Shown: positions 1 through 64,000 of the stretch, piece by piece | Position numbering within the stretch: the stretch's first letter is position 1 | Layout of the letters: every line of letters begins with the position of its first letter | From: Undaria pinnatifida | Lineage: Eukaryota > Sar > Phaeophyceae > Laminariales > Alariaceae | Length of the DNA: 64,000 bases | Reading direction: 5' to 3' | NCBI GenBank assembly: GCA_012845835.1 | Contig: JABAKD010000026.1 | Location: 10,344,199-10,408,198 of the forward strand | Position numbers and translations under genes: made by a program | Notes under the pieces: model-generated | Told to the model about the DNA's origin: nothing | The model's input: only the letters and a program-made list of their open reading frames with translations | The model's database searches: none

Positions 1-39
1 TGCTCCGCCGCTGCTTCCTAAAAAGACGCGCGAGTCGCA

Positions 40-600
40 GGTGACTATGCCTAACGCACCACGTACGACCCAACTCTACCATCTACCATGTTCGATCCCG
101 CTGGCGTGTCCATTAGAAAAAAATGCAACACCATAAAAACGGATCAACTAACCGCTGCTGTTGAGAGCGCCTAGCAGCGTGGGTAGGTGCATTTCGACGC
201 GAGTCGACGATGGAAGAATAAAAGCTGAACTATTGTCGTGATAAAAGTGGAGGCACGTACCGCAGGAGCGACAGGAGGGAGAGGTCCGCTATGTGAACAT
301 AAATCTGAGCTACTACTGGGAGGGGAGCGCGAGATAAGTGTGAGGATAATAAATGGGATGAAGAAAATATCAAAGACTACTCTGTGTGCACATGTGCCTG
401 TAAGCATGCTGTGTATGGATTGAGTGGGTGCTTTCTATCTCGCGAGGAACGCATTTCAATTTTTGTACATTACAAGAACAAAAAACACACCAGCTCTGAG
501 ATCGAAGATTTTGTCGAAAGCAAGGTGTGTGTTGATTTTCCGATCGCCCGTATTAATGGGTGTGCATTCTCATTAAAGATAGAGGACGGCGACTCCCCTT
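40..600. repeat. Dispersed repeat, copy 1 (pair with 9140-9700)
   Basis: About 560 bases here recur in the same orientation at 9140-9700 with moderate divergence. Shared landmarks are the run around the GTCGACGATG at 205, the G-rich GGGAGGGGAGCGCGAG at 320, and the 'ctctgagatcgaagatttt' segment at 494. The last 100 bases belong to a wider family also present at 1285-1540 and 2166-2250. Minus-strand frames here (around 171-407) are serine/proline-rich readings of the G-rich segment and also appear in the other copy, so I treat them as repeat shadows, not genes. Confidence 0.75.
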
Positions 601-1284
601 CAAACAACAGTGTAGCTTGTACCAGGGTAATATATATCGTGTGCTTTTCCAAGGCGCCGGGCTCACCTGGTAGGTTTTCCAGGTGTAATAACAGCAGTGT
701 TGCAGCTCCAGCCCAACTGTTGTACCAGCAGGTGCAGTCGACGAAGGTTGACCGGAAGTCAAATCGAAAAGGTTCGAAGTGATAGCAGTGAGGTTCTGCG
801 CAACACCGGAAATAGGTACTGTATGATATCGGCGACTGCCGGACAGGAATCGGAGTGACTATCAACGTGTGGTAAAGGTAGCTACTACTGTGGGTGTGGT
901 TGAGCGATGAATCACTGTGCAGTTTTAGGGCAGAACGTGGCGGGGTCCGAACGACAAATCTCGAAACATGACGCAACTTATTGTTTTAGCGACCACGGAG
1001 TACGTACGCCAACATACGCAAAACGCATAAATTACGGATGAGCTCGCTGGAAAATGATGAAGTCTTCACCGCATTTTTTTCACGTGAAGCAGACAGACAG
1101 CCGGGGGTGCCGCGCCTACTGTAAGTAAAAAAGAAATTAATAAGCAAAGGTCATGTTCCCGATGTTCGCACAGAAACAACACTCTATAATTGTTTATTTG
1201 GTGTGTTGACGTTTGTCGGAATACAGCTCTGTTTTTCTCTCTTCGGGCCCCCCTTTGGTGTCATAGTATTGTAAAACCTAACAA
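601..1284. other. No recognisable gene
   Basis: Between two repeat blocks. I see only short frames in several phases and no domain or strong repeat. Confidence 0.5.
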
Positions 1285-1560
1285 ATACACTCCAGCTGTG
1301 AGATCGAATATTTTGTCGAAACCCATCTTTGCGAGCTGTGTGTGATACTCTGATCGCGCGTATTACGGGTTGTGTGTCCTCATTAAGGATATAGGTCGGC
1401 GACTCCCCTTGCAACTACACTCCAGCTGTGAGATCGGATAGTTTGTCGAAACTCATCATTGCAAGCAGTGTGTGATACTCCGATCACGCGTATTACGGGT
1501 TGTGTGTCCTCGTTAAGGATATAGGTCGGCGACTCCACTTGCATATACAGTGTAGCTATC
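1285..1560. repeat. Tandem repeat, two units of about 125 bp
   Basis: Two adjacent units, each running from 'ctccagctgtgagatcg' through 'tattacgggttgtgtgtcc' to 'ggtcggcgactcc'. Related single units lie at 490-600, 2166-2250, 9595-9690 and, in part, 18650-18690 and 63230-63290. The minus frames 1184-1414 and 1383-1628 translate the same unit twice (both contain ESPTYILNEDTQPVIR), which is a consequence of the duplication. Confidence 0.8.
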
Positions 1561-2690
1561 AGGGTCGACAGGGTGATGCTAGGCAGTCTGTGCGCGGAAA
1601 ATATGAAACCCGTTTCTGAGGGGGACAAAACCTGACAGCTGTTGAAGGAAATGCATCAGTTGATCAAGTGAATCCTGTAAGTCGAATCACCGGTAAGGGG
1701 AGGGTGGAGTTTTCAAGGACGTGGGGTCCTGATTTTGATCAAAAGGGGGGGCGGGAGGGGGGGAGGGGGGGAGGGACAGGTGGGGTAGCTCAATTTGTGC
1801 GTGGAAACTATAAATCCTTTCTGTGGGGGAGGGGGGGGAGAATGTGGGGCGGGGAGGGTGGGGGGGGAGGCTTTAGGTAGCAGATATGCAAGGGTTTGCT
1901 ATACGTCTGGTGCTAGGTCTTGGCGATGGTGCTGGTGGTGAGAAAAGAGGGCGTTGGGGGCAGGGGGGGGGGGTGATTGCAGCGGCCGCATGGACGGCTC
2001 TAAAACGATAATGAGGTGATATCCAGCGCGTGGAAGTGTTTGTTCCTCTGGCGGATTTTGATATTAGGCGAGGCGTTTGAGCAAGGGAGACCGAGGGATA
2101 AAAAAAGGGGGGGGGGGGGGGGGGGGAGTGAAGGGTTTTCAAGAGGTTTAGAACATTCAATATTAAACTACACTCCAGCTATGAGATCAAGGATTTGGTC
2201 GAAACTCATCTTTGCATCATTGTGTGTGATGCTTCGATCGCGCGTATTAATCATATATGTAGGGGCTTGCTATACGCGCGGTGCTGGGTCTTGTCGATCG
2301 TGTGAGGTGTGGGGAAGGAGAGGGCGTTGGAGCGGGGAGAGGGTATGAATGAAAGCTACGTCATGGATGGCTAAAAAGATTATAACGTGATATCAGTTGC
2401 GTAGAAATGTTTATTCCTCTGGCCGATTTCGATTTTAGGTGAGGCGTTTGAACGACTGCGCGGGGAACAAAAAGGAGGGGGGGGGGGGGGAAGAGGGCGG
2501 AGATGAGTTGGAGTTACGGCATGGATGGCTCTAAGGATAATAAGATAATATCAGCTGGCTGGTAATGTTTACTACTCTGGTAGATTATTATTTTCGGTGG
2601 GGCGTTTGAACAAGAGGGATTAGGGGGGGGGGGGGGGGGGGCATTTCAATGTGTGCGCGGAAACTAAACTTTTAACCCTTAAACGGGACA
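1561..2690. repeat. G-rich tandem repeat block with long G homopolymers
   Basis: Three to four degenerate units of about 240 bp. Each carries 'ttgctatacg...ggtgctgggtcttg', a 'catggatggct' box, 'tgtttattcctctgg', 'ggcgtttgaac', and ends in a G run (about 2107-2127, 2474-2490, 2624-2641). The same unit recurs at 18650-19190 and 63210-63500. One strand holds clustered G tracts that could form G-quadruplexes. Frames here (for example 1668-1880 and 2016-2348) are glycine-rich readings of the G tracts. Confidence 0.75.
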
Positions 2691-3340
2691 AATCTGACGG
2701 TAGTAGCTAGAAGACACCTCTATATATCACCCTCCTGGTAATGTTTTTTATGCAACTCTGTTTTTATGTGTGGTAAACAACGTGTTAAGATCTTCATTAT
2801 TTGTTATTGTACATGGATCGACAGACAGAATGTTTCAATCGATAGGTACAATCATGTAGGTACCATTATTTTCTGACGTCGTTAATTATTAGAAAGATAT
2901 GCATATTGCCAAATACAACAGGTGAGGTGATGCGGTCATGCAATGTCACCGCCATTGAGAACGAAAGGGAGAAATGCAAATCGTTAGTGTTTGGAAGGGA
3001 CGCTTAGTGCATACGCGCTCCAGTATTATAGTACACACTGCATTCACACATGTAGCGGTATACCGTGGTACAGCACAAGAGTATAGTACAGAAAAACAGT
3101 GCGAGATCTAAGTGATGACTTGCCTGGTATTGCCTCAAATTGGTCGAAGATCTAACCACACCACAGAAGAGTGTTAAGTAGGAATTTGTGCTGTATTTAC
3201 TGTTGGATATCGTATACAATATACATATATTCACACTTTTACTTTCCAGATTCTGGACAAGCCGTGGTCACAGGTGTCGTCCCTTCTCCCTCCGGGTTCT
3301 TGCCTTGAGTTTTATCGCGCATAGGGTTCAGCAATCCTAC
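2691..3340. other. No recognisable gene
   Basis: AT-richer spacer between the G-rich repeats and the left LTR-like end of the minus-strand Gypsy element. No domain or repeat stands out. Confidence 0.5.
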
Positions 3341-3397
3341 TGCTCACTCACGCTCTCGCGGACGCACGCTCTCGCGGAAGTCGAATCGGCGAGAGCA

Positions 3398-3720
3398 TCG
3401 CGGAGCTGAAGATGAAGCGGAGAGGGCGTCGCGGTGCTGAGGTCCCTTGACGACCGTCTTCACAGTGGACGCACGCTGAAACCTTATTTTCTTAGATGTA
3501 GCGAGGAGATGCTAAAGCTAGAATGACGGTGGGCTTATGCCCTCTCGTCATGCGGCGGGATCATCTTTCGGTGGCTGACTTTCCGGGGACGCGTCAACGC
3601 CGTCTATGACGGGTGACACCGTTCGCGACCCGGGATCGTGTATTGCCTGACCGGTGACGTGTTCTCTCGCGCATGCGTGTACGAGATCTACGATAGGTAT
3701 CTATGACCCTGTCTTCCACA
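3398..3720 (-). repeat. 3' LTR of the minus-strand Gypsy element
   Basis: Direct copy of 8476-8798 at a constant offset of 5078 bases. The right border ends ...CTTCCACA, so on the element's strand the LTR opens with TGTGGAAGAC, the expected TG start, directly after the polypurine tract. The left border fades; weaker similarity with a TG start may extend it to 3341. Confidence 0.8.
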
Positions 3721-3734
3721 TCACCCCCCTCTGT
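3721..3734 (-). other. Polypurine tract of the Gypsy element
   Basis: On the minus strand this reads ACAGAGGGGGGTGA immediately before the LTR start TGTGGAAGAC. Position and composition fit the plus-strand primer of an LTR retroelement. Confidence 0.7.
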
Positions 3735-4832
3735 ATTCGCTGCAAGCCCGTCTTAGCTATGGATGGTATTGTAGCGCTCATTGGGAGGATGACAGATGAA
3801 GGAAACGGGGTGTCCATTTATCGGATTGAGACACAGCAGCTGTTATATGCGTGCATCCACTCCTTATAACTGACGTGTTTAGCAAACACGGGTGTGAAAC
3901 ACCGGTTCAGCGAAGATGTTTACATTTCCGAGCTTGCTCGCTGACAGCGTATACTGGAGTTGTATGAGGATTCCAAACATTATATCATCGCACGTATTCC
4001 GTGTGGCCACAGATACTGGTGCGCCCTTCATGGTTGCTGTTCTGGGAACCGGGGCAGCGAATGTTTTTCGTGATTTCTCTTTTGTGGGCGGGTTCACCTA
4101 GATATTTTTACGCGGAGTCGGCCCAGTTGGTCTGGGTGCATCAATGTGTGACTTGGTTTGAGATGGGGTGGAGTCGCGTGGGTGTCATTCCTCGTGTGTG
4201 TTTAATGTTCGAACAGTTTGTTTTTGGCTTCACGGTGGTGTTACTGTTTTGTCCCGTTCGGAACGAAGTGTCGGGCACGGGCATGAAGTGTCACGCTTCT
4301 TACCGCCTCTCCCCGTTGGGTACAACAATTTTCTTTGCGTCTCCTTGCCCCCGGCTATTGCCACCGGAATGCCTGGTAGAGTGCCCGTCAGATCATGGTA
4401 GGCACGAGTGTGTACTGCCATGTCTGCTGGTGCTACTCTCATCACCGTTGTTGACTCTTGTGCCTACAGCTGAGTCAACTGTGTTAGCCAAATTGTTCGT
4501 TATTCGGTTACGCCGAGGAGCATCTGAGAATCTATTCGCGCTGTCTCAGTTCGTGCTCGTCCCGGCCTACTGTACCCTTCCGTTTCCTGAGAGAAGGGAG
4601 GGGGGGCGAAGAAGGTGGGGTTATCGCGACTTGCCAACCCTTGCCTGGTATAGGCTCGGTATGCGGCGATCAATTCGTGACATTGGGGTATTTCGTCCAC
4701 GCGATACTAGAAGTCGTATTCAGGGCCGTATCCTCGGAATCTTAGGTGGTACTTGTAGTTGTGGGGGCTTGGTCTGCGGGGTCCCCGTTTGTGATCTGCT
4801 ACCCTATCTGCGAAGTAGGAATCAATTTTGGG
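3735..4832 (-). other. 3' non-coding part of the Gypsy element
   Basis: Lies between the end of pol and the polypurine tract. A long plus-strand open frame (4001-4873) overlaps it, but that frame is antisense to the element, crosses the pol end and shows no domain, so I do not call it a gene. Confidence 0.55.
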
Positions 4833-6300
4833 TTAAGCTGCGTCTGGATGGTCAAACTCGGGTAGGGGAATAGGCTCCCCGAAAACCAATTCCGCCAGTT
4901 TCTCGAATTGAGATGTGGGTGGTCTTTGCCGTTGATAGTAGAGCTTTATATGGGCGAGGTGGATTGACACCTGTTGGGTGTCGTTCGCGAGTCGTATTCT
5001 ATACACCACTGGTGATAATTTTGAGCAGACGACATACGGTTCTCGCCATGGCAATAGAAGTTTTGGGTTAGGCCCATCCAAATCCCGGTAAGGTCTGTAC
5101 ACGAGTACTTCCTGTCCAAGTTTGAACACCGGGTACGGTTTAAGTTTGCTATTCTGTTCTGCCTGTTTGTCTGCACGCTCGGTTGAGTTTCGGAGTGCGA
5201 GCTCGAAAGCGATTTGCAAATTGTCTCGTGTGTTTTGTGCGAATACTTCAATGTCTGCTGTTCTTCCTACATGAGGAATACCGAGGATTATATCGACTGA
5301 AAGTCGGAGATGTCGTCCGAAAAATAAAAATAATGGTGTCCCATGCATCGTTGCACTAAAACTAGTGTTGTGCGCTAGCTGTACAAACAGTAAAAGGGTG
5401 GTCCAGTTGCTTTGATCGATTGCAATGTGTATTGCTAGCATGCTGTGCATCGTTGAGTGCCCCCGCTCAGACACTAAATTACCCTGCGGCGGGTACGGCG
5501 TTGTGCGGGTCTTTTGGTATCCAAGTATTTTTTGCAGCTGGTATATCACCTTATTCCCGAATTAGGGGCCTTGATCACAAAGCAAGGTCCCTGGTGGGCC
5601 GAAAATGCTGAATATTCTCTCGACTATGGCATTGGCTACTGTTTCGGCCGTTTTATTACGTACCGGCAGCAGTACCGCAAACCTCGTCCGTTGGTCCATC
5701 ATGGAGAGAACGTATTTGCATGCGATCCTTGCGACTGAAGTTGATACCGATTTGTACTCTACTAAGTCAACCGATATTCGTTGAAATGGCCCCTCGACAG
5801 GTAAATGACCTGTCGGGAGTTTGGGTCTGTTGTGTGCGGTTTTCCGTTGTTGACACGATTGGCATTTTTCGCACCACTCTCGCACGTCGCGGCTGATTGT
5901 GGGCCACCAACATTTTGGCGGAGTTTTTCATAAGTTGGGCGAGATGCGAGGTGTCCTCCGGATAGAACCTGATCGTGGTAGGCGTGCAGAATTAATCCAA
6001 CAAGAGCCTCTGGTACTACGAGTTGATCGCGGAAGGTGCTTTGTTTTCCAAGATATCCCGGAAGGTACGATTTAAATAACAGCCCTTCCTGGACTGAATA
6101 GTAAGACATGGTTGATTTCGTTTCTTTTTCGGGTAATGGTGCGTCTGCGTGCTGTATGTAATCGATGTACCGTCCGTACTCTACAATTTGTGCTGAGCGG
6201 AGGTTTTCTTGATCGATGGGCATGAAAACATTTGTCGCGCTCACGAATACTGGTGTCACACTGAAGAGCTCTCCATCGCTGCCTACTGGTTCTAGGTCAG
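4833..6300 (-). pseudogene. Gypsy integrase region of pol (broken)
   Basis: Integrase inserts retroelement cDNA into the genome. In element orientation the frame from 6259 holds a histidine pair (AYHDQVLSGGH, about 6000), followed after a frameshift by CEKCQSCQQRK (about 5860), giving the HHCC zinc-binding domain. The catalytic core shows ISVDLVEYK (first Asp), LLCDQGP (second Asp) and SERGHSTMH (Glu). After the second Asp the codon expected to be Glu is TAA at 5562-5564; the frame then stays open to the end at 4833. The C-terminal part contains GQEVLVYRPY and VYRIRLAND, typical of the DNA-binding GPY/F-type module. No chromodomain is visible. A frameshift near 5890-5930 separates the zinc domain halves. 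The same family recurs at 20720-21400. Confidence 0.9.
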
Positions 6301-7622
6301 CAAGTTCGTCGGGTTAGATCCGATATGGTCGGGGAACACGGGCAGTTTGTAGCTTGAAGTCATCTGGTACATTGCGGCAAATGAGCGCAAGGGACGGAAC
6401 AGTTACTTTTTGCTGGTGCTCGAAGGCAATCATTCGCGAAAGCGTGTCCGGTAAGACGTGTAGTTTACCTGGTTTGTGTTGGACGGCGAAGTCGAAAGAC
6501 TGCAATGCTACTCTTAAGCGTTTTAACATGATCGACGTATCCTGCATTGAGCATAGGTATCGCAGGGCCGCGTGAGCTGTCACACACACAAAATGTCGTC
6601 CCCATAAATAAGGTCTCCAGTGCTGGATGGCTAAGACAACAGCATAACATTCTTCGAGCGTAGCAGGGTAGTGGCGCTGGCTTTCGTTGAAGCGTCGACT
6701 GAAGTATACGATTATTACGAGGACATAGCCTTTCTCCTGGGCGAGAAATGCACCTGCGCCTGATTCTCAGGCGTCAACGTTTACCGCAAAGTCTTTAGAA
6801 GAATCGGGAAGTTGACGTACGGGCGCCTGAGTGAGCAATTGTTTTATTGTTGCGTACGTCCGGTCGTGTTCTGGTCTCCAACGTTTAGCGACTTCTTCGG
6901 CGGCCTCTTTCTTCGTGAGGGCTACCAGGGGTGCGATGATACCGAATAAGTTAGGTATAAACTTGCGTACAGAGATAACCATTCCTAGCACGGACCTCAA
7001 CTCCTTTATGGTTTTAGGCGTGAGCAAGTCGGCTATAGCGTTTACACGATCCTCACCGACTCGATTACCGTCGGCTGTCAGTATGTGTCCCAAGTATTTA
7101 ACTTCTCGGGGGCCAAACTATACTATCAACGGTTTGAGGGTGAGGCCGGCTGCTTGCAAAGCTTTGAACATATTTTCTTATCAGCTGTAAGTGGCCTGTC
7201 CAGGTAGATCAACAACATATACAGTCGTCTACATAAACCTAGAGCCCACTTTTGGGACCTTAATGTGCAAAAGCTAGTGACATAAATCGCGGGAACAGAA
7301 ACGGTGCGTTAGCTATACCGAAGAGTAGGCGTTTAAAAACCCACTTCCCGTTCTGCATCACAAAAGCAGTTTTATCTCGTCAGCTCTCTGCTACTGGTAT
7401 TTGGTGGTGAGCATTTTGTACGTCACACACAGTTATAAAACGTGCTCCCGCGACCGTGTCAAGATGGCTTTCTAAGTTAGGCGTAGGCCACGATTTTTTA
7501 ATCAGATATTTTTTGTGGTCGACCTGTAATCTACGCAGAACCGTGGAGTGCCGTCTGAGTTTGCGACGATAGTTACTGCGGAACCCCCGGGACTAGGGCG
7601 CTATTCAATGATTCCGTCAAAT
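6301..7622 (-). pseudogene. Gypsy reverse transcriptase and RNase H (broken)
   Basis: RT copies the element RNA into DNA and RNase H removes the RNA strand. Minus-strand translation shows VTIVANSDGTPRFCVD (RT fingers, near 7545), a YVDD catalytic motif at 7224-7235, and the thumb with HILTADGNRV and LRSVLGMVISVRKFIPN (about 7090-6950). RNase H begins at NVDA...SGAGAF (about 6760) and ends at DTLSRM (about 6440). The main frame is interrupted by stops near 7619, 7602, 6767 and 6314 and by frameshifts around the YVDD motif. Order and spacing match Gypsy pol. The copy is inactive. Confidence 0.88.
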
Positions 7623-8308
7623 TATATCTGGTTCACGCACTTGTCGATAGTCTCCTGTACGCGTGGGTTTGCACGGTGCGGGGGTTTATTTACAGGCCGT
7701 GTTCCTGGTGCAAGAGGAAACGTTGCTTCGGCCTGGATACATTTACTGTCAAAGCTACTCGACTGCTGTCGGATAGGCGTGGCAGGTGTCGTAGGGTTCT
7801 GCGCGCGTTCAAAAACATCGTCGAGGTTTTGCTGCGGCTGTGGTGCTCCACTCACCTCTTCCATCTGCTTGTCGGAAGGCCCACTCACGGGCTTCCGGCT
7901 GTCAGGCAGCACCAGCTCCATAACAAACGCTGGGGGCGTGGTGCCGTTGAGCATGCACTTCCGAAGGTAGGCCGCCGTCTCGACGCGGACCGGGTTATGG
8001 GCGGGGAGAGCGCTTGGCGCGGCGAGGATGTCCTCCGCCAGGCTCGAGCGCTCTTCAACGGTTCCCGCAGATGATGCAGGCGTCGTACTGGCAACGATGG
8101 CAGGTGTCGCACTAAGCGCTCCAGCATCATCTGCAGCGTCTGGCTGCTCCTCGTCGGTCTCGGCTGGTCCGCCCTGGTCGGTGGGTGCGAGGGCCGCAAA
8201 GGAGTTCCTCGCTAGTGCAGGAGTCGGCTCCTCGGGCGTTGCCGATGCCTTGCGGGCCTTTCCGCCGCTCTTCTTGGAGCGAGCTCTTGAGCGTGGCAAT
8301 TTTTTCAT
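7622..8308 (-). pseudogene. Gag N-terminus joined directly to the RT N-terminus (internal deletion)
   Basis: An open frame of 228 residues on the minus strand starting at ATG 8308. Residues 1-20 are basic (KKLPRSRARSKKSGGKARK). Residues 25-90 are Ala/Pro/acid-rich, as in a Gag leader. About residues 100-125 (RVETAAYLRKCMLNG) look folded. The last 30 residues (NKPPHRANPRVQETIDKC) are the conserved lead-in to a Gypsy RT, which continues past a stop at 7622 in the same frame. No zinc knuckle or protease D-S/T-G lies between them, so the middle of Gag, nucleocapsid and protease appear to have been deleted. Confidence 0.7.
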
Positions 8309-8475
8309 CTTTTTCGACGTCGGTCTTTATATAGGTCTTTATATAGGATTTGTTGTTCCGTCGGTGGTCACCACTATGGAACCTGGTTTCTCACGGGGCC
8401 CGAGTGTCGGAGTGGAGAGGGCGGCCCCGGAGGTCTGGGGCTCGTCTCGTAGCTGGCGACGGAAGGGAAAGGGCG

Positions 8476-8798
8476 TCACGGAGTTGACGTCGAAACAGAG
8501 AGGGCGTCGCGGTGCTGAGGTCCCTTGACGATCGTCTTCACAGCGGACGCACGCTGAAACCTTTCTTTCTTAGATGTAGCAAGGAGATGCTAAAGCTAGA
8601 GTGACGGTGGGCTTATGACCTCTCGTCATGCGGCGGGATCATCTTTCGATGCCTAACTTTCCGGGGACGCGTCAACGCCGTCTATGACGGGTGACACCGT
8701 TCGCGACCCGGGATCGTGTATTGCCTGGCCGGTGACGCGTCCTCTCGCGCATGCGTGTACGAGATCTACGATACGCATCTACGACCCTGTCTTCCACA
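8476..8798 (-). repeat. 5' LTR of the minus-strand Gypsy element
   Basis: Direct copy of 3398-3720, ending ...CTTCCACA at 8798. On the element strand it is followed by a short leader and the Gag start at 8308. The inner border is unclear: a TGG-start segment at 8391 with an adjacent GGTTCC on the minus strand may be the true LTR end and primer site, but this is not convincing. Confidence 0.75.
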
Positions 8799-9139
8799 TA
8801 TACCCGTTTCGCATACCCCACCCTCGAAGTTTCCGTCATGAATGCCAAATGTTGAGGTGCTTCCGAGAGTTCGGTTTCAATTTTTCGGACGTATGATACC
8901 CATCGACGTTTCAGACAGGGTGTCCAGCAACAGCAGAATATCTCTATGCCGGTAGTAGAAGCGTTATTGACTTATCATTGCTACCTCCGTGGATGGCTAG
9001 CTGACGCCACCATCGATATCTCGTAGTTGGTCTCCAGCAACACGGGCGATGCCTCCAAAGTGTTGCGATACGTCTTCCACACCTGTTTCGTTTTCCACAT
9101 CTCGTGTACCGTTTCGCCGGGTCTGGGACGCCAGGGACG
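8799..9139. other. No recognisable gene
   Basis: Short spacer between the Gypsy 5' LTR and the next dispersed repeat. A second 'tcttccacacctg' at about 9071 resembles the LTR edge but is too short to interpret. Confidence 0.45.
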
Positions 9140-9730
9140 ATCTCCCGGTTCTATAATGTCAAAAATGCAACTATCTCCTTAGGTACCTTCTACCGTGTTT
9201 GATCTCGCTGGCGCAGTGCAATGGAAAAAAATGCAACAAGAAATAGGATCAACTAGCTGCTGCTGTTGAGAGCACCTAGCGGCGTGGATGGGTACAATTC
9301 GACGCAAGTCGACGATGAAAGAATAAAAACTGAACTCTTCTTGCGATAAACGTGAAGGGACGTACAGCAATGGGGTCAGGGGAGAAGGGTCCGCCAAATG
9401 TGAACCCATATCTGAGCTACTACTGGGAGGGGAGCGCGAGGGAAGTGCGAGGATAGTAAATGGGATAAACAAGAAAATCAAAGATAACTCTGCGTGCACA
9501 TGTGCATGTACACATGCTTTGTGTGGATTGAATGGTATTTTCTATCTCGCAAGGAACGAATATAAACTTTTGAATATTACAAAAACAAAAATACACTCCA
9601 GCTCTGAGATCGAAGATTTTGTCGAAGCTTATCTTAGCAAGCTGTGTGTGATACTCCGATCGCGCGCATTACGGGTTGTGTGTCCCAATTATAGGCACGC
9701 TGGGTGCGGGCCATCCCCTGGTTCCCTCTT
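9140..9730. repeat. Dispersed repeat, copy 2 (pair with 40-600)
   Basis: Same orientation and order of landmarks as 40-600. The pair brackets the Gypsy element at a spacing of about 9.1 kb, so the block may be a segmental duplication or two insertions of one family. It ends about 30 bases before the terminus of the tyrosine-recombinase element. Confidence 0.75.
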
Positions 9731-9757
9731 TCATGATTTCAACAAAAAAAAAGACGG

Positions 9758-9936
9758 TTTTTATTTTTCGTTTGAAGTTGTATCATATGATTGCGCACCC
9801 CGCGATCGGAGCACGGGGGGCGGAGAGAGGGGCAGGCCCCCGGGGCGGCTCCAACAGCAGCCCCACGCTATCGTCCGTAACCCTGAGTCAACTTTCATCC
9901 CAACTGGCAATGTCGAGGTTCCGACGCCAGCCTCCA
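9758..9936 (-). repeat. Split direct repeat B2 (outer 3' end of the YR element)
   Basis: Matches 10806-10986 from 'atttttcgtttgaagtt' through GGGGGGCGGAGAGAGGGGC to 'cgacgccagcctcca'. Begins with TTT at 9758, the shared junction triplet. Confidence 0.85.
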
Positions 9937-10572
9937 CCTGGAAGACTCGAAAAAAAAGCACATATTGCTCCACTGTGGTACTCAACACAAGCGTACACAG
10001 CACACATCGAACGCAAATATCGTGTACTAGAGGAGCACCCATTACATATACATACCACCAACATGTATATATGTACTCTGCAGCCACGCAGCACTATTAC
10101 GGACAGCCCCCCCTCCCGCAGTTTCAGACTGCGCTAATACCGAACAAAATGTGGAACCACAAAAAAACTGGGCCTGCTTATAAGCACCTGTCATCACACC
10201 AACATCTGCAGTTCATAGTGTAAATTCCATACGAGGAGGAAATGGGCGCACCTCCAGCGTGGAGACATGCACGCATGTTCGCCAAGCGAGGTAAGCAAAC
10301 CGACATCGCACGAACGCCTGCATTGCACAATTCGGCTTCCCGACGGAAAAGGGCGCACCTTAAGCTTGGAGACGTGCGCGCCACTCTGATGACATAAACA
10401 GGGACCCTGAACCCCACACATGATTAGAAAACCGAAACGCGTAACCTACGACACCCGAGGGGCTGCCCACCGCCCCCTAGGTACGAGTAGCTAACAGAAA
10501 CGAACACTCTGCCCGCGGCACCGCGACCGCCTCATTCCCCCTCCACTGACTCCCTCAAAAGCACGTGGGAAA
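9937..10572. other. Spacer between B2 and A2, no recognisable gene
   Basis: In canonical split-direct-repeat elements A2 and B2 abut. Here 636 bases intervene, possibly a later insertion. I see two similar 'gaaatgggcgcacctccagcgtggagac' / 'aaagggcgcaccttaagcttggagac' stretches at 10239 and 10347 but no domain. Confidence 0.5.
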
Positions 10573-10808
10573 TCAGCCAGTCTATCACACCTCGATCCTG
10601 TCTCGCTGACGATGCTTCTCTCTTCTCTGCGTGCTTCGCTTGCTAGTCAGCAACCACACTCGCTGATCCAAAGTTTCCCTTTGCTTTACCAGGCCAAGTA
10701 CAAGCAACCACCCGCGTTGATCTCATTGGTCAACGTGCAATAACACCAAACTTCTTCCGTACATACAAAACCATTTTTTCTCGTGCCTCGACAATAATAA
10801 TACGCTTT
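10573..10808 (-). repeat. Split direct repeat A2
   Basis: Matches 16293-16533 from 'cagccagtct' to 'aataatacgcttt', including 'tctgcgtgcttcgcttgcta' and 'tctcattggtcaacgtgcaa'. It runs directly into B1, so the B1-A2 junction needed for a circular intermediate is present. Confidence 0.88.
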
Positions 10809-10986
10809 GTATTTTTCTTTTGAAGTTGCATCATATTATTGCGCACCCCCCCCTCGGAGCACGGGGGGCGGAGAGAGGGGCAGCCCCCTGGGGCTTCTTC
10901 ACCAGCAGCCCCACGCTATCGTCCGTAACCCTGAGTCAACTTCTATCCCAACTGGCAATGTCGAGAGCTTTCGACGCCAGCCTCCA
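10806..10986 (-). repeat. Split direct repeat B1
   Basis: Matches 9758-9936 and shares the TTT triplet with A2 at 10806-10808. Lies downstream of the recombinase gene on the element strand. Confidence 0.88.
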
Positions 10987-11143
10987 ACAATGGTATTTGG
11001 CTAAGGTTACGGATGCATTGCGTCCCTCGCCTACCCTCATTTGCTTCACTCTAGGATGCGCACGGCAAGATCGAACTTATCATTTATGTCCGCATGGCTC
11101 AAATGATTAGGTTGCGTAATAGCTGAAGTAGTTACGTCAACTT

Positions 11144-12155
11144 CTACCGCTCCAGCTTTGGAATGCGGTTAACTTGCCCCCAATCTATCCCCAGCCCCGG
11201 CTGGATCCCGTTAGCCATCTCCTCCTGCGCCATTTCATTTGCTACCCAGCTGGCATTCTTCCCGTGACTACGAATGTACGCCGTATAGACATCAGGCGCC
11301 CACCGGCCCTCCCGTTGCAACGTCTAAGGGGAAGAACCCCCTGCTGACAAGTGCGTTGCCCCTCTAATCCTAAGGGAGTGCAGAGCGTACTCAACCACCC
11401 GCACGCCCGCCAACGCAACCACTTCTCGCAGGGCTACTGTCGCTTGTTGTTTCGTCCACAGGGACCATCTGCCACCACCACTGCCATACTCCACCAGGGA
11501 AGCCGACGAATGCAAAGACAAACAACAAGAGGTCAACTCAAGCATAAGATGAACAGTACCGCCACCGGCCCCCACGGGCCTCGGTCCACCAGCTTGAATG
11601 CGCGAAAAAACCGCTCCATTGCGTAACTTGTCGCCCTTAGACCCACGAAGTCGAACCTCGACGGGGTCGGCTCTCGACCGTTGCGCCACCCCCAACTGTA
11701 CCCGACCGCGAAAAAAAGACACGTCTGCCCACCGTAAACAACAAGTTTTGTGGATAAGCGACCGAGGTTCCGCAAAAATTTCGGACGCGCGGGTCAAGAA
11801 CCAAAACGACGCACACAACGCAAGCCACAACACGCTCCCCCCGTTACGCCAAGCAGGGATCAAAGTTTCGCCAGCACGCAACATGGCCCGCGACACGGCC
11901 CGACGCACGGTCGCCTGATTACCCACTTCGGCATGCGAGTGCGCCGCATCTTTGGTGGCGCTCGCGATGACGGGGTGAGTGGTGTCGAGCTCCAAACGGC
12001 GTGAAATGCGATGAAAAAGACTTGATGGCCGACAGATGGTTTTCGATGGTCGTCGACCGCAGTTTCTTGGTAGCAAAAGCGTTTGCTACGTACTCAAACA
12101 AAATGCCACAAGTTGGCCATATCGTCGATGACGCAACCACGAAAGACGAGAACAC
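11144..12155 (-). pseudogene. Tyrosine recombinase of the YR retroelement (one stop, one frameshift)
   Basis: Would join the circular cDNA to the chromosome through a covalent phosphotyrosine. The N-terminal SAM-like/core-binding part (VANAFATKKLRSTTIENHLS) is in the frame starting at 12155. After a frameshift near 12070 the catalytic part reads FLTRASEIFAE (first Arg), LRWADV, RGSKGDKLRNG (beta-hairpin Lys) and HSLRIRGATHLSAGG (His-x-x-Arg). A TAG stop at 11324-11326 follows, but the same frame continues with REGRWAPDVYTAYIRSHG, which contains the GRW box and the candidate nucleophilic Tyr, ending at 11144. All expected catalytic residues are therefore still encoded. Confidence 0.88.
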
Positions 12156-12182
12156 CAGAACGTACCCGAAAGTCTACCCAGG

Positions 12183-12660
12183 CTAAAAAATGCCCCAAAT
12201 AAGCTCGTTTTTTCGAGGCCACAACGGCGTGTCGCATGAGCCCGAGGCCAACACCCAAGTACGGAGAGGAATGCCAATGGTCCCCAGTTCCCGAACCTGC
12301 CACGAGATGTTGGGACGAACGGCACGCAAATTATCAAGAACGGAGCCGCGAGCCCAGCGAGAGATACCGTCGGCGGCAGCGTTGTGGATACCACGCACAT
12401 GCGTTGCCTCCAAATGCCATCCAGATGGCACTTCAAGAACGCGGAGGAAATTCATGAGGGCATCGGAACGCGGTTCCAGCCCCCCCCGACACCGCCGCAG
12501 CCAATGCACGGCGGCCTCGTTGTCTCCCCGCAACAAAGCACAATCTCCCGTCACTGACGGTCGATCGGCGCACGAAGACATTAAGACAAATGCCGACACA
12601 ACCATGCCCAGAAGTTCAAGCACGTTGATTGAGAAGTCGTCCACGCCGCGGACGGACTTA
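12183..12660 (-). pseudogene. RNase H of the YR retroelement
   Basis: The minus frame shows DFSINVLELLGMVVSA (the catalytic Glu segment), ALLRGDNEAAVHWL (the DN segment) and HNAAADGISR (the last acidic segment). These are the three conserved blocks of the RNase H domain that follows RT in DIRS-type elements. The first part of the domain lies in a different frame in the RT reading, so a frameshift separates them near 12640. Confidence 0.82.
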
Positions 12661-14300
12661 CTCGAGCCACAAAACCTTGACTGTTCCTTAGCTGTGATAT
12701 TATAGCGCCAGTGAACACCGGTTTCGAGACAATATCCCCCGACGGCGGTTGTTTACGCGTCCGGGAACAACGTTCGTTGTGCCGGGCGCTCCAGCAAATG
12801 ATACATCGGCGCCGACAACACCCCGTCGCGCGCGTCAACACCTTTGTCAACAAACCACCGCCAGAACTCGAGATCCGCATGGAACTCGGGCCCAAGGGCA
12901 ACACGCCGCCCCGGGTTGGCCATTCGGCCAGAGAAGTGATCACCGGCTGCGATGCACGGCAGCCCAACCGAAGCCAACACACGATGAACGAAGAAAACCC
13001 GGGACGAACAGCAAAAGAAATGTGCATGATGAAACCCGCCAGCTGCGACACCTGCTTCGCTGAGGCATCGGTTCGAGTCGGGGGCCACTCCGATAAAAGC
13101 AATCGCAGCTTGTAACGCTTATGGGGCGGCGACGTCACCGTACGCGCCTCTGTGTTTACCAACCAGCCCAGCGCTTGGAGATGCGTGTTCCACATAGTGA
13201 TTTTGCCGGCGGACAAAAGAGGAGGGTCGGACGCGCCACGTACGCGCAACAGGCGTAATTGGTCCGACGCCAACGACTGTACACCCCGCATACAGCGACG
13301 ACCGTCCGGCCACCACTGAACCTCGACAAGAATGCCGTCGTCTACGTAGTACCGCACGAAAGAACGACTCACGGCGTAGCCGCCGCTACCAGTAACTATT
13401 CGACAATTGCGAGGGAGGGACCTAACGGAAGCCCCCCCAAGGAGGGGCAAGACGCACATGTTCGATATCAGCCGCCCCTTGTGGGGAAACGGCTGCATCT
13501 TGAAATGTAGAGTTGGTGTGGGAATTTTCCAGCACAAAAGCTATAAGCCCCCAGAACCCGGGGCTATTACGTCACCAGGATTGCAAGCGAAGATCCACAA
13601 CTACGTATTAGCCCATCGCGTACCCAAACTCCGGCGCCTCTACCGGGGAAAATAAGACTCGGCGAAAAACATTATTCACGTTAACGCGGCAGAGGATGAT
13701 TCTAGCTGTGGGACCGTGCATCTGCCGCAAAAACAACACCCGTAACAACACATCCCGAAGCACAGGACCGAGCTCGCAGGAGGGGCCGGAGGAAAAATCG
13801 GTATCGTCGTTAACGCTAGAGTGGCCACCCGCGCGCGCAAATGTGAGATAGTGAATGATGCGAAACTTGAGCTTAAGCACGACGGCCAACGGCGAAACAC
13901 GTAAACCCCGAATATCAGACACGGGAATTCATTTAAACACCAAAGCCCGACCGTGCACAACGTCAGTACATATCATTGGGTGAACAGCAACGGCATGGGG
14001 GGCGACGCTCGGGTGATTACCGTATGCAAGCTCAGCAGTCAGATTACCCGCCCGCGCAACACACACCGGGGAGCCCGTTGCCAAAACGACGAGCAACTGG
14101 TTAACACGAGGGAGATTCTTGACAGTACCAAACCAATGACGCAGGATGTGAGGATCAATATGTGGGGCATTACGAGCGGATCCGAATGCAAACGTAAACA
14201 ATTTAACACTGCCAGCACACCCACGCAGACGAGACGACCCCGCGCTGGCAACCACATCAAAATTCACGAAACCTGCTGACGATACCGATCGCGTTACACT
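12661..14300 (-). pseudogene. DIRS-type reverse transcriptase (broken)
   Basis: The N-terminal blocks are in frames 14267-13929 (AYGNHPSVAPHAVAV) and 13922-13608 (SDIRGLRVSPLAVVLK, KFRIIHYLTF, SSVNDDTDFSSG). Motif A reads CRVNVNNVFRRV, where the usual catalytic Asp (V-D-V-K-D-A-F pattern) is Asn. After a frameshift the frame from 13537 has the intact YVDD box at 13337-13348 (VRYYVDDGILVE) and LGWLVNTEARTV further on. RT here would have copied element RNA; the motif A change and the frameshifts show it is dead. Confidence 0.85.
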
Positions 14301-14748
14301 ATCCTGCGTGATCGCTTCGCCTCAACCACCAAATTCAACTGTGCGTGCGCGCGCTCGCCGTCGGTCAAGCCGTGTCCGCACCCCGACTTAAATCTGAACG
14401 TCGCACACGTTCGCTGTGGCTAACTGTATCTCCGCGCGCGACCGATAAGCCAGTTCCTAAAATGCGCGCCGACACAAACGGAAACGCACGCGCGCGCTCC
14501 CCATGGTCACCTCTATTCCCGAACACGACGGATCCCAGAGCAACGGGTACACGGTCAGGCCCAAAGCCGCCTTCGCCCGCCAGCGCCTCCAACGCACGCC
14601 CCTTCAACCCGCCCGTGACCCCGCGGACTGCCAGCATTGTCGGCGCTCCGAAAACATCGACCGTCGACGCAACCCACACACCAACCGCCAACGCTGCAGC
14701 CGTGCCCTCTGAGGTTGGACCCAACAGGCGGCGGCCGCTCTCAATCGT

Positions 14749-15666
14749 TTACGCTGCCGCTACATCCACCGCCGGCGCCACAGCTGCGCCCTTGGCCTCA
14801 CATGGCGGCAGGCCCGTATCTTCATCAGGAACCAGAACCAGCGCCTCTACCCCCGTCGCCCCCCCTGTTGCCCTGCGCGGAGAGGACCGCACGCGGCGAC
14901 AGCGCCCGCGACCCTCCGGCTGCCGCCGCCTCGCTTCCCCCGCCTTCATCCCTGCGAGCAAGTGGGGATGGCGAGGATGCCGAGGCCGCGGGGGCCTTGT
15001 GCCGGAACTTACACGGAGACCAGTTGCATTTACCGGTGCGCGCGAACATCCGGCAGGCCTGCGGGGGACTTGAATTGGCCTTTCCGTCGGACCCGGGCGA
15101 TCCAGCGGGGGGAGCGGTGGCCTTCCGCTAGGTGGGCCTGTCCGCGCCGGACCGACGCTGCTACGCACGAGCCGGAGCACCCCCCCCCCGCCGCGGCAAA
15201 ATTCGAGAGTGCGTACGAACGCGGGCATGGGTGGGGGGTCGAACGCCGTACCTGCTGGGGGAGGGACAACAGCATGAGACGACTGCTGCGCAGCACGCAT
15301 GAGCTCGCTCACCCACCAATCGATGCCGCGGTTAATCATATCACACAGCAATGCATGCGCTTCTGGGACGGACGGCATCCTGTAGTTGCTGAAGATGTGC
15401 GCACGCAAGCTCATGACCGAGACTGTAAACGCGTCGCCAACGGCGTTGATCCGCGCCAGACACGGGAGGTCGTCGGCGACCCCTGGCGAGAGGCCCACAG
15501 AAACAATCGAGATAACGGCCAATCTCAAGAGGTCGAGACGGCCGGCGACCATTAGCGAGTGCCCGACAGGCCCGTCCACGCGGGGCCTATAAGCCCCAAC
15601 GTCAAGGGAGCTGAAGGAACGAAACTGAGACGCGATGTTGGCTGTCACGTGGATGACCTCCCTCAC
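14749..15666 (-). pseudogene. Gag-like protein with CCCH zinc finger (YR element)
   Basis: A 305-residue open frame from ATG 15666. Residues 1-130 form a putative structural domain (REVIHVTANIASQFRSF, PSVPEAHALLCDMINRGIDWW). The rest becomes Pro/Arg-rich, a sign of a shifted frame. In the neighbouring minus frame at about 15055-14990 the sequence ACRMFARTGKCNWSPCKFRH fits C-x8-C-x4-C-x3-H, a CCCH-type finger probably used to bind RNA. The finger is likely the natural C-terminal part of Gag, separated by a frameshift near 15100-15200. It sits upstream of RT as expected. Confidence 0.65.
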
Positions 15667-16292
15667 GAACGACTGCAGGTTAGCGGAGGAGTCCCCGAGG
15701 TTCGGGGTGATACGCCCTTGAATAATCCACAGCTTTCTATGTGTTCACCTTGTTTCATGTGGTCATTTCGGTGGTAAGGTTTGCTTTTGGTCGCTGCCGT
15801 TCCTGAGCGTCGTCGCCGTCTCGGAAAGCTACCCGACCAGAGTTGTTCTCCACGAACTAGCGAAGGCTGATGTCGAAATTAGCTACCTGATCAGCTCAAG
15901 CAGCCGCTACCCCGCGGGAGGAAGAAGTGGTTACAGATATATTGGCATTTGTTTCGTCAAGGCACGCATGGACCCGCGCGAATATGGTTTCAATCTGTCT
16001 GGCCTACATTGCCAAGCCCTTCGAAGGCAAGGGCGCACCGATCGCTGGCGCCCCGGAGGAGGACCCCGAGCCCGCGGGAGCTGCAGCGGCCCGGGCACGC
16101 AGAGTAGCCTCCGCCTCAGCTGTGAGTGCGGCAGGCGCCGCGGCACCCTGGCGAATCCTCCATCGTCGAAGGAACAGCCCGCAGCGCTCGCCACAGCAGT
16201 AGTTACAACGAATTATCACCACGGCAGTCACCACAGCAGTCCCAGCGAAGTCTCACAGCAGCTGTCGCAGCGAGGCTCGCTTACAGCAGAAT
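15667..16292. other. 5' leader of the YR element, no clear gene
   Basis: Between A1 and the Gag start. Contains several overlapping short frames and a 'cacagcag' rich stretch (16190-16265). No domain recognised. Confidence 0.5.
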
Positions 16293-16533
16293 TCAGCCAG
16301 TCTGTCACACCTTGAACCTGTCTCGCTGACGATGCTGCCCTCTTCTCTGCGTGCTTCGCTTGCTACTCAGCAACCAGACAGATTGATCCAAGGTTCCCTT
16401 TGCTATACCAGGACTAGTACAAGTAACCACTCGCGTTAATCTCATTGGTTAACGTGCAACAACCCCAAACTTCTTCTGTTCATACCTACATACAAAACCC
16501 GGATTTTTTCGTGCCTTGATAATAATACGCTTT
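16293..16533 (-). repeat. Split direct repeat A1 (outer 5' end of the YR element)
   Basis: Partner of 10573-10808. Ends on the plus strand with 'aatacgcttt', then unique sequence begins ('caagaatggg'). Confidence 0.85.
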
Positions 16534-17248
16534 CAAGAATGGGACTGTCATCTTTGCGCCCGATAAAAGTCTGCCAGCGACCGGATGTTGTGGAGAAATC
16601 ACACCAGGGCTATGAGAATCGCCAGGTGGCTTGTTTGGGCGGTCGGCGCGGCGTGGACCTGCGGAACCATGGTGACTCCACCAGGTAAGGGGACTACCAA
16701 CCACCCAAAGCAAGTCGCCTTCAAAATATCAGGTGGCCTTTGGTGCTCTATGTTTTTAGAACTGGTGTGCACGTATTTTTAGGTCCGACCAGGCTATGGC
16801 CTCGCACGAGTCCCTGCACAGCACAGATCCCACATGCTGGTGCACGGATTAGGGAGGTTGCAGCCACCTGCTCAATGGTCAGCACGCCGAGATGTCTTGT
16901 TTGAAGCAGCCTTTTACAGCACAGTACTCTATATGATCACGTACAAGTGGTTTTTAGGCCCACAATGTGACCATGTAGGGTGAAATTGACCCCTGCACTT
17001 TTGCCGAGGACCCCGCGGTAGTGTAGTACACGTACCGACCCACGAACGCCTCCACAAACGCCGGTGGCCCGCGAGGGTTTCTAATATCGCTGCCCCGGTG
17101 TATGGTCGGTGGCGTGGGGGAAAACTGGACCGCAATTTCATGCACAGCAGTAGACTACCTCTCTTGTATTTCTTGGTGTTGGCTTCCTTCGTGGTATATG
17201 TGAACACTCCCACGCCAAAGCCTATTATTCAATATTAGTCTGTGATTG
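16534..17248. other. No recognisable gene
   Basis: Unique-looking spacer. Short frames only (16585-16782 plus, 16929-17213 minus), with no domain. Confidence 0.5.
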
Positions 17249-17935
17249 GCGCTGCTGTACGAAGTGGGTTCGACACAAAAGGCAAAGTACCTTGAACACG
17301 AAACATAGCTGACATCTTCGCAAATCGATTAACCTAGTAAGCCTCTGTCAACTAGAACCTTGTGTTCGGAAAATGAACGATTCCGCGAAACCAGAACCGA
17401 CATAAAAAGAGGGTTTCACACATTTGAAGCACAAATTTCATACTGCTATTAGTATGTAGATCTCGCCCACTCCGAACAAAACCGGCCGAAACACTGTGTT
17501 TGGCGCTGCTGTACGCAGTGGGTTCGACATATTCGGTTTCACACATTTGAAGAAAAAATCTTTATACTGCTATTAGTATGTATGTCTCGCCCACTCCGAA
17601 CAAAACCGGCCGAAACACCGTGTTTGGCGCTGCTGTACGCAGTGGGTTCGACGTGTTCGGCAGAGTACCTTGAAACGAAAGATAGCTATCGTCTAGGCCA
17701 ATCGATTGACCTGTTGAGCCTGCATCAACTCAAACCCTGCCTTCGGAAAAAAACTCGTTTCCGCGAAACCAGAATCGACGAAAAAAATGAGTTTCACACC
17801 TATGAAGCGTAAATTTCATGAGGTATTGCCTCGGCCACCCCGAACAAGACAGGCCGAAACACTGTGTTTGGCGCTGCCTTACGCAGTGGGTTCGACACAT
17901 TCGGTAAAATATCTTGAAGACGAAATATTGCTTAC
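17249..17935. repeat. Tandem repeat, about 250-bp unit, four copies (some deleted)
   Basis: Units start at 'cgctg..tacg.agtgggttcgaca' near 17249, 17502, 17628 and 17872. Full units also contain 'gaaaccagaa', 'tttcacacat', 'cgaacaaaaccggccgaaacac'. The second unit lacks about half. Short frames reading RTKPAETPCLALLYAVGSTC repeat with the unit. Confidence 0.85.
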
Positions 17936-18640
17936 ACGCTGTTACTCCCTGCAGTGGAGGTCGCTTGAAGACAGCAGACGTGGTACATGTCCAATTTATT
18001 TGCAGTATACACTAACGCAACGCTTGTTTTGCTGCTGTGAATACAGGCTTGCCCACAGGGGTTGTCCCAGAGGTAGCTCTAGCTATGGACATACTGGCCA
18101 TGTTGTGCGCGCAGCCAGCTAGGAGTCATTGGTGCAAGCAGGAAGACGTAGAGCGTGATGTGAGATTGGAACACCGGGGTTTCTGTACCCATTTTTGTGG
18201 CCAGCGTAGGCTTCCGGAGGGAGACAAAAGGCTAAATGAGATATCCACCAAGCTAACAGCTGCTGGAGTTTTTACAGATTCCTCGCTAACAGGATTCCAA
18301 CCAGGGTGTCATGGCTCGCGTTTACTGGAAAGGGTGGGACGGGAACCATATTCGCTGGCAACTGACCATCGGACATGATCAAGACAGCTACAATAAGATG
18401 GAAGAAGGCTTGGTGGGATGCCAGCTCCGTATTTGTTGTAGCGTGCGTCGAGCGTCGAGATGCTGCGTACTCGTACTGATGTGGACTGCTGCATGATCGC
18501 ACAACTTTATTTTGTAGATGTTTCTGAAATGCGATCGATTTTTTTAAGGGTACACGAACCCCAAAAATAGGGGAGAGTTGCAAATAGACCGGTCGAAATA
18601 AACACGACGATTTATACAAAACCGGGATTCTTTTCTGAGG
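17936..18640. other. No recognisable gene
   Basis: A frame of 113 codons at 18037-18378 (plus) contains GVVPEVALAMDILAM and ISTKLTAAGVFTDSSLTGF. It has no recognised domain and could be a decayed exon or chance. Confidence 0.35.
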
Positions 18641-18649
18641 GTACTAGCG

Positions 18650-19190
18650 TGTCCTTAAGAATATAGGTCGGCCACTCCTTTTGCAGCTACAGTGTCGCTA
18701 TCAGGGTCAACAGGGGGATGCCAATCAGTGTGTGCGCGGAAACTATAAAATCCGTTTTTAAGGGGGACGAAATATGACAGCTGTGGAAGGAAATGCATCA
18801 GTTTATCAAGAGAGTCGTATAACCGGTGAGGGGAGGGAGGGGCGTGGGGGCATGGATTTGAACAAGAGGGAGCGGTGTGGGGGGTGGGATGGGCGGGGAA
18901 CTCAAAATGTGCGTGCAAACTATAAATCCTTCGAGGGGATAAATCTGACTGCTTTTGAAGGAATGCACCAGTTAACTATTATATGTATATCCTGTAAGTC
19001 GCACAACCAATGAGGAGAGGGCGGCGTGTTCGTGCGGGGGGGGGGGGAGGGGCAAAACGGTTTTAACAGCTTTAGGTCGCATAGATGTAGGGGTTTGCTA
19101 TACGCGTGGTGCTAGGTCTTGGCGATGCGCGATGGTGCGGGTGGTGGGGAAGGAAGAGGCGTTGGGGGGGGGGCGGGTAAATTGGAGCAA
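18650..19190. repeat. G-rich dispersed repeat (family of 1561-2690)
   Basis: Shares 'gctatcagggtcaacaggg', 'ggaaatgcatcagtt', 'taaccggtgaggggaggg', and 'ggggtttgctatacg...ggtgctaggtcttggcgat' with the left-edge block, and the first two with 63210-63420. Contains G runs at 19036-19047 and 19162-19170. Confidence 0.75.
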
Positions 19191-19257
19191 ATATATATTA
19201 GACAAGACGATAATCGTATGAGCATACGCAGCCGTGGAGATTTGGGGTGCTTCGATA

Positions 19258-19440
19258 TATCGGATCGTCTCGATGGGGTGACAACCTCATCGAGGTTCCC
19301 AGGGACATGTTTATGGACACTGTTTTGTAACGGATCTTCTCGATGGGGTGACAACTTCATCGAGGTTTCGAGGGACATGTTTGGGGACACCGCTTTCAGT
19401 AGCGGATCTTCTCGGTGGCAGAACATAACTTTCTCGAGAC
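19258..19440. repeat. Tandem hairpin repeat, about 70-bp unit, 2.5-3 copies
   Basis: Units start at CGGATC (19261, 19331, 19402). The first two hold an exact inverted repeat CTCGATG ... CATCGAG (19269-19275 with 19288-19294) around a 12-base loop, followed by 'agggacatgttt'. The third unit has lost the stem. Confidence 0.8.
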
Positions 19441-20719
19441 GTAGACTGACTCTCTCGATGGGACGTCAACGAGGATTGCGGAGATGCTCGGTCTCCTTGA
19501 TGTCGGAGACACGTCGTGGAGGGAGTATTTTCTTCATGTGTTCATGTTGCCTGTGTTAGGAACCTGGCCCATTACATTACCCCTGAGTTTTAGTGGTTTT
19601 GCATGATCATTGCTCCACCAAAACTGAGAAATGTAAACTGGGTACAGGTGACTTGAATACTCAACATGTCTGTGTCACGCTCTGAGACAATAATAGGGAG
19701 CAGGAATGCAAGGGATGTATGTCCAGTAACTATACCATCGCAGGACATTCAGTTGGTATTGAATGTGACATGTACCGGTGACAGAAAAATTAATTGATAC
19801 GTTTTATCAAATCGTCAGGATGTGACTCTGGACATTTAAGACAGGGTGACGGACTGGTGGGTACTCTCGCTAAGCAGTGAACTGGCTACGGCCTGCAGGG
19901 CTCGAGGTACTTGATCCATGCAACGACGGGGACAAAATGAAATGGAATGGGGAATAAGCGTATGGCATGGGACGAACTTCATGCTGGCATGGAATGATCT
20001 TCATGCGACAAGACATCTCGACGTATGGTGCTTGGCAACTGGGGCGCGGTCGACCGTGGGACGCAGCGGATAATAATTAAAGAACGTATCAACGTGTATG
20101 ACGGACAGCTCGATATAAAGCGACAACTCTTATGGCTCACATCTATCCGTCATCGACATACAGGGACAAGATAACGGGATATCCACGGTAACAGCCATTC
20201 TCTTTGAAAGCAGGTGAGTGAACGACACGCGTGATTCACACCTTGCGTCGTCGACACACAAGGATAAGACGACGGGGCGCTCACGAAAACGGACATTATT
20301 TTCTTTTATTTTTTAAATTGTAAATGTGTATGTGCTTGGTACTGAGCAGTTGACAAGGCTTTAAGCCTCGGTCGTTGGCGTGGGGGATCGCCTTTTAGAC
20401 TACTCGGTAAAATACAGGACAGCTGCACATATGTAATAAATATGAATTAAAAACGCAGGACAAGGGCAAATACATGACACGACATGTCGATTCGTGACTG
20501 GGCAACCGGGTACAAAGAAACACGGGCGTTCATCATTGGCTGCTAGTGCTGAGGTTGGACAAATAATTGTCTACGCGCAAGGACGGTCCAGTAGAGTTCC
20601 CATCACGCATAGTGTTCGTTGGCATTTGCGGCTACGGACGGTGCTGTCGTATAGGGGCATTGAATGCTGCTGAATCCTGTGATAAAATTGCAGCACGGCA
20701 TGACTATGTCATTTCCCGA
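19441..20719. other. No recognisable gene
   Basis: Possibly the 3' non-coding part or LTR of the decayed Gypsy copy to its right, but I found no second LTR to support that. Otherwise featureless. Confidence 0.4.
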
Positions 20720-21400
20720 CACTGAGGGGTAACCCTACCATGATGCCATACACACAATTGTGGAGGGTAATCGTTCAGTTTCAGGTGGTACTGGAAATTT
20801 GAAAGCGACGCGGCTCCTACCCCGCGTTTATGCCCGTCTATGATCTCGACAGTGAAAGGCCCGATCTTGACTTGAGTCAAAGATACGTTTTGATTGGAGA
20901 CAGGTATGCTTGTTCCCATGTATGCTTGTTCCCAGGAACATGTCATCTAGTACGTCCAAGTCGGGCTCGGGGTTGTGACAGGGGAATAGTATTTTGTTAT
21001 TTGACCCAGATGAACTGTGGTTTCCTTGACTGTGCCCTGTTTGCGGACTCGGTCGATGACTGTGGACAACTTCGTTTTGGCAGTACAAGGCCCGCGCCGA
21101 GGACAGTATAGCTTGGGATTAGAGCCGTCAAAATCATGGTATGGGCGATGGGTCAACACTTGATCGCCTGGTTTGAAGATCGGAAATGACAACTTATCAT
21201 TCTCTGTTGCTTGCTCGTCCGATCGTTCTTTGAAGTTACGGCCGGCAACTCATACGCTAGCTTATTTTTTTTGGACACTGCGACGTGAATAATCGAGTTC
21301 AGACTGTGGTTCGGTTGCGGTTGGAACGCCTAGAATGAGATCGACAGGTAGTACGACGGCGCGTCCGAATACTAGGCAGTGTGGAGGTTCTTCAAGTGTG
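20720..21400 (-). pseudogene. Second Gypsy integrase C-terminal remnant
   Basis: Minus-strand translation gives HCLVFGRAVVLPVDLILGVP (about 21390-21330), then FPIFKPGDQVLTHRPYHDFDG and an IDRVR...VHLGQITKYYSP segment (21185-20960). These align with the integrase end of the 3.4-8.8 kb element (FFGRHLRLSVDIILGIP; YPVFKLGQEVLVYRPYRDLDG; IHLAHIKLYYQ). Only the last part of pol survives, with frameshifts. The rest of the element is not identifiable. Confidence 0.82.
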
Positions 21401-22833
21401 GACGAATAAGCTGTGTTTCACAATTTTCCTTAGGCAGACCGCACAACAAAAGTCAACCTTGCACACGAGTGCGAGAGTAAGATAGAAAGGTGTGCATGTC
21501 TTATATGCGCACCACCTAGCTAGGTGTGCTTGTTGTTTTTTCACGACGCTGACTGATTGTTGTTATATTCTTTGTGGCTGCGTTATTTCTTGCTCATTTC
21601 TAAAGTTTCCATTTTATCTTTGGTACAGTGTGTGGCGACGATCAAGACATTGTCATCACAGCTGTCGTCAGTAACAGCGATGCGTGTGTTATTCATATTA
21701 AATTCGCATTTCCATGCATGCGTCTGCATCCAGCACAGCATCTAGCGTCCGTACCGATTCCTCGTAGTAGGGAGACGAGAGCTCTGTGGTCCCAAACTAC
21801 GAGACCTGAGAGATATACATTGCAAATACATCAAGGTGATTTTGCCATGACATGTAATAAACAGAAATGAACACGTCGGAAAATCAAACGATCAAAGCCA
21901 GCAAAGTAAGTTCTTTGCAACAAAAAGAACTTAAAAGGGGGACAAAAGGCAAACGAAAATGCCCACGTTCACGGACAAAAACAATGTCCACGTTGGAAAA
22001 AAGTGTTGAGACAAATTTGGATTTGATAGGCCAAGATATGCATCATAAGGAAGGAACACGATTTCAGGGTAAGTAAAATTTGAATTACACGAAAAAGGTA
22101 AAAGTAGCGAAAGTAGTAAAACACTTTCATATTATTGGGGGTGATACAAATCCTGTGGTTCTTAACATAAGAGACCTTGGTAGTCTCCTTCGCCTTTGAG
22201 ACTGATGGGGATGCCTTCAGATGTTCAGTTGGTTCGGAAAGACGTAGGCAGTGGTCCGGTTCAAGGAGATGAAAGAAGTGGAAAAAGTGTTTTATTATCC
22301 TCAGCCTGGTGGGAAACAAGGCGGAAACCGAGCACTGAAGTGGTGGGGCTCGTGTCGCTCCCCGCTGTCTACGTCCGTCTGCTCGAGGCGATCTACTACT
22401 ATGTTCCCGTACGATGATTGACAGGATGATCTCCCCGCTGTCAGCTATTGCTAGCACTTTTCATATGCTTTGCAAGCACTCAAGAAATGGGGCTCGAGCA
22501 GCTCCTCAAATATCTGCCTACGTCTGCACTCAATCCTTCACTCAACTACAGCAGTATGTTCCTGTGCGATGACTGCTAAGATTGCCTACCAGTATTTCCC
22601 TTGTAGTAGTCTTTTACGCTACGCTACGAAGTCGTCTCTACTCCTGTGGCTGGTCCTACAGCAGAGTAATCCTACGGCAGTACACGTTAGCTTCTCTTAC
22701 CGCATTGGGCCAGCGTCAGTCTCCATATGGCCCTCGGTGGCCATGGTCTGCTTACTGGAGACTGACCCATCCCCCAGTCCCGAACTACCAACTGCCTCGC
22801 AATTGCGCTGAAACCCAATCTCACCACAATAGC
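21401..22833. other. No recognisable gene
   Basis: Short frames only. A Lys-rich 69-codon frame at 21867-22076 has no recognisable fold and lies in A-rich sequence. Confidence 0.45.
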
Positions 22834-23205
22834 CCACCCTGGTCCACCGTCGCCATATAAATGGCGTGCGGTGGATCAACTCTCGTATATGAGGTTATGT
22901 TTCGCAGAGGCTACATCACTATAGTACCACTCGCAAAATCCGCCCGATAACGCAGCAACCCTCCCCAAACCAATACCTCGTTGAAAGTACTACTACAATT
23001 CTCGTATTTATAAAATGCCGCCTTCGGCGTACCCTGATGGCGTAATTCTAAACCCCGGAAGAAACAAATATGTCCAATGTCCACCCTGGTCCGCCGTTGC
23101 CTTATGAGGGGCGTGTGGCGGGACAACTCTCGTACGTGAGGTTGCGTATCGCAGGGCCTACTGGACGACCGTGATAAACCCTTTCGTAAACGCAGCATGC
23201 CAGGA
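22834..23205. repeat. Direct repeat pair, about 125 bp, offset 246 bp
   Basis: 22834-22960 and 23080-23205 share 'caccctggtcc.ccgt.gcc', 'gtg.gg...acaactctcgta..tgaggtt' and a similar continuation to 'acgcagca'. Could be remnants of terminal repeats of a small element, or a simple duplication. Confidence 0.7.
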
Positions 23206-23454
23206 AAAGTACACCGCTCCAATCCCACCAAGTATTGCAATTCTCGTAGACTAAAATTATGTGTGCCCTGCTTGCTTAACTGCGATTCGCCCCCCCCTCC
23301 CGTGAGGTTAACCTGTAGCCTGGTCGTCCTGGTACTCAAAACTCCAACCCTGCCCCTATTTCTGCTGGTATTGCAACCCCGCCCCCCCCCGAAGTTAACC
23401 TGCAGCCTGGTCATGTCCCGCTGTCTGCAATCACCTACTCCCCCCGCGACACCT

Positions 23455-23860
23455 CTACTCCAACGATGGTGTGTAGTTCTTCGGAATCCGCGTTCGCTGA
23501 TGCACATGCCAGCACCAAGATACCGGTTCCTCGCTAACGATTGTTAGTGTCTCCTTCGATAAATGTACGTTGTATTGCTTCCCCAGGTCTAGCATCTTTA
23601 TGGTATACGGTAGACTTTTTCTCTCCGCGTCCTCCGCTAGTCTTACCACTCGCGCCAGCTGCCATCCTGCGTGGGTCGTTTTGACATAGATGTACGAACC
23701 AACGATGTCAGGGGAATATAGACTCGGCCGTGCTCGGACGTCACAGCACACCATATATTTGGTCGGTACATGTCTCTCGCCTTTTTCTGGGGCAATAGCT
23801 CGCTTAGCTACTTGGACTGTGTACCGGCGCTATTTCGTGTTACCAACTCTGACTTGCATG
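23455..23860 (-). pseudogene. Decayed coding remnant with a small SH3/Tudor-like reader segment
   Basis: A minus-strand reading runs from about 23860 (VMRYWAGEPMQVRVGN) through one TAG into VAKRAIAPEKGERHVPTK and then the open 99-residue frame 23754-23455. That frame contains VGSYIYVKTTHAGWQLARVV, then LPYTIKMLDLGKQYNVHLSK. The beta-rich pattern with W-x-L-A-R-V resembles small SH3/Tudor-type modules found at the ends of retroelement polyproteins, such as the one in element B near 60070. Homology is not established. Confidence 0.4.
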
Positions 23861-23919
23861 GGTTCTCCCGCCCAGTACCTCATTACCAAGTTCCCGTCCT
23901 ACGTCAAATCCTCTTCGTG

Positions 23920-24135
23920 TTCCCATGCTCGATGCCTTGCTTGCAAGAATGCGTGCGAGGCATCTCCCTCCAAAAAAGAAGGCTCAAATTCCTGGCTTGC
24001 ATGGACAAACCAGCAACTACCTCACGTCTACCCGTGCTCGTTACAGGACCTCGTGCTTGCTCGTGCCCGGCGTGGGTATGCTGACCTACGCTCGATGGCT
24101 TGCTTGCAAGAATGCGTGCGAGGCTTCTCCCTCCA
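23920..24135. repeat. Short direct repeat, about 40 bp, spaced about 165 bp
   Basis: 'cgatg.cttgcttgcaagaatgcgtgcgaggc.tctccctcca' occurs at 23927 and 24090. A 253-codon plus frame (23690-24451) spans it but has no domain. Confidence 0.75.
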
Positions 24136-24309
24136 AACCGAATTTATTATATCCCAGTTCCCGATACCGACATGCCACATTCTCTCTACCAATAAACCCT
24201 GCTTTGTCCGTTACTGCGTCTGCGGGGGGGCGTTACTTCGTCTACGAACAAAACTACCCTTTCTGCTGCTGCCAGTACATGTGCTGCCCTTCGCGATGCT
24301 GCTAACATC

Positions 24310-25640
24310 TAATCCGGCATCTTTTTTTTCTCTGCACATGTTCGGGCAGCTGCTGTCAGTTACAGAGCGGTTACTACAGTTCGCGGAGATACTGCGCTTT
24401 ACATCTATTAATAGAGCAAGTGGGGTTCAGCCCGGTATATGCGGTACTTGATGGCAAACTGTCTTTCTATTCGGCTGCGAGCGTAAAACCTTTTCTTCAG
24501 CTGGTCTTAGTATTATACTACCCTTTTAAAGGCGGTTGTTGTTGTCATCGACTGTGGACACAGGAGTAATCTTGAAGCAATCGGCACCACTGTACTCGCG
24601 ATCGTCCCCCTATAGTGCGGACGTCGGGGAAACTGTCTTGTTTGGGGGTCATACTGTCTCTTTATAGTGCGGTCGGTGGAAAAATTGCCTTGTTAGGACT
24701 CTATACTACCCATCTTGGTGCGTTTGGATTTGCCGTCACCTGCTAGCACAGCAGCGATCTACGACAATCAGCATAGTTATCGGCGCGATCGTCCCTCCTA
24801 TAGTGCGGACGGTGGCGAGACTGACTTGTTCGAGGGTTATACTACCCATCTTCGTGCGTTTGGTGTTGTCGGTACCTATGGGCACTGCAGCGGAAATGCA
24901 GCGAGCAGTGCTACTGTAGGCGCGACTTTCCCCCTATAGTGTGGTCGGTGGGGGAAACTGCGTTGTGCAGGCGTTGTTCTGACCTTGTCCTCTGGTTGGT
25001 ATATGTACAACCCTCTACTGTGCTACCCTTCCTTACACTACTCCTAGGGGAGATGCTGCCCGTTTATTTTTATGCGGCTAGCTGTACGATCCTCTACTGC
25101 GGTGCTACTCCCAATCTCCCCTACACTACTGCCAGGGCAGATACTGCCCGTTTTTGTCACGGTTGGCTGCGCGATCCTTTGCTGTCCAACCCCCCCCCTA
25201 CACCCCCGTTAGAGCAAGGGCTGCCGGATTTTCTGCGATTGCCTGCATGACCCCCTTCTGTCCTACCCACCCCTACACTACTCTTATGGTAAATGCTGCT
25301 CGTTTTGCTGACGAGGGCATGGGGTTCTTGGTGCGACCCTTGACTATGCTGCCCCCCCCTCTGGGCCTAGGGTAAATGCTTAATGTTCTGGTGCGATGCG
25401 TGGTCTTGTTGTTCGACCCTTCACTGTGCCACCCCCCTACACTGCACCTAGGTTAGATGCTGCCTGTATTGGTGCGATAAGCGTGGGCGTGTTAGGCGTC
25501 CCTCTACCGTGCTGCCCCCCTACACTGTGCATGGGAAATATATTGCCTGTTTGAGTGCGATGGGCGTGGGCCTCTTGTGCAACCCTTTACTGTGCTGCCC
25601 CTCCGCCTAAACTGCACCTTGGTTGAATGCTGCCTGTTTT
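24310..25640 (+). repeat. Leader of element A with C-rich minisatellites
   Basis: Collinear with 42860-44650. Contains several degenerate 'ctatagtgcgg.cggtgg' boxes (24610, 24665, 24800, 24935), then about four units of an 85-bp minisatellite (from about 25290; consensus 'atgctg..tgttttggtgcgatg.gtggg') ending with C runs. No convincing protein. Confidence 0.75.
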
Positions 25641-25699
25641 GACAACAAGCAACGACATGTCTGTCAGTCAGGAAGCGGGCTACTCGGGGCAGGCCGAGG

Positions 25700-26905
25700 T
25701 ATTCTACATGCCCCAACCTCGATGCCCACGAGCCAGGGAGAGCTCGCGAGATTTCTCGCCGCTCGAGACGGGAGGTATCACCGGGGGCGGGTTGCGTTGA
25801 CGAAACAGAGGACGGACACCATATCACCACCCGGACCCACAAACCATGAGGGTCGACTCGCCGATTCGCATAGAGAAGAAGACGGAACAACCTCCACCGG
25901 ACTCGGGGCTGTCTCGACGCCAGCTCTAGCCAGATCCGGGGGAGCGCCACTAGCTGCCGCTCCCCGCGCTCAACAAGACACCACCGCCGCCTCCTGGGCT
26001 GTCGGCGCTCGACAGAGCGCCACCACCGGAGGTCCGGGGACCGAGACGCCCACGCCTTTCCCTTAAAGTTGACATATCTGGCGGGGCGGGGGTGCCGGGC
26101 GCTGGACGACGCCAACCTCCGACATGAAGCACGCCGACGTGGGTTTGACGAATATATTGAGCAGGCGAAGACAGCTGTGCGGGAGGCGCCCCTGGTAGTA
26201 AAACGGGAGCAACAAGGCCTCGCCCAATTTGTTGCGCCCGCTGCGACCGGAGCTACCTCGCCCCCCTCACCCTCGACACGCCCGTAGCTTGTCGCTTCCC
26301 AGCAACCACGACAGGTGGACGACGGTTTCGACGGCAGCGTCGCGTGCATGGCCGCTGCACCGAGAGTAGATTTTTCCTCGGCCTTGGAGACCGTGGTGGT
26401 GGAAACAACCTCCGCTCTCCTTATGTTATTTAAAGGCCGGCGTCGCGGCGAGAAGACGCCATTTCAGTGGAAGCGTCCTGAGCTCACATGGGTTATACCT
26501 CTTATGAAGGACAGACGAGAACCACCTCGACCCTTGCACTCGTGAAGGCACTGCGGATGGTCTATGACGAAGCCCCCGACCCCGTCTTCTGGCCGAACCC
26601 TGAAGGAACCGTTATCGGAACGTAACCGGGGAAAACAGCGACGCAGCTACAGTCGCGACCGCGGGGACCCCCCCCGTGAGGTTGGTGGCTTCGGGGGTGG
26701 CGGAAAACGTGGTGGAGGTGGCGACAACAACAACCGCTACGGTGGTGACAACGGTGGTGGAGGCGAGGGAGCCGCGTCGGGTTCAGGCAATTTCTCAGGC
26801 CGCCGCCGTGAGGACAATTTCATTCACAACAACCAGGACGGTGGTCGCAACTCTGCCGGAGGCAACAAAGGGCGGGGGAACGGCGCAAGAGAACGTTCAG
26901 CGTAG
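25700..26905 (+). pseudogene. Gag-like region 1 of element A
   Basis: Sense frames homologous to those of element B in the same order. A start at 25723 (MPTSQGELARFLAARDG) leads into a Ser/Pro/Ala-rich stretch. The frame at 26069-26287 contains RHEARRRGFDEYIEQAKTAV, a predicted helix. The frame at 26564-26905 is an RGG/Gly-rich nucleic-acid-binding type region (RDRGDPPREVGGFGGGGKRGG). The frames are separated by small shifts. I interpret this as the N-terminal part of a structural (Gag) protein, judging by position and composition. Confidence 0.55.
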
Positions 26906-26959
26906 AAGGCTCGTCAACCTCTTTCCCGTCGCCTTCGGCCTCCAGCACTGACCACGGCG

Positions 26960-28066
26960 AGGTGATCGTGGTAGCAGGCTACACCGGTGTCGCGAGCTAT
27001 CGCGGGAAAAGCATCCGGGTGAGAGGCTTTGCACCCTCCAGTTGCGTCTGCTGATGACGTACTTCGACCGGGTCGACACGGGGGAGGGCTACACTAAGTT
27101 GCATACTTTTGGAATGTGTAATGGCACGCCTTTATCTGATTGAATTGGGAGTTTCGCATACTTGTGTCGACCGCTACGGAGAGTGATCGTGTTTGGTCTC
27201 CGGGAACGGATGTGGTGTTGGAAGGGATTCTGTTAGCCGTGAATAAGCAATTTCCCACTCTAATGCCTGCGTTGTACCCTGGTTCGACGACAACGGAACT
27301 GCCGCCATACGCCTCGTTGGAGGCGATGTGGCGGACTTTTAGTGACTAAGCGCATAATAAGACAGCTGCTGTAAACGGCGAAACATATTTTTCTGTCCCT
27401 GTTTCCTCGACGGGAGCGCGATCATCCGCCCCGTCGGGGCTCCGGCCCGCCGACCATGGGCGCGGCCAGGGCCGAGCGCCGTGCCAGTCGCTTTCGTGGC
27501 AGACGGGACCGAGCCATCATCCAAATGTCATGCCCATCGATGATTCAGCTGACCATTGGCTTGATCTCACATCGAACTGCGGTCCACTAGAAGAGCATCA
27601 GTATGCAGAAGGTTTCGCCGTTAGTGCCTCGTTCAAGATAGGCGACCCTCCGCTTTGGAGCGGTCTCCTTTTACCTCGCGCTGATGCCCAACGAGAAAAC
27701 TGGCGTCTTTGCCTGAACTGTCACGAAACAAGCCACTCCCTCATGCATTCTAGACATCATTTCCTTACTGCGAGTGTCTATTTGAACCCTGAACTTGGCC
27801 AACTTGGCGACGATGACGCATACCGACGTTGGCAAGCACGTATGGTCTGCTACCGTCGAGACGGCAAATCGTCTCACCCGATCAACCACAAGAAATATCG
27901 TCGCCACCATTCAGGTCAATCGCAAAAATACCACCAGGATCAGAGCCAGAAAAACTGTCACAACGATTACACGTACACGTCGGATCACCGTGGTGGTATA
28001 TCGCTCTCGCCCGCCTTTTCTTCCCCCCGCTTCTTCTCCTGGAATGCTCTTTGGAGCTGCCCATAA
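26960..28066 (+). pseudogene. Gag-like region 2 of element A with degenerate zinc knuckle
   Basis: The 27140-27349 frame (STATESDRVWSPGTDVVLEG, YASLEAMWRTFSD) matches 46278-46628 of element B. The 27530-28066 frame (178 residues) contains CLNCHETSHSLMHSRH at about 27710-27757. This is a CCHC zinc knuckle (C-x2-C-x4-H-x4-C) whose last Cys position reads Ser. It continues with LGDDDAYRRWQARM. Zinc knuckles of this type in Gag package element RNA. Confidence 0.7.
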
Positions 28067-29040
28067 CCCGGGCGGAAGTCCTAACGCGCAACACCCTGGC
28101 ACATTCCGTACCGGAATGGACAGCTCGACGACGGTGCTCTTGGTGACAACGTTTTTGGTTTCAGAAGATACTCGTGTACCAGTTGCTAGCCTGTCCAATA
28201 ACGCAGCACAAATTGCCTCTGTCAAGAACCCACGGGCTCCTACGCCGTCTGCGGACGATTCTCACGTCGTAGTACGAGCGGCGGGAACTAGCGCTTTAGG
28301 CGTGGTTCATCCGAGCGAGGTAATTGTTTTCGACGGCGAGAACACGCGCTTTCAGCGTCAATCCCCCCGGTTGTAGTCTGAGGTCAACGACGAGAACCGC
28401 GGCTCCAGCGTCGTTTCCTTCAGCCACGGCATAAACTCGGCAATGGGGGTACGCGCTCGAAACGCCACCCCCAATAACCATGGCACGGGATCCTCCACAT
28501 TGCGCGTTTCCCCACGGGCATGCGCCACGCAGCAATATAGACGCGGTGACGGCACGTCGCCTTTTAACCCAAATGTGTCTATCCTCCCCTCTCCTTGACC
28601 AGGCGGTGGCAGTCGGTTTGAGATGTGGGAAGGCCAACACTAAAGCATCGAGATCTTTCGCGAGGCTCGATCCGGTGTTTGCTTGCGATAGCAGCGGGCG
28701 CTCTTTCCATTGTACCACCAAGGAGGAGTCGACAAAATTAGCTACCTAGTCTCCATTCTCCAAGAACCGGAACAGAAATGAGCCTCCTCGGGTAAAAACA
28801 GTATTTCTACGTGCCCGAGCCCCGCTCCACAAGACCCCCACATTATCTATGGGCCGTTCTTCGTTTTCAAGCACGATAACCCACGTACTTCGGGCTACTT
28901 CTGCCCCAGTGGTACAAGAAAAAAATCCGACACTGCACTACGGTCCTGTGGTGACGCCATGGCCTCCAGCCTGATCAGCTGGACGCAATTCCCGTAAGAT
29001 TATGGAAGAATCGCGCCGCTCGTCAAGACGAAACAGGACA
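28067..29040 (+). pseudogene. Conserved central region of element A, function unknown
   Basis: Sense-strand readings such as DGENTRFQRQSPRL (28335) and INSAMGVRARNA (28433) have collinear counterparts in element B (DGQNGCFQRRSSRSW, INAAMGVRAPNA at 47600-47730). Interrupted by several stops. A protease or RT might be expected here, but I could not recognise D-S/T-G or Y-x-D-D motifs. Confidence 0.45.
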
Positions 29041-29044
29041 GAGC

Positions 29045-29640
29045 CCCTGTCCCTTCGGGCGCAGTTTGAGCAGTTTCTTACGCCAAAGAGCAAAGAGACC
29101 AGGACGCGATAAACCGTGGGTCCGGACTCAATTCGTTCTCCCGAGGCCTGGTGATCCTGAGGAGAACATCATAGGCCCAACGTGCCGAGGTCTGGGGTAC
29201 CCAGAGGGGGGCGTGGCAGGCCCGTATGCCTAACGAAGTTACCGAGGGGTTGGCACCGCCGGTGTTGGACGTTTTTTCGGGTGCTGTGAGGGAGGCTTCT
29301 TTCGAACTTCCGCCAGCGAGGGTGGATGACCCCAGGCGAGAAACCGCTGATTCGGACTCGTATCTTGCTCCCGAGGCCTGGTGTTTCCCGCGAGGGGACA
29401 CTACAGGCCCAAAAGGCCGAACGCTGATGTCCCCAAAAGGGGAGAATGCAGACCCCAATTTTCAACGAGGCTGCCAACGGGTTAGCGCCGTCGGTTGTTG
29501 CCACTTTTCGGGCGCAATTAGAGTGTATTCTTGCATTTTTCCGCCAACGAGCGAAGACGATCAGTGGCGAGGAACCGCGGGTTTGGATTTGCGTCGTGCT
29601 CCCGAGGCCTGATGTTCCTGGACGGGGATATTGCAGGCTC
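29045..29640 (+). repeat. Coding tandem repeat before NADAR, three units of about 215 bp (element A)
   Basis: Units of about 70 codons with the shared pattern NEA/NEV..GLAP.V..F, then FPPA/FRQRA, a DD/R-rich segment, and APEAW or LPRP. Starts near 29045, 29226 and 29446. Element B has the equivalent three units at 55507-56110. The third unit runs in the same frame directly into the NADAR domain, so the repeats form the N-terminal part of the same polypeptide. Confidence 0.75.
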
Positions 29641-29685
29641 AAATTCCGACACGGCGTTTGCCCTTCTCTCGAACACTCCACAGAC

Positions 29686-30130
29686 AAAGTGTTGTTGTTC
29701 TGGCGGCCCCCAACCTGTCTTTCGCCGTGGTCCCGTTCGTCGTTTGTCGTGGACGACGTGCCATATTCTCGCTGGGAGCAGTATATGATGGCCGAAAATA
29801 CCAGACTTTTCCAAGACCATCGAGCAGTGGAGCACATCATGTCGTCGCCTAGTTCAAGAACATCCAAACGCATCCATCGAGGCGTGCGCAGCTTTGACTC
29901 CAGTGTTGCGGACAGGGGGAAGCAAAATGCCGTCTTTTCTGGCACCTACGCCCAATTCAGCCATCATCCAGCCATAAAAAAAACACCTTTCGAGCTCTGA
30001 AAACCAGCGTCTGGCTGAGCTCAGCCCTCTGGACCCAGTGTGGGGCATTGGCCTCCGGGAGGATGATCCGAGGGTCAATAAACCGCGCTAGAGAAGAGGA
30101 AAATATATTTTGGTGAGGCTATTTTTTCTT
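29686..30130 (+). pseudogene. NADAR (YbiA-like) domain inside element A
   Basis: The open frame 29446-30000 ends in a sequence with the hallmark order of the NADAR fold: VLLFWRPP and SSFVVDDVPYS (strand and lead-in), YSRWEQYMMAENTRLF with the conserved Glu at 29776, IMSSPSSRTSKRIHRGVRSF (the K-x-x-x-R block), and KQNAVFSGTYAQFSHHPAI. After a one-base shift, most simply in the A8 run at about 29976-29983, the neighbouring frame continues RLAELSPLDPVWGIGLREDD with the W-G-I-G-L box at 30041-30055. Family knowledge: NADAR proteins act on ADP-ribose/NAD-related N-glycosidic bonds; characterised members remove ADP-ribose from guanine bases, others act on riboflavin intermediates. Substrate here is unknown. 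A TAG near 30088 shows decay of the last helix. Confidence 0.85.
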
Positions 30131-32228
30131 TCGCGAACCTATTCGCGACAGCGAGACGCGATCGGCGCACCCGGCCTCCCCTAGTCGGTTGCGTACCTGC
30201 ACTGCGAATGCAATAACTAAGCAATCGCGTCCGCGTCGCGGCCGGGCCGTTAACAGCGGCAAGCGCTCGGAAAGCTTCAATTTCGGAGTTCCCGACAAAT
30301 ATCTCGGGCGCGTTGGTCAACTAAAAGACGTGAATGTATGAGAATGGCTTCTGGCGTCGGTCCCGACCTTGGACTGACCCAGTCTACGATAGGAGGGTCC
30401 TTTTTTGGTCCATGGTTTGCATTGGCTCGGCGTCACGCGGGCAAGTGCCCCCTCTGTTCCTCTGCGGTCTTACGTGTTCTTGGTTTGAGCAAACTTGACA
30501 AAAAACAGTCCACAATCAAATGGTTATGCTGGCTGCCCCAAAACATCACCTAACGCATTCTTGTCCGTGAGGTACTGAGTACCTAGCACGAGTGGTTCAA
30601 GCCCGGTAGTAAAAATTTGGGGGGTCTCCCCTTCCTTAGCCATGTCGGCTGTCAGAACACGGCCCCTGTATTGTCGGGGGTACTGTGATGCTCGACGTTT
30701 CGTTACCTACAAAAATTGCGTAGATCGATCGAGCAACGCTCGACTCGGAAAGGCACTGGACGCTTCTAGATTTAGGAACCGGCTGTGGTGTTTGGGCTCC
30801 TAAACCCCTCCGAGGGTGCTGTGGGGAACAAAGTTCCGCATATCCTCCTGTCATAAGGCTCAAGAGATCATTCGCAAAGTGGGGACCCTCAATACACGAG
30901 TCCAGCGGTAGCTTCAACTCGTCGCCGTGTTCGATTGCGCACTCGACTACAGCAAAGGCAGCGTCAACGGTGTCGCCAATTTTTTGCCACACGTTTACCA
31001 GAGCTTGCTACGGAGTACGACTACAGTGGCTTGACCAGTTTCGACCCCGTGGGGCTGACAAGCCCCAAACGCGTTCGAGATTGAGGTACCTACCTCGTAC
31101 GGACATGCGGGCTGCGTGCTCCCTCCTCGCCGATCCCAGGGGTCAGTTAAAGGTGAACTCGTGCCCGGCACCGAACGCACTACTATGCGTTGACTCGTTT
31201 CCCTCACCGAACGTACTGGCATGGGTAGACTCGTGCCCCTAACTCAAAGCTGTCTTGGGTGGGCTCGTGCCCCGCACTGAACATGCTACCTTAGGTGGGC
31301 TCCCTCTTAAGTCTACCACTTTTCACGATTTCGCACACACGAGCCGCGTATAAGGATCGACGGCCTTCTTGCTTCCCCGGGGAGATTCGTCGCTTGTGTT
31401 TCTGCCTTGGTCGCCACTACGGAAGGCTGTACTGGCAGCGGGACGATATCTCCTGCCATTGACACCGTTTTCGATTCGAGTTTGGCCATGCCCATCGAGG
31501 GTGGGATCATCTCCGCAGAAGCCCTGGCTGCAGAGATGCCCATTTTACAGCCGACTCCTCTATCAAGGAGTCGCACACAGGAGACCGACCCCGCCGCGAC
31601 CATCGGTTCGACTGTGTCTCTCTCTGCCTTGCTTTTCACTCTAGCTCCTCCGTCGTCGACGACGCGCCGACGAACAGCGTTAGCAACCGGTAATTTGCCC
31701 TTCTGTAAATTATGGCTTCGGGTCCGGCGGGGCTCCTCGGCCATCCTCCAGACGAGTTACAACCCCGCCGCGTGTCCAACGGCCGCCTTTGGCTTACCCG
31801 CTGCCGTGACCCTTGCTCTTGCCGACTAGCTGGTTCGCACGGTGCCACTTCCGTCCGACAGCGACCACGCAGCGCCTATAAAACTCGTCTGTTACGGCTC
31901 ACGCCTTCTCCTGGTGACACGCCGACTGCACATATACATGGTCGGACGCCCTCGGCGACGCTCCTGAATCTCGGTTTGCCGATTCCGTCGCTCGTTATAG
32001 GCATGCCGACTGGGAGTGAGGGCAGCACGCTGAGGCGACGTGCCACGCCATGATGAAGTACATCTCTACCGGCCGGACATCAGTTCTGCCGCCCGACCTT
32101 TTGGCGTACTACTCCTCGCACAAGTGTCCATTCCTCTAAGACATCCAGGAGCTGGTGGGTAAAGGTCGGCTACATACAACCGACGACGATATCGTCCTAC
32201 TCGTCCGAAACCCGACACTGCTGGCAAA
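30131..32228 (+). pseudogene. Region downstream of NADAR in element A (pol-linked, unknown)
   Basis: Sense readings GGTVMLDVSLPTKIA...RATLDSERHW (about 30680) and the open frame 31407-31829 (IEGGIISAEALAAEMPILQPTPLSRS) match element B at 56850-56950 and 57640-57730. The last part (LTPSPGDTPTAH, then RLHTTDDDIVLLVRNPTLL near 32170-32225) corresponds to the lead-in of the integrase in element B. The frame is broken many times. Minus-strand frames over this interval (30636-30992) are also conserved in B but lack domain signals. Confidence 0.5.
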
Positions 32229-33255
32229 CCCCCTACTCAGTGCCGGGCCAGGGTTAGGGTAAAATGCCGCCATCTGAGGTGCAGGACTGTCTCGTTTCTG
32301 TCGTTGTTCAATTTCACCCTGCCGACGCCCTCCTCAATCAAGAACCGGGGGGCGACCAGGGTAACCTATTAGCGCGTAACGTGGTACAGGGCTATGTGAG
32401 GGCCTGTGAGTCATCATTTTTTTGTGTGTCGTATTTGGTCTACTACTTGTTTCGGTTAAACACTTTGCCCCTTCGCGGGCCTGTAAGTGATGCACCCTTC
32501 CATCTCGGGTTTTTGTCGTCTCTTCATCTAACCCCCGCCACGCTGTCGGCCCGCGGAAGGTTTTTGGCACGATTTCTTCCTTGTATCAGCGCCTTTTTTC
32601 TCCTCGATATCGACAAGGATCGACTCGACATAGTATATATATTTTGGTCATTTTGCCGTAGAGTCTTTCCTCCCACCCCCTCGCCACACCGCCGGTATGC
32701 GACAGGTTCTAGAGCCTTTTCTGCCCCCCCTCCCGGCACACCGGCCGTAGGCGAGCAGATTTTTTATGGGCGGCTTTTGCCTTGTTGTAGGGTCTGCGTT
32801 TTTTTCAACTACTTTTCCTCGCGTGTTCCTGGGTCCATAACCAGACCGTTAGAGGTGTGGCGGTGGGTTTCGAGCAGTCGCATCTTCGACTCATGGTCTA
32901 CTTCGAAGAACCGGATTTTTTCTGAATCTTCCATGTTTCTGCATATGCTGCTCATCAGGGTGAGCTGGCGCTTAGATACGGCCTTAAAAGGCCTACAAAT
33001 ATCCTGTTTGAGATATTTTGGATGGTTTCGTACGATAAGATTGGCGTTTAATATTCGAGATAGTCAGGAAATAGATCGGCGGCACGTGCCTCCGATCTCA
33101 GAAGCCATCTGAATCTCTGGTGGATATATTAAAGCTACGTCTCTCTTAAAGGCTAAGAAAGTGAGTATTCTCCGAGGACCTGCTCAGTTGGCAAAACTGC
33201 AGGGGACACTCTGTGTCCCCGCCCTATACTATTACGCAACTAACCAACTCGCCTC
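32229..33255 (+). repeat. 3' terminal region of element A (probable LTR)
   Basis: Collinear with 60485-61480, and its last 250 bases with 41115-41370. Shared landmarks: CAGTGCCGGGCCAGGGTT, 'ctgtaagtg', 'cgccggtatgcg', 'gcacgtgcctccgatctcag' and 'ggacctgctca.ttggcaa/gac'. Three copies of the distal part around two elements support an LTR, but a left copy for A was not found. A 282-codon frame spans this segment (32264-33112) and is not conserved in element B. Confidence 0.65.
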
Positions 33256-34247
33256 TACAAGCTGCAGCGGTTGGGCTGCCTGCACCGTACGAACCGCACG
33301 ATAATCGCGAGCGCAAACGAACTCGCCTGGTGTCTGGATTGCTGTCGGAGTGACGACCCGCGGTTATGAAGTAAAAATAGAGAAATCGAACCAAAAACTA
33401 CCATGCAAATAGCAATGATCATCCCGCGTCTTCCCGAGTTATCCGGCAGGTTGCAGCGCAGCTTTGACCCACGTGCCTGAGAATTGAAAATTGTGTACCA
33501 GCTGCAAGGTATATTTCGACATCATATATTGTTTCGACGGTGGCAATACATTGGTGTACAGAATAATATGTACAAGAAAACGTAGCTTGCAAACGAGTGT
33601 CAATGACATCAGGCGCCTTGTCAATGGAGCTGGTGCTGAGATAGTCAACTGCTGCCGACAGAGTATACCGGTGCTGTACATACAGTAGTCCAGCAGTAAC
33701 AGGGTCTTAATAATAGGTGCGTCGTCAAAACAGGGCACCCACCTCCCCCCAGCGGAAACGTTTCACCACACACAAAGCGAGGGCTCGCAGTGTGTTCGGT
33801 AGCTGCAGCAGCGGTAAGCCCTACTGCTGTCGCTCTAGTGCCGAGATTCGCCTGTGCGAGCTAGGATGGTGCTGCGACTCGGAAGGCCAGGAAAAAAAAA
33901 AAATTGTGGTCTAACCCTCGTCATACCACATGGTACACCACAGCAGGAATCACGGGTACGAGTTTGATGCCGGATACCAGGTAGTATTTGTGGTGTTCTC
34001 TATCACACAGCTACAGCAAGCAGTTGTCCTCGCGCCTGGCGATAAAGCCAGGCGATACCACGGCTCTTCGGGGCCTCCCGCTCCACCTAGAACTGTGTTC
34101 ATGGCTGTTCTTGGTACCAGTCACTACGACTGACGTCATCGTCACTACACACAGCCATGGCCTATAGGCCCCTGCCCAGTATAAACATAGCACCAATGGA
34201 GGCCTTGTATCTAGCAGGGTAGACGGGGCGGCCATCTACAGTTCGCT
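33256..34247. other. No recognisable gene
   Basis: Unique spacer with a poly-A run at 33893-33904. No domain or strong repeat seen. Confidence 0.45.
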
Positions 34248-34439
34248 TTGGGTGAAGTTTTATCAAGGGTACGTGCGGTAACAAAGGCACCGGCCGGTGT
34301 GGGACACAATCGTTTAATCTGCCGTAAGCGTGAAAAACGTTTGGGTCTTCCCGAGCGACGGTATGGGAAACGGTTTGCGTTTACTTACCACGGGACAGTT
34401 ATAGGACCGGGACACGCGGGAAGCGAGTTAGGTGTCGGC

Positions 34440-34680
34440 ACGGGACGGGACTCCAAGATCTCTCGGTGGAACGGGACGGGACGGGATCTTGGGACGGGTC
34501 AGGAACAAGTCGGGAAATCTGTGGGGATCATAGTCGAGAAATCGGTCGGAAACATGGTAAGTAATCGATCGGGAACACGGTCGGGGAAAACCGTCTGGAA
34601 CACACTCGGGAAATCAGTCGGGAACGTAGTCGGGAAAAGGTCGAGAGATACAGCCCGGAATGATTGGGAACATGACTAAG
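34440..34680. repeat. Degenerate 12-bp minisatellite
   Basis: About 16-20 units of a 12-base motif like GTCGGGAAACNN or GTCGGGAACGTA, preceded by several GGGACGG units (34442-34500). Because 12 is a multiple of three, a plus frame (34248-34679) stays open through it and shows peptides such as GKSVGNVVGKRS. This is a low-complexity reading rather than a recognisable protein. Confidence 0.8.
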
Positions 34681-34859
34681 AACGCGGGCTAGAGACAACG
34701 GTTGTGAAGAGAGAGTGGATACTATTTTGCAACATTTGCTACCACTTGTGTCACTGCATACGTACTGGTGTGATATTACAAGGTTCCCCTTGGGAGGCGG
34801 GGTGACTCAAGGCTGATGATTTGGTCTACACGTATTATAGCAGCAGCGGGGGGGGCAGA

Positions 34860-35800
34860 GGAGCCGATAGCCCATCGAAGATTTGAGGCACAGCAGTAGT
34901 AGTGTTTTCGGCAGCAACCATCTGGCAGGGAGGGGTGGGGGGGGGGGGGCACGCACACTGGCTCGGGGTGCTGAAGATCACAGTGAGCCAATTTTCATTT
35001 GTGGAATCGTACTAACAGAAGACACCAACAACAGCGGCGGCAGGAGCAGCACAGCAGCTACGCTACACAAAAATAAACACGATTTTATACCGAAAATGTT
35101 TGAAACGTCAGCTGTGAGTACGAACGATCTAATGGTTGAAACTCAACTTCGCAATCTGCGTGGTACATGGTTAGAAATAAAACACCCAATAAAGGCGGCA
35201 AACAATGCTCAAAAACTGCACAGGATTCACAAGAGACATCTGGACATCTACGCACCTATGGCATGCAACGAAACCTATAGGACTCAGTATGGGAAACCTG
35301 GGATTTTGAAATCCTCGGACGGCGTAGATGAGCACAACAAGCACAGGACAGTCATCCCGCGGTAGGGGTTGCACGTTTTGCGCCAAACCGTCCCTGGGCG
35401 ATTGTGGTCTTCATGTGAGGAACTGCCGTTCAATGATGTAATGTCACGATTACATTTTGAGTTGGGACTAAGACATAGAAGCTTGGTCGGGTTTTTCGAA
35501 CGAATGCCTTTGAAGCCATTTTTCGGGTGAGATGTTGAGCGCCTCATGTGAGGAACTCAGCGAATTTCGGCTGCAACCATACCATGGGATGGCTCAGGAC
35601 AATCTATCAGGAACGTGCGACGAGGAGACTGAGGGTAGCGCCAGCATCAGCAACTCACAGCAGCAACATTGGCGACGGCCGAGGGCCCAGGATCAGGCCA
35701 TAGCCCAGCAAGAAATTGTGGCACAGCAGCAGTAGTGTGTCCAGAATTGGCCATCCGGCAGGAGGAGGGGAGAACGCACAGCACTGGCAATTGATAATTG
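34860..35800. repeat. Direct repeat pair (34868-34960 and 35697-35790) with intervening unique sequence
   Basis: Both contain 'gatagccca', 'ggcacagcag.agtagtgt', 'catc.ggcaggga/gg' and a G-rich tail leading to 'cgcacac/agc'. Suggests a tandem duplication of about 830 bp. No recognised gene inside. Confidence 0.6.
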
Positions 35801-35844
35801 AGGTCGTGACCACGAACAGTCGATTTGATTTACACATCTTTCGA

Positions 35845-36055
35845 ATTGTGTTGTATATTGTCATTTTCTGTGGCTTGAGAGGGAGAGCAGCAGGCTGACA
35901 TGTTTAACGCAGTACCCAACTCTGCCATATACCCACATGTCTTTGCTCATGAACACATCTTCTTCCCTCCACTGTCTGGGTTCTGCTGTGCAAATTGTCA
36001 GACGAGTAAGACACCGAATGGTCCAACACCATTGACTCCTCCTCCGAGAACCACA
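35845..36055 (+). pseudogene. Truncated upstream copy of the CxxC frame at 36497-36710
   Basis: About 210 bases duplicated 652 bases downstream. The same plus frame is preserved in both (here HVFAHEHIFFPPLSGFCCAN then CQTSKTPN), including the Cys-x-x-Cys. A 'cagcagG' that could serve as a splice acceptor precedes both copies at the same place. This copy breaks after TPPPRTTYT. Confidence 0.55.
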
Positions 36056-36219
36056 TATACCATTGTATAAACGCTCGCATGCCACTGAATATAATAACCG
36101 AAAATATGTACATATGATCGAAGATTTACGAGAATAATATCTACATCCTCGTAATGTCTCTATCTCCTCACCATCGAAAGAAAAGGGGCGGGTGGGCAGG
36201 AGAGATCACGAATTATATT

Positions 36220-36480
36220 GTCCAGTGAGCGACCACTGTCCACTTGCAAACAACAGCTCTGTCTATTCGCGTGTTCTACCAGTCTGCCAGCACCGTGCCG
36301 TGCGGTATCCACCTGGCATCCTCACAAGCGCGATCAACCAAACAATGCCAGCTGCTGCGGTCAAAGGGAGCTACGTACTTCGTATTTCGACACATGATAT
36401 TAACCACAACGCCGAATTATCTCTATGAACAACAAACAACATGTCATTCGTATCGGTTCCCGATTTCTAATAATACTATC
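36220..36480. repeat. Dispersed repeat (pair with 62380-62630)
   Basis: Same orientation in both places, from 'tccag.gagcga' through 'gtgttctaccagtc.gccagc' and 'caaacaat.ccagctgctg' to 'tatgaacaacaaacarcat'. The upstream flanks do not match. Confidence 0.8.
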
Positions 36481-36496
36481 TTTGTTGTATATATCG

Positions 36497-37063
36497 TTCG
36501 AGTTGTGTTGCGAATCATCATTTTCTGTGGCTTGGGAGGGACAGCAGCAGGCTGACATGTCTACCGCAGTATCCAACTCTGCCTCATACCCACATGTCTT
36601 TGCTCATAAACACATCTCCCTCCCTCCACTGTCTGGGTTCTACTGTACGAATTGCCGGACGAGTGAGACACCTAACCGTCCAACACCATTGACTCCTCCA
36701 CAACCGAGGTTACTCCGAGACTTCTACAGTTTACCCCATACAGTATCTAAACCTGGGTGTCTTTGCAAACCCTGGTCAGCTGCTAGTTTACGAGACACCT
36801 CCGCATTACTCCGAGTGTACACCTTATATGCATCGGACTTCCACCTCCCTTCTCGCCGTATGACTCGTTCCGGTACGTCACCTCCAGCTGCAATCCGCGA
36901 TGCACTTCCTATCCTCAGCGAGCGCAATGCGTACTTTTCCGGTTCGCGCCCTGAATTTCAACTATACTTCTGGACGCTCGCAACGACTGACGATATCTCC
37001 ACACTCTTACTTGCCTCCCTGAACGGTGCGAGGAACGTACTGCGTTCTCACGAAGAACTGTAA
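36497..37063 (+). CDS. Unidentified frame with CxxC motif (212 codons from 36425)
   Basis: Open plus frame ending at 37063. After a hydrophobic N-terminal stretch, it contains SGFYCTNCRT (a Cys-x-x-Cys), a Pro/Thr-rich linker, and then a folded-looking region rich in Leu/Arg/Ser (SAASLRDTSALLRVYTLYAS, FQLYFWTLATTDDISTLLLA). The first 70 residues are duplicated at 35845-36055 with the frame kept, which argues that the frame was once translated. Family not recognised; it might be a Gag-like protein or a decayed host exon. The RNase H-like fragment follows 100 bases downstream. Confidence 0.4.
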   Translation, partial: FELCCESSFSVAWEGQQQADMSTAVSNSASYPHVFAHKHISLPPLSGFYCTNCRTSETPNRPTPLTPPQPRLLRDFYSLPHTVSKPGCLCKPWSAASLRDTSALLRVYTLYASDFHLPSRRMTRSGTSPPAAIRDALPILSERNAYFSGSRPEFQLYFWTLATTDDISTLLLASLNGARNVLRSHEEL

Positions 37064-37144
37064 ATCATGACAGTAATGCTACTATAAGAGCAACGGCTCC
37101 GCCAGCCTGACCCAACTCAGAACACGGGCCCGAACCTCGATGCG

Positions 37145-37375
37145 GGTACGTACAGTGACGCTTCCAACTTGAGCCTAGGCGCTATAATGGTCGCGGAATC
37201 GCACTTTAACACGATCGGCAACATTTCATTGAAGATGCCTCAAATGTCTGTAACCAGAAAAGATCGAAAGATCACTTCGCGTGAGACAATGCTCCGGGTT
37301 AACCCCCTGGCCATTAGCAAAATATCTCATTTGATCTGGCGAAGAGAAAATAGCTCATGCCCGAACAAAGCCTGA
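37145..37375 (+). pseudogene. Possible RNase H-like fragment
   Basis: Plus frame reading YSDASNLSLGAIMV, then HFNTIGNISLKMPQMS and ITSRETMLRVNPLAISKISH. The D-A-S-x(3)-G-A start followed 45-50 residues later by a conserved Glu helix resembles the first half of a retroelement RNase H. The DN and last acidic segments are not found. Tentative. Confidence 0.35.
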
Positions 37376-37760
37376 GCACTAACCCCCCGAACCCCAGGAA
37401 GGTATCAGTCTCTGCCCCTTTATCAACATGTCCCACGATATAGGAAGCCGAACCCGTGGGCGTGTTCCCGCCAATGTATGCGATTGCGAGATACCTTGCA
37501 ACACACTCTTGATCAACGGCGACCGGATCGACAGCTAGATGCCAACATCAATCCGATGGAAATGATGAATTGCAGCTGGCTTACTTGAAATAGTTTCAGC
37601 TTGTTAGTCCTGTGGCGCACAACACCTAGCAGCGAAGTCAATCAAAGCCCACACATTGGCCCTCCCACTCACACGGTCGCAGATACCGGTGCTGCTCGGT
37701 TAACCCGCGAGAAGTGCTTTAAGACCGGAAACCCGACGCTTAAATTCTTTCAGACGATCT

Positions 37761-37835
37761 CGCAACTGATCGACGGAAGTACTGGTGCCCAAACTTTCGC
37801 AACTGATCGACGGAGGTACTGGTGCCCAAACTTGC
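37761..37835. repeat. Two-copy 37-bp tandem repeat
   Basis: 'cgcaactgatcgacgga.gt' plus 'actggtgcccaaactt' occurs twice at a period of 37 bases. Confidence 0.85.
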
Positions 37836-37986
37836 AGATCAAAGATCTCCGCCCGCCCGCCCCAAGTTCTGCTGCTGGTTGAGAAACCGACGCCAACCTC
37901 GGCCGTACAACCTGCGCGTTATCCGCTGAAACCCTACCTCGTTCGGTCGCCGAAGTTGACCCCGCCAGCTAACGGAGCCCGCACCA

Positions 37987-39253
37987 CTATTCATCGTCAC
38001 CCTTGGACGGTTGAGCAGAGCTTCCACCTTTTCCGCTCCCGTCTCCGTCACCTGACGCGGAGGCGCTTGGTACCGTGAAAACGTCAGCCTTGGGCTTCTT
38101 ATGTGCGGCCCCACTTGCGCCTCCTCCGCTTTCCTGCTGTTCCCGGAATCTGTCGGCCGGGTCGTGGCGGTTCTTGTACGGACCTCCATTTCGCTCGAAA
38201 CGGCATCCCCACCGGGAAGCCCAACCGAAACACGGAAGCTGAGAGGGGCCGTCATCCCTGCGCGCACGTTTGACCGCACGCCCTCCCTTTTCACAAAGTA
38301 CGACCAGTTCCTTGTGAATTTCACCGTGCTCCAGCCTACCACCAGCGTCATTGTAGGCGCCAATCTTCGCCCAAGTGGGAATCACCGCTCTTGGCATTTC
38401 GTCGATCCCAGGTGTCTCGTGCCAGTTGTTCGACTTAGCCGATAGAGCCGCGTCGCGAACCGCGGTCGACCAATCCTCGAGATCGTTGTTGATAAAACGG
38501 GCTTTCCTCGCCTTGTAGACCGGCATTTAAATCGCTTGATGGTTTGTTTCGCCGTGCGTGTAATGTCACCATGTAGACACCATCCGGGAATTCAGCGCCT
38601 TTCTCCCCACCGAGGTAGTGTCCCGTCCGATGACGAGAACCAACATCTTTGCCACAATGGCGACCAGCTTTTCGATGTCGATGGTGCCAGCAGTGCCCGC
38701 CTCCGCCCCACGCGGAATAAACGGGGTGACATCAAGCCCCGGCAAGGGGTTGAGCTGTTCCACTACCGCAGACAATGCTAGGGCGCTATTCTTAAATACC
38801 CTTGGCAGCTGAACCCTCGATAAGTCACACACCTTTGGCTTTTCACCACAAATGATCCGAAACGCTAAAAGGTTGGGGTTCTTCTAAGCTGTGATCCCCT
38901 CTTTCAGCCGTAACCTATCCGACATGGTATTGCGTGCGGAAGCCGCCGTTTTGCTGACCTTGGTCACTGTTCAGCTCGTCAGATTCTTGATTGGCTTGGA
39001 TGTCATCCAGTACGTTCTGAAGGTGCCCGATCATGTCCTCAATCGTTGCGAGTCGCCCCCCGTTCAAGGTGGTACTGTCCTCAATCTTTTCGAGCCGCAC
39101 CCCGTTCTCATCCAAACCGGCCTCGAGCGCGTCAAGCCGATTGCTAACCGCCTCGCGGTGAACATCGTATTCAGGTTCACGGACTGAACGTTCGCCCGTG
39201 ATGCTGCTAGCACCACCGGACCGGATTCTCGCATCACTCGACTTGCCGGTCAT
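37987..39253 (-). pseudogene. Gag-like protein remnant with coiled coil and partial CCCH finger
   Basis: Three minus-strand frames in one order. From ATG 39253: REAVSNRLDALEAGLDENGV and RLEKIEDSTTLNGGRLATIE, a heptad-like coiled coil. At 38832-38566: VCDLSRVQLPRVFKNSALAL then PFIPRGAEAGTAGTIDIEKL. At 38526-37987 (179 residues): ARKARFINNDLEDWSTAVRD, AKIGAYNDAGGRLEHGEIHK, and near the end PCFGWASRWGCRFERNGG...NRHDP. That last pattern resembles the C-x8-C-x(4-5)-C-x3-H finger of the YR element's Gag but with the third Cys lost. Ends in a Gly/Ser/Asp-rich tail. Judged a Gag by architecture; no RT is seen downstream. Confidence 0.6.
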
Positions 39254-39704
39254 TGTGGAAACAAACGCACTGTTGCTTATTTTCGCTCAAGCAGCCAGCA
39301 TTGAAACACACGCATGTCATAGTCGTGTATGTACTCTTTTGCTTATCAGGCGATTTGCTCGATGGTTGCCACTGCCTTGTTTGCGAATTGGTGTTTCAGC
39401 GAGGAAGTCAGTCCATTCGACTCAGAATATCATATATTTTTGCGCCTCATCACAACCACGCAACAAGTATCCGCAATAATTCTTGTATCTCCTACCTGAC
39501 AACCATTACCACCAATACATGGTCAACTGTTTCGAAAATGCAATGGTACTGCTATTTTACCGTCGTCTTGCCACGACGTCGACATTACATGTGTACATGT
39601 ACCTGCTCCGCTGCTGTACGGGTCGAGAATAGTTGATCACATTTTTGGACGTATGCCCTTCCGTTTTTTTAATGCTGTTCAGATAGAATAACAGTGTGAA
39701 CATA
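39254..39704. other. No recognisable gene
   Basis: Spacer between the Gag-like remnant and the tandem array. Only short frames. Confidence 0.45.
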
Positions 39705-41105
39705 TCGTTCTGCGCCCCCTCGCTGCCGAGTAAAAGGTACCAGCAAAATTTTCTAATGACACTGTACAGCTATTAATATCAAGCATGAGCGTATTGCTTT
39801 TCAGCAGACAAAACTATGAGATCGTACTGAAATATTCCGCGCCCCATCGTGACCTCACGAGAGGTGACCACCCAGAATATGCAGTTCCTCTATACCCAGC
39901 CGGAGTTTAGCGCTGTAAGTGTTTATGTACCATATTTGTCCTTGCCGCGACCTATGAGTCAGGCCACGCACTTTCGTTTACCCAACAACAAGCCGCAACT
40001 TCTGCCCGTAGGGTTGTCTATCTACAAGCATTCGCGTTCACGATATCTCGAGCTTTTATCCGGGAAGGTTTTCTCTCGCCCAACAATGCGCGTGGGAGGT
40101 TATTCATTCACATTGCCGTGTTACATTCTTGAATTCGCGCTCAAGACCCCCCGATTTGATCGTTTGACGGTGGAGATTTTCTCTCACGCAGAAATCCGCA
40201 TGGGGAGTCACTCGTTCATTTTGCCACGTAATATTTATCGTGCCTGGACACGTCGATCTGGAATTAAAACCTGCGCCCCATCGCAACCGGGTGCGAGGTA
40301 CCAGCAAGTTTATCCAGTGACACTGCGCAGCTTTTAAAATCAAGCAGACACGTACTGCTATTCAGTAGAATAAACTATATGTCCTTTCCGAACCATTCTG
40401 TGCCCCATCGCGACCGCACGAGAGAAGACCAGCCAGAATATACACTTTCACTATACCCAGACGCATTTTAGAGCTGTAAGTTTTTTGTTTTTGTCCGCCT
40501 TGCCGCGATCTGTGAATTATGCCATTCACTTTCTTTCGCCCCACCACAAGGCGCAATTTCTTCCCCTGCCGTTGACTATCTACAAGTGACCACGTTCAAG
40601 ACCTCTCGAGCGTTTATCTGTGAAGGTTCTCTTTCACTCACCCATGCGGGTGGGAAGTCATTCATTCATATTGTCATATTATACTGGGATTTGCGCTCAA
40701 GACCCCCCGTCGTGTCGATGGTTTGGCTGTAAGATTATCCCTCACCTAGGAGTTGCGCATGGGGAATCACTCGTTCATTATTCCACCTGGTACCTATCGT
40801 GTGCGTACGACTCTTTGACTGTGAAGATTATCTTCCACCCAGCAGTCGGCACGATAAATCGCTCGTTGACTATGCCACATGAAATTTATCGTGCACGTAC
40901 ACGTCTCTGACATTTGAATCTGCACCCCACTGCGAAAACGTGATAGGTACCAGCAAGAAGAGTTATGCAGTTGCTCGGGATGAGCGATATCGTACACTTG
41001 CAATGTTTTTGCGACGCCTTGCCGCAACGTATGGCCTCCGTTGCAACAATAGGTATAGTATGACATCACGACTCACCCAACAACAGCATGATATCACGAC
41101 TCACC
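39705..41105. repeat. Large tandem array, about 560-650-bp unit, 2.3 copies
   Basis: Units begin at 'ctgcgccccatcgc..c' followed by 'aggtaccagcaa' near 39708, 40270 and 40920. Each full unit has 'tatacccag.cg.a.tttagcgctgtaag', 'ccttgccgcgac', and internal sub-repeats of about 110 bp ('tctctc.c.ca..aatgcgcatgggagtcattcattc'). The array ends where the truncated LTR of element B begins. Confidence 0.8.
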
Positions 41106-41114
41106 CATGTTAAG

Positions 41115-41370
41115 ATACGGGCTCGAACGGCCTATCATTATCCGTATTGAGATATTTCGGGCGGGGTTCGTATGATAAGGTTTTATGTTCGGGAAATTCA
41201 GGGAATAAATCGAAAGCACGTGCCTCCGATCTCAAAAGCCTTCCGGTGCTCTGGTGAAATGTAATAAAGCTACGTCTCTGCGAAGGCTAAGAAAGTGAGG
41301 ACTCTCCGAGGACCTGCTCAATTGGCAGACCTGCAGGGGACACTCTGTGTCCGCATCCTACACCCCTCCA
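41115..41370 (+). repeat. Left terminal-repeat fragment of element B (truncated LTR)
   Basis: Matches the last 250 bases of the right terminal regions of B (61225-61480) and A (32975-33255), with 'gcacgtgcctccgatctcaaaagcc', 'aaagctacgtctctgcgaaggctaagaaagtgag' and 'ggacctgctcaattggcaga'. The outer 750 bases or so are missing and replaced by the tandem array. Confidence 0.75.
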
Positions 41371-42540
41371 ATATGGCGTCGTCTTTGGCTTGACTTGCTA
41401 GTGTGGCAGCATTCCTCCAATCTCTCCTATAGCTGTATTCGTGGAGGTTTTGCTTTTGATTTCCATCGAGCCCACAACCAATGTTCCTTCACGGGTAGCT
41501 TTTCAATAAAGAGAGCGCCCTTCCTCCTCCAACGGCGGCCACAACAGCAGCGAGATGACAGGGGGCTCTCCTGTTGGTCGCCGAGCACGTACCACACGGA
41601 CGACACCTTCCGACTACGTGCGGACTACACTGCTCTTCGGAGCACACTCTTCTCCTCAGCTTATTGGTAGCATCAGTTCCCCGCCCATGCGCGAACTGCA
41701 ACCTATGGACCACTCGGCAGCGGAGCTGCCCAAGCCCCACCCTTCAGACTCGTTCGCTCTGCACTTAGCCAGCATGTTGCACAGCACATCTCCGCGACCT
41801 GCCGGCACAAGCCCCAAAATCGCCCGTCGACCTTCACTCTATTTTTCGGCGCTTCGGGGCTGAGGCGTATGCACGACGCGTCACGGACAAGCATACATTA
41901 ATCAATCCTTTCAGGGAACAGCGACGAGGCCCTGGATTGTTGAGAGAGCCCATCGGCCTTCGTACTCCTTTGCTGGCGGAGCCAAATCGACCTTCGCGGG
42001 ACCGGCTTGGCCTACGGGCATCGCGGTGTGGGAGCTCAGGTCGGGGCTCCTTCCTTGTAGTCCTCCTCGAGAGGAACAGGCAGCGCTCGTGAAATGCTCG
42101 GGCGTTGTCGTTGACGATTTTTTCCAGTACACGTGTTATCGTATAGATCTCAGTATACGCATCGATCTGTCCTTCTCGACGGACAAACTGTGCCTGCCTT
42201 TGTTCTGAAAATAGTACAGCTACCAACTTGTCGAAACCCGGACCCCTCCTCGATCTTCGCTATCAACAGCGATCCACTGCGTAACTTAGCTTCAACCACC
42301 ACCATGTTCGCAGGGCTACCAACGAAAGCAGTACAGCACGGATTTTCTGCTGTAAAAGTCACTACACAGCAGCCGGGCCGCCTACTTTGCCCCCGCCCAT
42401 TTAACACCTAGCTCACGCCTTCAATGGCCAGCGTCAAGAGCTACAATGCTGCAGCTTTGACGCGTCCCGCTGCTGTGCGAGTGCTCCTTGCAAGTTCGAT
42501 TCGAGAGATTTTTCATCTTGGCCCTCCCGTGACAAGAACT
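41371..42540 (+). other. Element B leader, no recognised protein
   Basis: Contains a plus frame 41555-41863 (PMRELQPMDHSAAELPKPHP) and overlapping minus frames, none with a domain. No counterpart seen in element A, which starts further in. Confidence 0.4.
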
Positions 42541-42562
42541 TAAACTTAGTGCCAAGTTTATG

Positions 42563-42672
42563 TACTGGCTTTTTTTGGCAAAAAACTGTCGGCGTGTGCG
42601 ATGCCCTATTTCCCGCTATATACTGGCTTTTTTTGGCAAAAAACTGTCGGCGTGTGCGATGCCCTATTTCCC
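42563..42672. repeat. Two-copy 58-bp tandem repeat, essentially identical
   Basis: TACTGGCTTTTTTTGGCAAA...CCCTATTTCCC occurs at 42563 and 42621 with no difference seen over 52 bases, unlike the degenerate repeats around it. Each has a T7-GGC-A6 inverted motif able to form a short hairpin. Confidence 0.9.
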
Positions 42673-42699
42673 ACTTTTCATGGGTACGCGAGTGTTAAT

Positions 42700-44650
42700 A
42701 GCACTTTTAGTATAGGCGCAGCCGTGATAGTGCGGCACACTGCACTACCGTCGACGTAACCGCCTCTTTATAGTGCGGCCGGTGTGGATACGGATTTGTT
42801 CAAGCTGATATGTTGTCCCTCCACTGACTGTTAGTACTGTGCTGTACTTCATGATGATGCTAGGGTCTACGCTGCCATTCAGTTTGTTCTGCACATGTTA
42901 GCGCAGCTATTGCCCGTTACAGAGTGTATACTACAGTTCGCGGAGATACTGCGCTTTACAGCTATTAATCGTGCAAGAGGGGATCAGCCCGTTTGATGCT
43001 TCACTTGGGGGAAAACAGCCTTTCTACCCGGCTGCGGATGTACACACCTTTTCTACAGCTGGTCTTGGTGGTATGCTGTCTTTTTTAAGGCGGTTGGTGT
43101 TGTCGTCACCCGCGGACACAGGAGAAATATTGCATCAATCATCACTACTATAGGCCCGACCGTCCCTCTATAGTGCGGTCGGCGGGGGAACTGCCTTGCT
43201 CGGGGGTTATACTGCCGATGTTCGTACGGCTGGTATTGTCGGTACCTATGGGCAGATCAACGATAATGCAGGGAGAAGCACTACTGTAGGCGCGACCGTC
43301 CCCCAATAGTGCCGTCGGTGAGAAACCTACTTTGTTCGGGCGTTGCACTGACCTTGTCCTCTGGTTGGTATATGTGCAACCCTCTTACGTGCTACCTCCC
43401 CATACACTACTGTTGGGACCGATGCTGCCCGTTTTTTGTACGGTTGGCTGCGCAATCCTCTACTGTGCTTTCCCCCCCTGCACTACTGTTACGGTTGATG
43501 TTGCCCGTTTTGTATACAGTTAGCTGTGCGATCCTGTACTGTGCTAGGGCAGATACTGCCCGTTTTTTTTACGGTTGGCGGCGCGATCCTCTACTGTCCG
43601 ACCCTTCGCTATACTACTGTTGGGGCAGGTGCTGCCCGATTTTTTCATGGGTGGCTGCGCTACCCTCTACTGGGCTACCCCCCTGTACACTACTGTTGGG
43701 GCTGATACTGCCCGTTTTTAGGCTGCTAGCTGTGCGATCCTCCATTGTGCTACCCCCACAACACAGCACCTAGGGTTAATGCTGAATGTTTTGGTTCGAT
43801 GCGTGGACTTATTGTGCAACCATTCACTGCTCTACCCCCCCCCTACGCTGGTCCAAGGGTAAATGCTGCATATTTTGGTGCGATGGGTGGGCTTCTTGTG
43901 CACTCCTTCACTGTGCTACCCCCCTCCCCTACACAGCAGTTACGGAATATGCTGCATATTTTGGTGCGATGGGTGGGCTTCTTTTGCAACCATTCACTGC
44001 TCTACCCCCCCCCTACACAGCACCTAGGGTAAATGCTGCATGTTTTGGTGCGATGGGTGGGCCTCTTGTGCAACCCTTCACTGTGATACCCCCTCCCTAC
44101 ACAGCACGCAGGATACATGCTGCTTGGTCTGGTGCGATAGGTGGGCGTTTTGTGCAACCATTCATTGTGCTACCCCCCCCCCCCCCTGCACAGCACCTAG
44201 GGTAAATGCTGCATGTTTTGGTGCGATGGGTGGGCTTCTCGTGCAACCCTTCATTGTGGTACCCACACCCTCCCTACCCAGCACCTACGGTATATGCTGC
44301 ATGTTTCGGTGCGATGGGTGCGCTTCTTGTGCAACCAATCACTGTGCTACCCCCCTCCTCTATACAGTACCCCCCCCCCTACACAGCACCAAGGGTAAAT
44401 GCTGCCCGTTTCGGTGCAATGAGCGTCTGCGTGTTGACGACCCTTTACTGTGTTTTCCCGCTAAACTGCACCTAGAGTAAATGCTCCCTGTTTCGGTGCA
44501 ATGAGCGTAGGCGTATTGGGCGACGTATTGCTGTGTTACCCTCCCGCCTGGGTTAAACGCCGCCTGTTTTAGTGCCATGGGTGCAGACGTACCTTTCCTG
44601 CGTTGCACTCCCTGCACTGCGTTGAGGGTCAGTGCTTCCTATGTTTGGCT
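42700..44650 (+). repeat. Leader of element B with an expanded 85-bp minisatellite
   Basis: 'tatagtgcggtcggcgggg' boxes at 42770, 43170 and 43305, then 74-bp style units ('atgctgcccgtttttt.tacggttggctgcgc') from 43425, then about ten units of about 85 bp from 43775 to 44640 (consensus aatgctgcatgttttggtgc ... gatgggtgggcttcttgtgc ... C run ... acacagcacctagggt). Element A has only about four. Plus frames here repeat the peptide MLHVLVRWVGF. Confidence 0.85.
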
Positions 44651-45017
44651 CATTTAACTGCAGTTCGTGCAGGCGTTCGTTTCTCGTATACCCAACTGTC
44701 AGTCTGGGCGCTCCTCTATTGTTGCGTATTTGTTCGATAGTACACTTCCTACCGCTGTCTGCTCGTTGTCATGGCTACTACCATCAATGGTGGTGGACGG
44801 AGTCGAGGCCGATATCTTGCTGCTTGCTGGCAAACAGATATTACCGCTACTTGCAGACGTATGCCTCCAAAACTTCTTTAGACGTCGTTGCCATCCGCCA
44901 CCTTCCTCCACACGTTCCGCTTCCGCTGCTCTCCCCCCCAAAACAAAACAACTTGTCTACCATTGAGGAAGCGGTCTATTCGGGGCAGGCTGAGGTCTTG
45001 TACGCGCCCCAACCGGG

Positions 45018-46148
45018 ATGCCCACGAGACAGGGAGAGCTCGCTCGAGATCCCGCGACTGGAGACAGGGGGAACCACCAGGGGTGGGTTTTGGTAACGAG
45101 ACAGAAGACGGAGCACCATACCATCACCCGGACCCATCAACCAAGAGGGTCGAGTCGCCCGTTCGCGCAGAGAAGAAGACGGACCAATCTCCACCGGAGT
45201 CGGGGGTGTATCGACGCCAGATCTCGCCTGCCCCGGACACGCGCCACCAGCTGCCCCCTCTCCGCGGTCGACTGGGCACCATCGCCGCCAACTGGACTCT
45301 CCGCGCTCGACAAAGCGCCGCCCGTAGAGCTGACCGGGGCCCCCATGCCGGCGCCTCGGGCTTGGCATATGCGGCGGCGGGCCCAGCGGGCGTTTGACGA
45401 CGACAACCCAACGATTCTCCGGCGTGAAGCCCGCCGACGTCGGTTTGACAAAGATATCGAGCAGGCGATGGCCGCTGCGCGAGACGCGTCCCTGGTAGCG
45501 AAGAGGGCGTAACACGCCCTCGCCCAATGAGGTACGTCGGCTGCGGCAGAAGCTACCGCGGCTGCCTCGGCTTCTACGCGCCCGCAGGGTGTCGCATCCT
45601 AGCGATCGAGACCCGGGGACGACGCCTTTTTCAAGGGCAGCGTCGCGTGTATGGCATCTGCACCGAGGGTAGAGTTATCCCCAGCGCTGGCGACCGCGGT
45701 CGTGGACACGGCATTTGCCGTCCTCACGTCAGATAGGCCGGCGTCGCGGGCGACGGACGCCCTTTCAGTGAAAGTGGCGTGGACTCTTGCATGGATTGTA
45801 CGTCCTATGACGGACAGGCGAGAGCCACCCCGACCCTTGCCCTCGTCAAGGCCCTACTGATGGCCCATGACGAGGCCCCCGACCCCGTTATCTGACCGAA
45901 CCCCGGAAGATATCTTTTCGGAACGCAACCGGGGGAAACAGCGACGAAGGAACAGCTGCGACGGTGAGGACCGCACCCGTGGGGGTGGCGGCAAAAAGGG
46001 TGGGGTTAGCGACCACCACCACCGCCGCGGGGGTGACATCGGTGGTGGAGGCGCGCGAAGCGCGATGGGTGCCGGTGGTGGCTCAGGGCGCCGACGATGG
46101 GGCAACGTTTGTTGCAACAACCGGAGCAGTGTCTGGCGGAGGCAGTAG
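45018..46148 (+). pseudogene. Gag-like region 1 of element B
   Basis: Homologous to 25700-26905 of element A. The 164-residue frame from 45018 begins MPTRQGELARDPATG and contains REARRRRFDKDIEQAMAAAR. Next comes 45651-45860 (ASAPRVELSPALATAVVDTA) and the Gly/Arg-rich frame 45867-46148 (RTRGGGGKKGGVSD). Interrupted by stops. Interpreted as the structural protein N-terminus by position and composition. Confidence 0.55.
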
Positions 46149-46277
46149 AGGGCGTAGGAATGGCGCTAGAGGACGTTGGGCGTGGGACGTCTCGTCAACC
46201 TTCTCCCGATCGTCTTTGACCTCGACCACGGACCACGGCGACGTGACCGTGGTAGCAGGGAATAGATGTGAAGAGCC

Positions 46278-47440
46278 ATGGCAGGAGTAGCATCTGGGCC
46301 TGAGCCTTTCACCCTTCTGTTGCGTCCGCTGATGAAGAACTTCGACGGGGTTGACACGGACGACAGCTACACTGAGCTTCATACCATTGGAATGTGTAAC
46401 GGCACGTATTTTTCTGGTTTCAGTCGGGAGTTTCTGGTACTTTTGCCGACCGCTACGGGGAGTGAGCGTGTTTTGTCTCCCGGGACAGATGTGGTGTTGC
46501 AGGTGGTTCGGGTGGGGGCGAATGAGCAATTTCCACCTCCCATGCCTGCGGCGTCCCCTGGTTCAAAGACAACGGACCCCCGGCCATACGCCTCGTTGGA
46601 TGCTATATGGCGGGCTTTTAGTAACTAAGCGCATAATAAGACACCTGCATTCAACGGCAAATCATTTGTTTCGCTGCATGTTTCTTCGATGGGAGCGCAG
46701 GCATCCGATTCCGTCGGGACCCTGGCCCGCCAATCATGGGCGCGGCCAGGGTCGAGTGCCGTCCTAGTCGCTTTCATGGCAGCGGGATCGAGCCATCATC
46801 CAACTGTCATACCCATCGATGATTAATTATACCCTGGACTTGACTACACATCGAACTGCTGGCCACTAGTAGAGCATCATTATGCAGAAGGTTTCGCCGT
46901 TAGTGCTTCGTTTTTGACAGACGACCCTCCTCATATATCGGCCTTCTTTCACGTCGCGCTGATGCCCTCCGACATAACTGGGGGCGTTGCCTCAATTGCC
47001 ACGGAAACAAGCATTCTGTAGGTATCATTCTATTACTGCGAGTAGCTGCTTGAACCCTGATCTTGGCCAGCTTGGCGACGATGACGCACACTGACCTTGA
47101 CAAACACGCATGGTCTGCTACCGCCGAGACAATAAATTTCATCGCTCGAACAACAAGAAATACCGTCGCCATCTTTCAGGTCAATCGCAAAGGTACCACC
47201 AGGAACAGAGCGATGCAAACTGTCACAACAATATCACACACACGTCGGATTCCGATGGTGGTATCTCGCGCTCGCCCGCCTCTTCCTCCCCCGCTCCTGC
47301 TCCCCGAATGTGGTCTGGAATCGCGCACAACCTGGGCGAAAATGCTCGCGCGCGCCAGCCTGGCACATTCCGTACCGGCGATCGACAGCTCGACGGCGTT
47401 GCGGCACCGTCGACAATACTGTCGGGGACATCTCTTTTGT
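46278..47440 (+). pseudogene. Gag-like region 2 of element B with degenerate zinc knuckle
   Basis: The frame 46278-46628 (FDGVDTDDSYTELHTIGMCN, ERVLSPGTDVVLQVVRVGAN, YASLDAIWRAFSN) is better preserved than in A. About 350 bases downstream RCLNCHGNKHS is the start of the zinc knuckle, with the rest frameshifted. This is followed by LASLATMTHTDLDKH matching A's 27795 region. Confidence 0.6.
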
Positions 47441-48362
47441 TTTGAAAGGATGCTCGTGTTCTTGTTGCTAGCCTGTCTAAACACGCCGCACAAATTGCCT
47501 CTATCAAGAGCCCACGGGCTCCTAGGCCGTCTGCGGACATTTTGTACCGGCGTTGGGAACTAGCACTTCGAGCGTGGTTGCCACCAGCCAGGCAATATGT
47601 ATCGACGGTCAAAACGGGTGCTTCCAGCGGCGTTCCTCTCGGTCATGGTCTGAGTTCGGGGAAGGGAACCGCGCTTTCAGCGCCGTTTACCTCAGCGGCG
47701 GCATAAACGCGGCCATGGGGGTACGCGCTCCGAACGCCGTCCTCATCAACGACGGCACGGGAGCCGGCGCTTTGCGTGCTCCCGCCCGGGCACGCATCGC
47801 GCAGCAATATAGCTGCAGTGACGGCGCGTCGCCGTTTTACGCAAACTTGATCATCCCCATATCTCCTTGACCCGGCGGTGGCGGTCGGTTTGGGGTGTGG
47901 GGCTGCCATTTCATCTGACCACGAGGCGACGGTCATTTTGAGGTGTCGGAAGGCCAACACCAAAACACCAAGATCTTTCGCGGGGCTCGATTCGGTGTTT
48001 ACTCGGGATAGCAGCAGGCGCCCTGTTCTTTATTGTTCCATGAAGAAGGATTCGACTAGATTAGCTTCCTCGTTTCCCTTTTCCAAGAGGCCAAACGGAA
48101 AAGAGCCTCCTCGGGTAAAACCATTGTTCCCACCTGCCCGAGTTCCGTTCCAGGAGACGCCCGCAGGGTCTACGGGTCCTGCGTCGTCTTTTAGCACTCT
48201 AACCAGGGTGCTTCAGGCTACGTCTGCCTCAGTGGTACGGGAAGAACATCAGACACTGCGCAACTGGCCAGTGGTGTGACGCCATGGCCTCCAGCCTGAT
48301 CAGCTGGACGCTATTCCCGAAAAAATTACGGAAGAATCGGGCCTCTCGTCAAGCAGCAACAG
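47441..48362 (+). pseudogene. Conserved central region of element B, function unknown
   Basis: Collinear with 28067-29040 of A (open frame 47553-47870 contains INAAMGVRAPNAVLINDGTG). Ends at the Copia insertion point within CAACAGCTCAG, which lines up with CAACAGGACAG... at 29030-29045 in A. Confidence 0.5.
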
Positions 48363-48367
48363 CTCAG
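48363..48367. other. Target-site duplication CTCAG, left
   Basis: CTCAG directly precedes the left Copia LTR and is repeated directly after the right LTR at 55502-55506. Confidence 0.93.
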
Positions 48368-48799
48368 TGTTGAAAGTATGAACCTTGGATTCAAATCTAA
48401 GTTAATGCGCAGTCTATTCGCACGAATAAGATATGCAGTTGAATCTTAAGTTGAATTTTACGTTGAATCTTCGGTGTAACCTAGATGTAAACGTAGATTT
48501 GAGTATGTTAAGGTTGTCCCGTTGTCCCGGTATTCTACCGTACTATGGGCATTGTTGCGTGATGATCAGGTGGTGATGAACCCCACCATGGTCACTCTCC
48601 CAACTCTCCCAACTCTCCTTCTCTTCCTTCTTTCTCTGCTTTCTTCTTCTTCTCTTTTTGGCCTCAAGCGCCCTTTCCAAACTATCTTTTTTCTTTCTTA
48701 TCACAAGTGATCTTAACAGACACTTCAGTGCCACCTCTGCATCTCTTCGCATAGAAGACAGAGCCTTCACACAACCATTGTGTTCACAGGCTATTCACA
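48368..48799 (+). repeat. 5' LTR of the Copia element
   Basis: Begins TGTTGAAAGTATGAACC, ends GGCTATTCACA. Contains two copies of 'cccaactctc', a pyrimidine-rich tract, and 'ttgaatcttaagttgaat' internal repeats (48431-48470). Confidence 0.95.
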
Positions 48800-49061
48800 G
48801 GTTATGAGCCTTCGATCTTCGATATAAACATCGATCGGCACCAAGCGACTTCTCATTGAAGTTTGTCGCATCTTACCGGGAAGTTTGAGAGAAACCTCCA
48901 TTAAGCCGGCTACAGCATCAGTTACAGCTACAGCATCAGCTACAGCATCAGCATCAGCATCAGCTACAGCATCAGCATCAGCATCAGCTACAGCATCAGC
49001 ATCAGCATCAGCATCAGCTACAGCATCAGCATCAGCATCAGCGATCAGCATCAGCATCACC
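48800..49061 (+). repeat. Copia leader with (ACAGCATCAGCATCAGC)n microsatellite
   Basis: After the LTR comes GGTTATGAGCC, the place of the primer-binding site, loosely like the internal initiator-Met type used by Copia elements. From 48910 to 49060 there is a run of CATCAG/CTACAG triplet-pair repeats. It is in frame with Gag and would add Thr/Ala/Ser repeats if translation began at 48885, but the better start is ATG 49062 in a good context (ATCACCATGGG). Confidence 0.75.
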
Positions 49062-49628
49062 ATGGGAGAGTCCACGAAAGCAGGTGGTGCGGTAGACAAG
49101 CTCGTTAGAGCTCTCAACGGCAAATTTAATGGGCTTAAGCTCGACGTATGGAAACGCACGGCTCAGTCCGTGATAAGTATGCGTCATGCCGGGATCTCTG
49201 ATATCCTGGAAGGGCGACCTTGCCCCGAGCCCGAACTAGTTAGTCCTCGTCCATCTTCTAGAAGAAGTAGGCCTTGACGAGCTGTAACTCGCAGCCAGGC
49301 CGCTGACGAAACGAACATTCAGTCCGGGGAAACACCCCAGGCTGATACGGCAGAAAATGTACAGCCGGACGCAGGGGGTACTCCCGTGGTCACGGCGCAT
49401 CTGCCACCATCATCTTCAGGATATTCTACACTCCCAGCCGCAACATCAGTTTTATGGGCCACGGATGACAACATCTCGAATTTGGAAGACATCAAGCACT
49501 GGCACCGCGACAATCGTCTTCTGTTCGATTTCTTGTTCCTGAGTACATAGGGAGCGGCGGCCAGCTTTCTTCTACAATTCAAGCCCAAACGAGGTGAACT
49601 TGCGAATGGAAAAGCTGCTTGGGATGGT
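49062..49628 (+). pseudogene. Copia Gag, N-terminal part (two premature stops)
   Basis: From ATG 49062 the frame reads KLVRALNGKFNGLKLDVWKR, a typical Copia Gag start. It is stopped by TGA at 49275-49277 and by TAG at 49548-49550. The same frame continues unshifted into the long downstream frame (NISNLEDIKHWHRDNRLLFD before the second stop, AWDGMVRKYQN after it). Both are single-codon nonsense changes in an otherwise continuous frame. Confidence 0.85.
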
Positions 49629-51566
49629 ATGGTTAGAAAATATCAAAATTCCACCCGCCAACGTAGACGTATACTCAAACATCAACTATCGCATATGGTC
49701 ATGACGGATGGGCAAGACCCAGACGTGTTTATAAATGAAGTATACTATTTACGGGATGAATTGGTGGACATGGGAGAGGTATTCAACGATGACAGCATAT
49801 TGGACATAGTGCTGGAAGGACTCACGGATGAATATCTGCAAATGAAATATAGCGCTGAAGCAGATGATGACTTCACACTCGACCGAGCTGTGATAACAAT
49901 GCGTAATATGTACGCGAATAGAGCTATGCCAAACGGGCCTTTGCGAAACGCGAAGGGGCGGGAATCTGCTATGGTAGTCACATCAACACCCTCAGCAGTA
50001 GTGACTTGTTCACACTGCAAAAAGCCAGGCCATCGATTCCAAAATTGCTTTAAACGCAAGGGAAAGATGTCGGGAAAGAAACTTCCCCCGATACCTCGAA
50101 ATAATTTGTGGTGTAGCCTGCATAGTACCGATCGCCACGATAATAGCGACTGTCGGTCTCAAATGCGGGACGGCAATATAACCCGTCGCCCTCGTCCTGG
50201 TCAACATAATGGCCGGCATAATAACAACCGCAGCGCTCACGCCAATACCGCCACAACTCCAACTTCAACTACGCAAATGGAAGCTTACGTCCCAGAGATA
50301 CATGCCCCATCCACTACTACTGCGGCTGCGACTACAGCAGCTACTTCTACGTCCTTCGCGACTCCTTCCTGTCCATCCTCACCTCCAGTTGGTATAGGTT
50401 ATTCTTTCATCGCCGCACCTCCGATCAAGATCGCCGCGCAGCCCGTCGACTTCTCCATGACTGCGGACAGCGGAGCGTCTAGCCACTTCATCGACAATCA
50501 GCTTCTACCGGGCATTGAACATAAAATGAACCACTACGTGCAGCTGGACCCTCCCGTAATTATCAACGTAGCGGGAAACCATCGTCTTTATGGCGTTGGT
50601 CAAGGGGTTTTGGTCGTACAAGTGTTGGACCACATAGGCTCTAAGCACTCTGTACAGCTTCCTGTTACGATTGTACCTGGGCTAGGCAGGCACTTATTTT
50701 CGGGGGGATCAGCTGCTGCGAGAGGGGTCACAATGATAATCGCCACGCGGTCGTATCTTGACATGGGTGCTTTTGCTATACCCTTACGTAAGGACAGCCA
50801 CTGCCCTTCTTTGTATCTGCTCGACCTCACCACTGGTGCAACCAGCCGAACACCTGAGACGGCGTTCCCGACCATCTCCGGAAAAAACTTTAAACCGAAA
50901 ACCGTCCTCGCTGTTCATGCTACGACGACTCCTAAAGCGACTTCCCGGCCAAAATCCATTCCAGCTGATATCTGGCACATAAGGTTGGGTCACCCCAATG
51001 GACAGGTGATGTCCAAGGTGAAGGACATTGCAGTGTGTGGGGTGAATTTTTCAGACACTCTGTCGGCGTGTGAAGCGTGCAAAATCAACAAGAGCACACA
51101 ACAGAATCACCCTAAAACATCGCGGCCTGACCCTTCCAGCGAACGTTTGAAGCTGGTGAGTACTGACCTGCTCGGACCTGTGACGCCCAAGGCGATCGGA
51201 GGATACGCCTACATGGCAAAGTATACCGACCATCACAGCCGGCTAAAAGCTGTCTACTTTATCGAAAAGAAAGGTGACACGCTACACACCCTCGGCAGAT
51301 TCATTCAAGATCTAGCCATCCCTCTAGGGCTAAGGGTGCAGCATCTACGTTCTGATAATGGCGGCGAGTACACATCCGGCAGCTTTCAGGAATATCGTAA
51401 ATCAACTGGAATTCGTCAACAGTTCTCGGCCCCATACACACCGCAGCAGAACGGTGTTTCGGAACGGGACGGGCGTACTATTATGGACATGACTCGCTGT
51501 TTACTCAATGAGGCACACCTTCCTAAACCTTTATGGGGAGAAATAGTTTCGACAGCAGTTTTCTAA
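49629..51566 (+). pseudogene. Copia Gag-protease-integrase (645-codon open stretch)
   Basis: Longest open frame in the window. Residues 1-120 are the Gag capsid-like (UBN2-type) region. A zinc knuckle CSHCKKPGHRFQNC sits at about residues 127-140. The protease active site TADSGASSHFID is at about 278. The integrase zinc domain runs from IWHIRLGHPNG to CEACK (about 448-482). The catalytic core has STDLLG (Asp, about 511), LRSDNGGEY (Asp, about 575) and NGVSERDGRT (Glu, about 611). The frame ends at TAA 51564-51566, where a single-base deletion shifts the reading; the neighbouring frame continues with FLINRLPHAAIGG. All integrase catalytic residues are intact. Confidence 0.93.
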
Positions 51567-53035
51567 TTAACCGATTACCGCACGCGGCAATCGGCGGCGA
51601 CACACCCTACCATCGTATGTTCGGGAAGCATGCAGACCTCTCATTTTTGAGGATTATCGGCACTCGGGCATTTGTGCACGTTGAAGGGTACACCACCAAG
51701 CTTCAACCAAAGGCTTGGGAAGGTGTTCTCGTCGGCTACGACAGCGACAGACCTACCTTCCGCGTGTATGATCGCTACACGGGAAGAATTTCAAGCTCGC
51801 GCAACGTCTCCTTAATCGAAGAGCCGCCTACTGTTCTACCAACAGCAGACTCGAGGGGGCAAGAAGAACCTGAAGTCCCTGATTTCGATTTGGAGCCAGG
51901 CTCGGATTTTATGGACCACTATCAGAGCATCAAGCATGGTATCTCATCGCTAGAAACTAGCGACACCGACGCAACCGGCAACAAGCCGTTTCACATGAGG
52001 CTGCGCTTATCCACTTCTCAAGCGAAAGCGCGTCAGCAGGCACTTCAATGCCTAAATTCCCCGAAACAGCAGTTCGAGGCTGTCTCGCAGTATACTGGGG
52101 CTGTCGGCATGGATAAAATAAATCATCCGGCTTCTACTTCGGTACCCAACACGTACGCGCAAGCCATGGCCTCACCACAGGAAGAAGAATGGGAAGCAGC
52201 TATGCGTAAGGAGCTCAAAAGTCTCGATGAGCACGAGGTCGCCAATTTAATTCCATTCACCAAGGTTCCTCCAGGCTGCTCCATCATTGGAATGCGGTGG
52301 GTATTTCGAGTTAAAACAGACGGACGTTTTAAAGCAAGGCTCGTGGTACAAGGTTGGGCTCAACAGCATGGACTGGATTGCTTCACTACTTTCGCTCCTG
52401 TTTGTCGTATTGAAAGTCAGCGTCTTCTGCTGGCTATAGCGGCGTCAAGGGATTGGCGAGTTGCGGCCATGTACGCACAAACTGCATTTCTCAACGGTAA
52501 ACTTGAAGAGGACGTCTACACCATACAAGCACCAGGCTTTGAAACGATAGACGAGAGAACCAATCGACCGCTGGTAATGAAACTGCGCAAAAGCTGATAT
52601 GGACTTCTCCAATCACCAAGCATTTGGAACAGCACCATTGACAAGGACTTGCGTAAAATGGTGTTCACGCCGACAGCATCTGATTCCTGCGTATACACAA
52701 AGGGAAGTGGGAACACATACATCATGCTAACTCTCTTCGTCGACGACCTACTCATCACTGGACCATCAAATGCAAGCATGGCCGAAGTTCGACGTGAGCT
52801 TATGGAAAAGTTCGCCATGACTGATCTCGGGGATGTGTCTCAAATTCTGGGCATTGAAGTTAAGCGCGACAAGGCAGCCGGAACGATCGAACTCAGTCAA
52901 GGACAGTACACACTTTCGGTACTCAAGCGTTTCAACATGAGTGACTGCAACCCGGTACACGTACCCGGAATAGGAAAGGTACTATGCGCACAGCCGGAAG
53001 AAAGCGTACTTCTAAACGATGGAGGCAATGACTAA
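51533..53035 (+). pseudogene. Copia integrase C-terminus and reverse transcriptase (one stop)
   Basis: Continues the polyprotein in a second frame. It has the integrase C-terminal region (GVLVGYDSDRPTFRVYDRYT), then RT with EEEWEAAMRKELKSLDEHEV, GCSIIGMRWVFRVKTDG, KARLVVQGWAQQHGLDCFTT and the motif A segment AMYAQTAFLNG, where the usual Asp-x-x-x-Ala-Phe has Tyr-Ala-Gln. A TGA at 52595-52597 replaces a Leu-like codon in the K-S-L-Y-G-L motif. After it the same frame has the catalytic LFVDDLLI at about 52737. The frame ends at 53035 through a frameshift. Confidence 0.9.
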
Positions 53036-53717
53036 GCTCCATCAAGCCATTGTAGGAAGTCTTATCTTTCTTACCCAATGTACGAGGTACGACGTGGCGT
53101 TCAGCACGATGCAAGCAGCTCGTCACATGGCAAAACCCACTTCGGTGCATATGGCAGCGGTTAAAAGGATCCTTCGATACCTTCGAGGAACACCTAATCT
53201 GGCTATTGTGTACAAGAGGGGCAGCAGCTTCGATCTTACCGGATACTGCGACGCTTCGTATGGTATGGGAGACCCTAAAAAGATGAGGTCTACTAACGGG
53301 TCGATGTTCTTCTTGGCCGGAAGACACATCAACTTCTCGAGTCAGCTACAAAAAACCACTGCTCAAAGCGCAACCGAAGCGGAACTCATAGCTCTGAACA
53401 CCTGCGCGAAAAATGGACTTTACCTATCAGGAATCCTTGGGGAGCTAGGATGGCCGAACTTCAGGAGCTTCAGGATATCTTCCGACAACAGAGGAGCACT
53501 TCTTCTTTCAGCGAACGGCAATTATTCCAACCGCAGCAAACACATTGCAATAAGATTTGCAGCTCTGAGGCACTGGATAACGGACAGAATCGTAATCACC
53601 GAGTTCGTCTCTTCGAAAAACCAGCTTGCTGATATCCTCACCAAATTTTGCGATAAGCCAACCTTCAACGACCTCTGCTCGAAGATCAACGACTTCAGCA
53701 CGGAGAACGCTTTTTAA
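53019..53717 (+). pseudogene. Copia RNase H (C-terminus of pol)
   Basis: Third frame of the polyprotein, 232 codons. Contains LHQAIVGSLIFLTQCTRYDV and RILRYLRGTPN (end of RT/connection), GYCDASYGMGD (Asp), SATEAELIALNTCAKN (Glu), ISSDNRGALLL (Asp) and SKHIAIRFAALRHW (His region), ending with NQLADILTKFCDK, the usual Copia pol end. All RNase H catalytic positions are kept. Confidence 0.9.
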
Positions 53718-55068
53718 GCTCCAACACCTTGAAGTCGCAACTACAGCTCCGGCTCGCAAGACCGCCTTTGACCATCGCGACGGCCTTGTAAAATATCTCA
53801 GGCAACCTCCACGATCACAAAAATCATTGTTTCATGGAGTTCCATAAGAGATTGCGGCGTTTCATAAGTGGGAAAAAATCAACCCTTTTTCTGATTCTGC
53901 CGCGTGCTATCGGACTTTTCAATCACCGACAAACCACTATGTACCGAGGACGGAGAAGCGTGTTACGCACAAACCAAATAGGCAATATATCGACAAGCGA
54001 TTCGCCTATTATAATTCAGCCACAAAACTGCAATGGACCAGGGAAGAACAAGGCCGACGTACGACACATCGCATCACAACCTTTCTCCCCGTCTCTGTCC
54101 AAGCGCTTCTTCAGCCGTCCTTGACCTTCTATACAGAACAGCTCCATCAACAGCTACCCGAACGGCACTCCCGTCAACAATCGGGAACAGGCGCTGGAAT
54201 TGTGGGTACGGTTGAAATTGATACCTAAGTAGAGAATATTACTTAGTGCAGCAGTTCTTTGTCAACTATAAAGTTACAACTGCTCGCCAGTCACGTATTT
54301 GTAAAGGTGGAACTATGGGTCGTATGAACTTATGTCAACGATCGTACAGCAGTGAGCCATGTTCTACCGGAAAATGCGTACGAGTATATATTCCAGCATT
54401 TAGGAGTAAACGCTCACAAAGGACTGTCTCTCTTTTGCTCTTCAGCGTACGATTTGTATCAGACAGTTTATCGTTATATGTGTATCCTAGGATCATATTG
54501 AAGTGGCGTGGTTAACTTACAGCAGCGACCTTTGTTTGTTCGTTAGTTAGTTAGTTTGTTTCTTCTTTTTTTGGGATATAGCTCGTTGATGGACTATGAC
54601 TACACCCACCATAGTTTGTTACAGTACTATCAGTACTCGTTTTACCTGCTTCCTAATGTTTTTTTTTGCGGAAGAACGTCAGTATATTAAACAAACAACT
54701 GAATAGTGAGAATGTTTTATTTTGTCGTGATGGACACTTGTCCACAATTCTCTTTATTTGTCTAGTATTCTTTATCTATCTAGTACAATTCAGAAAGCGT
54801 GTTTAAAACCCAGTAGACGAATCATTGCGTTTTATCTACTAGGTAGGGTATTTATCGCTGGTAGTTACACCAAGCGTAATTTTTTATACTTATCTTTCCT
54901 TGTAACGTTATATTTTTTGGTAAAATGTGTGGATAACATGGATACATCCATATTGACGCGGTTGATACACCGGACCGGATATGAGACCCATTTGTTTTTG
55001 ATTCTTTTACGAATTTGTTTTTTAAGTATAAGGCTTCTCTAGCAATCTGACTTCGCATTATGGGGGTG
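53718..55068 (+). other. Copia 3' non-coding region
   Basis: About 1.35 kb between the end of pol and the right LTR, AT-rich, with only short frames. The last bases ATTATGGGGGTG act as the polypurine-like primer just before the LTR. Unusually long for this position but no gene recognised. Confidence 0.7.
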
Positions 55069-55501
55069 TGTTAAAAGTATGAACCTTGGATTCAAAATCT
55101 AAGTTAATGCGCAGTCTATTCGCACAAATAAGATATGCAGTTGAATCTTAAGTTGAATCTTACGTTGAATCTTCGGTGTAACCTAGATGTAAACGTAGAT
55201 TTGAGTATGTTAAGGTTGTCCCGTTGTCCCGGTATTCTACCGTACTACGGGCCTTGTTCCGTGATGATCAGGTGGTGATCAACCCCACCATGATCACTCT
55301 CCCAACTCTCCCAACTCTCCTTCTCTTCCTTCTTTCTCTGCTTTCTTCTTCTTCTCTTTTTGGCCTCAAGCGCCCTTTCCAAACTATCTTTTTTCTTTCT
55401 TATCACAAGTGATCTTAACAAACACTTCGGTGCCACCTCTGCATCTCTTTGCATAGAGGACAGAGCCTTTACACAACCATTGTGTTCACAGGCTATTCAC
55501 A
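55069..55501 (+). repeat. 3' LTR of the Copia element
   Basis: Begins TGTTAAAAGTATGAACC, ends GGCTATTCACA. Most differences from the 5' LTR are transitions. Confidence 0.95.
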
Positions 55502-55506
55502 CTCAG
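55502..55506. other. Target-site duplication CTCAG, right
   Basis: Second copy of the CTCAG found at 48363-48367; the sequence then resumes element B ('agcccctgtcccttcg'), which matches A at 29042. Confidence 0.93.
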
Positions 55507-56110
55507 AGCCCCTGTCCCTTCGAGCGCCGTTAGATCAGTGTCTTGCGTTTATACGCGAAAGAGCGAAAAGGCCACGACGCGAGAACCGTGGGTTGGACTC
55601 GCGTGGTTCTCCCGAGGCATGGTGTTCGTGAAGGGGACACTACAGCGCCAACGTGACGAGGACTGGTGTTCCCGGGGGGGGGCATGGCAGACCCCAATGC
55701 CCAATGAGGCTATCGACAGGTTGGCACCGTTGGTGTTGGAATGTTTTTGGAGGCGGCTTCTTTCGAGTTTCCGCCAGCGAGTGACGAGGAGCCGAGGCGA
55801 GAAACCGCGGGTTCGGAGTCGCGTGTTGCTCCGGAGACCTGGCACGAGGACACTACAAATCCAAAAAATCGAGGACTAGTGTTCCCAGAAGGGGACATTG
55901 CAGACCCGCATATGTCCAACGAGGCTACCGACGGGTTGGCACCTTCGGTTTTCGATATTTTTCGTGTGCAGTTAGATCAGAATCTCGCGTGTTTCCACCA
56001 ACACGCGAAGAAGACCGGAGGCAAGAAACCGCGGGTTTGGATTCGTATCGTTCTCCCGAACCCTGATGGTTCCGGGCGGGGACATTGCAGGCACAAATTT
56101 CAACACCACG
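55507..56110 (+). repeat. Coding tandem repeat before NADAR, three units (element B)
   Basis: Equivalent of 29045-29640. The second and third units read VLECFWRRLLSSFRQR and NEATDGLAPSVFDIFRVQLD, each followed by a Arg/Lys-rich segment (RETAGSESRVAPETW; KKPRVWIRIVLPNPDG). The frame is open for 124 codons from 55741 to 56115. Confidence 0.7.
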
Positions 56111-56139
56111 TTTGACCCTTTTTCGGAATACGCCACATA

Positions 56140-56615
56140 TGAAGTGGTGTTGTTCTGGCAGCCTCATCCTATTTTTAACCTTAATCCCCTTCGTCGTTTG
56201 TCGTGGACGACGTGCCATACTCTTGCGCGGAGAAGCACATGATGGCCTAAAAGACCAGGCTTTTTCAAGTCCATCGAGCAATGGAGCTCATGATGTCGTC
56301 GCCTGGTCCTAGCACACGCAAACGTTTCGGTCGAGGCGTGTGCAACTTCGACTCCGGTGTGGGACACAGGGAAAAGCAAAACCCGGTGTTATCTGGCATC
56401 TACGCCAAGTTCACGCAGAATCCAGCCATAACCAAATCACCTTGTGAGCTCCGACAACAAGATTCTGGCTGAGTCCAGCCCTATGCGTCCAGTGTGGGGC
56501 ACTGGTCTCCGGGCGGATGATCCCGGGGGCAACAATCCATGCCAGGGGGAAAGGAAAAAATTGCTCAGTGAGGCACTTTCTGATGTTCGCGAAGCTATTC
56601 CTGGCAGTGACACCC
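56140..56615 (+). pseudogene. NADAR (YbiA-like) domain inside element B
   Basis: Sense readings in order: SFVVDDVPYSCAEKHMMA with the conserved Glu at 56230-56232; a TAA stop at 56248-56250; KTRLFQVHRAMELMMSSPGP; TRKRFGRGVCNFDSGV; KQNPVLSGIYAKFTQNPAI. After a shift near 56445, KILAESSPMRPVWGTGLRAD has W-G-T-G-L at 56495-56509 and ends LLSEALSDVREAI. The order, spacing and residues (E-x-x-M-M, K-R-x-x-R-G-V, A-K-F-x-Q-N-P, L-A-E-x-S-P, V-W-G-x-G-L-R) match element A and the NADAR family. The C-terminal half is better kept here than in A. Stops show both copies are now inactive. Confidence 0.85.
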
Positions 56616-57990
56616 GGTCGGCGCACCCGCCGCCCCCTAGTCTATTCCGAACCTGCACTGTGAATGCAATAACCAAGAAATCCCGTCCGCGCCGCGACCG
56701 GGTCGTTGACAGCGGCCCGCGCTCGTAACGCTCCCCCTTCGGAGTTCTTGACCAATTTATCGGGCGCGTTCGCCAGCTAACAGCCGTGAAGGTTTGGAGA
56801 TAGTTTCTGTCGACGCCCCCGACCTTGCGCTGTAAGAACACGGCCCCTGTTTCAACGGGGGTACTGTGACGCTGAACGGCGTTTCGTTCACTATGAAAAT
56901 TGTGAATATCAGTCGAGCAACGCTCGATTCAGAGAGGTGCTGGACTCCTACATGTTTGGGGAAGGGCAGCATTGTTTGGGCTATCAAACTCCTCCGACGA
57001 TACTGTGGGGAGTAAAGTTCCGCAAGTCCTCTTTCCACAAGACGCAAAAGAGCATTGGCAAAGCGGGGACTCTCAATGCTTAATTGCAGAGGTAGCTTGA
57101 GTTCGTCCACGCGTTCGACTGCACACTCGAGTCTCGTAAAGGCAGGGCCAACGGCATCGGTGATTGTCCTGGGCTGCTTTCCAGAGCCTGCTACGGTGTA
57201 GGACCGCAGTGGGTTGACAAACGTCAACCCCGTAGGGTTGACAAGCCCCAAGCGCGTTAAAGATAGGGCTATATACCTCCTACAAACCGGCGGGCGGCGC
57301 GCTCCCTCCTCGCCGATCTCAGCGGTCAGTTTGGGTGAACTCGTGCTCCACACCGAAAGCACTGCTTTGGGTGGACTCGTGCCCCTCGATGAAAGCACTG
57401 TCTTGGGTGGGCTCATGCCCCGCACTGAACATGCTGTCTTGGGTGGGCTCCCTGTCTCCTCTACCGCATTGTATTATTTTCGCACACACGAGACACGTAT
57501 AAGGGTTAACGGTCTCTTCTGCTCCCCCGGGGATATTTGCCGATCTTGTTTCTGTCTTCGTCGCCACTACCGAAGACTGTACCGACCGCGGGTCGATTTC
57601 TCCTGCCGCTGACATCGCGTTCGCTTCTGGTCTTGCCAAATCCATCGAGGGCGGCATGATTTCCGCAGAAGCCTTGGCTGCAGCCACCATCATCGCACAG
57701 CCGACTCCTCTATCTAGGACTTCTACTCTGGAGACGGACTCCGCCGTGACCACCGGTTCGGCTGTGTCCGTCTCTGCCTTGCTTGGCACCCCAGCCCCTC
57801 CATCGTCGACGACGCTCCGACGAACAGCAACTGCAACGGCCAATGCACCGCCGATGTACAACATGGATTCGGGCTCGGCGAGGCCCCTCGGCCATCTTCC
57901 AGACGAGGTTCTACTCCGCCGCGAGTCCCACGGCCTCAGCCTGCGCCACTCACCGCCGCGACCCCTTGTCTTGCCGATCCGCCGGCCCGT
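56616..57990 (+). pseudogene. Region downstream of NADAR in element B (pol-linked, unknown)
   Basis: Sense readings GGTVTLNGVSFTMKIVNISR (about 56855) and RKRALAKRGLSMLNCRGSL are well matched in A. The frame 57214-57612 carries two to three short repeats (VLHTESTALGGLVPLDESTV, then LGGLMPRTEHAVLGG). Then IEGGMISAEALAAA. A minus frame (56757-57425, 222 codons) overlaps but has no domain. Confidence 0.45.
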
Positions 57991-57993
57991 ACG

Positions 57994-58410
57994 GTGCCAC
58001 TTTTATCTGACCACGACCACGCAGAGCCTGTGGAAACTCCTCTCCTACGGCTCACGCCTTCTCCAGGTGACACGCCGACTGCACCTACAAAGTCGGAGGC
58101 CTTCGACGACGCTGCTGAATTGCGGTTCGATGATTCCGTCGCGTGTTATTCGCACGCCGATCTGAAGCAAGAGCAGCACGCTGAGCCTACGTGCCACGCC
58201 ACAATACGTTACATCTCTATCGGCCAGGCGTCGGCCCTACCACCCGACCTTTTGGAGTGCTACCTCTCGCACAAGCGCCCCTCCCTCTCAGACACCCAGG
58301 GCCTGGGAGGTAAGAGTCGACTACATACAATCGACGACGGCATCGTCCTACTTGTCCGTTATCCGACACTGCCGTCAACAACGTCTGACCATCCCAACAC
58401 TGTGGGGTGA
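57994..58410 (+). pseudogene. Integrase lead-in of element B
   Basis: 138-codon open frame (LLRLTPSPGDTPTAPTKSEA, ADLKQEQHAEPTCHATIRYI, RLHTIDDGIVLLVRYPTLPS) in the position between RNase H and the zinc domain in Gypsy pol. Element A keeps only its second half before its deletion point. Confidence 0.6.
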
Positions 58411-59336
58411 TCTATTTGCTTGCTAAACGATTGTTCGCAACTACTTTCCCCTGCTCATGCGCTCTTGGATCACGCAAGCTTGTAACTCCACGGCTTCTTG
58501 TCACATTGGCACCACGCGCTCGTTCCGCATGCTGGAGCGGTTTTATTGGTGGATTGGTGTGAATTTGTGCACTCGGTGGTTTCTTCGCCACTGCTTGAAG
58601 TGCTAAGCGCGGAAGACCCCACGTCCCGCCGGCCAATCATCTCAATGCTTCTAGCGGAAGGTCCAGGGATCGCCGTCAGTGTTTAATACTTCGGCCCCCT
58701 CCCGTCATACCACGAGGCAACACCTACATCTTGCTGTCTACCGACAGCTTCAGTCGTCGGGCCGGCATGCTCCCCGACACCGCCGCTGAGTTCGCCGCGG
58801 AGGGTACAGCAAATATATTGGTGAACCAATACATCCCCTTGTGGGGGTGCCTGCGCACCATAATCTCGGCCAACGGCCTGCAGTTCTGCTCCCAGCTTTC
58901 ACAAGCTGTATATCAGCTGTTAGACGTGCGGAAGCTTGCTACAAGCTCCTATCATCCCAACTGTAACGGGGGCATTGAGCAGGTAAACAACACTATGGCC
59001 CAAATGCTGGCTATAGCCGTCAACGAGCGACAAGACGATTGAGACTTGCATCTTCCCCACATCGAATTCGCGTACAACAATTCCGTCAGCGCCGCGACGG
59101 GTCCGGCTCAACGTGGTCCACATGGCAGACTCCCACGGCCCCCCCTGATGGTTTTCGACCGTACTGGCGTCGTGGGACACCAGAGTCTGGCCCGTGACCA
59201 CCTGACCTATTTTACCTTGGCCACCGACCGACAAAAGAGCGCGAACGACCTTGTCCGCACATACCACGCCCGCACTGTTTCTCGTGTTAACCGCAGAACC
59301 TCCGCCCCCGCCGACGCGCTTGCGTCCAGCACTTAA
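58411..59336 (+). pseudogene. Gypsy-type integrase core of element B (catalytic Asp lost)
   Basis: The zinc domain is scrambled by frameshifts (58420-58600). In the core, the first catalytic Asp codon, expected just before Y-F-G-P-L-P, is TAA at 58684-58686. The open frame from 58731 has LSTDSFSRRAGMLPDTAAEF, SANGLQFCSQLSQAVYQLL (the second catalytic Asp of S-D-N-G-L-Q-F is Ala, GCC at 58869-58871), and SYHPNCNGGIEQVNNTMAQM (Glu kept). A TGA at 59040-59042 is followed in the same frame by LPHIEFAYNNSVSAATGPA. Deleted in element A. Confidence 0.9.
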
Positions 59337-59829
59337 CTTCGCTACTGGTGGTTGGGCACGTGTGTACAATTCTGCCTCCACCATCCGCCAGGGAGTGAAA
59401 GCGAAAACCGACGGTAAGGTACTCAAGGATAAATTAGCACTTGATTGGGCGGGCCCGTACAAGCTCCTGGCAGTCGGTCCCCGCCCCTTCGCCAAGACCC
59501 CGAACGGTTCGCAGCTCGGGAGCAACCCCCTCTATTTGGATATCCCTTCCGACCTGCCCGGTTCGGATGCTCTTCGGTGTGTGGCCATCGAGTGCTGCAA
59601 GCCCTGCGCCGACTCCCACCACGGCGGGGATATGCCCCAATACCTAACGGCGGGGCTGACGCAGAACGCGCTCAACAATGTTTCCAAGACGTCCCCGCCG
59701 TACCACATCACTCAAGACGACGTCTCGACTCCTCTCCAACTGCTGAAGGTGGAGCAGATCACCGGTCATCAGTCGGTACGGGGGCAAGGTGGCGTCTTCG
59801 TGGTGGAATGCAAGACGCATTGGGTGTGA
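59337..59829 (+). pseudogene. Integrase C-terminal (GPY/F-like) region of element B
   Basis: In the frame 59251-59829: GGWARVYNSASTIRQGVKAK, KLALDWAGPYKLLAVGPRPF (the G-P-Y/F motif), LYLDIPSDLPGSDALRCVAI, and PPYHITQDDVSTPLQLLKVE. This module binds DNA next to the integrase core in many Gypsy elements. It is one frame off from the core, so a frameshift separates them near 59330. Confidence 0.82.
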
Positions 59830-60060
59830 CTCTCTGAACCTTCCTGGGAGCGAGAAATAGACACCCACCTCTCCCGCCCCAACGTCGTGCGTATTTGCGC
59901 CGGAACGCCGGACCAGCACCGCCAAACCCCACCGCTTCCACCACCGAATGCAGATCGCGGCGGCACAGCGAGCTCTTCTGCAACAACGGGGAGCGTCTTC
60001 TAGCGCCGGGCAACGCTTCTGTTCCCCGCGCCCATTGGCTCCGTCTCTACCACGACACCG

Positions 60061-60300
60061 TGCTTCCTGAATGAACCCACTTTTGGTACAAGGGAGACGA
60101 TGGGTTATATTGACTTTGGAAACTCAGCGCGAGCACTACCGAGGACAAGGTATACTTGATCCGCCTTCTGGACGACTTGGGACCGATCAAATATCTTCCC
60201 TCAGCGCGCTACACGACTTCGACGGGAGCCGCATGATGCGCTTGGTGCCTGCAAGTTCACACCGCCAGTGCGCCTCCTCGGGGTATCCAACGTAACGCCG
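60061..60300 (+). pseudogene. C-terminal reader-like module of element B
   Basis: Sense reading THFWYKGDDGL, then SASTTEDKVYLIRLLDDLGP and SARYTTSTGA, ending RGIQRNADESL. The pattern Y-K-G-D-D-G-x-W-x-L...V-Y-L-I-R-x-L-D-D is like an SH3/Tudor-type small beta barrel, similar in position to the chromodomain of other Gypsy elements. Stops at 60071 and near 60117 and 60232 break it. Assignment as chromatin or histone reader is inference. Confidence 0.45.
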
Positions 60301-60484
60301 ATGAATCTCTAGGCGTCGACGCGGCCAGTTGACTTTCAAGCCTCCACTGCACCTCGATAGTTCTCCATTTTTGTTCTGGGGTTATGAGGTTTGGGACTTT
60401 GTCTTTGGGTTGTTTGTGGTGTTCTGAGAATCTTGGTCTGGTTTCGGGGCGGTTCTTTCCATTTGTTTTCCTTTTTCTCCTGCC
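60301..60484. other. 3' non-coding end of element B
   Basis: T-rich stretch (60355-60480) between the polyprotein end and the right terminal repeat. Absent from A because of its deletion. Confidence 0.5.
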
Positions 60485-61480
60485 GAGCCCCCTGCTCAGT
60501 GCCGGGCCAGGGTTCGGGTATACCGCTGCTACCTGACACACAGGGCTGTCGCCTTTTCGTCGTCGTTGAATTTGGCCTTGACGACGCCTTCCTCAGCACA
60601 GAGCCGGGAGGCGACCGGGGTACCCTGTATGCGTGTAAAGTGGTACAAGGCTATGTAAGGGCCTTTGTATTGTCTTTTTTTGTGTTGTGCTTGTTCTACC
60701 TTTTGGCTTTGCGAAACACTTCCCCCCTCGCGGGGCTGTAAGTGCGACCACCTTTCATGCCGGGTCTTTGTCGGTTTTTCGTCTAACCCCCCCGCCATGC
60801 CGATAGCCCGCGGAATAGGTTTCGCATGCCTTTTCCAGTGTGTTAACGCCTGTGTTGCCTTCCATATCAAGGAGGGCTCGCCTCACCACAGTACCTTTTC
60901 TGTGGTTGGTTTACTGTAAAGCCTTTCCTGCCCACCCCCGCCATACCGGCAGTATGCGGCAGGTTCTAGAGCGTTTTCTGCCCCCCCCGCCACACCGGCG
61001 GTACGCGGCAGTTTTTTCATGGGTGGCGCTTGCCTTGTTGTAGGGTCCGCGTTTTCTTCAACTGCTTACCTTCTCATGTTCCTGGTTCTATAGCCAGACA
61101 GTTGGAGGTGCGAGGGTGGGTTTTGAGGAGCCGCATCTTCAGTTTATGGTTTAGTTCGTAGAACCGGTGTTTCACCGAATCTCCCATCTTTTTGCGAATG
61201 CGGTTCATCAGTGTGGGCTAGATACGGCCTCCAAAGGCCTGTAATCATCCATATTGAGATAGTGTGGGTGGGTTTTGTATAATAAAGTTGGCGTTATATA
61301 CTCGGCAAAGTCAGGGAACAGATCGTAGGCGCGTACCTCGGATCTCAGAAGTCATCCGGGCTCTAGTGGAATGTAATAAAGCTACGTGTCTGCCGAGGCT
61401 AAGAAGGTGAGTACTTTCCACGGACCTGCTCAATTGGCAGACCTATAGGAACACTCTCTGTCCCCATATTATACCTCTAC
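60485..61480 (+). repeat. 3' terminal region of element B (probable LTR)
   Basis: Collinear with 32229-33255. The same landmarks from GCCGGGCCAGGGTT to 'ggacctgctcaattggcagacct' appear. Not open as a single frame, so the 282-codon frame seen in A is not conserved. Confidence 0.7.
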
Positions 61481-62379
61481 ACCCAACAGCAGTGATGTGG
61501 AGCGTTTTGTTTTTTTTTTAGAGTCAACTTGCAGAATACATGGATTAGTCATGCGCCCAACGTGGCGTGAAGCCAAATTCAGATGACACACCAATCGCCT
61601 GTTGCTGTGTGTAACGTTTTGTTTACTCTGCTGCTACATGTGATCGAATTGCGATATTATCGTTGAAGCGTCTACCAAACGCAATCCAACGCGTCTGCCC
61701 TCAGGTCCTTGTGTTCAAGAACACCATTTACGTATCAACCAAGAGCAATCACACGCATTTTCCTGCGGGCTCTTGTGGTCAAACACACTATAAATATGTA
61801 CCATATAGTCTAGTCTAAACAAGTACATTTTTGGCACCAAAGATTTTTCGTTTTTCAAATGAACAGTCCCAAGGTTACAAGATATTCCATGTGTACTTAA
61901 AATATCGTTGGGTAGCCACGCCCACGCTGCCGATAGTACGGCCAGGCACGATCCCTTTCGCGATCACGAGCATCTTTGTATCTCTGGCTCGATCGGGGGA
62001 GTGTCCGATGATATATCGTTGCCGCAATCTGTGATGCGCATTTGCTTGACCATGTTGTTGAATTCGTTGCTACTTTCCCGCCTTTGTTATGGACTGTTTT
62101 TGCACAAGTAACACAACTCGCTCCAACCGTCTCCAAACGCACACACACGCTCTCGCCCGACCAATATCGGCGATTGAGGAGACAAATAACATCCCGTATC
62201 TGCACCGAATAGCATACCGGTGGATGGAGGCGAGCCCAGTTGCCGACGCTTCGCGCTCGCTTTCTGTGCCTCGTATGAAGCGCTTCGTCTTCGATGTGTT
62301 CCTTTCTCTCGCTAGTTCCCCGATTCGCCGTCTAGCGCGGAACTCGATAATCACAAAATCACTGATGATCTGGTCCAGC
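61481..62379. other. No confidently recognised gene
   Basis: A minus frame (62498-62070) contains IEFRARRRIGELARERNTSK and reads as basic and helical; a plus frame (62089-62562) overlaps it. Neither has a recognised family. It may be part of the dispersed repeat family shared with 36220-36480. Confidence 0.35.
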
Positions 62380-62630
62380 GAGCGATCGCTGCCCAGTTGT
62401 AAGCAAGAGCTCTGTCTGTTCACGTGTTCTACCAGTCGGCCAGCGCCGCCCCGTGCGGTATCCGCTTGGTATCCTGACAAGCGAGATAAACCAAACAATA
62501 CCAGCTGCTGCTGTCAACGTGAACTACGTACTCCGTATTCCGCCACAAGTTATGAACCATAACGCCGATTTCTCTGTATGAACAACAAACAGCATTTTAT
62601 TCTCATATGTTCTCGATTTCAAAGAATATT
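62380..62630. repeat. Dispersed repeat (pair with 36220-36480)
   Basis: Same orientation; 'gtgttctaccagtcggccagc' and 'caaacaataccagctgctgctgtc' match the other copy with scattered changes. Confidence 0.8.
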
Positions 62631-63209
62631 TTCCTTTTGGATTTTTAGGAAAATACGCAGTAGTCACCCGCAGCAGTAACATCGGTGGCTGCAGTTAAGG
62701 CACGCGACAGCCGACGGTGGCGTTGGATGTTTCGGCGACGGTTCTGGGGTATTGCGGTGAACATTTAGCACCAGGTACGACACAAAAGCTCTTAACGTTG
62801 AAACAAGCGGCGGGTGCTGGAAAACTAACAGGGAGCAGCTCATGATTTCTCAGACTATTATAACCTAAAACGAAACGATAGACCCAGCAGCAGGCCCGCT
62901 AGCAGGAAACAAAACTATGAAAGGTCCACCAGCAGGCACAGAGGCCTTACGGGCCAGCAGAATCGATTGTGTACTTAGTTCTGCAATATGCACGTACCTC
63001 TTGGTATGACATGATATTATACAACAGGTAGCCACAATTTTTATCTAATGCCCCACTCGAGTACTCATTCATGTATTATCAGGTTGCTTTAACATCGAGT
63101 TGTTACCACGAGCGCGACATATCATGTCGTCATACCAGTATATATTTCTTTTTTCGAACGAACATAATGGCAATGCAGATTTAAGATGCGTGTTAAACAT
63201 ATTATAAAA
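62631..63209. other. No recognisable gene
   Basis: Unique AT-rich spacer. Contains short 'agcagcagg' and 'ccagcagg' clusters (62887-62960) only. Confidence 0.45.
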
Positions 63210-63500
63210 ATGAGAGTACACTGCAGTTGTAAGATCGAACTACAGTGTAGCTATCAGGGTCAACAGGGTGATGTTAGTCAGTCTGTTCGCGGAACCTGTT
63301 GAACCCGTTGTTGAGGGGGACAAAATCTGAGCGGTGAAAGGAAATGCATCAGTTTGTCAAGTGCATCCAGTAAGTCGTATAACCGGTAAAAGGAGGGGAA
63401 TTTGTTTAAAAGGCGTGGGGGCCTGGTTTCTACAATAAAGAGCGGGGGGGCGGGGGGGAAACAGGCGGGGCAACTCAGTCTGTGCACGGACACAATAAAT
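63210..63500. repeat. G-rich dispersed repeat (family of 1561-2690 and 18650-19190)
   Basis: Shares 'tacagtgtagctatcagggtcaacaggg', 'ggaaatgcatcagtttgtcaag' and 'taagtcgtataaccggtaaa.ggagggg' with the other copies, plus a terminal G run (63444-63459). Confidence 0.8.
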
Positions 63501-64000
63501 CCTTCAAGGGGGAAAACCTAGAGTACACTTTCTTTTTTTTAAATTAATATATATCCACCCAACAACCAGCTCCGAAGAAGCCATCGACACACCAAACGAC
63601 AAGCATTGAATGGATCGGTCTTATTTTGTACTTATTAAGCAGCACCAGCTATACGGCGGTTCCGGCATCAAAGCCTGTGCCTCAGAAGCTGCATCTTGCT
63701 CCTCCTTCAAGGCTTTCAACTGTCTCGGAACACGTTCCCAAGCCAAGGAGATAGGTACCTGTTGAGCTCGAGAAACTAAATCGTCTCGACTTCTCTGGTT
63801 CCCGATTTCGCACGAAAGTCGCTAACGACCAACTTCAGGGAGGATAATTATTATCTGTGCTTGACAAATGGTGTCAATTGCAAAAAGCAGGGGGGGGGGT
63901 CGTTAGGCATTTGCACATAAGACATTTTATGGATACTTGTTAGCCAATAGTATCATTCCGTGTGCCAAGCAGCCATGAAACGTTCGTTAAAGAAAACCGC
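63501..64000. other. No recognisable gene
   Basis: Right edge of the window. A T/A-rich run (63530-63552) and a G9 run at 63891 are the only marks. Confidence 0.4.

What the first reader, a model, noticed from the sequence alone, without database searches (positions are those of the whole stretch)
29686..30130. A NADAR (ADP-ribose-metabolism) domain encoded inside a Gypsy-like retroelement (copy A)
The sense strand of element A encodes the ordered NADAR hallmarks: F-V-V-D-D-V-P-Y-S, E-Q-Y-M-M-A, K-R-x-x-R-G-V, L-A-E-x-S-P-x-D-P-V-W-G-I-G-L-R, in two frames separated by a one-base shift at an A8 run. It lies between Gag-like zinc-knuckle sequence and the integrase lead-in. Known NADAR enzymes remove ADP-ribose from guanine or process related N-glycosides. 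A mobile element carrying one could use it to reverse host ADP-ribosylation of its nucleic acid or to tune NAD-linked host defence. The functional idea is inference; the domain itself is visible.
Basis: partly seen in the sequence, partly recalled or inferred. Interest (0 to 1): 0.88.

Follow-up and report, generated by a model that had tools for sequence, protein, structure and literature searches.

The report
ADP-ribose enzyme domain in kelp retrotransposon
A jumping gene present in many copies in what is almost certainly a farmed brown seaweed carries, inside its polymerase protein, a domain related to enzymes that strip ADP-ribose off DNA and RNA bases; the copy read in this window is a dead relic, copies with open reading frames exist elsewhere in the same genome, and a close cousin has been published from another brown alga.

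Summary
The first NADAR segment of copy A matches Pfam NADAR at 1.7e-15, the frame-shifted second at 9.7e-05; copy B has the domain too. The genome is almost certainly Undaria pinnatifida: one contig has exactly that assembly's published N50 length. There, NADAR lies in one open frame with reverse transcriptase, RNase H and integrase, behind a gag frame and TGA stop; two copies have identical LTR pairs and 4-bp target duplications. All 20 sampled hits among ranks 44-145 are followed by pol sequence. So NADAR belongs to a Ty3/Gypsy element. Copy A is dead: frameshift, two active-site residues replaced, protease and RT deleted. The same 2,082-bp deletion occurs in copy B and three distant loci, so the RT-less form spread. 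Copies with open frames keep known NADAR active-site residues. Dinatale et al. 2025 already described NADAR at the start of Pol in an Ectocarpus Gypsy lineage; this is the same clade. New here: kelp copies, the amplified RT-less derivative, residue conservation, and an unrelated Gypsy with NADAR. Enzymatic function is inferred.

The parts
24274..33229 (+). Element copy A: relic of the NADAR-Gypsy family (5' UTR minisatellite, gag, NADAR, then directly the RNase H tail, integrase lead-in and 3' LTR); no 5' LTR recognised
   Evidence: blastn to copy B about 75% identity over the larger blocks and blast to other copies; 5' LTR search negative
27131..28115 (+). Gag C-terminal part of copy A, with zinc-knuckle region
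   Evidence: tblastn with another copy's gag: 64.7% over 303 aa, 4e-113
29701..29997 (+). NADAR domain of copy A, first segment (E43 equivalent kept; K50 equivalent is N, W89 equivalent is A)
   Evidence: Pfam PF08719 1.7e-15; translation
29978..30088 (+). NADAR domain of copy A, second segment in a shifted frame (E125, D130 and WGIG equivalents kept)
   Evidence: Pfam PF08719 9.7e-05
30649..30740 (+). Deletion junction of copy A: sequence before the protease joined to sequence inside RNase H; protease, RT and most of RNase H absent
   Evidence: blastn coordinates on another copy, alignment of five loci, register and frame
30715..32220 (+). RNase H tail and integrase lead-in of copy A
   Evidence: tblastn with pol residues 1348-1814
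32974..33223 (+). 3' LTR of copy A
   Evidence: 79% identical to the LTR of a young copy
41108..61481 (+). Element copy B, bounded by LTRs (41108-41370 and 61220-61481, 78.8% identical over 264 columns) and the 4-bp duplication CCCA
48368..55501 (+). Copia element nested in copy B (LTRs 96.8% identical, 5-bp duplication CTCAG); not part of the NADAR element
56185..56620 (+). NADAR domain of copy B, broken by stops and a frame change; D130 equivalent is R, W89 equivalent is G
   Evidence: Pfam PF08719 6e-07 (56251-56469) and 1.9e-05 (56432-56620), each below the cut-off on its own; frames
56829..56960 (+). Deletion junction of copy B, same breakpoint as in copy A
56899..59445 (+). RNase H tail, integrase lead-in and integrase of copy B
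   Evidence: tblastn, 80% over the integrase part

Best explanation
Copies A and B are old relics of a Ty3/Gypsy LTR retrotransposon family of a brown alga (most likely Undaria pinnatifida) whose Pol begins with a YbiA-type NADAR domain. Shown by sequence: order LTR - gag - TGA - about 400 residues of linker - NADAR - protease - RT - RNase H - long spacer - integrase - LTR. Shown: A and B belong to a derivative that lost protease and RT and is present at five separate loci. Inferred: Pol is made by reading through the TGA; NADAR enters the virus-like particle as part of Gag-Pol and may be cut free by the element's protease. There it hydrolyses ADP-ribose from guanine bases of the element's RNA or cDNA, protecting the template from host or environmental ADP-ribosyltransferases, much as the dUTPase domain of some retroelements is thought to keep uracil out of cDNA. 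Inferred: RT-less copies moved by borrowing the proteins of full copies. Identity of domain and element: about 0.97. The guanine-ADP-ribose mechanism: about 0.4.
For: Domain and element. A TGA follows the same gag-end motif in 10 of 10 copies inspected, from two clades about 54% identical in pol; in 8 of 10 it is in frame with the long pol frame. LTR pairs of 267 and 269 bp, identical within each copy, with 4-bp duplications, in two copies. 20 of 20 sampled further hits carry pol sequence downstream, 14 of 20 with RT. Long-term constraint: between the two clades NADAR has pN 0.374 against saturated pS 0.772. Equivalents of E43, K50, K75, R79, W89, E125, D130 and W133 are kept in 17 or 18 of 18 genome copies read; these residues contact ADP-ribose or matter for NADAR function (PMC11543638, section 12 read). 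A predicted NADAR of this group (mean pLDDT 73) matches the P. nicotianae NADAR-ADP-ribose structure 8bau (5.2e-10) and E. coli YbiA 2b3w (8.3e-06), and no other solved chain at E 0.001 or below. Characterised NADARs remove guanine ADP-ribose from DNA and from RNA (PMC11125620 and PMC11833690, passages). RT-less junction shared by A, B, L045, L049 and L050.
Against: No activity, expression or particle data. NADAR evolves faster than RT (pN 0.374 against 0.146 between clades). Between two closer subfamilies the test is weak: 5 synonymous and 7 non-synonymous changes, dN/dS 0.39. In 2 of 10 copies the TGA is followed by a frame change. No host guanine ADP-ribosyltransferase was identified; the one search for it got no answer. 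E. coli YbiA hydrolyses guanine ADP-ribose but its recorded role is in riboflavin metabolism, so residues do not fix the physiological substrate. Of 25 close pol relatives, 3 have room for NADAR and show none.
Confidence: 0.5

Rival explanations
1. NADAR acts on free NAD- or ADP-ribose-derived small molecules, or on damaged nucleotides, in the cell, blunting an NAD-linked host defence or altering metabolism rather than repairing the element's own nucleic acid.
For: [quoted passage not shown] YbiA acts in riboflavin metabolism (PMC11543638, passages).
Against: Fusion inside Pol predicts delivery to the particle with the nucleic acid rather than to the cytosol; small amounts would be made if Pol needs stop readthrough (inference).
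Confidence: 0.22
2. NADAR has become a nucleic-acid-binding or RNA-processing module without hydrolase activity, for example in packaging or priming.
For: Dinatale et al. suggest a role in processing the RNA intermediate; a paper on an essential C. elegans trans-splicing protein names a NADAR domain many times (PMC9303266, title, abstract start and term counts in the search listing only).
Against: All eight ADP-ribose contact or functional residues checked are kept in 17 or 18 of 18 copies, more than a mere binding fold would need.
Confidence: 0.2
3. Captured passenger: the domain was picked up once and persists by copying, with no function for the element.
For: A and B are themselves decayed; NADAR evolves faster than RT.
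Against: Open and residue-conserved in both clades with saturated synonymous sites and present in relatives from other sources; present again in an unrelated Gypsy.
Confidence: 0.12
4. A host NADAR gene that was merely flanked by element pieces.
For: Stand-alone NADAR proteins exist in brown algae, e.g. Pylaiella and Ectocarpus.
Against: NADAR in one open frame with RT and integrase; 20 of 20 sampled further hits followed by pol.
Confidence: 0.01

Closest known systems
NADAR-bearing Gypsy lineage of Ectocarpus, e.g. Gypsy-12_Ec32 (Dinatale et al. 2025, PMC12477816; abstract, section 5 part 1 and passages read)
   Same: [quoted passage not shown] Ectocarpus proteins with NADAR (P0144, P0146) are among the 25 close pol relatives of the kelp copies.
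   Different: Here another species with at least 150 NADAR hits above the cut-off, open frames up to 2,473 aa, an RT-less derivative shared by at least five loci, and two sub-clades whose NADARs are only about 48% identical. The consensus sequences of the paper were not compared directly.
P0003, a NADAR-bearing Gypsy Pol of unnamed source
   Same: NADAR first in Pol, then protease, RT, RNase H, integrase; NADAR 52% identical.
   Different: RT region only 33% identical and placed elsewhere in the RT tree, so an independent capture or transfer.
Tx1 LINE ORF1 proteins of Crassostrea gigas with NADAR (reported in PMC12477816)
   Same: Retrotransposon carrying a NADAR.
   Different: LINE, ORF1; known here only from the paper.
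DarT-associated, phage and stand-alone NADAR hydrolases (8bau, E. coli C7 NADAR, YbiA)
   Same: Fold and ADP-ribose-binding residues.
   Different: Stand-alone or operon-encoded, not part of a polymerase polyprotein.
dUTPase-bearing LTR retroelements (bdelloid Juno, Vesta, TelKA; PMC5408684, passages)
   Same: An accessory enzyme domain inserted in Pol near protease.
   Different: Different enzyme and position (between protease and RT); an analogy, not kinship. The uracil-exclusion role is recalled and from the abstract start of PMC4261571 in a listing.

Membership tests
Ty3/Gypsy LTR retrotransposon (Metaviridae) | Pol order protease - RT - RNase H - integrase | tested here: met
   RVT_1, RT_RNaseH, H2C2, rve in order in two open frames (rve 31 bits, just under its cut-off of 32.6); protease only weak by Pfam in one (0.2), LLDTGS motif read by eye. 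Copies A and B themselves lack protease and RT
Ty3/Gypsy LTR retrotransposon (Metaviridae) | Two LTRs, TG..CA ends, short target duplication | tested here: met
   Two young copies of one clade (duplications TATA and CTAC) and copy B (CCCA). For the C25 copy of the second clade only a 92-bp repeat without duplication; for the C34 copy no near-identical pair in the stretches fetched
Ty3/Gypsy LTR retrotransposon (Metaviridae) | gag with CCHC zinc knuckle upstream of pol | tested here: met
   Upstream frame of 898-1,019 aa open in 7 of 14 copies, C-X2-C-X4-H-X4-C read by eye in one; Pfam finds no gag or knuckle family
NADAR superfamily, YbiA type | Significant profile match | tested here: met
   4.1e-50 and 2.3e-48 in open-frame copies; 1.7e-15 in copy A
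NADAR superfamily, YbiA type | Glutamate at the E125 position and other active-site residues | tested here: met
   18 of 18 genome copies read have E125; E43 and K50 17 of 18 each. Copies A and B have lost some
NADAR superfamily, YbiA type | ADP-ribosyl hydrolase or N-glycosidase activity | not testable with these tools
   needs purified protein
NADAR-Gypsy lineage of brown algae (Dinatale et al. 2025) | NADAR at N-terminus of Pol | tested here: met
NADAR-Gypsy lineage of brown algae (Dinatale et al. 2025) | Common RT ancestry with the Ectocarpus members | tested here: met
   RT-RNase H tree of 97 sequences (FastTree, midpoint root): clade of 28 tips, support 1.0, 16 of 28 with NADAR, without P0003; the printed tree was cut, so not all 28 names were seen. 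In the smaller tree of 17 NADAR bearers the Ectocarpus proteins P0144 and P0146 lie among the kelp copies' relatives
NADAR-Gypsy lineage of brown algae (Dinatale et al. 2025) | C-terminal chromodomain | tested here: inconclusive
   Chromodomain-like stretch read by eye (recalled motif); Pfam and PDB sequence searches give none
Non-autonomous LTR derivative | Same internal deletion in several separate insertions | tested here: met
   Same breakpoint in A, B, L045, L049, L050

The most novel reading that the evidence does not exclude
Brown algae mark invading retroelement nucleic acid by ADP-ribosylating guanines, and Gypsy elements have at least twice captured a hydrolase that erases the mark inside their particles; RT-less derivatives that keep gag and NADAR spread by sharing this protection in trans.
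Probability: 0.15. Interest if true: 0.9.

Novelty: new member of a known kind. Interest (0 to 1): 0.5.

Why it matters
NADARs are known mainly as antitoxins against guanine-ADP-ribosylating toxins, from phages, and from positive-strand RNA virus polyproteins. A conserved, apparently repeatedly captured NADAR in retrotransposon Pol makes it testable whether eukaryotes use base ADP-ribosylation against mobile elements. The kelp genome supplies natural open-frame domains to assay, decayed ones as negative controls, and an RT-less derivative family for comparison.

Tried and rejected
Host gene flanked by chance: rejected.

Chance motif match: rejected by Pfam scores for both halves and for copy B.

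Frame of the RT-less deletion: my first measurement (2,081 bp, not a multiple of three) assumed the wrong register and is withdrawn. In register with the copies it is 2,082 bp, 694 codons, in frame. But A, B, L045 and L050 also share a frame change about 33 codons after the junction, so a NADAR-to-integrase fusion protein is not supported; gag plus NADAR with a short tail is what the derivative could have encoded. L049 has lost 8 further bases at the junction.

NADAR tree to decide between bacterial and host origin: not informative; the nearest named bacterial relatives are Nannocystis (58-59%), the named algal ones 55-60%. Only the best 120 of 1,212 matches were listed, and 122 of 141 sequences were kept after dropping gappy and identical rows.

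In one search, 4 of 22 genome loci (L002, L003, L007, L008) were not read because they are held in the opposite orientation; several of the 18 read are identical. The database column for E43 has 52 gaps in 123 rows, so only the genome-copy count is used for that residue.

Viral-contig search with P0003: no relative. Genome-wide count of the RT-less junction: not obtained. The 20 loci were chosen by me among ranks 44 to 145 of 150, 19 with frames under 280 aa and one of 777; RT-less copies may be over-represented, and all were selected for having NADAR. One search's tblastn part returned nothing, which I put down to an invalid option; it was repeated. Its blastn junction result stands.

The relatives search scored only the 7,985 candidates sharing most words.

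Not in print: searches of the held library. Among the papers they listed (20 of 104, 6 of 6, 15 of 34, 12 of 232, 12 of 1,372, 8 of 22) only PMC12477816 was seen to report NADAR in an LTR retrotransposon; the rest of the matches, subscription journals and preprints were not seen.

Full report
Observation. The ordered NADAR hallmarks in copy A are real. The segment window:29428-29997 matches Pfam NADAR at 1.7e-15 over profile positions 2-109, and window:29978-30088, in another frame, matches positions 109-139 at 9.7e-05. They are two consecutive parts of one domain, broken near the A8 run. Copy B, 26.5 kb downstream, holds the same domain in pieces (6e-07 and 1.9e-05).

Host. The window is part of a 511,146,479-base assembly of 68 contigs. 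Contig C34 is 16,510,065 bases long, exactly the scaffold N50 given for Undaria pinnatifida, whose scaffolds total 511.28 Mb (PMC7058681, passages; that paper counts 114 scaffolds, so some small ones are not held).

Relatives in the same genome. A NADAR profile search scored 150 of 1,454 candidates; all 150 exceed the curated cut-off, the best with 176.7 bits. Of these 150, 20 lie in open frames of at least 2,300 aa, 40 of at least 1,000 and 52 of at least 700; 4 of the 52 have stops inside the NADAR match, none of the 20. In two open frames, 54% identical to each other from NADAR onward, Pfam finds NADAR (4.1e-50, 2.3e-48), RT, RNase H and the two integrase domains, in this order (the integrase core at 31 bits is just under its cut-off). 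A gag frame of 898-1,019 aa precedes pol in 7 of 14 copies fetched; in the others it is shorter or broken. In 10 of 10 copies inspected the same gag-end motif is followed by TGA; in 8 of 10 the long pol frame continues in frame, in 2 (L016, L018) a frame change follows. Two young copies have LTRs of 267 and 269 bp, identical within each copy (the one mismatch of the C18 match lies outside the LTR), with 4-bp duplications; one spans 15.5 kb. For the C25 copy of the second clade only a 92-bp repeat without duplication was found, and for the C34 copy no near-identical LTR pair in the stretches fetched.

Is NADAR part of the element elsewhere too? I took 20 further hits, ranks 44 to 145 of 150, 19 of them with frames under 280 aa, and read 2.5 kb downstream of NADAR. 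All 20 carry pol sequence there; 14 of 20 include RT, 6 of 20 do not. A separate host NADAR gene was not identified among the loci read, but not all hits were read, and stand-alone algal NADAR proteins exist.

What A and B are. Against an open-frame copy, both lack the stretch from just before the protease motif into RNase H. In register this is 2,082 bp, 694 codons. The same breakpoint occurs at three further loci on C33, C38 and C28. Five separate loci with one breakpoint mean that a copy which had lost its RT was itself multiplied, presumably with proteins of full copies (inference). The deletion keeps the frame, but A, B, L045 and L050 share a frame change about 33 codons later, so this derivative could encode gag and NADAR but not integrase in one protein. 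Three other RT-less loci (L037, L040, L047) have different deletions. Copy B is bounded by LTRs 78.8% identical and by the duplication CCCA, and is interrupted by a younger Copia element with 96.8% identical LTRs and duplication CTCAG. A and B are old and dead: A has the frameshift, N for the catalytic lysine and A for W89; B has stops, R for D130 and G for W89.

Active site. In NADAR structures and mutants the residues E43, K50, K75, R79, W89, E125, D130 and W133 (P. nicotianae numbering) contact ADP-ribose or matter for activity or rescue (PMC11543638 section 12). The alignment to 8bau places element residues on those of them that it covers well (a constant offset of two residues, read by me). 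In 18 of 22 genome loci (four not read because of orientation) E43 and K50 are kept in 17 each and the other six in 18; many of these copies are near-identical, so this is two clades rather than 18 independent witnesses. A predicted structure of a database relative (P0007, mean pLDDT 73) matches 8bau and YbiA and no other solved chain at E 0.001 or below.

Constraint. Between the two clades synonymous sites are saturated (pS 0.772 in NADAR) while pN is 0.374, so most amino-acid changes were removed; RT is tighter (0.146). Between two closer subfamilies NADAR has 5 synonymous and 7 non-synonymous differences, dN/dS 0.39, against 0.14 for RT; alone this is weak.

Wider distribution. Of 93 pol relatives found with the protease-RT-RNase H part, 25 are close (51-72% identical). 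Of these 25, 13 hold a full NADAR, 1 a partial one, 8 begin too far downstream to show it, and 3 have room for it but no match; 0 of the 68 distant Gypsy proteins has one. In an RT tree of 97 sequences a clade of 28 tips with support 1.0 holds 16 NADAR bearers, the kelp copies among them. P0003, a complete Gypsy Pol of unnamed source, also starts with NADAR (52% identical), but its RT region is only 33% identical and lies outside that clade. This points to a second capture.

Prior knowledge. Dinatale et al. 2025 (PMC12477816; [quoted passage not shown] they suggest RNA processing. The arrangement is thus known. Characterised NADARs remove ADP-ribose from guanine in DNA and RNA (PMC11125620, PMC11833690, passages), which both fit a retroelement.

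Mechanism. The best-supported reading is an enzyme carried into the particle at the head of Pol, analogous to the dUTPase domains of other LTR elements (PMC5408684, passages), that repairs guanine ADP-ribose in the element's RNA or cDNA. The domain, its place and its conserved residues are shown; readthrough, packaging, activity, substrate and benefit are inferred.

Noticed in passing
window 48368-55501: Copia element with 96.8% identical LTRs and CTCAG duplication, nested in copy B; carries a (CAGCAT)n tract near 48913-49063.
   Followed up: partly
window 5286-7532, minus strand: Relic of another Gypsy pol (RT, RNase H and integrase fragments) 25-33% identical to the NADAR element's pol.
   Followed up: no
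window 43746-44359 and 25333-25527; L011 and L012 1-1000: An approximately 84-bp minisatellite lies upstream of gag in copies A and B and in young copies; the arrays of A and B differ in length.
   Followed up: no
L015 NADAR against L011 NADAR: The second kelp clade's NADAR groups with P0003's NADAR (0.908), while its RT groups, weakly (0.216), with the first kelp clade: fast evolution or domain replacement.
   Followed up: partly
L023 2341-3096: The C-terminus of Pol has a chromodomain-like stretch and a second aromatic-rich, Tudor-like stretch, by eye only; Pfam finds nothing.
   Followed up: partly
P0056, P0065 (brown algal proteins): Stand-alone algal NADAR proteins with a Cys/His-rich N-terminus, about 60% identical to the element domain.
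   Followed up: no
P0004: 1,501-aa protein with a NADAR domain and no retroelement domain by Pfam.
   Followed up: no
L037, L040, L047: RT-less, NADAR-retaining copies with deletions other than the A/B one.
   Followed up: no
window 30819 and 57000 region; L045, L050: A frame change about 33 codons after the deletion junction is shared by A, B, L045 and L050, a second mark of common descent of the RT-less derivative.
   Followed up: partly
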